Origin: Defluviitaleaceae bacterium
Lineage (GTDB): Bacteria > Bacillota > Clostridia > Lachnospirales > WRAX01
Assembly (NCBI GenBank): GCA_009780485.1
Contig: WQZZ01000010.1
Span: 1-34,476, forward strand
DNA length: 34,476 bases
Direction: 5' to 3'
Shown here piece by piece: positions 1 to 34,476 of the stretch; position 1 is the first letter of the stretch, and the number at the start of each line of letters is the position of its first letter. The notes beneath the pieces are model-generated. The model had not been told where the DNA came from. It made no database searches and saw only the letters and a list, made by a program, of their open reading frames with translations. Position numbers and translations under genes: made by a program.

Positions 1-228
1 CTCTGTTATGGCTTCACGATACTGCTCACGTGTCTCGTCCATTTTGCGTAAATATGTTAAACGCTCTGCCAGCTCACGTAGCACTTGGTCGTCCAGCTCC
101 CCCGTCACCTCTTTGCGGTAACGGGCGATGAAAGGTATCGTGTTCCCCTCGTCAATCAAAGCGATTGTGGCAACCAAATGCCCTTCTTTAATACCGAATT
201 CTTCCTGTAAAATTTTTGTAATGTTCAT
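1..228 (-). CDS. tex: Tex-family S1 RNA-binding transcription accessory protein, N-terminal part (runs off the window)
   Basis: Reverse-strand translation MNITKILQEEFGIKEGHLVATIALIDEGNTIPFIARYRKEVTGELDDQVLRELAERLTYLRKMDETREQYREAI matches the Tex N-terminal signature (TIPFIARYRKE.TG.LDD..LR...ERL.YLR). Confidence 0.9.
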   Translation of the reverse strand, partial: MNITKILQEEFGIKEGHLVATIALIDEGNTIPFIARYRKEVTGELDDQVLRELAERLTYLRKMDETREQYREAITE

Positions 229-250
229 TCAGCTTTCTCCTTGCTTGTAT

Positions 251-460
251 TTAGTTCCAGTCTATATTATCCCAGCTACCTGTATTTCCGTCCAATATCT
301 CTTGTTCACCAATTTTGATATAATGCAAATCTTCTTCCGTGGCAACATTATCTGGTGGCAAAAACTTCCGCATTACGGTTAAAACCACAATTTGCTCTTG
401 CTCATTTAGGTATTCTGCAAGACGATTTGCTGTTTCTCTGATTTCTGATGCTACTCCCAT
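251..460 (-). CDS. small antitoxin-like protein (RelB/Phd-like, ends in ...DNIDWN)
   Basis: 69-aa ORF directly downstream of a RelE-like remnant; acidic C-terminus typical of antitoxin partners of RelE/ParE toxins. Confidence 0.45.
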   Translation of the reverse strand: MGVASEIRETANRLAEYLNEQEQIVVLTVMRKFLPPDNVATEEDLHYIKIGEQEILDGNTGSWDNIDWN

Positions 461-466
461 ATATTG

Positions 467-668
467 TCACACTCCCTTATATACGTCCCCTCTCGGAATT
501 ATGCGAAATAAGAATATTTGATGCTCTGACAGCCATCTTTGGTTTAATATCCCCTTCAGGTATACCTAAAATTCCATCCCTTATCCTTATTTTAGTGTTT
601 TTATCCAATTTTTGCAAGTATTTTTCTGCTTGCTTGGATGGTATTGGTGGCAATTCTTGTTTTTTCAA
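467..668 (-). pseudogene. RelE/ParE-family toxin remnant (frameshift/internal deletion)
   Basis: N-terminal MKKQELPPIPSKQAEKYLQKLDKNTKIRIRDGILGIPEGDIKP is RelE-like; the next frame gives ...FLFRIIPRGDVYKGV*, which resembles a RelE C-terminal tail; the middle is missing. Confidence 0.5.
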
Positions 669-689
669 TAGTTCATCTCCTTGGACACG

Positions 690-2234
690 TCAAATCATAG
701 ATTGTTCCCAATTCGGGTGGGGTGGCAGATTTAGCAGAGTGGCAATTGTAGATGCAACATTTGCAACGCCGTAGTTATCGTCCTGCTTTATACGGATTTC
801 GTCGTCGCTGTATATGATAAACGGGACAGGGTTTAGAGTATGTGCGGTTTTTGGCGTTTTGCCGTCACTCTCCAACATTTCGTCGGCATTGCCATGGTCT
901 GCCGTCACAATAAGGATTGCACCTGCTTCTTTTGTGGCTTCCATAATCCGCCCGATTGCCAAATCCACAGCAGACACTGAAATGATGGCAGATTGAAGAT
1001 TGCCCGTATGCCCCACCATGTCCCCATTGGGCATATTAGCACGGATTAAGCCATACTCCCCAGTGCCAATCGCAGCAATAACTTGGTCGGCAATCTCAGC
1101 AGACTTCATCCACGGGCGTTGCTCGAATGGCAAAATGTCGCTATTTATCTCAACCCAATCCTCCAGCTTAGGGTCAGGTTTTTCCATACGGTTGCCATTC
1201 CAAAAGTATGTCATATGCCCGTATTTCTGGGTTTCTGACACAGCAAATTGACGCACACCATTAGCCACAAGCAAATCTGTAAGCGTGTTTTGTATATTAG
1301 GTGGGTGGGTTAAAAAATTCTGTGGCAAATTATTGTCCCCATCATATTGCAACATACCCGCAAAATAGACTTTCGGCACAACACCACGGTCAAACTTATT
1401 AAAATATGGCAAATCAAAGGCTTGGCTAAGTTCTATGGCACGGTCACCACGGAAGTTTATCAAACAAACGCTGTCACCATCAGCAATTTTGCCTATAGGC
1501 TCACCATTTTCAGCAATGACAAAGGGTGGCAAGTCTTGGTCAATAATGTCGGGCTTGGCTTCACGGGCAACAGTTATCGCTTCACTAGCAGAGCCAAATT
1601 GCGTGCCAATGCCATGTACATGAACATTCCAGCCCTCTTCTACCATGCCCCAATTCGCTCCGTACCTGTCCATGGTAATCCGCTGTCGCCCGCCACCTGA
1701 CGCAATCCGTGCATCAAACCTAGCAGAATTAAGCTCCGCCAGCACAAGCTCCAATTTGGCAACATATTCAATGGCAGACTGTGCCGCCACATCCCGCCCG
1801 TCAAGCAAGATATGTATACGCACCCGCCTAACCCCGTCATCATAGGCTTTGCGAACCAAAGCAATCAAATGCTCAATATTAGCATGAACCTTGCCGTCTG
1901 ACAAAAGCCCAATAAAATGCAGAGTATCACCCGCAACTAAATTTTTCCAAACGGGCGTGTCAAACATACGCCTACTGGCAATGGCTTCATCAACAAGCTT
2001 TGCCCCCTGTGCGTAAATTTGCCCGCAACCAAGGGCATTATGCCCCACCTCAGAATTGCCCATGTCCCCATCATCAGGCAACCCAACCGCTGTTCCATGG
2101 GCTTTAATTTTAACCCACGGATGATACTGCATCAAATAATCCAAATTAGGGGTATGTGCCGCCAAAACCGCATTGCCCTCGGTTTTGTCCGACAAAGCAA
2201 CCCCGTCCATAACAATCAAAACAACTGGTTTCAT
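690..2234 (-). CDS. gpmI: 2,3-bisphosphoglycerate-independent phosphoglycerate mutase
   Basis: MKPVVLIVMDGVALSD..., GDMGNSEVGHNALG, LLDGRD, TADHGNADEM motifs; 514 aa. Confidence 0.97.
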   Translation of the reverse strand: MKPVVLIVMDGVALSDKTEGNAVLAAHTPNLDYLMQYHPWVKIKAHGTAVGLPDDGDMGNSEVGHNALGCGQIYAQGAKLVDEAIASRRMFDTPVWKNLVAGDTLHFIGLLSDGKVHANIEHLIALVRKAYDDGVRRVRIHILLDGRDVAAQSAIEYVAKLELVLAELNSARFDARIASGGGRQRITMDRYGANWGMVEEGWNVHVHGIGTQFGSASEAITVAREAKPDIIDQDLPPFVIAENGEPIGKIADGDSVCLINFRGDRAIELSQAFDLPYFNKFDRGVVPKVYFAGMLQYDGDNNLPQNFLTHPPNIQNTLTDLLVANGVRQFAVSETQKYGHMTYFWNGNRMEKPDPKLEDWVEINSDILPFEQRPWMKSAEIADQVIAAIGTGEYGLIRANMPNGDMVGHTGNLQSAIISVSAVDLAIGRIMEATKEAGAILIVTADHGNADEMLESDGKTPKTAHTLNPVPFIIYSDDEIRIKQDDNYGVANVASTIATLLNLPPHPNWEQSMI

Positions 2235-2244
2235 AATATCCCCT

Positions 2245-3159
2245 CTATATAATACGTCTTTGTATTTCCTCGGCTATATGGGCGAAATTCTGGTAGCTGT
2301 CCACATCCAGCCATTGTGCTTGAGGCATTTGGTGCTTAAACCATGTAATTTGACGCTTGGCAAACCGTCTTGTGCCTTGTTTTATGGCATGTACAGCTTC
2401 ATCCAGAGTGGTCTTGCCATCCAGATACGGCACAATTTCCTTGTAACCCAAGCCCTGCATGGACACCAAAGCAGGGTCATAGCGTTTAAGTAGATGGCTA
2501 ACTTCACCCACCAACCCATTTTCTACCATGTCATCAACACGGCGGTTTATGCGGTCATACAGCCTATCACGGTGGGCGTTAAGGATGAAAATTTTAGCAT
2601 CATAAGCGGGAGGTTTTGCACGCTGGTCTTGGTTGTGGTCGCTGATACGCTGTCCTGTCACATGGTAAAATTCCAACGCACGCATTACCCGCTTAATGTT
2701 GTTTTTGTCCAATTGCTCCGCTGACTTTGGGTCACGGTATGTCAGCATGGCAAAGAGCTGGTCTGCATCCAACATTTGTAGCTTCCGCCTATATTCGGGG
2801 TCGGGGTCGGCTTTTTGGTCAAAGTCCACATCATGAAGAATTGCATTGATATAAAAACCAGTACCGCCACAAATTATGGGTGTACAATCACGTCGTATAA
2901 TTTGTGCAATAAGCTCCTTAGCTCTTGCTTTGAAAATGGCTACATTGTAGGGTTTATCGGGGGTCAGCTCGTCAATTAAATGATGAGGGATACCTCCCAT
3001 CTCTTTATGTGACATTTTAGCCGTTCCCACATCCATACCCTGATAAATCTGCATAGAATCTGCTGAAATAATTTCGCCGTTAAGAAGGTGAGCAAGTGCC
3101 ACTGCCGTCCCGCTTTTGCCAGTGGCAGTAGGGCCACCAATTATTATGATTTTATTGAT
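2245..3159 (-). CDS. miaA: tRNA dimethylallyltransferase; predicted ATC start at 3159, upstream of the GTG used in the ORF track (3102)
   Basis: The P-loop IIIIGGPTATGKSGTAVALAHLLNGEIISADSMQIYQGMDVGTAK is only complete if translation starts upstream of 3102; GGAAAGGAGGG Shine-Dalgarno lies about 8 nt before ATC AAT AAA. Confidence 0.93.
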   Translation of the reverse strand: MNKIIIIGGPTATGKSGTAVALAHLLNGEIISADSMQIYQGMDVGTAKMSHKEMGGIPHHLIDELTPDKPYNVAIFKARAKELIAQIIRRDCTPIICGGTGFYINAILHDVDFDQKADPDPEYRRKLQMLDADQLFAMLTYRDPKSAEQLDKNNIKRVMRALEFYHVTGQRISDHNQDQRAKPPAYDAKIFILNAHRDRLYDRINRRVDDMVENGLVGEVSHLLKRYDPALVSMQGLGYKEIVPYLDGKTTLDEAVHAIKQGTRRFAKRQITWFKHQMPQAQWLDVDSYQNFAHIAEEIQRRII

Positions 3160-5639
3160 GCTCTCGCCCTCCTTTCCATGGCTTCAATTTCTCGGATGGA
3201 TAATACTTCGCCAGAGCTTTCCTCCAAACGAAGGCGAATTTGTTTCATAACTTCTTTTGTAACACAGTAATCCAAACGCTGCTCTTTTGAGAGGGTTTCT
3301 TCATCATAAACCCCGCCACGTATATCAATTTTATCCAAAACTTGACGGGAGCGTTCAACTACAGATTGTGGCAGACCCGCCATTTTCGCCACATTAATAC
3401 CATGGCTTTTGTCCGTACCACCTTCTACAACTTTCCATAAAAACTTGATGTTTTCGCCAACTTCTCTAACAGCCATGGAGAGGTTAAATGCCCCAGCAAT
3501 TTTGCCTTCGGTGGCGGTAAGCTCGTGGTAATGGGTGGCGAAAAGGGTTTTTGAGCCAATTTCCTCGGCAATATGTTCAAGCACTGCCGTTGCAATTGCC
3601 AAACCGTCAGTCGTGCCTGTGCCACGCCCAACCTCGTCTAGCAAAATTAGGCTATTTGCAGTGGCGTTGCCAATAATATGGGCAACCTCTGCCATTTCCA
3701 CCATAAAAGTGGACTGACCACGACTTAAATCATCCGCAGCCCCCACACGGGTGAAAATTTGGTCGCAAATGGCTAAATTCGCACTGTCAGCAGGGACAAA
3801 GCTACCCATTTGTGCCATAATTTGGATTAGGGCAGTTTGTCGCATATATGTAGACTTGCCCGCCATGTTTGGACCTGTAATAACGGCAATTTTTCGCTGG
3901 TCGTCCATGTTGAGGTTGTTGGGTACAAAACCATTAAAAAGCCGTTCGATTACTGGATGACGACCACTCTCTATTTGGGTGACACCTCGGGTATTTAACT
4001 TCGGAGCAACATAATCGTGCTTGACGGCAATTTGTCCAAGGGATTGTAAAGCGTCCATATTTGCGATAATATGAGCCGTTGCCTGTATACGTGATGCTTT
4101 GTCAGCTAAATCATTGCGAAGCTGGGTAAACAAGACTTCCTCCAAGTCAGCAACCTCTTGGGTTAAAGTCAAGATTTTTGTTTCTAACTGTTTAAGTGGC
4201 TCACTGGTGTAACGCTGGTGGTTGGCAAGGGTTTGGCGTGGCGTGTAGTCCTCTGGCACTTTGTCTTTACCGCTATTTGCAACCTCGATATAGTAGCCAA
4301 AAACCTTGTTTTGTGCCACCTTTAACCCCTTGATGCCAGTTCGATTACGTTCTACCTGCTGATATTCGTCCACTTCCACAAGTATACTTGCCAACTGGCT
4401 GCGTAATCCATCCAACTCTTGGTTAAATCCATCAGCAAAAACCTTGTCAGCATCAACAGAAATGGCATTTTTGACACTTTCATAAACATCGGACAATCTA
4501 TCCATTTCAACTGCAAAATATGTATTCATGCTGGACGTAAAATCATCAGGCAAACCTTGGATTGCCGTCAATGACTTTTCTAGCAACAACACATCCCTAG
4601 GCAAAACCCGATTGTAAGTAATTTTGGCACAAAATCTCTCTAAGTCACCAATTTCAGATAACTTTTTACGCACTTGCTCCCGTAAGGTTTTGTTTTCGGC
4701 ATATTCTGCCACAGCCGACTGCCTTGTGTTAATATCATCAACACTAACCAACGGCGACATCGTCCATATTTTAAGCAAACGCCCGCCCATTGGGGTTTTG
4801 GTGGCATCCATAACCCACAACAAACTACCCTTTCTTTCACCAGCCAAGGTTTCAAAAAGCTCTAAATTACGCCGTGCAAAGCGGTCGATGGACATATATG
4901 TGGCAGAGCTATATAAGTTAAGCTTGGCAATATGCGAAAGGTTGTTTTGTTGGGTTTCTCTCAGATATTCCAACAAAGCACCCGACGCAGACAAAGCAGG
5001 ACGAGGAATTGCACCGAAGCTTTGAAGTCGCCCTTCTCCAAAATGGTATATCAATCGCTCATGGGCAGCGGTGTGCATAAAAGCCCAGAAATGATAACTT
5101 TTGGCAGGCATATCAAAGTCGCTAGGGTCAAAACCATCACCAATAATAAGCTCAACAGGTGCAATTTTAACAATTTCATCCAATAATTTATCACGTGTAG
5201 GAAATGTGGTTGCATAAAAATCCCCCGTGGAGACATCGGCATAAGCCAATCCAAAACCCGAATTATCAGAATGTATGGCAGCTATGTAATTAGCATCACC
5301 TTCGTCAGCAAAAATTGTGCCAGCTGTGTAAACACGCACAACCTGACGCTTCATAATGCCGTTTTCAGTTTCGCTGGTCTGCTCGCATAAAGCCACACGA
5401 TGCCCAAGCTCTACCAACTTACGTATATACCCCTCAGCAGAATGATATGGAACCCCACACATAGGGGCTTTCCCCTGCCCTGTGTCCCGCTGGGTAAGGT
5501 GCAAACCAAGGGCATCCGCCACCGTTTGGGCATCATCAAAAAACAGCTCATAAAAATCACCAAGCCGAAAAAATACCAAGGCATCCCTATGAACTTCCTT
5601 AATTTTAAGGTATTGCAACATCATAGGCGACCATTTCAT
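3144..5639 (-). CDS. mutS: DNA mismatch repair protein MutS
   Basis: 831 aa; TPMMLQYLKIK-like N-terminus, ITGPNMAGKSTYMRQ Walker A, LILLDEVGRGTGTTDGLAIA Walker B, LFATHYHELT. Confidence 0.97.
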   Translation of the reverse strand: MKWSPMMLQYLKIKEVHRDALVFFRLGDFYELFFDDAQTVADALGLHLTQRDTGQGKAPMCGVPYHSAEGYIRKLVELGHRVALCEQTSETENGIMKRQVVRVYTAGTIFADEGDANYIAAIHSDNSGFGLAYADVSTGDFYATTFPTRDKLLDEIVKIAPVELIIGDGFDPSDFDMPAKSYHFWAFMHTAAHERLIYHFGEGRLQSFGAIPRPALSASGALLEYLRETQQNNLSHIAKLNLYSSATYMSIDRFARRNLELFETLAGERKGSLLWVMDATKTPMGGRLLKIWTMSPLVSVDDINTRQSAVAEYAENKTLREQVRKKLSEIGDLERFCAKITYNRVLPRDVLLLEKSLTAIQGLPDDFTSSMNTYFAVEMDRLSDVYESVKNAISVDADKVFADGFNQELDGLRSQLASILVEVDEYQQVERNRTGIKGLKVAQNKVFGYYIEVANSGKDKVPEDYTPRQTLANHQRYTSEPLKQLETKILTLTQEVADLEEVLFTQLRNDLADKASRIQATAHIIANMDALQSLGQIAVKHDYVAPKLNTRGVTQIESGRHPVIERLFNGFVPNNLNMDDQRKIAVITGPNMAGKSTYMRQTALIQIMAQMGSFVPADSANLAICDQIFTRVGAADDLSRGQSTFMVEMAEVAHIIGNATANSLILLDEVGRGTGTTDGLAIATAVLEHIAEEIGSKTLFATHYHELTATEGKIAGAFNLSMAVREVGENIKFLWKVVEGGTDKSHGINVAKMAGLPQSVVERSRQVLDKIDIRGGVYDEETLSKEQRLDYCVTKEVMKQIRLRLEESSGEVLSIREIEAMERRARASIKS

Positions 5640-5893
5640 CGTCTACCTCCGCAACACCCGCCACAACCGCCACCGCTAGGTGCTTCATCCACCCCAGTAA
5701 CAGTGCGTATCATGCCCACAACACTCTCAACCATAACTTGATATTCTGCCCTTGCCCTCAAAAACCGCTCTTGTGCCTGCCCGTCATCAGTATTTTCTTC
5801 GTATTCGGCAAAAGCGTGGGCGTAATCCTTAGAAATGTCAGAAACCAAAACTTCTTCCGCCAACATACGTGCCTTTTCTTGGTAAATTGTCAC
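5636..5893 (-). CDS. YlbF/YmcA-family (RicA-like) protein with Cys-rich C-terminus GGGCGGCCGG
   Basis: 85 aa; YlbF/YmcA-type sequence (AFAEYEE...RFLRARAEYQVMVESVVGMI); lies between miaB and mutS, as ymcA does in Bacillus. Confidence 0.75.
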   Translation of the reverse strand: MTIYQEKARMLAEEVLVSDISKDYAHAFAEYEENTDDGQAQERFLRARAEYQVMVESVVGMIRTVTGVDEAPSGGGCGGCCGGRR

Positions 5894-7251
5894 ACAATCT
5901 CTCCAGTCAAATAAAATGTTTTCGCTTCAATTATCTTTACATCAACCAACTGCCCTGCAAGCTCCGAACCGCCCGCAAAATGCACCAACGAATTATCGTC
6001 AGCACGACCGTGCAACAACCCGTCTTTGCCGACACCTTCCACCAACACCTCTAACACCTGCCCCAACTTCTCGGCAGAAAGCTCACCAGTTATGCGGTTA
6101 ACCTCATCCAAAAGACGATTAAAGCGGTCTTTTACAACACTTTCACAAACTTGGTCTTCCATATGGTCGGCAGGCGTGCCAAGCCTTCGGCTATAGATAA
6201 ACGTAAAGGCAGATGCAAAACGCCCATGTCGCACCACATCCAAGGTGTCCTCAAAATCCTCCTCGGTTTCCCCAGGAAAACCTACCATTATGTCAGTTGT
6301 CAATGATATGTTTGGTATTTCCGCTTTAACCTTGTCAATCAAATCCAGATACCATTTTTTAGTATGCTTGCGGTTCATATCATGCAAAAGCTTGTCAGAA
6401 CCAGCTTGGAATGGCAAATGCAGATAATTACAAACCTTAGGCAAATCCCTAATCGCTTCAATCACATCATCCGTCATATCCTTAGGGTGACTAGACATGA
6501 AACGTATACGGGCAATACCCTCAACCTCACTGACTTTATGCAACAATTCCGCAAAGCTAATATCCCCAGCATAACTATTCACATTCTGCCCCAAAAGCAT
6601 AATCTCACGAACGCCATCTTTTGCCAAAGCTTCAACTTCCGCCAAAATATCCTCTGGTCTACGACTTCGCTCCCGCCCTCGCACATAAGGCACAATGCAA
6701 AATGTACAAAAATTGTCACAACCATACATTATGTTTACCCCAGCTTTGAAAGGATATTCCCGCAGACTTGGCAAATCCTCCACAATCTCAGGTGCTTCTT
6801 GCCAAATGTCCACAATCATGCCTTTTGTTTCCATGCTGGTATGCAACAACTGAGGAAAGCGATAAATATTAAAAGTACCAAAAATCACATCAACATAAGG
6901 ATAAGAAGTCTTAATTTTTTCCACAACCATGTCTTGTTGCATCATGCAACCACACAGCACCAATTTTAAGTTACGGTTCTGCTCCTTACGCACCTTAAAA
7001 TTACCCAAATTACCATAAAGGCGGTTTTCTGCATTCTCCCGCACACAACAAGTATTAAAAATAACCAAGTCGGCAGCGTCCTCGTCCTCCGTCATGTCAA
7101 AACCCATTTCCACCAGCATCCCTGCCAACTTCTCAGAATCCCTAGCATTCATTTGGCAACCATAAGTCATAACCAATGCCTTTGGAGGCACGGGAAACCC
7201 ACGATTAACCTCTGCCATCTTTTCTATATAATAACTCGTCCACTTCTCCAT
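5890..7251 (-). CDS. miaB: tRNA-2-methylthio-N6-dimethylallyladenosine synthase (radical SAM); start trimmed to MEKWTSYY
   Basis: YGCQMNARDSEKLAG, CCVRENAENR, MYGCDNFCTFCIVPYVRGRERSR radical-SAM CxxxCxxC, TTDIMVGFPGETEEDF. Confidence 0.96.
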   Translation of the reverse strand: MEKWTSYYIEKMAEVNRGFPVPPKALVMTYGCQMNARDSEKLAGMLVEMGFDMTEDEDAADLVIFNTCCVRENAENRLYGNLGNFKVRKEQNRNLKLVLCGCMMQQDMVVEKIKTSYPYVDVIFGTFNIYRFPQLLHTSMETKGMIVDIWQEAPEIVEDLPSLREYPFKAGVNIMYGCDNFCTFCIVPYVRGRERSRRPEDILAEVEALAKDGVREIMLLGQNVNSYAGDISFAELLHKVSEVEGIARIRFMSSHPKDMTDDVIEAIRDLPKVCNYLHLPFQAGSDKLLHDMNRKHTKKWYLDLIDKVKAEIPNISLTTDIMVGFPGETEEDFEDTLDVVRHGRFASAFTFIYSRRLGTPADHMEDQVCESVVKDRFNRLLDEVNRITGELSAEKLGQVLEVLVEGVGKDGLLHGRADDNSLVHFAGGSELAGQLVDVKIIEAKTFYLTGEIV

Positions 7252-7316
7252 AAAAACAACCCCTTCAAAACAATAAAACAAGTATACACTTTTTTGAAAA
7301 AAAATGCAAGTTACTA

Positions 7317-7346
7317 TTGACAAATAAATCCGACATATGCTATAGT
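7317..7346 (+). promoter_or_regulatory. sigma70/sigmaA-type promoter for the peroxiredoxin gene
   Basis: TTGACA (7317-7322), 18-bp spacer, TATAGT (7341-7346). Confidence 0.6.
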
Positions 7347-7391
7347 ATTACTAGGATTAAAAAATTCCAAACAAATGAGGAGGACTTTATT

Positions 7392-7967
7392 ATGATAATT
7401 GGCAAAAAAGTTGAACCTTTCACCCTGCAAGCCTTTGTGGATTGCGAGTTTAAGGAAATTACAGAGCGTAACTTAACGGGCAAATGGGCGGTGTTTTTCT
7501 TCTACCCCGCCGACTTCACCTTCGTCTGACCCACCGAATTAGAAGACCTGGCAGGTCTGTATGACGAATTCAAAAAGGCGGATTGTGAAGTTTACGCCAT
7601 CTCCACTGACACGCATTTTACCCACCGTGCCTGGTGGATGGCAAGCAAGGCAATCAAAAAAATAAAATTCCCTATGGTAGGCGACCCAGGGCATGAACTT
7701 TGCAACCAATTTGGCGTACTTATCCCAAAAGCAGGGCTTGCAATGCGTGCCACACTTATCATCAACCCCCAAGGCGAGGTTGAAGCCATGGAAATCGCAG
7801 GAAAAGGTATGGGCAGAAATGCCGCAGAACTTTTGCGTAGGGTGCAATCCGCCCGATTTATGGCAGCAAATCCAGATGTGGTTTGCCCCGCCAAATGGAA
7901 ACCAGGCGACGAGGGCATAAATGTCCGCCAAAGACTGTCAGAAAAAATCGACGAAGCAAGGCAATAA
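7392..7967 (+). CDS. AhpC/Prx1-type peroxiredoxin, predicted selenoprotein; in-frame TGA at 7527-7529 read as Sec at the peroxidatic position (YPADFTFV-U-PTE)
   Basis: ORFs 7317..7529 and 7638..7967 lie in one frame, separated only by TGA; the joined product is MIIGKKVEPFTLQAF...FFFYPADFTFV(U)PTELEDLAGLYDEFKKADCEVYAISTDTHFTHRAWW...PDVVCPAKWKPG; resolving Cys (DVVCPA) retained. Confidence 0.9.
7544..7560 (+). promoter_or_regulatory. candidate bacterial SECIS hairpin downstream of the TGA
   Basis: AGACCT-GGC-AGGTCT perfect inverted repeat (7544-7558), or alternative GCA-GGTC-TGT fold (7551-7560), about 14-24 nt after the TGA and within the ORF. Confidence 0.55.
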
Positions 7968-7969
7968 AC

Positions 7970-8006
7970 AAAAAGCCCCTGTCAAATGACTTGACAGGGG
8001 CTTTTT
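7970..8006 (+). terminator. rho-independent terminator (bidirectional) between the peroxiredoxin and tRNA genes
   Basis: AAAAAGCCCCTGTCAA-atgac-TTGACAGGGGCTTTTT. Confidence 0.9.
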
Positions 8007-8012
8007 ATTTAC

Positions 8013-8085
8013 CGCTCTCAACAGGATTCGAACCTGAGACCTTTCGCTCCGGAGGCGAACGCTCTATCCACTGAGCTATGAGAGC
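8013..8085 (-). tRNA. tRNA-Arg(CCG)
   Basis: Reverse complement GCTCTCATAGCTCAGTGGATAGAGCGTTCGCCTCCGGAGCGAAAGGTCTCAGGTTCGAATCCTGTTGAGAGCG; 7-bp acceptor stem, D and T arms, anticodon loop CTCCGGA. Confidence 0.95.
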
Positions 8086-8119
8086 AGTTGTGGCATTTAA
8101 TGCCACGGAAGAAAGTATA

Positions 8120-8410
8120 TCATATTTGAGAGGGCGTGTCAAAGGGTTTTTTTCTACGGCTCATACATTCTTGGTCGATGTCATAAATCCCATTAGAATG
8201 AACAGAATTACCACCAATTGAACGCAAGGTTTCTAATAAATGCAAAAAGTCCATTGTATCCTCCAAAGTCTTGTGATTGGCTTGTGGGACAAATGGCTTT
8301 AAGGCATGAAGAAGCTGGGCTTCTTTACTAGGATTTCTACGAGCGTGCTTGCTTTTTTGTTCCAAGTTTTTCATCATTTGGGTGGCTTCTAAAATTCTGC
8401 TTTCAAGCAT
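8120..8410 (-). CDS. small hypothetical protein immediately downstream of the subtilase C-terminal part
   Basis: 96-aa ORF whose start abuts or overlaps the subtilase stop (8410). Confidence 0.55.
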   Translation of the reverse strand: MLESRILEATQMMKNLEQKSKHARRNPSKEAQLLHALKPFVPQANHKTLEDTMDFLHLLETLRSIGGNSVHSNGIYDIDQECMSRRKKPFDTPSQI

Positions 8411-9153
8411 TATTTATTACCTCCATTCAAAAATTTTAACATATTGATAATCCCCCAACCTTGGCGGTTTGGAGGCATCCGCAAATCAACTGCACTATAT
8501 TTTATCATAAGCTTAACTTGGTCGGGTGTAAGATTCGGATATTTTGTAAGCAACAGCGACACGGCACCAGAAACAAAAGGAGCTGCCATTGATGTCCCTG
8601 TCATCCTCACATAATACCGCCCCACCAATTTCATCTTCATCAATCGTTGCAAGCTAAGTTCTGGGCTGTTAGACAAACAAGAAACAATATCGCATCCTGC
8701 CGCCAAAATGTTAGGTTTTATAACACATTCCGATGTGGGTCCTTGCCCCGAAAAATTTGCCGTGGCAATAGAATCGCAATGACTGTCCTCCACAGCCCCC
8801 ACGGTGATAATTTTGCGACTGCTACCAGGGGAGGTGACGGTGGAAGCCTCTGGTCCAGCATTGCCAGCGGCTGCAACCACCACAACACCTGCATCCCACA
8901 ACGCTTCCGACATACGTACCAATGGGTCGTTACTGCCCACATCTGCCGTGCCAATCGAAAGGTTTGCCACACGGATATTATACCTTTCGGCATTATCATA
9001 AACCCACTGCAACCCCGCCAAAGCGTTGCTAGAATTACCCCGACCACTGGAATCCAAAATCTTCACCGACAAAATATTTGCCTTAGGATTCACCCCCACA
9101 TAAACCCCGCCAGATGCAAACCCATCCCCCGCCGCAATACCTGCTACATGGGT
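8410..9153 (-). pseudogene. subtilisin-like (S8) serine protease, C-terminal part (contains HVAGIAAG and the catalytic Ser GTSMAAPFVSG); separated from its N-terminus by the integrative element
   Basis: Translation continues upstream of 9099 as HRTHVAGIAAGDGFASGGVYVGVNPKANILSVKILDSSGRG..., then hits TAA; no N-terminal Asp motif here. Confidence 0.9.
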
Positions 9154-9174
9154 GCGGTGCTGATAATCTTAGCC
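9130..9174. other. attL: left junction of the integrative element (core ACATGGGT 9146-9153; attP arm ATAATCTTAGCC 9163-9174)
   Basis: Point where subtilase homology stops; shared core with attR; arm is the reverse complement of the attR arm. Confidence 0.9.
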
Positions 9175-9370
9175 TAACGAGTAAATATACGCCTATAACG
9201 AGCGTGGCAAAGCTATATGTAATTACTTAAACATTTAATCTCTAAATATTAGAAGCAGAGACTTTTTGTTGAAATCTTTGAAATTTAATGCTACAATAAT
9301 TTCAGAGTTACTGAAGTTTCTGCACTTGATTGCAATGCAGCAACTGGTTGCTTAAAAATAAAACCAAGGA

Positions 9371-9880
9371 GTGCTTCATATGCGTCTTCCCTCAGGCTTC
9401 TTCAAACAATCTGCCATCAATCTCGCTCCCCTCTTAATCGGCAAAACACTTTGCCGTAAAATAGATGATGAGATTATTCGCTTTGCTATAACAGAAACAG
9501 AGGCATATGCAGGTGAAAGTGATACCGCTTGCCATGCACATAAGGGTAAAACCCCACGCACTTCTGTTATGTATGGGGAAAGTGGCATTGCCTATGTTTA
9601 CTTGTGTTATGGGATTCATCATCTGCTGAATGTTGTGGTAGCAGATATTGGTGAGCCTGAATGTGTGTTGATTCGTGGTGTAGAAGGTATATCTGGACCT
9701 GGGCGGTTGACAAAGGCTTTGCAGATTGATATGAGGTTTAATAGGATGAATTTAATAACATCGAATGAGCTTTGGTTGGAAGATGGCGTTCAACTTCCAT
9801 ATACTGCCACTCCCCGAATAGGGATTGGTTATGCTAGTGAGGAGGATAGGGCACAGTTGTGGAGGTTTGTTGCTGTTTAA
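9371..9880 (+). CDS. DNA-3-methyladenine glycosylase, AAG/MPG family (start 9371 GTG or 9380 ATG)
   Basis: LIGKTLCRK...ITETEAYAGESDTACHAHKGKTPRTSVMYGESGIAYVYLCYGIHHLLNVV...LIRGVEG..GPGRLTKAL. Confidence 0.93.
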   Translation: MLHMRLPSGFFKQSAINLAPLLIGKTLCRKIDDEIIRFAITETEAYAGESDTACHAHKGKTPRTSVMYGESGIAYVYLCYGIHHLLNVVVADIGEPECVLIRGVEGISGPGRLTKALQIDMRFNRMNLITSNELWLEDGVQLPYTATPRIGIGYASEEDRAQLWRFVAV

Positions 9881-9889
9881 TGTGTTTCG

Positions 9890-10561
9890 TTATGCACGCT
9901 TTTGTATATACAGGCTTCTATCCTGTTGTAATTCAGCATAAAAAATATGCTTAACATCTTTGACCCCTTGCTTTCTCAATTCGGCATTTAGTTGTTCACG
10001 GCTATATCCTAGCTCTGCCAGATTTTTTTCAACAATTTTTCCATCTGTAATGATTTCGGATGGCAAGCCAGCAGGTTCTGACAAAATTTGCATATCCTCT
10101 TTGGTCACGGGTTTTTTGCTTGATTTCTTCATTACAGTTAATGCACCATTTGGCTCTAAAATCGCATATTCTACATCCATTATGGAAAATACTTGGTTTA
10201 ACCTTAGTTGCATGGATAAGTCATCTAAATTTAGCCTTTGTTTTCTTAATGCTGACTCTAAAATAAGACCTTGTTTAATTACTATCGTGGGCTGTCCGTC
10301 CATCAAAACTCTAGCGACTGGACTTTTCAAACTCATCCATTCAATTATAAGAACCAACAGGCTCCACAAAGTCAAGGCAAGCAGACCATCTATAATACGT
10401 ACTTCCTTTTGCATCACCATCTCGCTCGCCATGCTACCTAGAGCGATTCCTGTGATATAGGTAAATACTGTAAGTTGGCTAAGTTGCTTTTTACCCAACA
10501 AACGGGTAAGAAGTAAAAGTATTACAAAGCCCAACAATGTGCGAATGGCTGTATCCAACAT
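9890..10561 (-). CDS. DUF421 (YetF/YrbG-like) membrane protein
   Basis: LLTRLLGKKQLSQLTVFTYITGIALGSMASEM..., VLMDGQPTIVIKQGLI, LRLNQVFSIMDVEYAILEPNGALTVMKK. Confidence 0.88.
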   Translation of the reverse strand: MLDTAIRTLLGFVILLLLTRLLGKKQLSQLTVFTYITGIALGSMASEMVMQKEVRIIDGLLALTLWSLLVLIIEWMSLKSPVARVLMDGQPTIVIKQGLILESALRKQRLNLDDLSMQLRLNQVFSIMDVEYAILEPNGALTVMKKSSKKPVTKEDMQILSEPAGLPSEIITDGKIVEKNLAELGYSREQLNAELRKQGVKDVKHIFYAELQQDRSLYIQKRA

Positions 10562-10651
10562 GATATTCCCTCCCTTTCCAGTTATTGTGCGGAATAAGCC
10601 ACGTTTTATACCAACAAAGATGGACACCCTAAGTCAGAGGTGATTTGTAAA

Positions 10652-12082
10652 ATGTCCATAAATGGCTGGAATTTTCAGAATACTTATTTGGGGCTACCCG
10701 AAATTTTTTATTCCAATCAAAAGCCTGCCCTAGCTCCTGACCCCAAAATGGTTATTTTTAATCAAGGACTAGCAAAAGACTTGGGTTTAGATGATGGGCT
10801 TTTGAAATCTTCCCCAGAATTATTTGCTGGAAACATCTTGCCAACCAATGCTCGTCCCGTTTCTCAGGCATATGCTGGGTATCAATTCGGTCGTTTTGCC
10901 ACGCTGGGGGATGGACGGGCTGTTTTATTGGGAGAGCAGATAACACCAAACGGACAGCGATTTGACATACAACTAAAGGGTTCGGGTCGCACGCCCTATT
11001 CTCGTGGAGGGGATGGGCTAGCATCACTCTCACCCATGCTTAGGGAATATATTATTAGCGAGGCAATGTATGCTTTGGGCATACCCACCACTCGCTCATT
11101 GGCGGTTGTCCTTACTGGCGGGGAAGTTGTTCGGGAAACCATATTTCCTGGGGCGGTATTAACTCGTGTTGCTTCCAGCCACATCCGCATCGGCACTTTT
11201 AATTATGCGGCAGCATACGGAAGTACAGATGATTTAACCGCACTTGCAGACTATACCATACGGCGACATTTCCCGTGGCTGGAAGGAGTTAAGGATAAGT
11301 ATCTGCTGTTTTTTCGTGAGGTCGCTCGCTTGCAAGCTGAATTAATAGCAAAATGGCAGTTGGTGGGATTTATCCATGGCGTTATGAACACGGACAATGA
11401 AGCAATTTCTGGCGAAACCATAGATTATGGACCATGTGCATTTATGGATACCTATGACCCAAATACTGTGTTTAGCTCAATAGACACAAGCGGGCGATAT
11501 TCCTATAAAAACCAGCCAGGTATAGGGGCATGGAACTTGGCGAGATTAGCAGAGTCCATCCTTCCCTTATTACACAAAAATCAAGAAGAAGCCATATTGA
11601 TGGCAGAAGATGAGATTAAGGTTTATTGGGATATTTTTAACGAAAACTGGTTGCAGGGCATGAGAACCAAGCTTGGAGTGACAAACAAAGAAGAAGATGA
11701 CACCTCTTTGGTCAAAGAATTACTTGATTTAATGGAGCATCATAAGTTGGATTATACTAATACATTTCGTGCGTTATCGTCCGTAAATCTGGAAAACCCC
11801 CCGTTGCCGGGGGACGGTCAGTGGCTGAAACAATGGATTGCAAGACTAGGCCGACAACCCATCAGCATAAATGAGGCTAGTGAAATGATAAAAGCCCACA
11901 ATCCTGCACTTATCCCAAGGAATTATTTTGTTGAGGAAGCTCTAACTGTAGCGAGCAAAGGAGATATGGGTGTTATGAAAGATTTGTTGAGGGCTTTAAG
12001 TGAACCTTTTGAAGAATCAGATAAATATACCTCTGTGCAGGAAGGGTGGAGTTGTGGGTATAAGACGTTTTGCGGGACGTAG
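10652..12082 (+). CDS. SelO/YdiU (UPF0061) family protein adenylyltransferase
   Basis: NQGLAKDLGLD, AYAGYQFGRFATLGDGRAVLLGE, DIQLKGSGRTPYSRGGDGLASLSPMLREYIISEAMYALGIPTTRSLAVV, GFIHGVMNTDNEAISGETIDYGPCAFMD. Confidence 0.95.
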   Translation: MSINGWNFQNTYLGLPEIFYSNQKPALAPDPKMVIFNQGLAKDLGLDDGLLKSSPELFAGNILPTNARPVSQAYAGYQFGRFATLGDGRAVLLGEQITPNGQRFDIQLKGSGRTPYSRGGDGLASLSPMLREYIISEAMYALGIPTTRSLAVVLTGGEVVRETIFPGAVLTRVASSHIRIGTFNYAAAYGSTDDLTALADYTIRRHFPWLEGVKDKYLLFFREVARLQAELIAKWQLVGFIHGVMNTDNEAISGETIDYGPCAFMDTYDPNTVFSSIDTSGRYSYKNQPGIGAWNLARLAESILPLLHKNQEEAILMAEDEIKVYWDIFNENWLQGMRTKLGVTNKEEDDTSLVKELLDLMEHHKLDYTNTFRALSSVNLENPPLPGDGQWLKQWIARLGRQPISINEASEMIKAHNPALIPRNYFVEEALTVASKGDMGVMKDLLRALSEPFEESDKYTSVQEGWSCGYKTFCGT

Positions 12083-12163
12083 CTTAGGTTATAGCTTTAT
12101 AAACTTAGTTAGTATCTGCAAGATAGTTGTAACAAAAAAATCGAGTGATGTGCTAATTTGACT

Positions 12164-12199
12164 AAAAACTGCCCACGGGGTAATCGGTGGCAGTTTTTT
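12164..12199 (+). terminator. rho-independent terminator
   Basis: AAAACTGCC...GGCAGTTTTTT hairpin with T-tract. Confidence 0.8.
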
Positions 12200-12470
12200 A
12201 TTGACGTTTCCATTATTTTTTATCAATTTTGCAAAAAAATCTAAAATCACCAAAATGGTTGTTAGCTGGCTTCTTGTGCTTATCTTTGTTTTTTCGTTTG
12301 GTTTTAATGTGGCGACTTATGACGGCATCACGCCAATAAACCCTGCCTTTCAAAAGTGTCATAAAAAACATTCGATTGATATTCAAGAAAGTAAGTTTTT
12401 TGTATGAGAAGCATATTGAAACAGCTTTACTAGGGGTTATTCAAAAGTAAACCACCACATGATTTGAATA

Positions 12471-13526
12471 CTATTGTATAATTTTTGGGCTTTTAGAATC
12501 AGCCCCATTAGAATCGAAAACATATTTAATAATTTCACCAACTAGAGATTCGTTCTGGTCTTTACCTGGGTCTGAATTAGTCATTACGATTACGCCACTT
12601 TGCCCTTCATGGTAACAACGAAGTTTGCATTGCATACCCACACCCCAACCTTGTGAAACAAAGAAAGGTTTGCCTTCTTTGTCTTTATCGAGAAAAACAC
12701 CTAAACCCACATCATCTGTACAACCATATGGGGTCAGCATAAGCCGTGCCGTTTCTTGGTTCAACACCAAACCACCATTTCCGTGGTAGGATTTTAGAAG
12801 GTCTGTGATTATGATTGTAAGCTCCCTTGTTGTAGTCCACAGCCCTGCACCTTCGATGTTTGGATAAACAGCACGGACTTCCTTCACCGCATTTCCACGC
12901 TTATCATGCCCTACGGCACAATCAGCGAGCGAAATGCCGTCATATTCATTTTTGTTTGGCTCCCAAAAGAATGTACGAGTTAGCCCAAGGGGTTTGAAAA
13001 TCATCCAACTCGCAGCTTGCGGTATCGTTTCGCCCAAAGCATCAAGAAGAACTTGACTAATAATAGAGTAGCCTGCATCTGAATATTCGCAATCAGTTTC
13101 GGGTTCATATTTTATATTAACTGCTTTATTCAAAATATCAACAAGACTTGGAGCGTCATCACCAATTTTACATAGGCTAAAAATATCATCATAATCACGC
13201 AACCCTGCCTGATGAGCTAATAAATTTGCAAGTGTGATTTTTTTCGTTTTGGTAAACTCGCTATCGGGAAGTTTCCATGAAATGAGGTATTCGTTGACAT
13301 CTTTATGCAAATCTAACTCTCCATATTGAGCCAACCTTAATACGCATATAGCTGTAATCATCTTTGATATTGAGCAAGCATGGAAAATGGAATTATCATC
13401 AACCTCTTTACTCGTCCCTTTTTCAAGCGTCCCAAAATGCTTACTCCAATCAATTTTTCCATCAGCAAAGCAAGTTACGCTAACGCTTGGTATATTAAAA
13501 TAGTTCATTCTTTCTATTATGTTCAT
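12471..13526 (-). CDS. beta-lactamase-family serine hydrolase (class C/PBP-like)
   Basis: IFHACSISKMITAICVLRLAQ (SxxK), YSDAGYSIISQVL (YxN-like position), VSQGWGVGMQC. Confidence 0.9.
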   Translation of the reverse strand: MNIIERMNYFNIPSVSVTCFADGKIDWSKHFGTLEKGTSKEVDDNSIFHACSISKMITAICVLRLAQYGELDLHKDVNEYLISWKLPDSEFTKTKKITLANLLAHQAGLRDYDDIFSLCKIGDDAPSLVDILNKAVNIKYEPETDCEYSDAGYSIISQVLLDALGETIPQAASWMIFKPLGLTRTFFWEPNKNEYDGISLADCAVGHDKRGNAVKEVRAVYPNIEGAGLWTTTRELTIIITDLLKSYHGNGGLVLNQETARLMLTPYGCTDDVGLGVFLDKDKEGKPFFVSQGWGVGMQCKLRCYHEGQSGVIVMTNSDPGKDQNESLVGEIIKYVFDSNGADSKSPKIIQ

Positions 13527-14455
13527 ATGCTCGTTTCCTCCAATTTTCTTACGGCAAACCAAAGCTCAAAATATCCAAACTCATTGTCACCGCCATAAAT
13601 TTCTAAATCCAAACCGCCGACCTGTTCATATTGCGATGCTGGTAGCCATTCACCAAAGAATCGTTTATACAAGGACTCAATAACTGTGTCAAAATTGTCC
13701 CATTCAAACTTTCCAGATGGGAACACAGCCCATGTGTGTGCTGGCACATCTAAAACTGTATAATCGTCAATTTGACTACCTCTGCCTTTGAAGGCACAAA
13801 TCATATAAGGGAACTCGCCTGTGCCAACCTCTTTGTAACTGCAAATAGCGTGTACATTATCTAAATTTTGACCGACAAACGAGGGTAGCTTGCCAGCGTC
13901 TTCATCTAGCTTAGTAATGGCACCGCTTGCATGGCAATCAGCCCACAAATCTGCGGGAGTTCGTGGGTGTTCTCCACTTTCATCAGTTCTAAAAATTCCT
14001 TCGATACCAAACACTTGAAAGGCATCTTTTTTCTCAATACGATAGTCCATTTGCTCCTTCCCTATAATCGAAACTTGGAATGAAATGCGAGGGTATGCTT
14101 TTAACAAAATACCACCCTTTTTTGCCTGTGTAGGTGTTGCACCATGCAAAGCATGAAACGCACGGGCGAAAGATACAGGCGATTCATAGCCATATTTCAT
14201 CGCCACCTCAATCACCTTAACATTACTACTTTGCAACTCTAACGCCGCCAAAGTCAACCGCCTTTTCCTCACATATTCGGAAAGCGATATATCTGCGACA
14301 TATGAAAACATTTTGAAAAATGTATGCACAGAACAACAAGCCAATTTTTCAAGCACACTGTAATCAATTTCGCCACAAAGATTATTCTCTATATAATCCA
14401 ATGTGGTGTTCATTCGTGTCAGCCAGTCCACAGCACTCTCTCCTTCCAAAATCAA
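13523..14455 (-). CDS. AraC-family transcriptional regulator with GyrI-like effector domain
   Basis: HTH LEKLACCSVHTFFKMFSYVADISLSEYVRKRRLTLAALEL...VIEVAMKYGYESPVSFARAFHALHGATP; C-terminal GyrI-like region; overlaps the hydrolase start by ATGA. Confidence 0.93.
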   Translation of the reverse strand: MILEGESAVDWLTRMNTTLDYIENNLCGEIDYSVLEKLACCSVHTFFKMFSYVADISLSEYVRKRRLTLAALELQSSNVKVIEVAMKYGYESPVSFARAFHALHGATPTQAKKGGILLKAYPRISFQVSIIGKEQMDYRIEKKDAFQVFGIEGIFRTDESGEHPRTPADLWADCHASGAITKLDEDAGKLPSFVGQNLDNVHAICSYKEVGTGEFPYMICAFKGRGSQIDDYTVLDVPAHTWAVFPSGKFEWDNFDTVIESLYKRFFGEWLPASQYEQVGGLDLEIYGGDNEFGYFELWFAVRKLEETSI

Positions 14456-14741
14456 TTATAGGGCAAGCCAAACAAAAAAGCACAACATTTCACGCCCAAT
14501 TTTGTTTGCAAGACCCTCTTGATAAATGATGCTATTCTAAATGTTGCGTAGTATATTTGACTATATGCCGAGATTTTTTAATCGCCCTAAAACTAGTATA
14601 TCAATAAGTCTTATAAGTTTCAAGATGTGATTGCCAATCACATTATTTGACCTTTACCACTAAGCTCCATCCTCATGGACAAGCATGAGCAAACCCCTAT
14701 TCACTGCATAGTATATACCAAAACTATAAGGACGGATATTT

Positions 14742-14888
14742 ATGTCAGCAAAGCTAACAGCCCATTGGGTTGAACAGATTGTTAGAGGATTGCAGGAATC
14801 CATAGATGGTATAGTTCTGTGCGACCCCGATAACATAGCAACCTGTGGAGTCAATGCCGCACACATCCTTGTGGATTTTACCAATTAA
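14742..14888 (+). CDS. short hypothetical ORF (48 aa, MSAKLTAHWVEQIVRGLQESIDGIVLCDPDNIATCGVNAAHILVDFTN)
   Basis: Preceded by AAGGACGG; otherwise unsupported. Confidence 0.3.
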   Translation: MSAKLTAHWVEQIVRGLQESIDGIVLCDPDNIATCGVNAAHILVDFTN

Positions 14889-15140
14889 AAATCCTAGTTT
14901 CAAACCCAGCTACACCATTTCCCAATCCGAAACAAGGGAGATTTCCGACTTCAACATATACAACAACGGTGCTGGCATAAAAGCAGACTGGGATTATAAA
15001 ATGTCCATGGTTGAAAAGGATATTTGGAACGCCTTTCGCCAGCCCTTTATGAAAAAAGTGCGTGTGTTAATCGAAAAATCTACCAATACATTACCGCATG
15101 ACAATTCAAAAACCATCCACGGTGTTTTTGTTATATTGAT

Positions 15141-15177
15141 AAAACCGACCATCCAGAGGTTATGAGTGGTCGGTTTT
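15141..15177 (+). terminator. terminator-like hairpin
   Basis: AAAACCGACCA...TGGTCGGTTTTT. Confidence 0.75.
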
Positions 15178-15276
15178 TCGTTTAGATGGTGTGGTTGAAA
15201 TTTCGCTTGACAAAAGCATTGATTTTGTACTATCAGCAATTGGTGCTTTATTGTTCTATAAATCAATTTAATGCAG

Positions 15277-15328
15277 AACCCATTTAAGCGATACATCTGC
15301 CTATGATGTATTGTTTGGATGGGTTTTT
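15277..15328 (+). terminator. two-part hairpin with T-tract
   Basis: AACCCAT ... GATACATC/GATGTAT ... ATGGGTTTTT. Confidence 0.5.
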
Positions 15329-15434
15329 ATGATTTTATCAAGAAAAATTTCCACCACATTGTTGTATTTCGGAAATAATTTAACCTGCAAAATAGCTATT
15401 CGACATAAAAAGTGAATAATACTTCATTTTTTTC

Positions 15435-15463
15435 TGGACAAATGTAATTTGTTGGTGTATACT
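15435..15463 (+). promoter_or_regulatory. promoter for the thiolase-fabG-maoC-tetR operon
   Basis: TGGACA, 17 bp, TATACT, 35 bp upstream of the thiolase start. Confidence 0.5.
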
Positions 15464-15497
15464 AACGAGAAACAAAAACTTTTTTGAGGTGATTTTG

Positions 15498-16676
15498 ATG
15501 AGAGAGGTTGTAATTGCATCAGCCATGCGCACAGCCATTGGAAGCTTTGGTGGTGTGTTTAAGGATGTGTCAGCCGTTGATTTGGGTGTGGTTGCCACGA
15601 AAGCGGCAATAGAGCGTGCTGGCATCAAACCAGAGCAGGTTTGCCAAGTGATTTTGGGTAATGTTTTGCAGGCAGGTCTTGGACAAAATGTGGCAAGGCA
15701 GGTGGCAATTGGTGCTGGTATTCCTGACACTGTCCCATCATTTGTGACGAATTTCGTTTGCGGAAGTGGTTTGAAAGCGGTAGAACTTGCCACCCAAGCA
15801 ATTCTTTGTGGTGACGCCGATATTGTGGTTTGCGGTGGCACAGAAAATATGTCCCAAGCCCCTTATTTGGCAAAAGGTGTCCGTTGGGGACAAAAAATGG
15901 GCAACTCTGAGCTTGAGGACACCCTGATTGCTGATGGTTTGACCGATGTTTTCAACAAATATCACATGGGAATAACTGCCGAAAATTTGGCTGATAAATA
16001 CGGCTTTTCACGTGAGGAACAAGATGAATTTTCAGCACAAAGCCAACAAAAGACAGAAAATGCCATAAAGACAGGTAAATTTAAGGCAGAAATTGCCCCT
16101 GTAAGTATTCCAGTGCGCAAGGGCGACCCTGTTGTGGTTGATGTTGATGAGTTTCCGAGGGCAGGCACAACTGCCGAGGGTCTTGGAAAGCTTCGCTCAG
16201 CCTTCAAAAAAGATGGCTCTGTAACGGCAGGGAATGCTTCGGGCATAAACGATGGGGCGGCTGTACTTGTGGTAATGAGCAAGGAAAAGGCAGAGGAACT
16301 AAATATAAAGCCTTTGGCAACCATTGTCAGTTATGCAAATGCTGGGGTATGTCCAACGATTATGGGTATTGGCCCAGTGCCTGCTACCCAAAAAGCCTTG
16401 ACAAAAGCAGGTTTGACAGTTGCCGACCTTGACTTGATTGAAGCCAACGAAGCATTTGCTGTACAAGCCCTTTCTGTGAGCAAAGAATTGAGTTTGCCTT
16501 CTGAAAAAGTTAATGTAAACGGCGGTGCAATCGCTCTTGGACATCCCATAGGGGCAAGTGGCGCTCGTGTACTTGTCACCCTAATTCACGAAATGATTGC
16601 ACAAGAGGCAAAACACGGTCTTGCGACCCTTTGCGTGGGTGGCGGACAAGGTATCGCAATGATTATAAAGCGTTAA
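15498..16676 (+). CDS. acetyl-CoA C-acetyltransferase (thiolase)
   Basis: [79 protein letters not shown]. Confidence 0.97.
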
Positions 16677-16697
16677 AACAAAATGGAGGATAAAATT

Positions 16698-17417
16698 ATG
16701 AGATTTCAAGGAAAAACAGCAATTGTTACAGGAGCAGCAGGGGGAATTGGACGTTGTGTGGCAGAAATACTGGCATCTGAAGGTGCAAATGTTTGTGCCG
16801 TTGATATGGTAGAACTTCCATATAGTGTGGATGGTGTCAAGGGCTACAAACTAAATGTAACCGACACAGTGGCATGTAAAGCTTTTTATGACGAGGTTGC
16901 CACCGAATACCCAACTTCAGACATTTTGGTTAACAACGCAGGAGTTACAAGAGATGCTATGACAGCCAAAATGACTGACGAGCAATGGGATTTGGTGATT
17001 GATGTTAATTTGAAAGGTTTGTTTAATTTAACTCGACACTTTGGACCGCATATGGAGCGTCAAAACAGCGGTTCAATTATAAATATTTCTTCTGTTGTTG
17101 GTGAATTTGGCAATATTGGTCAGGCTAATTATGCCGCAACAAAATCCGCCGTTTATGGCTTGACAAAAACATGGGCTAAAGAATTTGCCCGCAAAGGGGC
17201 TGCCGTCCGTGTAAATGCCGTGTCCCCAGGGTATACTATGACGGATATTCTTAAAACTGTGCCACAAGACTTGCTTGACAAATTTGCCGCCCAAACAATG
17301 CTTGGCAGACTTGGACAACCCGAAGAAATCGCTAAAGCAATCGTGTTTTTAGCAAGTGACGACGCATCATACATAACGGGTCACAATTTAAGCGTCAATG
17401 GAGGGATGAGATTATAA
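16698..17417 (+). CDS. FabG/PhaB-like 3-oxoacyl-ACP or acetoacetyl-CoA reductase (SDR family)
   Basis: GKTAIVTGAAGGIGRCVAE, LVNNAGVTRD, INISSVVGEFGNIGQANYAATKSAVYGLTKTWAKE, VSPGYTMTDI. Confidence 0.95.
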   Translation: MRFQGKTAIVTGAAGGIGRCVAEILASEGANVCAVDMVELPYSVDGVKGYKLNVTDTVACKAFYDEVATEYPTSDILVNNAGVTRDAMTAKMTDEQWDLVIDVNLKGLFNLTRHFGPHMERQNSGSIINISSVVGEFGNIGQANYAATKSAVYGLTKTWAKEFARKGAAVRVNAVSPGYTMTDILKTVPQDLLDKFAAQTMLGRLGQPEEIAKAIVFLASDDASYITGHNLSVNGGMRL

Positions 17418-17833
17418 TGAATGGACTTACAATGAGCCAAATCAGCGTGGGGCAATCCGCCAGCTTTACAAAAACAATCACCGAAACAGATGTATATATG
17501 TTTGCGGGCGTGACGGGAGACTTAAACCCTGCTCACTTAAACGAAGAATATGCCAAAAATACCATGTTTAAGGGACGCATCGCCCATGGGATGCTTGGGG
17601 CAGGTTTGATTTCTGCTGTCCTTGGTATGTATTTACCAGGTCCTGGAACTATTTATATGAAGCAAGACCTGAAATTCCTTGCTCCTGTACGCTTTAACGA
17701 CACAATCACAGCCACCTGTACCGTCAAGGAAAAAATCGAGGACAAAGGGCGTCTTGTCATGGAATGTATCGTGACAAATCAGGATGGCACACAGGTAATC
17801 GTCGGGGAAGCCCTTGTGATGCCGCCAAAATGA
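17417..17833 (+). CDS. MaoC-like (R)-specific enoyl-CoA hydratase
   Basis: Hot-dog/MaoC motif FAGVTGDLNPAHLNEEYAKNTMFKGRIAHGMLGAGLISAVLGMYLPGPGTIY. Confidence 0.93.
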   Translation: MNGLTMSQISVGQSASFTKTITETDVYMFAGVTGDLNPAHLNEEYAKNTMFKGRIAHGMLGAGLISAVLGMYLPGPGTIYMKQDLKFLAPVRFNDTITATCTVKEKIEDKGRLVMECIVTNQDGTQVIVGEALVMPPK

Positions 17834-18456
17834 TAAAAGCTGAGGATTTACTAAAATCTCCGCCAAAAACAAAGCTTCGAGAGGTGACCCTTGAGAAGCT
17901 TTGTTTGGCAGCGGAGCAAATTTTTATGAAAAAAAATTATTATAATACAAGCATATACGACATCGTGACCGAAGCCGATGTGTCCATCGGCACTTTTTAC
18001 AATTATTTCCCTGATAAAATCAGTATGTATAAATATGTTGTGCTGAAACATGGGCAAGATATTAGGAAGTTTATCGCCAAAGGGTTGTCCAAAACAGGCA
18101 TAACCGACCGAAAGAAAATGGAAAGGGAAGGCATAAAGCTTTATTTGGACTATTGCCTTAAAAATCCCCGTGTCATCAACATTATTTGGCAATCCCACTT
18201 TGTCGCACCTGAGCTTTTTATCGCATATTACGACAATTTTGGAAAACAGTATGAAAAGCAGTTAGCGTCTGCTGTCGCTGTCGGCGAAGTTTACCCTGCT
18301 GACCTTGAGGTTGTCAGCTATATGTTGATGGGTATGTCGAATTTTCTTGCAATCAAATATGTGGAATTTGGCGACCACAACAACTTGACTGACGAACGTC
18401 TTTATGAAATTGTTGACCAAGTGATGGAAATTTTGCAAAGGGGGATGTTTGTTTAA
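17830..18456 (+). CDS. TetR/AcrR-family transcriptional regulator
   Basis: HTH LCLAAEQIFMKKNYYNTSIYDIVTEADVSIGTFYNYFPDK; ATGA overlap with the upstream gene. Confidence 0.93.
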   Translation: MIKAEDLLKSPPKTKLREVTLEKLCLAAEQIFMKKNYYNTSIYDIVTEADVSIGTFYNYFPDKISMYKYVVLKHGQDIRKFIAKGLSKTGITDRKKMEREGIKLYLDYCLKNPRVINIIWQSHFVAPELFIAYYDNFGKQYEKQLASAVAVGEVYPADLEVVSYMLMGMSNFLAIKYVEFGDHNNLTDERLYEIVDQVMEILQRGMFV

Positions 18457-18488
18457 TAATTAAGTCCTACAAGTTCTGAAAAAAGTTC

Positions 18489-18517
18489 TTGACGCTTCTT
18501 GGGAATTAATATATAAT
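18489..18517 (+). promoter_or_regulatory. sigma70/sigmaA-type promoter for the KASIII-liv-CoAT-ACAD-etf operon
   Basis: TTGACG, 17 bp, TATAAT (18512-18517). Confidence 0.7.
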
Positions 18518-18571
18518 AATTGTAATCAAAAAAATGAATGACCCTTCACATTTTGAAAAGAGGTGTTAGCT

Positions 18572-19597
18572 TTGGAGAGACACGTTGGAATTGCGGGGAT
18601 TGGCACATATATTCCCCAAAGTTTTATGACAGCGGGAGAGATTTCCGATGCCACAGGTGGCGTGTGGAGCGAGGATGCTGTCATAAACAAGCTTGGAATT
18701 GTGAAAAAACCCGTCACCGATGAAGTTGGGACGCAGGAAATGGGATATTTGGCGGCGAAGGCTTGCTTGGAAAATGCAGGGATAAGTCCTTTAGAAATTG
18801 ACGTGATTTTGTGCATGGGCGAGGAATACAAGGAATTTCCTTTGACAACCTCGGCTTTGTATATCCAAGACAAACTTGGTGCTGTAAACGCTTGGGGTAT
18901 TGACGTGCAAAACCGTTGTTGCACTGCCGTTTCTGCCATAAAAATGGCGAAAGATATGTTGATGGCGGATGACGAGATTGACACAATTCTCATTGCGGGC
19001 GGTTATCGCAACGGCGACTTCATTGATTATACTGACAGCAATGTGTCGTTTATGTTTAACTTGGCGGCAGGGGGCGGAGCAATCCTTCTTCGCAAAAATC
19101 TTGGTAAAAATTTAGTGCTTGGCAGTCATATCATTGCAGATGCAAGCTTAAACCGTACTGCTGGGGTTGAAATTGGCGGGCAAGTAAATCCAATAAACGC
19201 TGAAAATTTTGAAGAAGCACGTCGCTCTCTACGTTTGATGGATGCCGAAACCATGAAAAACCGTTTGAACGCAGTGAGCATGGATAATTGGCATACTTGC
19301 ATCAACCGTGCTTTTGAAAAGTCTGGTTTACCCTGCTCTGCCATGGACTATTTAGCGATTTTGCATATCAAGCCAAGCGGGCATCGTGGGATGCTTGCAG
19401 ATTTAGGCTTGACGGATGACCAGTCTATATATCTTGAAGATTTTGGACATATAGGACAGGTTGACCAAATTTTGTCCTTGGAGCTGGCTTTGAAGCAAGG
19501 CAAGGTTGGGGAAGGTTCGGTTGTATGTATGTTGTCCGCTGGAATCGGCTATGTTTGGGCGGCTTCTGTTATTAAGTGGGGGGAATTTAAGGTATGA
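18572..19597 (+). CDS. KASIII-like (3-oxoacyl-ACP synthase III/thiolase-superfamily) protein
   Basis: IAGIGTYIPQSFMTAGEISDATGG, VQNRCCTAVSAIKMA (nucleophile Cys), LHIKPSGHRGM, DFGHIGQVDQILSL. Confidence 0.82.
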   Translation: MERHVGIAGIGTYIPQSFMTAGEISDATGGVWSEDAVINKLGIVKKPVTDEVGTQEMGYLAAKACLENAGISPLEIDVILCMGEEYKEFPLTTSALYIQDKLGAVNAWGIDVQNRCCTAVSAIKMAKDMLMADDEIDTILIAGGYRNGDFIDYTDSNVSFMFNLAAGGGAILLRKNLGKNLVLGSHIIADASLNRTAGVEIGGQVNPINAENFEEARRSLRLMDAETMKNRLNAVSMDNWHTCINRAFEKSGLPCSAMDYLAILHIKPSGHRGMLADLGLTDDQSIYLEDFGHIGQVDQILSLELALKQGKVGEGSVVCMLSAGIGYVWAASVIKWGEFKV

Positions 19598-20466
19598 GTA
19601 TTTTTGTACAAATCCTTTTCAACAGCTTGGAAGCGGGCGGGATTTATGCACTTGCTACCCTTGGCGTAATCCTGATATTTCGCACATCCTCTGCCTTTAA
19701 CTATGCCCAAGGGGTTATCTCCATGTTTTGTGCCTTTATCGCAGCAAATTTTCTCCACTCTACAGGTATGAATGTTTGGGTCGCTACCATCTTTGGTCTG
19801 TTTTCGGCATTGCTTGTGGGAATTTTCATAGATAGGGTGGTAATTTCTCGTACGATAAACTTACATTCTGTGTCAAAACAAATTATAACCCTTGGTCTTG
19901 TTATTGTATTTTTGGGGCTTGCCCCTATGTTTTTCGGGGTTGACCCTATGACATATCCACGTTTTGCCCATGGTGCTGTCACTGTTGCCGGGGCAAACAT
20001 TACCCATGGTGCGATTATCAACATTTCTATTGGTATCATGGTTGTTGCGATTTTGTTTTTTGTCATACAAAAGACAAAATGGGGGCTGGCTGTCCGTGCC
20101 ACGGCTTCCAACGGTTTGGTTGCCCGTTTGATGGGCATACCCACCCCTGTTGTAACCATGGGGGCGTGGGCGATTGCGGCGGCTCTTGGTACACTAGCGG
20201 CGGTTATGCGTGCACCTGACACCATGGTTAACCTTGTAATGATGGACAGCATCCAAATCACGGCTTTGCTTGCTTGTGTTTTGGGGGGTCTTGGCACTTT
20301 CCATGGACCTGTGATTGCGGCATACCTTATCAGCCTTGGACGTGCCTTGGTAGCCTTCTACATAAGTCCAACTTGGAGCGAGGCAATCATTTACATCCTA
20401 ATTCTTCTGGTGCTTATGTTTGCACCCAATGGCATTTTCGGCAAAAAAGTGCTGAAGAAAGTTTAG
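19594..20466 (+). CDS. branched-chain amino acid-type ABC transporter permease (LivH-like)
   Basis: FNSLEAGGIYALATLGVILIFRTSSAFNYAQGVISM..., GLVARLMGIPTPVVTMGAWAIAAALG. Confidence 0.95.
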   Translation: MSIFVQILFNSLEAGGIYALATLGVILIFRTSSAFNYAQGVISMFCAFIAANFLHSTGMNVWVATIFGLFSALLVGIFIDRVVISRTINLHSVSKQIITLGLVIVFLGLAPMFFGVDPMTYPRFAHGAVTVAGANITHGAIINISIGIMVVAILFFVIQKTKWGLAVRATASNGLVARLMGIPTPVVTMGAWAIAAALGTLAAVMRAPDTMVNLVMMDSIQITALLACVLGGLGTFHGPVIAAYLISLGRALVAFYISPTWSEAIIYILILLVLMFAPNGIFGKKVLKKV

Positions 20467-20472
20467 GAGGGT

Positions 20473-21522
20473 ATGGATATGAATAAAGTTTTTGGAACAA
20501 TCAAAAAAACACAGCCATATCTTGGTTTTCTGATTTTGGGAGGGATTTTGTCCCTTGCCCCTGCACTTGTGGCAAATACCCAATGGTTTTTATTCGCATG
20601 GCTTACCATTTTTGCGGGCTTTGTGGTGTATTCCATTGCCAGCCTTGGGATGAACATTTTGATGGGCTATGGTGGCTTGGCAAGCCTTGGAACTGCTGGC
20701 TTTATGGGTCTGGGTGCGTACCTTACCATGGTTTTGACTGTGGATTTGGGGTTAAGCTTCTTCCCCGTTCTCATCCTTACGATTTTGGCGACGACAGTGC
20801 TTGGGATTTTGGTTGGACTAATATCTTTGCGTGTGGAAGGGTTTTTCCTTGCCATCGCCACACTGGTAATCGCTGAAATGCTTCGCCAAGTGTTTCAACA
20901 GATGCCTTTGCTTGGCGGACACGCAGGGCGTACAATGCCAGCATTTCCAACCATTTCGATTTTTGGCATCGCTGAATGGACATTAAACCGAAACCAGACA
21001 TATATAATGCTTGTAATTTTCCTAGTAATTGCCATGTTTGTGACGCAACTTTTGTTCAAGTCAGCAACAGGGCGGGCATTATCTGCCATGCGAGGAAGTG
21101 AGTCAGCTGCCGCTGCCATGGGTATAAGCATTTTCCGTGGTAGATTGTTGGCATTTGCCCTTGCTTCTGGTTTTGCGGGGGCGGCTGGGTCATTGTTCAT
21201 GTTTTTCATGCCTTTCACCAACCCGAACCACTGGAACTTAGTGCTTTCTCTCTTTATCTTTGCGGTTGTGGTTATTGGTGGTGTACGTTCGGTTGCTGGC
21301 ACTGTACTTGGTGCGTTTATCGTGTTTGCCGTACCCCAGTTGTTTATCGCCCGCCTACCAATTATTGGTGACATAAGTGGCATGGACTTCGTGTTCACAG
21401 GTGTTTTGATTATCGTGGTTGTGCTTTTCTACCCCGCTGGTCTTGTATATATGCCTATAAGTATTAAAAACGGCATCACAAAGCTGATTAACAAACGTAA
21501 GAAAGGAGGCGAAACGGCATGA
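20473..21522 (+). CDS. branched-chain amino acid-type ABC transporter permease (LivM-like)
   Basis: SLGMNILMGYGGLASLGTAGFMGLGAYLTMVL, SATGRALSAMRGSESAAAAMGISIFRGRLLAFALASGFAGAAGSL. Confidence 0.95.
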   Translation: MDMNKVFGTIKKTQPYLGFLILGGILSLAPALVANTQWFLFAWLTIFAGFVVYSIASLGMNILMGYGGLASLGTAGFMGLGAYLTMVLTVDLGLSFFPVLILTILATTVLGILVGLISLRVEGFFLAIATLVIAEMLRQVFQQMPLLGGHAGRTMPAFPTISIFGIAEWTLNRNQTYIMLVIFLVIAMFVTQLLFKSATGRALSAMRGSESAAAAMGISIFRGRLLAFALASGFAGAAGSLFMFFMPFTNPNHWNLVLSLFIFAVVVIGGVRSVAGTVLGAFIVFAVPQLFIARLPIIGDISGMDFVFTGVLIIVVVLFYPAGLVYMPISIKNGITKLINKRKKGGETA

Positions 21523-22322
21523 GCATCCTTTTAAGCGTAGAAAATTTGTCCATTGCCTTCGGTGGGCTGAAAGCCGTGGATGATTTGACTTTCGAGATGA
21601 ACCATGGTGAAATTTATGGCATCATAGGTCCAAACGGAGCGGGTAAAACCACCGCATTTAACTGCATTACGCAATTTTACAAGCCAAACGCAGGCAAAAT
21701 TCTATTTGACAGCAAAAAGAATGGCGTGATGGACTTGGTTGGCTTGAAGCCACATCAAGTAATTGGACATGGGCTTGTCCGCACATTCCAAAATGTGGAG
21801 TTAATTTCGTCCTTGTCGGTGATTGACAATTTGCTTGTTGGGGCGCATATCGCTTTCAAGTCCACATTGCCAGAGCAAATTTTCCGCCTGCCACGTGCAA
21901 GGCGTGAAGAAAAGCAATTGCGTGAAAGAGCTATGGAAGTCCTCGAAATGCTTGACCTAACCCATATCGCCCATATGCCAGCAACCATGCAACCTTACGG
22001 ATACCAAAAAAAGCTAGAGCTTGGTCGCACCCTTATGATGTCACCAAAACTTATTATACTTGATGAACCAGCGGCAGGGCTTAATGAAGTGGAAACCGAG
22101 GGGCTTATCAACATTGTGCAGAGCGTAGCAAAAGACCTAAATTGTGGCATTTTGCTGATTGAGCATGATATGAATTTTGTTTCAAAACTTTGCAATCGTA
22201 TTTGTGCTATAAGCTTTGGTAAAAGGCTTGCAATTGGCACACCTGACGAGATTAAGGCACATCCTGATGTGCGGGAAGCATACCTTGGCAAAAGTGATGA
22301 AGGGGGTGATGTTGATGGCTAA
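21519..22322 (+). CDS. ABC transporter ATP-binding protein (LivG-like)
   Basis: GIIGPNGAGKTTAFNCITQFYKPNAGKI, LVRTFQNVELISSLSVIDNLLVGAH, LILDEPAAGLNEVE. Confidence 0.95.
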   Translation: MSILLSVENLSIAFGGLKAVDDLTFEMNHGEIYGIIGPNGAGKTTAFNCITQFYKPNAGKILFDSKKNGVMDLVGLKPHQVIGHGLVRTFQNVELISSLSVIDNLLVGAHIAFKSTLPEQIFRLPRARREEKQLRERAMEVLEMLDLTHIAHMPATMQPYGYQKKLELGRTLMMSPKLIILDEPAAGLNEVETEGLINIVQSVAKDLNCGILLIEHDMNFVSKLCNRICAISFGKRLAIGTPDEIKAHPDVREAYLGKSDEGGDVDG

Positions 22323-23034
22323 TATCGCACTGGACATCAAAGGCTTGACGGTGCAGTACGGCTATATCACCGCCGTCAAGGGGGTGGATATGCAAATCCC
22401 GCAGGGGGGGCTTGTTGCCCTTCTCGGCTCTAATGGTGCTGGCAAATCCAGCATTTTGAAGGCGATTTCTGGGGCTGTCCCTGCAAAAGGCGAAATGACC
22501 TTTTTCGGAGATAACATCAGCGGAATGATTTCCAACAAAATCACTAAACGAGGACTTTTCTCCGTGCCTGAGGGTAGGCAAATTTTTAATGACCTTACCG
22601 TGGAAGAAAACTTACGGACAGGAATGTTTACCCTTAAAGACAAAAAACAACAAGCCAGTAATTTCGAGCGTGTATACAGCTATTTCCCATTTTTGGCAGA
22701 GCGTAAGAAGCAAGTCGCCCAAACCCTGTCGGGCGGGGAACAACAAATGCTTGCCATGGGCAGAGCATTGATGGGAAGTCCAAAAATGCTTATTTTGGAC
22801 GAACCGTCCCTAGGGCTTGCCCCTCTAATTGTCCAGCAAATTTTTGACATTGTGCAACAAATTAGGGATGACGGCACAACAGTGCTGATTGTGGAGCAAA
22901 ACGCCCTCGGGGCATTGAAAATCGCTGATTATGCCTATGTTTTAGAGCTTGGCAATATCATAATGCAGGGCGAGGCAAAGGAACTTATAAAAGACCCGAC
23001 CCTCATCGAGGCGTATTTGGGCAAATCTGAATAA
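22315..23034 (+). CDS. ABC transporter ATP-binding protein (LivF-like); start trimmed
   Basis: ALLGSNGAGKSSILKAISG, SVPEGRQIFNDLTVEENLRTGMF, LSGGEQQMLAMGRALMGSPKMLILDEPSLGLAPL. Confidence 0.95.
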   Translation: MANIALDIKGLTVQYGYITAVKGVDMQIPQGGLVALLGSNGAGKSSILKAISGAVPAKGEMTFFGDNISGMISNKITKRGLFSVPEGRQIFNDLTVEENLRTGMFTLKDKKQQASNFERVYSYFPFLAERKKQVAQTLSGGEQQMLAMGRALMGSPKMLILDEPSLGLAPLIVQQIFDIVQQIRDDGTTVLIVEQNALGALKIADYAYVLELGNIIMQGEAKELIKDPTLIEAYLGKSE

Positions 23035-23082
23035 TTTAGCAATTACCGTCAAAGGGCGGTTAAAAATAAGGAGGAAACGAAA

Positions 23083-24381
23083 ATGAAGAAAAAATTATTT
23101 ACCCTTGCAGCTTTGGCTGCTATGACAATCGGTGTGATGTCATTTACAGCTTGCGGTGGCAATGACGATGATGCGGGCGGGCAACCCCAAGGTGTTACAG
23201 GCACTGCTGGTACACATTCTCAAGGTGTTACAGACACCACGATTTACATCGGTAACACAGCCGCCACTTCTGGTGCTTTTGCTGCTGTTGGTGTGCCTTT
23301 TAACCATGGTCTGCAATCCTATCTTGACATTGTAAACGCCGCTGGTGGTGTCCACGGTAGGCAAATCCAACTTGTTCACCATGATGATGGCTTTGACGCA
23401 GTAAACGGTCTTGCCTTCACCGAACAACTTATCCATGATGACCGTATTTTTGCCCTTGTTGGTCATTTCGGAACACCGACCATCGGTGCAACCTTGCCAA
23501 TGCTAAAAGAAACTGGTATTCCAGCAGTTTATTTTGCAGCAGGTATTTCTCAGCTTTATATGCCGTATGCGACCACCGTTGCGGAAGGTCAGCGTCTTTT
23601 CCCTGTGCAACCACTGTTCCGTCCAGAAGGTCATATCTTGGCAGCACGTGTAATTGACGAATATGCTCCAAGCACCATCGGCGTAATTTTCTCCAATGAT
23701 GAAGCGGGTCAAGACCTTATTAGCGGTATCCGCTCTCAAGTGGCGGAAATTGGTGGCGTAAACCTTGTTGAAGCCCAAATCACTCCTGCTGACGCTGGCT
23801 CAATCTCTCCTGCTGTTTTGACTATGTATGCTCAAAATGTGGATGTTATCATAGTTGCTACTTTGCAAGGTGACTTTCCAGCGGTTGTAAACTCTATCGT
23901 TGGTCAAGGGCTTAACGTACCTGTGTTTACTTCATACGTAAGTGCTGCCCCAATCATCATCCAAGGTTTTGCAGCGGACTATCTTGGTGCAAATGCCACT
24001 TTCCCTGTTTATGTAACCAGCTGGCTTAGCATCTTTGACGATGAAGGCGAACTTGTTGACGATTACTGGGCATTTGCTGAGGGCGTTGGCGAAGACATGG
24101 CTTTGAACACCTTTGCAATGGCTGGCTGGGTTGCTGCAAGCACCTTCGTCCAAGGTTTGCGTGCCATGGGTAATGTGGATTATGTTACTTGGGAAGGTCT
24201 GACAAGTGCTTTGGAAGCGAACACTGTAAGCCTGCCAATGGGCGGTATCATGGACTTTTCAAATGGTGTAAGAACTGGTACAACTGCCATGGCATTGCTT
24301 CGTGCTGATGTGGATGGTGGCGAATGGTCGCCTTTGCGTGGTATGGAGCAACTTGAAGATATTGTAAACCGTATCAACTAA
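23083..24381 (+). CDS. ABC transporter substrate-binding lipoprotein (LivK-like)
   Basis: Signal peptide MKKKLFTLAALAAMTIGVMSFTAC; periplasmic-binding fold TIYIGNTAATSGAFAAVGVPFNHGLQSYLDIVNAAGGVHGRQIQLVHHDDGFD. Confidence 0.93.
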   Translation: MKKKLFTLAALAAMTIGVMSFTACGGNDDDAGGQPQGVTGTAGTHSQGVTDTTIYIGNTAATSGAFAAVGVPFNHGLQSYLDIVNAAGGVHGRQIQLVHHDDGFDAVNGLAFTEQLIHDDRIFALVGHFGTPTIGATLPMLKETGIPAVYFAAGISQLYMPYATTVAEGQRLFPVQPLFRPEGHILAARVIDEYAPSTIGVIFSNDEAGQDLISGIRSQVAEIGGVNLVEAQITPADAGSISPAVLTMYAQNVDVIIVATLQGDFPAVVNSIVGQGLNVPVFTSYVSAAPIIIQGFAADYLGANATFPVYVTSWLSIFDDEGELVDDYWAFAEGVGEDMALNTFAMAGWVAASTFVQGLRAMGNVDYVTWEGLTSALEANTVSLPMGGIMDFSNGVRTGTTAMALLRADVDGGEWSPLRGMEQLEDIVNRIN

Positions 24382-24397
24382 TACAGGAGGCATGTCT

Positions 24398-25696
24398 ATG
24401 TATGACAATAAAATCATAACCATAGACCAAGCCGTCAAACTTGTTAAATCTGATTATCATATTGTCACGGGGCTTGGTGCTGTCGAGGCCCGTGACTTTA
24501 TGGAAAATTTGCACCACATTGCAGGGGATGTTCGCAATGTGACCATAACTAACTGCCTGCCAATGTCTGGCGGGCAGTTTATGGATGCAGAGTTTTCGGA
24601 CAGCTTTAATATTGACGGTTGGTTTTACAGTGGGGGATTACGCTCTGCTCATAAAAACGGCAATGTAAGCTTTGTGCCAAATCACTTGCATTTGGCAGGG
24701 GAAAAGCGACTTTTCCATGCTAAGCCCAATATTTATGTTGGGGTGGCGACCATGCCTGACAAACACGGCTATATGTCCCTGTCACTGAGTAATACCTATG
24801 AAAGACGGATGATTGAGGCGGCTGACATTGTAATTTTGGAGATTAACCCAAAATTCCCCCGTACTTTTGGGGATTTGGAAGTTCATGTGGATGAAGTTGA
24901 CTATCTCGTTGAGACAGATTATGGCCCGCCCATCATCCCCGACAGCGAGCCTAGTGAAAAAGACCGTATAATCAGCAAATATATCACCGAATATATAAAT
25001 GATGGGGATTGTTTGCAACTTGGCATCGGAAGTATTCCAAATGCCGTGGCGGAAGGGCTGGTGGACAAAAAAGACCTTGGTATACACACAGAAATGCTTG
25101 GTTCTGGACTTATGAAGCTTGCAAAACTTGGTGTTGCTAATGGACGTCACAAAAATTTTTATCCAAACAAACTTGTGGCGACTTTCGCCCTTGGCACACA
25201 GGAATTGTATGACTTTTTGGATGACAACCCAAGTGTGTTAATCCTTGACGGAAATTTTGTCAATGACCCCGCCGTCATTGCTCAAAATGACAACCAAATC
25301 AGCATAAACACAACAATTGAGATTGATTTGACGGGTCAGTGTTGTTCTGAATCTCTTGGGCATATGCAGTTTAGCGGTACAGGCGGGCAAGCGGACACAG
25401 TTATTGGGGCGCAAAAGTCCAAAAATGGTAAAAGCTTTATCGCCCTACATTCGACGGCGATGGTGCGTGGGACAGATGGTGAACGCCATGAGGTATCAAA
25501 AATCGTAGCAACCCTAAAACCTGGGGCAATCGTTTCTTTGTCCCGTAATGACGTGGATTTTGTGGTGACGGAATATGGTGTCGCATCACTTCGTGGCACA
25601 AATGTTAAAGAGCGTGTACATCGTCTTATTGGCATCGCCCACCCAAGTTTCCGTGAAGATTTGATGAAACAAGCAAAAGAGCTTATGTATATCTAA
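24398..25696 (+). CDS. acetyl-CoA hydrolase/transferase-family CoA-transferase (4-hydroxybutyrate/butyryl-CoA:acetate type)
   Basis: LQLGIGSIPNAVAEGL, HTEMLGSGLMKL, FSGTGGQADTVIGAQKSKNGKSFIAL, EYGVASLRGTNVKERVHRLIGIAHPSFRE. Confidence 0.93.
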   Translation: MYDNKIITIDQAVKLVKSDYHIVTGLGAVEARDFMENLHHIAGDVRNVTITNCLPMSGGQFMDAEFSDSFNIDGWFYSGGLRSAHKNGNVSFVPNHLHLAGEKRLFHAKPNIYVGVATMPDKHGYMSLSLSNTYERRMIEAADIVILEINPKFPRTFGDLEVHVDEVDYLVETDYGPPIIPDSEPSEKDRIISKYITEYINDGDCLQLGIGSIPNAVAEGLVDKKDLGIHTEMLGSGLMKLAKLGVANGRHKNFYPNKLVATFALGTQELYDFLDDNPSVLILDGNFVNDPAVIAQNDNQISINTTIEIDLTGQCCSESLGHMQFSGTGGQADTVIGAQKSKNGKSFIALHSTAMVRGTDGERHEVSKIVATLKPGAIVSLSRNDVDFVVTEYGVASLRGTNVKERVHRLIGIAHPSFREDLMKQAKELMYI

Positions 25697-25710
25697 GGGG
25701 GTAAAAAATT

Positions 25711-26526
25711 ATGGCTTTTTTTGAAATAAACGGCAAAAATATTTATTATGAAGTCCATGGGGAAGGGACGCCCGTTGTACTGCTAAACGGCATTATGATG
25801 TCCACCCCTAGCTGGCAGATGTTTGTCCCAGCCTTGTCGTCAAATAATAAGCTAATTTTAGTGGATTTTTTTGACCAAGGGCAATCCCATAAGATGGTTG
25901 ACGAGGAATATGACCAGATGTTGCAAGTAAGCGTGGTCAAGAGCTTGCTTGAGCATTTAGGGCTTCCAAAAGCCAATATTGCAGGTGTTTCCTATGGTGG
26001 AAATGTCGCCCTTCGCTTTGCCATTGAGCATCCCCAAATGGTGGATAAACTTGCAATTTTCCACGCCGCCCCAAAAACAGGTGCATGGCTTCGTGACGTG
26101 GGCAAAAGCTGGATTTTAAGTATGGATTGCCCCGAAAATTTTTACAACACGTCAATCCCTGTGATTTATTCGCCAGAGTTTTATAATGGCAACCCAGATT
26201 GGGTGGAGGTGCGTAAAAACTTCTTGACCACCCATGTTTTCACAAACCAAGATTTCATGCAGGCTATGGCACGCCTTAGTCACTCGTCATACAGCTATGA
26301 TGTCAGCGACAAGCTGGACAAAATAACAGCAAAAACCCTAATTGTAGCGGCAGATAGCGACCCGCTAACCCCATATGCAGACCAAAAAGCCCTTAAAGAC
26401 GGCATCAAAGATGCCGAACTTGTCCTTCTACCAAATTGTGGTCACGCTTCAATGTATGAAAAACCAACCCTTTTTGCCAGCCTAATTACTGGCTTTGTAA
26501 ACACAGATTTTACGGGACTTCAATAA
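25711..26526 (+). CDS. alpha/beta hydrolase
   Basis: EVHGEGTPVVLLNGIMMS, ANIAGVSYGGNVALRFAIEHP (nucleophile elbow GVSYGG), LIVAADSDPLTPY, NCGHASMYEKP. Confidence 0.92.
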   Translation: MAFFEINGKNIYYEVHGEGTPVVLLNGIMMSTPSWQMFVPALSSNNKLILVDFFDQGQSHKMVDEEYDQMLQVSVVKSLLEHLGLPKANIAGVSYGGNVALRFAIEHPQMVDKLAIFHAAPKTGAWLRDVGKSWILSMDCPENFYNTSIPVIYSPEFYNGNPDWVEVRKNFLTTHVFTNQDFMQAMARLSHSSYSYDVSDKLDKITAKTLIVAADSDPLTPYADQKALKDGIKDAELVLLPNCGHASMYEKPTLFASLITGFVNTDFTGLQ

Positions 26527-26544
26527 TATTTGAGGAGGAAAAAT

Positions 26545-27666
26545 ATGGATTTTAGTTTATCAAAAAAACATTTGCTTATGCAAGAATTGTTTCGTCGGTT
26601 TGCCGAAAAAGAAGTAAAACCCCTTGCTGCCGAGGTGGATGAAAAAGAAATTTTTCCATACGGCACTGTGGATTTGCTTGGCAAATACGGGATGCTTGGT
26701 ATCCCATGGTCAGCGGATAATTTGTCATATACCCTATGTGTGGAAGAAATGAGCAAGCATTGTGCAACAACAGGGGTTATTGTGTCTGCCCACACAAGCT
26801 TGTGTGCTGCCCCCATATCCGATTGGGGTACGGCAGAACAAAAGGGGAAATATCTTTCAAAACTTGCCAGCGGAGAATGGCTTGGAGCCTTTGGTCTAAC
26901 TGAAGCTGGAGCGGGGACTGATGCGGCAGGTCAGCAAACAAAAGCCGTCCTTGATGGTGACAATTATATCCTAAACGGCACAAAAATTTTCATCACAAAC
27001 GCCGATGCTGCCCATGTGTATATCATCATCGCCATGACTGACAAAAGCCAAGGAACAAGAGGACTTTCTGCATTTATCGTTGAAAAGGATATGCCTGGTT
27101 TTTCCATTGGCAAAAAAGAGGATAAAATGGGCATCCGTGGCTCTTTGACCTGCGAGCTGATTATGGAAAATTGCATCATCCCTAAGGGAAACTTGCTGGG
27201 CAAAGAAGGGGAAGGCTTCAAAGTCGCCATGAAAACATTGGATGGCGGACGCATCGGAATTGCCGCCCAAGCCCTCGGAATCGCCCAAGGGGCAATTGAC
27301 ACCACCGTGGCATATGTGCGGGAGAGAAAGCAGTTTGGCAAGCGTATTTCCCAATTCCAAAACACACAATTCGAGCTGGCAGATATGCAAACAAAAGTGG
27401 ATGCCGCCCGCCTTTTAACCTATCGTGCTGCAAACCTTAAAGATGCTGGCAAAAAATACACCAGCGAAGCTGCCATGGCGAAACTTTTTGCATCAGAAGT
27501 GGCAAGCGACGTGACACGTCGTTGCCTGCAACTTCACGGCGGATATGGGTATATCCGTGAATATCCTATCGAGCGGATGATGCGTGATGCAAAAATCACC
27601 GAGCTTTATGAGGGTACAAGTGAAGTGCAGAAAATGGTTATTGCTGCTGGTATGAAGGTTAATTAG
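26545..27666 (+). CDS. acyl-CoA dehydrogenase (butyryl-CoA dehydrogenase-like)
   Basis: GAFGLTEAGAGTDAAGQQTKAVLDGDNYILNGTKIFITNA, YVRERKQFGKRISQFQNTQFELADM, QLHGGYGYIREYPIERMMRDAKITELYEGTSEVQKMVIA. Confidence 0.96.
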   Translation: MDFSLSKKHLLMQELFRRFAEKEVKPLAAEVDEKEIFPYGTVDLLGKYGMLGIPWSADNLSYTLCVEEMSKHCATTGVIVSAHTSLCAAPISDWGTAEQKGKYLSKLASGEWLGAFGLTEAGAGTDAAGQQTKAVLDGDNYILNGTKIFITNADAAHVYIIIAMTDKSQGTRGLSAFIVEKDMPGFSIGKKEDKMGIRGSLTCELIMENCIIPKGNLLGKEGEGFKVAMKTLDGGRIGIAAQALGIAQGAIDTTVAYVRERKQFGKRISQFQNTQFELADMQTKVDAARLLTYRAANLKDAGKKYTSEAAMAKLFASEVASDVTRRCLQLHGGYGYIREYPIERMMRDAKITELYEGTSEVQKMVIAAGMKVN

Positions 27667-27676
27667 GAGGTATTGA

Positions 27677-28468
27677 ATGAAGATAATTGTTTGTGTAAAG
27701 CAAGTGCCAGATACCAACGAGGTGCGTCTTGACCCGAAAACTGGCACATTAATAAGGGAAGGTGTTCCAAGCATCATCAACCCCGATGATTTGTGCGGAA
27801 TTGAGGCAGCCTTGCGTTTGAAAGATGAATATGGTTGTCATGTGACGGCAGTCAGCATGGGACCACCACAAACAGATGTTGCCTTGCGGGAAGCTTTGGC
27901 GATGGGTTGTGACGAAGCGTATTTGGTTTCTGACCGTGCATTTGGCGGGGCGGACACATGGGCAACATCAAGCACGTTGGCAGGGGCAATCAAAAAACTT
28001 GGTTACGATTTGATAATAACAGGCAGACAGGCAATTGACGGGGACACTGCCCAAGTTGGACCGCAAATTGCAGAGCATTTGGGCATCCCGCAAGTAACCT
28101 ATGCCCAAGACATTGAAAAAACCGAGGGCAACGCCCTGATTGTACAACGTCAATATGAAGACAGGTATCAAAAAATCAAAATCAAATGCCCCGCTCTTGT
28201 GACTGCACTTTCAAGTCTTAACAAGCCACGTTATATGTCCGTTGCTGGCGTTGTTTCCGCATATGACACAAAAGAGGTCAAAACCCTCACTTTTGAGGAT
28301 TTGAAAGAATTTGTTAAGGAAGAAAATATCGGACTAAAAGGCTCGCCCACAAAGGTTAAAAAGTCTTTTCCCAAGCAGGTTAAAGCACAAGGCGTCAAGC
28401 ATGAAGTGGACGAAGACGATGCCGTTGAAATTATTGTGAAAAAGCTTAAAGAGCATTTTGTGATTTAG
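27677..28468 (+). CDS. etfB: electron transfer flavoprotein subunit beta
   Basis: MKIIVCVKQVPDTNEVRLDPKTGTLIREGVPSIINPDD, LIITGRQAIDGDTAQVGPQIAEHLGIPQVTYA. Confidence 0.96.
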   Translation: MKIIVCVKQVPDTNEVRLDPKTGTLIREGVPSIINPDDLCGIEAALRLKDEYGCHVTAVSMGPPQTDVALREALAMGCDEAYLVSDRAFGGADTWATSSTLAGAIKKLGYDLIITGRQAIDGDTAQVGPQIAEHLGIPQVTYAQDIEKTEGNALIVQRQYEDRYQKIKIKCPALVTALSSLNKPRYMSVAGVVSAYDTKEVKTLTFEDLKEFVKEENIGLKGSPTKVKKSFPKQVKAQGVKHEVDEDDAVEIIVKKLKEHFVI

Positions 28469-28480
28469 GGAGGTGAAATT

Positions 28481-29470
28481 ATGACGGAAAATATTTTGGT
28501 AATTTGCGAACAACGTGACGGCAAGTTTCAAAAAGTTTCTATGGAACTTATCGGCAAGGCACGTCAGTTGATTGAAAAAAAGCAGGGACAAAAGGTTGTT
28601 GCCCTTCTTATGGGTGACAAAATTGCAGAGCTTGCCCAAGATTTGGTTAACCACGGGGCGGACAGGGTTGTTTATGTTGACAATCCAGCTCTCAAAGACT
28701 TTATGACCGAACCTTATACGAAAGCGGCTTGTGCAGTGCTTAAAAGCGAAAATCCCGACATGGTGCTGGTGGGTGCTTCATCCATTGGGCGCGACCTTGC
28801 CCCACGCATTGCCGCCCGCTTAAAAACAGGCTTGACGGCGGATTGCACCACCTTAGAAATCGACGATGAAACGGGCGAGCTTTTGATGACCCGCCCAGCT
28901 TTTGGTGGAAATGTCATGGCGACAATTATCTGCCCAGACCATCGTCCACAAATGGCAACGGTGCGTCCTGGTGTTATGGTTGCCCTTGAACCACAAACCA
29001 AAACAGGTGAGATTGTTGACTTTGATGTGGCTTTTGAAACCTCTGACAGCAATGTGGAAATCCTTGAAACTGTGATGATAGCCAAGGAAACCAAGGACAT
29101 TACGAAGGCAAACATTTTGGTGTCTGGCGGGCGTGGTATTGGCAACAATTTCGCACCCTTGAAAGAACTGGCTGACGTTTTGGGTGGGGAAGTTTCCGCA
29201 TCACGTGCCTCGGTGGATGCTGGGATTGCCTATAAAGATATGCAGGTTGGGCAAACAGGAAAAACCGTACGACCAGATGTATACTTCGCCTTTGGAATAT
29301 CGGGTGCCGTCCAGCATACAGCAGGCATGGAAGAAGCCACCCTAATATTTGCCATAAACAAAGACGCAACGGCACCAATTTTTGATGTGGCAGATGTAGG
29401 TATTGTTGGGGATGCCCACAAAATTATCCCAAAGCTTGTAAATCGCATCAAAAAAGAGAAAAATCTTTAA
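28481..29470 (+). CDS. etfA: electron transfer flavoprotein subunit alpha
   Basis: VLVGASSIGRDLAPRIAARLKTGLTADCT, LVSGGRGIG, VGQTGKTVRPDVYFAFGISGAVQHTAGMEEATLIFAINKDATAPIFDVADVGIVGD. Confidence 0.97.
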   Translation: MTENILVICEQRDGKFQKVSMELIGKARQLIEKKQGQKVVALLMGDKIAELAQDLVNHGADRVVYVDNPALKDFMTEPYTKAACAVLKSENPDMVLVGASSIGRDLAPRIAARLKTGLTADCTTLEIDDETGELLMTRPAFGGNVMATIICPDHRPQMATVRPGVMVALEPQTKTGEIVDFDVAFETSDSNVEILETVMIAKETKDITKANILVSGGRGIGNNFAPLKELADVLGGEVSASRASVDAGIAYKDMQVGQTGKTVRPDVYFAFGISGAVQHTAGMEEATLIFAINKDATAPIFDVADVGIVGDAHKIIPKLVNRIKKEKNL

Positions 29471-29808
29471 TTATCTTCGACCGATGATAAAGTGTCATTT
29501 GGTCAATGGCTTAACTTTGCTAGACTACCGTCACTCCTAATTCCCAAAGTAAAGTAGCGAATAAATTTTATATTTTGAACATGACACACTCATGTCATAG
29601 GCGATAGGAACAAGTTTGAAAAATTGCTCACAATCCTTGAATTTACACACTTTATCAAGAATCAAACACCCAGCCGGCAAGCGAAGAAAAAGTTATGAAT
29701 TTACTGTAAGCGTCGCTATAAATATAGTATGACTAAATATTTCAAAAGATTGATGATTGCCCAAAGCTGAATAACGCTCCTTTTCTCAACTCGGGAAAAG
29801 CAACTAAA

Positions 29809-29850
29809 GGCATGATTGATTTATCACCATCTAATCAATCATGCCTCTTT
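29809..29850 (+). terminator. hairpin/terminator downstream of etfA
   Basis: Perfect 13-bp inverted repeat GGCATGATTGATT...AATCAATCATGCC followed by CTCTTT. Confidence 0.55.
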
Positions 29851-30020
29851 CTATTTCACGGCAAAACACCAAAAGGAGGAATTTTTCTGCCTCGGAGAAA
29901 CAAACGCAAGACAGAACCACACAATCATGCTACGTCAATACACGATAGATGTTTTAAGGTTAGTTAGATTTGTAGGAAAATGATGTAAAAAGTTTGATAT
30001 TGAATAAATTGACCCTTTCC

Positions 30021-31646
30021 TCAAAACATCCAACTTATTATTATAACCTGTTCTTTTGTATCAAGGTCTCTCTCTCTGATTTGTATTGTATCAATAAAGT
30101 CATTTATGATTTTATGCGTTAAGATGTCAACCCGCTTGTACTTTTCTAGCAGAATCACCATATTGTCGAAGGTCTTTTTATTTATTTCAATGGCGGTTAA
30201 TTCCTCTTGCAAATACCGCTTCCTGTTGACGTCACTTTGTCGCTCTTTTTCAAAAACTTTCTTAAAGTCCAGAAAATCTTCTTCCGAAATGACACCATTT
30301 AGTTTGTCGGCATAGGACATAGTTATGTTTCTTAGGATGGTTTCAATTTTCGATTCAACTTCAAAGAGTTGCTTTTCAATTTTTGGGCGATTATCGCCAC
30401 CTTGTTCAATGATAGATAGGGCAGAACTTACAATGTCATAAGCATCACCTCCTATGGTTGCATCATTGATTAAACCCCTTATTTTGGTGATAATAGCATC
30501 TTCAATCTTATCCTGACTAATACAATGAGGTGTACACTCTCTCCTTTTGGACATTGCCGAAAGCCTGCATCTTAAGAAGTGTGTTTTGCCATTTCGTGAT
30601 AATCCGCTACGTTGCATGGTGGAACCGCAGTCTGCACACAGAAGCTTACCCGCCAAAATATGGGGCTTTGACTTTTCTGACGGCTTGTTATCGGGGTTGT
30701 TTTTATAGCCTGTGCGTTTGCGGTCTATCAGCTTCTGGACTTTGTGAAACTGATTCTCGTCAATTATGGGAGGGTGGTTGTTCTTTATCACTATCCATTC
30801 ACTCTCGGGGACTTTAGTTGTCTTTTTACTTTTGTAGCTGACCTTTCGCTCTCTACCTTGAATTAATGTTCCTATGTAAGCCTTATTCCTAAGAATCTTA
30901 TTGATGGTATTTGCTGACCATACGCCATACTTAAGGCTGTAAATTCCAGCACTTGGGTTTTCAAAGTTTAGACCCTGATTCTTTTTGTATTGACTTGGCG
31001 TAGGCACTCCTCTTTGGCTAAGAATATGCCCTATTGTGTGAGTTCCATTGCCGTCCAAATACAGGGAGTAGATTTCTTTAACGATTTGAGCGGCCTCTTC
31101 ATCAATAGTCAACTTATGCCTGTCATTTGGGTCTTTAATGTATCCATAGCAGGCAAAAGAACCTAGAAACTGCCCATCCTCCATCTTTTTCTTGAACACA
31201 GCCCTAATATTATCGGACAGGTCCTCGCTATGCCATTCATTGATAAGCCCATATATCTGGCGAGCTTTTTTATTGCCCTTGACATTGGTGTCCACATTAT
31301 CGGTTAGGCTGATGAAGCGTATGCCCCACTCTATAAAGTATCCGTGGATGTATTTTTCTACTAATTCCATGTCTCTGGTAAATCGGGATTGGTGTTTGCA
31401 GATTATGGTGTTAAACTTTCCATCGGCAGCATCTTTAATCATCTGCTTAAACGCTGGTCTGTCCGAAAATCCGCTTAAATCCTCATCAACATAAACATTG
31501 TGTACAAGAAATCCATTGGAAACTGCGTAATCAATCAATAACAACTTCTGATTTTGGATACTTTCGCTATCATCTCCGATATGAACCTTATCTGTGTCCT
31601 CCTTCGATAAACGGCAATAGATGGCCACAATTTCTTGGTTTTGCAT
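30021..31646 (-). CDS. large serine recombinase (site-specific integrase)
   Basis: Catalytic domain IVAIYCRLSKEDTD (nucleophile Ser), SIQNQKLLLIDYA, YVDEDLSGFSDRPAFKQMIKDA; recombinase domain (GSFACYGYIKDPND, NKAYIGTLIQGRERKVSYKSKKT); zinc ribbon LLCADCGSTM...RCR...CTPHCI; uninterrupted. Confidence 0.95.
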   Translation of the reverse strand: MQNQEIVAIYCRLSKEDTDKVHIGDDSESIQNQKLLLIDYAVSNGFLVHNVYVDEDLSGFSDRPAFKQMIKDAADGKFNTIICKHQSRFTRDMELVEKYIHGYFIEWGIRFISLTDNVDTNVKGNKKARQIYGLINEWHSEDLSDNIRAVFKKKMEDGQFLGSFACYGYIKDPNDRHKLTIDEEAAQIVKEIYSLYLDGNGTHTIGHILSQRGVPTPSQYKKNQGLNFENPSAGIYSLKYGVWSANTINKILRNKAYIGTLIQGRERKVSYKSKKTTKVPESEWIVIKNNHPPIIDENQFHKVQKLIDRKRTGYKNNPDNKPSEKSKPHILAGKLLCADCGSTMQRSGLSRNGKTHFLRCRLSAMSKRRECTPHCISQDKIEDAIITKIRGLINDATIGGDAYDIVSSALSIIEQGGDNRPKIEKQLFEVESKIETILRNITMSYADKLNGVISEEDFLDFKKVFEKERQSDVNRKRYLQEELTAIEINKKTFDNMVILLEKYKRVDILTHKIINDFIDTIQIRERDLDTKEQVIIISWMF

Positions 31647-32595
31647 TTGGGTGGTTCCCTCCCTCATAAATGAAAAGAAGTAGATGCCTACTGACTAAAG
31701 ATATTATATCGCAGCACACAACCTCGGCATAGCTTCATGTACGTTTCAAGTTCCCAACTTTTCCTTGCCTGCATTATCAGGATTTTGGGGATGTTTTTTT
31801 GAAGGACAGCTATCCATCCTGATGCCACCTTTCACTGAGCCAAGGTTGTCTTTCACCAAGTGTCCAACAATGATTTTCCTAATGTTTTTGTGCCTCTCCA
31901 CTTCCTCGGTTGACATAAAAATGTCTGAAACAACAATTCTGGCACCTCTCAAATCATCACCTCAAACTGAGCCACTTATAAAATCTGTATTAATATCTAT
32001 ATTACACCATGGCTTGTTTGCATACTGCAACAGGATTTATGCCTTAAAAATCAATGCCATGACTTAACAGTACATGCCTGTGTTTGCAAATTTTTAGAGT
32101 ACTTTAACAATATGGCGGTAAACGGATGTGTGGCTGTTCGTTCAAATTCCTAATACCTTATGATGGAGATGCTCTAAGTATTATTAAATCATCTTAATTG
32201 CTTATAACAATCCGTTTTCTTTCCAAAATAAAAATCCACAGAAACCGATTAAATCAATTCTGTGCATATAATAATCGAAAAACCAGCCTAATTATATGAC
32301 CAGATAACAATCCAAAATCATGTTATACCAAGAAAACCAGCCATCAATTTTGACAAAAGCAAAAACCTTAAAAAGTAGCAAGGATTGCGTGGATTTTCGA
32401 TAGCCCAATGCCAGAAACATCTACACCTATCAAAATTTAACTACTTACACCTCTTTTAACCGACTTGTACAAGTGGTGCAATAGGCTTGTGCAAGTTTTG
32501 GAAGTTGTTAAAGTGGTCAATCGAATGATTTGAGGTATTTATAGCACCCTTGATGGTCGTGGTGGAAAATCGCACGGTTTGACGGATGCGGAGAT

Positions 32596-32640
32596 GGCTA
32601 AGATTATGAAGCTTCCACATGGGTTCCGTGACCATTATCG
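32596..32640. other. attR: right junction of the integrative element (attP arm GGCTAAGATTAT 32596-32607; core ACATGGGT 32617-32624)
   Basis: Subtilase homology starts to the right of the core; arm is a perfect inverted copy of the attL arm. Confidence 0.9.
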
Positions 32641-32756
32641 TCGTATGGGTGGTTTTGTCCGTTGATGAAATCCACACTGTCAAGGATGCGCCCCTGCAAG
32701 TCAGGAACTGGAGCAACTCCTGTGTCTAAAATGGCAATAGAAATTGGCTGGTGCAT
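32617..32756 (-). pseudogene. subtilisin-like protease N-terminal part (catalytic Asp [12 protein letters not shown] and HGTHV), disrupted by the element; absent from the ORF track because it is under 60 aa
   Basis: GAGGAGGTGACACC-ATG then [47 protein letters not shown]; beyond the core the frame reads EAS-stop inside the element. Confidence 0.92.
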
Positions 32757-32798
32757 GGTGTCACCTCCTCTCCCCATCATATAGAGGGACGAAATCTA

Positions 32799-32828
32799 TT
32801 GACACAGTGGGTGTGGTAAGTTTATAAT
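32799..32828 (+). promoter_or_regulatory. sigma70/sigmaA-type promoter of yggS
   Basis: TTGACA, 18 bp, TATAAT. Confidence 0.65.
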
Positions 32829-32848
32829 TGTTGTAAGGGGTGTTGTTT

Positions 32849-33508
32849 ATGAATATTTTGGATAACTTGAAGCGTGTAAATGAGAATATTGAAAAAGCAG
32901 CAGAAAAGTCTGGGAGAGATGTGTCAGACATTGTTATGGTTGCCGTTACAAAATCTCTTAATTTGGATGAATTGCTACAAATTGAAGGCTTGACCCATGT
33001 GGGCGAGAACAAAGTGCAAGATTTGGTTGCCAAACAACCTCATCTTGATGGGTTGGTTTGGCATTTTGTAGGGCATTTGCAACGAAACAAGGTGGGTCAA
33101 GTATTGGGGCGTGCGGCACTTATACACAGCTTGGACAGCATACGTCTAGCGGAAGAGATTAGCCGTGTCGCCACCAAACAAGATTTAATGGCGGATGTGT
33201 TGATTGAGGTTAACATTGCAAATGAACCAAATAAATATGGTATCATTCCAGAGGAAGTAATGGAATTTGCCACAAAAGTGATTGAATTGCCAGGGATTGC
33301 CATTCATGGTTTAATGACCATGGGTCCAGCAGATGCAACCCCCTCACAACGGCGAAGCAACTTTGAAAAAATGTCAGAATTGCACAGAGAGCTAAATTCT
33401 ATAGCACAAGCACGTTACCTTTCCATGGGTATGAGTAGCGACTATGAGCTAGCCATCGAATGTGGAGCCAACATCGTGAGAATTGGGCGAGGGATATTCG
33501 GAAAATAA
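32849..33508 (+). CDS. yggS: YggS-family pyridoxal-phosphate homeostasis protein
   Basis: IVMVAVTKSLN, HVGENKVQDLVAKQ, WHFVGHLQRNKV, LMTMGP, LSMGMSSDYELAIECGANIVRIGRGIFG. Confidence 0.95.
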   Translation: MNILDNLKRVNENIEKAAEKSGRDVSDIVMVAVTKSLNLDELLQIEGLTHVGENKVQDLVAKQPHLDGLVWHFVGHLQRNKVGQVLGRAALIHSLDSIRLAEEISRVATKQDLMADVLIEVNIANEPNKYGIIPEEVMEFATKVIELPGIAIHGLMTMGPADATPSQRRSNFEKMSELHRELNSIAQARYLSMGMSSDYELAIECGANIVRIGRGIFGK

Positions 33509-33548
33509 GAAAGACGACCACTTAAAATTTCATATAGATACACCAATA

Positions 33549-33580
33549 AAAACTCCCCCAGATTTTTTCTGAGGGAGTTT
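33549..33580. terminator. bidirectional terminator between the convergent yggS and TraB/GumN genes
   Basis: AAACTCCCCCAGA-TTTTT-CTGAGGGAGTTT. Confidence 0.75.
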
Positions 33581-33584
33581 GTTT

Positions 33585-34476
33585 CTATTTCCATAAAGAA
33601 TTGACTTCATATCCCATTTCTTCCAAAACAATAAAAACATTGCCGTGGTCATCACCTATCATATGACCAATGCCCATAGTTACGAAAAATGTGGTTGGTT
33701 CGTCAGTTTCCACTAACAGACGATGAATTTCTTCGGCAAACTCCACTGACCGCTGAATAAGAATCACATCAACCATGTATTGAGCAAAAGCGTTGCCATG
33801 TGCATCTTCTGGACGAAGCAGAGCAAAAAGTGCATCAATATCTTGTGCTGTATAGGCTTCCACCAACCCTAAATCTCTGGCAGCTTCTATCATAGTGTCA
33901 CGGTCCGCTAAATCATTTATGGCGGCGATTTGCACGTCCATTGGCGCTCTGTAAAGCACAGACGTTTCATGGGCAAGAGGGTTAAGCCCGATTATGGTAC
34001 GGTCAAGCCCTTGGGCAATCGACATAATATGAGTATCTACACTGTAAATTTCAGAAATGTCCATAAGAGGAAAAATCTCAAGGGCGGTTATCATGGTCGC
34101 AGCAACCATGGGTTGGAACATTGCAATGTCCTCATAATTCACCAATGTGAAGGTTTCTAGCACATCCAGCAGATGTGCATGGGTTTCTGGAGGTAACACA
34201 TCCGCCAAAGTCGTGCCAAGGGGCAACATCATGTAACGTGCCACTTCCATCATCGCAGCCAAATCTTGCAATTGTGTTAGGTCAAATTCAAATGCGAAAA
34301 TGTCAGAGCGGTGCATGGCGTCTTCCACACGTGCTGGTAATGGAAAAAAGTATGGTCGCCCAAGGTGCATAGAACCAAAAATATAAGCACGGTTGTCGCC
34401 ATATTCTACATAAGACAATAAACCATGGATATATGGTCGCCCCTCTATTTCCTCGGCAATTTCTTCAACCACCTGC
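33585..34476 (-). CDS. TraB/GumN-family protein (5' end beyond the window)
   Basis: RAYIFGSMHLGRPYFFPLP...DIFAFEFDL...FFVTMGIGHMIGDDHGNVFIVLEEMGYEV; frame open to the window end. Confidence 0.82.
   Translation of the reverse strand, partial: QVVEEIAEEIEGRPYIHGLLSYVEYGDNRAYIFGSMHLGRPYFFPLPARVEDAMHRSDIFAFEFDLTQLQDLAAMMEVARYMMLPLGTTLADVLPPETHAHLLDVLETFTLVNYEDIAMFQPMVAATMITALEIFPLMDISEIYSVDTHIMSIAQGLDRTIIGLNPLAHETSVLYRAPMDVQIAAINDLADRDTMIEAARDLGLVEAYTAQDIDALFALLRPEDAHGNAFAQYMVDVILIQRSVEFAEEIHRLLVETDEPTTFFVTMGIGHMIGDDHGNVFIVLEEMGYEVNSLWK

Follow-up and report, generated by a model that had tools for sequence, protein, structure and literature searches.

A putative attP site with mirrored outer arms, divided between the ends of a serine recombinase element in a subtilase gene of a Defluviitaleaceae bacterium

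Organization of the locus

The window, the whole stretch of 34,476 nucleotides analyzed here, contains a gene for an S8 peptidase (subtilase) that is interrupted by an element encoding a large serine recombinase. The flanks of the element are two halves of one S8 gene on the minus strand, with residues 1–47 encoded at the right end and residues 40–291 at the left. The gene is broken inside the catalytic His codon (HGT|CA|Y), and removal of the element restores ...GHGT-H-VAGI... in frame. Both halves are open and retain the catalytic residues, while read-through from the 5′ fragment ends at a TAA within the outer arm of the attachment site. The features of the locus are listed below in order of position.

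8410–9150, minus strand: 3′ fragment of the S8 gene with the catalytic Ser (GTSMAAP); Peptidase_S8, E 7e-39
9146–9153, plus strand: 8-bp common core ACATGGGT at attL; predicted crossover dinucleotide TG at 9149–9150
9150–32620: integrated element of 23,471 bp, measured between the two crossovers; both junctions interrupt one S8 gene at its catalytic-His codon
9150–9174: 25-bp putative attP half-site kept in attL
9163–9174, minus strand: attL outer arm, covering attP positions 14 to 25 as counted from the center; exact GGCTAAGATTAT
9371–14455: cargo block 1, encoding an MPG glycosylase, a YetF-like protein, SelO, a beta-lactamase-fold protein, and an AraC/Cass2-type regulator
15489–29470, plus strand: cargo block 2, encoding a thiolase, an SDR reductase, a MaoC-like hydratase, a TetR-type regulator, a KAS III-like enzyme, a branched-chain-type ABC transporter, a CoA-transferase, an alpha/beta hydrolase, an acyl-CoA dehydrogenase, and EtfB/EtfA
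30021–31667, minus strand: large serine recombinase of 548 aa with Resolvase, Recombinase, and Zn_ribbon_recom domains
31746–31952, minus strand: 68-codon ORF directly upstream of the recombinase, with a TTG start behind GAGGTG
32596–32607, plus strand: attR outer arm, covering attP positions 25 to 14 as counted from the center; exact GGCTAAGATTAT, with a mirrored arm in relatives as well
32596–32620: 25-bp putative attP half-site kept in attR
32604–32756, minus strand: 5′ fragment of the S8 gene with the catalytic Asp and His; tblastn match to residues 1–47
32617–32624, plus strand: 8-bp common core ACATGGGT at attR; predicted crossover dinucleotide TG at 32620–32621

The recombinase matches a PHROG integrase family with an E-value of 7e-103, and its profile matches the solved structures of the A118 integrase and SPbeta YokA. 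Its 548-aa frame is intact, and the residues that are invariant in the family alignment are retained. The 68-codon ORF upstream of it had no match in Pfam or PHROG; conserved counterparts precede the recombinase in G002 (55%) and G012 (38%), and a similar-looking ORF was spotted by eye at this place in G096. It is a weak candidate for a directionality factor.

No phage structural or conjugation genes were found among the annotated cargo ORFs of the element, the short ORFs having been searched in part. By its annotated cargo ORFs, the element would be a metabolic island rather than an integrative conjugative element or a prophage. The region 15489–29470 holds a complete-looking cluster for acyl-CoA oxidation together with a branched-chain-type transporter, carried by the element. 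On the inside of attR, the stretch 32540–32624 reads as an open frame that would run on through attP in the circular form.

Geometry of the reconstructed attP

Joining the inside of attR (32596–32620) to the inside of attL (9150–9174) yields a site with a spacing of 12-9-8-9-12 and TG at its center. The perfect 12-bp inverted repeat of this site spans 14–25 bp from the central TG, and its two arms lie 23 kb apart in the window. Exact copies of GGCTAAGATTAT are present at 32596–32607 on the plus strand and 9163–9174 on the minus strand, with no others in the window or in the 2.04-Mb assembly; the chance expectation for this sequence in the window, allowing up to 1 mismatch, is 0.22. The spacing and the perfect arms proposed in the original prediction are borne out by the coordinates of the arms and core. 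The description of the site as perfectly symmetric over 50 bp holds for the arms, which are perfectly mirrored at equal distance from the center, but not for the inner positions 1–12, of which 4 of 12 match. Taken over their full 25 bp, the two half-sites agree at 16 positions, including 12 of the 13 at positions 13–25. The reconstructed attB lacks the arms, as originally noted, with 4 of 13 matches.

The probability that 12 bp mirror each other perfectly at one set spacing is ∼4^-12, and a composition-matched simulation produced no such match in 20,000 draws. Although the arms are short, a chance match or a terminator or regulator palindrome can be dismissed as an explanation in view of this probability, the 23 kb between the copies, and the recurrence of the same spacing in relatives with other arm sequences.

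Relatives at the same codon and the crossover

Relatives of the recombinase were gathered by genome search and an alignment query; a single-protein scan of genome contigs gave none. Identity to the window recombinase ranges from 76% in G002 and 71% in G012 down to ∼40%, and the relatives' recombinases adjoin an S8 fragment that ends at the identical His codon. Approximately 43 genomes harbor at least one such junction and ∼40 harbor both gene halves; many of the relatives' genomes are draft assemblies, and several sites were joined from two contigs. Different elements are always found at this one codon, and an uninterrupted S8 gene is also present in genomes of the same families. The relatives at the S8 site include Anaerocolumna and Clostridium sp. 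Cult3. One family, f18, contains Anaerotignum sp., Candidatus Coprocola, and Candidatus Neoanaerotignum; it is termed Anaerotignum-type below and is presumably Anaerotignaceae. Viral contigs were searched for both the exact attP pattern and the recombinase, with no match.

The bases common to attL and attR number 8 in the window, 6 in G002, 5 in G012, and 2 (CA) in G097. Since the overlap in G097 is CA alone, the exchange, barring later mutation, took place at CA as read along the gene; on the window plus strand this is TG, the crossover dinucleotide that had been predicted from the window. The variable length of the overlap also argues against a target-site duplication. Viewed in a single genome, the 8-bp direct repeat and the inverted repeats that lie 9 bp inward of it resemble the ends of a transposon that has short inverted repeats and duplicates 8 bp of its target site. 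Such a transposon is highly improbable, however, as neither the length nor the identity of the repeat is constant among the relatives, different elements always lie at one codon, and the annotated ORFs include a serine recombinase and no DDE transposase.

The window recombinase shares its strand with the S8 gene and lies ∼930 bp from attR, whereas the recombinases of the nearest relatives have the opposite orientation and a 3′ end ∼80–140 bp from the junction. An internal inversion that turned the recombinase round in the window element is likely. The end of the element thus appears rearranged, as might be expected if the recombinase or the site were a non-functional relic, but the open 548-aa frame, the family-invariant residues that it keeps, and the perfection of both arms make a relic unlikely.

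Outer arms and the zinc ribbon

Ten elements, each with a full-length recombinase and both junctions, were compared. For alignment, their attP halves were anchored at the CA within the His codon, the position of which is fixed by the protein; because the alignment is set from the protein and not from the arms, a peak at zero offset is not built in. At positions 13–25, 106 of 130 comparisons match at zero offset versus 29–53 at the twenty other offsets. The symmetry stops at position 25, at which 7 of the 10 sites match, compared with 2 of 10 at position 26. Eight elements match at 10–12 of the 13 positions; the other two are G004 (8/13; two contigs joined) and G127 (7/13). The original assignment to the ∼50-bp symmetric attP sites of large serine integrases is upheld by this peak, by the recombinase within the element, and by the relatives at the same codon.

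The arm sequences vary by lineage, with the mirroring retained. Four arm sequences are seen, namely ATAATCTTAGCC, about AAAAGCGAAAA, TGCAAATCAAAAC, and about AAATAAAAACAGC, and a fifth type, TATTCCTAA, is found in an eleventh element (locus L269). Owing to the common ancestry of the relatives, the ten sites are not ten independent tests, and counting the five different arm sequences is more appropriate.

At 20 sites, the recombinase match ends before the zinc ribbon; here the symmetry is confined to approximately positions 3–10, with background beyond. These shortened recombinases comprise ∼295–325 residues, with a Pfam domain check in two, and cluster in one group of the tree with a support of 90/94. 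The recombinases lacking a zinc ribbon in Anaerotignum-type genomes are found at the identical codon, with no outer arms. As the outer arms are absent where the zinc ribbon is absent, they are probably the binding sites of the zinc ribbon. Four Anaerotignum-type genomes (G183, G079, G032, and G321) were excluded from the counts because their reconstructed attP is asymmetric: an arm of the full type lies beside the 5′ gene fragment and the short type lies beside the 3′ fragment, which gives the appearance of two stacked elements sharing a site.

Proposed mechanism and comparison with known integrases

The 50-bp sequence is very probably the attP of the recombinase encoded at 30021–31667, split between attR and attL at integration. 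By homology to the LI/A118 integrase, one recombinase subunit would occupy each 25-bp half-site, with the recombinase domain on positions 1–12, the linker over positions 13–15, and the zinc ribbon on positions 16–24 within the mirrored arm. The attP-bound dimer would pair with a dimer on attB, the stretch of the S8 gene coding for HGTHVAGI. Cleavage of both sites would then be staggered by 2 bp at TG/CA, which makes up bases 1 and 2 of the catalytic His codon, and rejoining of the cut ends would produce attL and attR.

In the LI/A118 integrase, the attP half-site is 25 bp in length with the zinc-domain motif at positions 16–24 and the linker at 13–15, and the zinc-domain motif of attB is shifted by 5 bp (PMC3783163). 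The window site resembles the Listeria A118/LI attP in its 25-bp half-sites, the outer motif at the zinc-domain position, the central dinucleotide, and the attP arms that are missing from the same place in attB (PMC3783163). It differs from A118/LI in that the window arms form a perfect 12-bp mirror, the target gene is another one, and the 5-bp-shifted attB motif has weak support (PMC3783163). A 5-bp inward shift gave the highest mean of all shifts, but the value is small and comes mainly from G000 and G002; the shifted motif is best supported in the genus of the window and is weak or absent overall.

Mobile island or intervening element

Among the genomes sampled from the Anaerotignum-type family, ∼47 have a detectable S8 gene, and in 33 of these it is split. 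Within its genera, most elements are common along much of their length, often 80–100%, which indicates that the interrupted state is inherited. When joined, the two halves of the gene contain no stops and keep the Asp and His motifs, and their dN/dS is 0.02–0.24, mostly near 0.1, with dS up to ∼2.5 and rough values where dS is high. The Anaerotignum-type gene appears to be under purifying selection while interrupted. Open halves combined with low dN/dS suggest that the gene becomes whole again at some point, as happens in skin and gin (PMC5025042, PMC5595907), and that the Anaerotignum-type elements may be excised in the manner of the sigK skin element.

The window element has only ∼10% in common with G002 or G012. 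In this lineage it behaves like a mobile island, and its insertion may be recent. It is possible, if somewhat doubtful, that the window element is itself comparable with skin or gin, with a regulated excision that restores the protease; the attP reading would be kept and the biological role would change. The open gene halves with their catalytic residues are consistent with such a role, as are a dN/dS of 0.14 between the S8 genes of the window and G002, the inheritance of the interrupted state with its cargo and the constraint on the gene in the Anaerotignum-type family, and the precedents of skin, gin, and yin (PMC5025042, PMC5595907, PMC10747680). The hosts also carry SpoIVA and are hence likely spore formers; nearly all genomes have SpoIVA, and its presence does not separate those with a split S8 gene from those with an intact one. 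Against a skin-like role, the limited sharing in the window lineage means that the constraint may predate the insertion, and the S8 protease has no evident tie to sporulation.

On balance, we lean toward the S8 His codon being a long-standing docking site across the order, at which the Anaerotignum-type islands would have become permanent intervening elements; their shortened recombinase would have lost the zinc ribbon and the outer arms, and would excise the island to switch the protease on.

Within the literature covered, a search found no intervening element of an S8 gene. In the case of SCC, insertion is at the 3′ end of rlmH and this gene continues to work, unlike the S8 gene, which the window element cuts at its active site. 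SCC elements (ccr; mentioned in PMC5595907) resemble the window element in combining a serine recombinase with cargo, in having no evident transfer genes, and in using one conserved chromosomal site. The gin element in gerE of Bacillus cereus has three recombinases and a demonstrated sporulation-specific excision (PMC5595907). Like gin, the window element is a non-phage island with a serine recombinase that interrupts a chromosomal gene and has a short common core with inverted repeats; unlike gin, it has one recombinase, targets an S8 protease, and is known from sequence alone (PMC5595907). The skin elements in sigK of Clostridioides difficile and Bacillus subtilis likewise contain a large serine recombinase, split a gene of which both halves are kept, and have a counterpart to the small candidate accessory ORF, but the target gene is a different one and many Anaerotignum-type copies use a recombinase without a zinc ribbon (PMC5025042). 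The yin element also places a serine recombinase within a protease gene; it is a prophage and its target, yabG, encodes a sporulation cysteine protease, in contrast with the non-phage island in a subtilase described here (PMC10747680).

Significance

By itself, the attP is a clean addition to a known class of sites. The comparison of its relatives constitutes a natural experiment that ties the zinc ribbon to the outer arms of attP, and narrows the crossover to two bases from sequence alone. Many gut-type bacteria have a conserved protease gene that is interrupted within its active site; since a complete chromosome (G120) is among them, as are cultured Anaerocolumna strains, programmed excision is testable by PCR. 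Site-specific recombinases with short, well-defined sites are useful tools.

Further observations in the relatives

More distant relatives occupy other genes, one of which resembles a cwlD-type amidase gene as judged from its translation. Locus L026 (G004:C144) has, at ∼1148–1250, another attP-like half-site (GCATAATCTTAGCC) located ∼90 bp further in than the first, an arrangement reminiscent of two stacked elements. At 9688–18039 of locus L100 (G097:C40), the serine recombinase gene at the S8 site is followed by several more in a row. Conserved cargo with a GntR-type regulator was seen by eye in the translations of all three of the loci L226, L227, and L182 (G120, G303, and G256). The elements of G120 and G303 also carry TRAP transporter-like genes, and that of G120 carries thiamine genes, both noted by eye.
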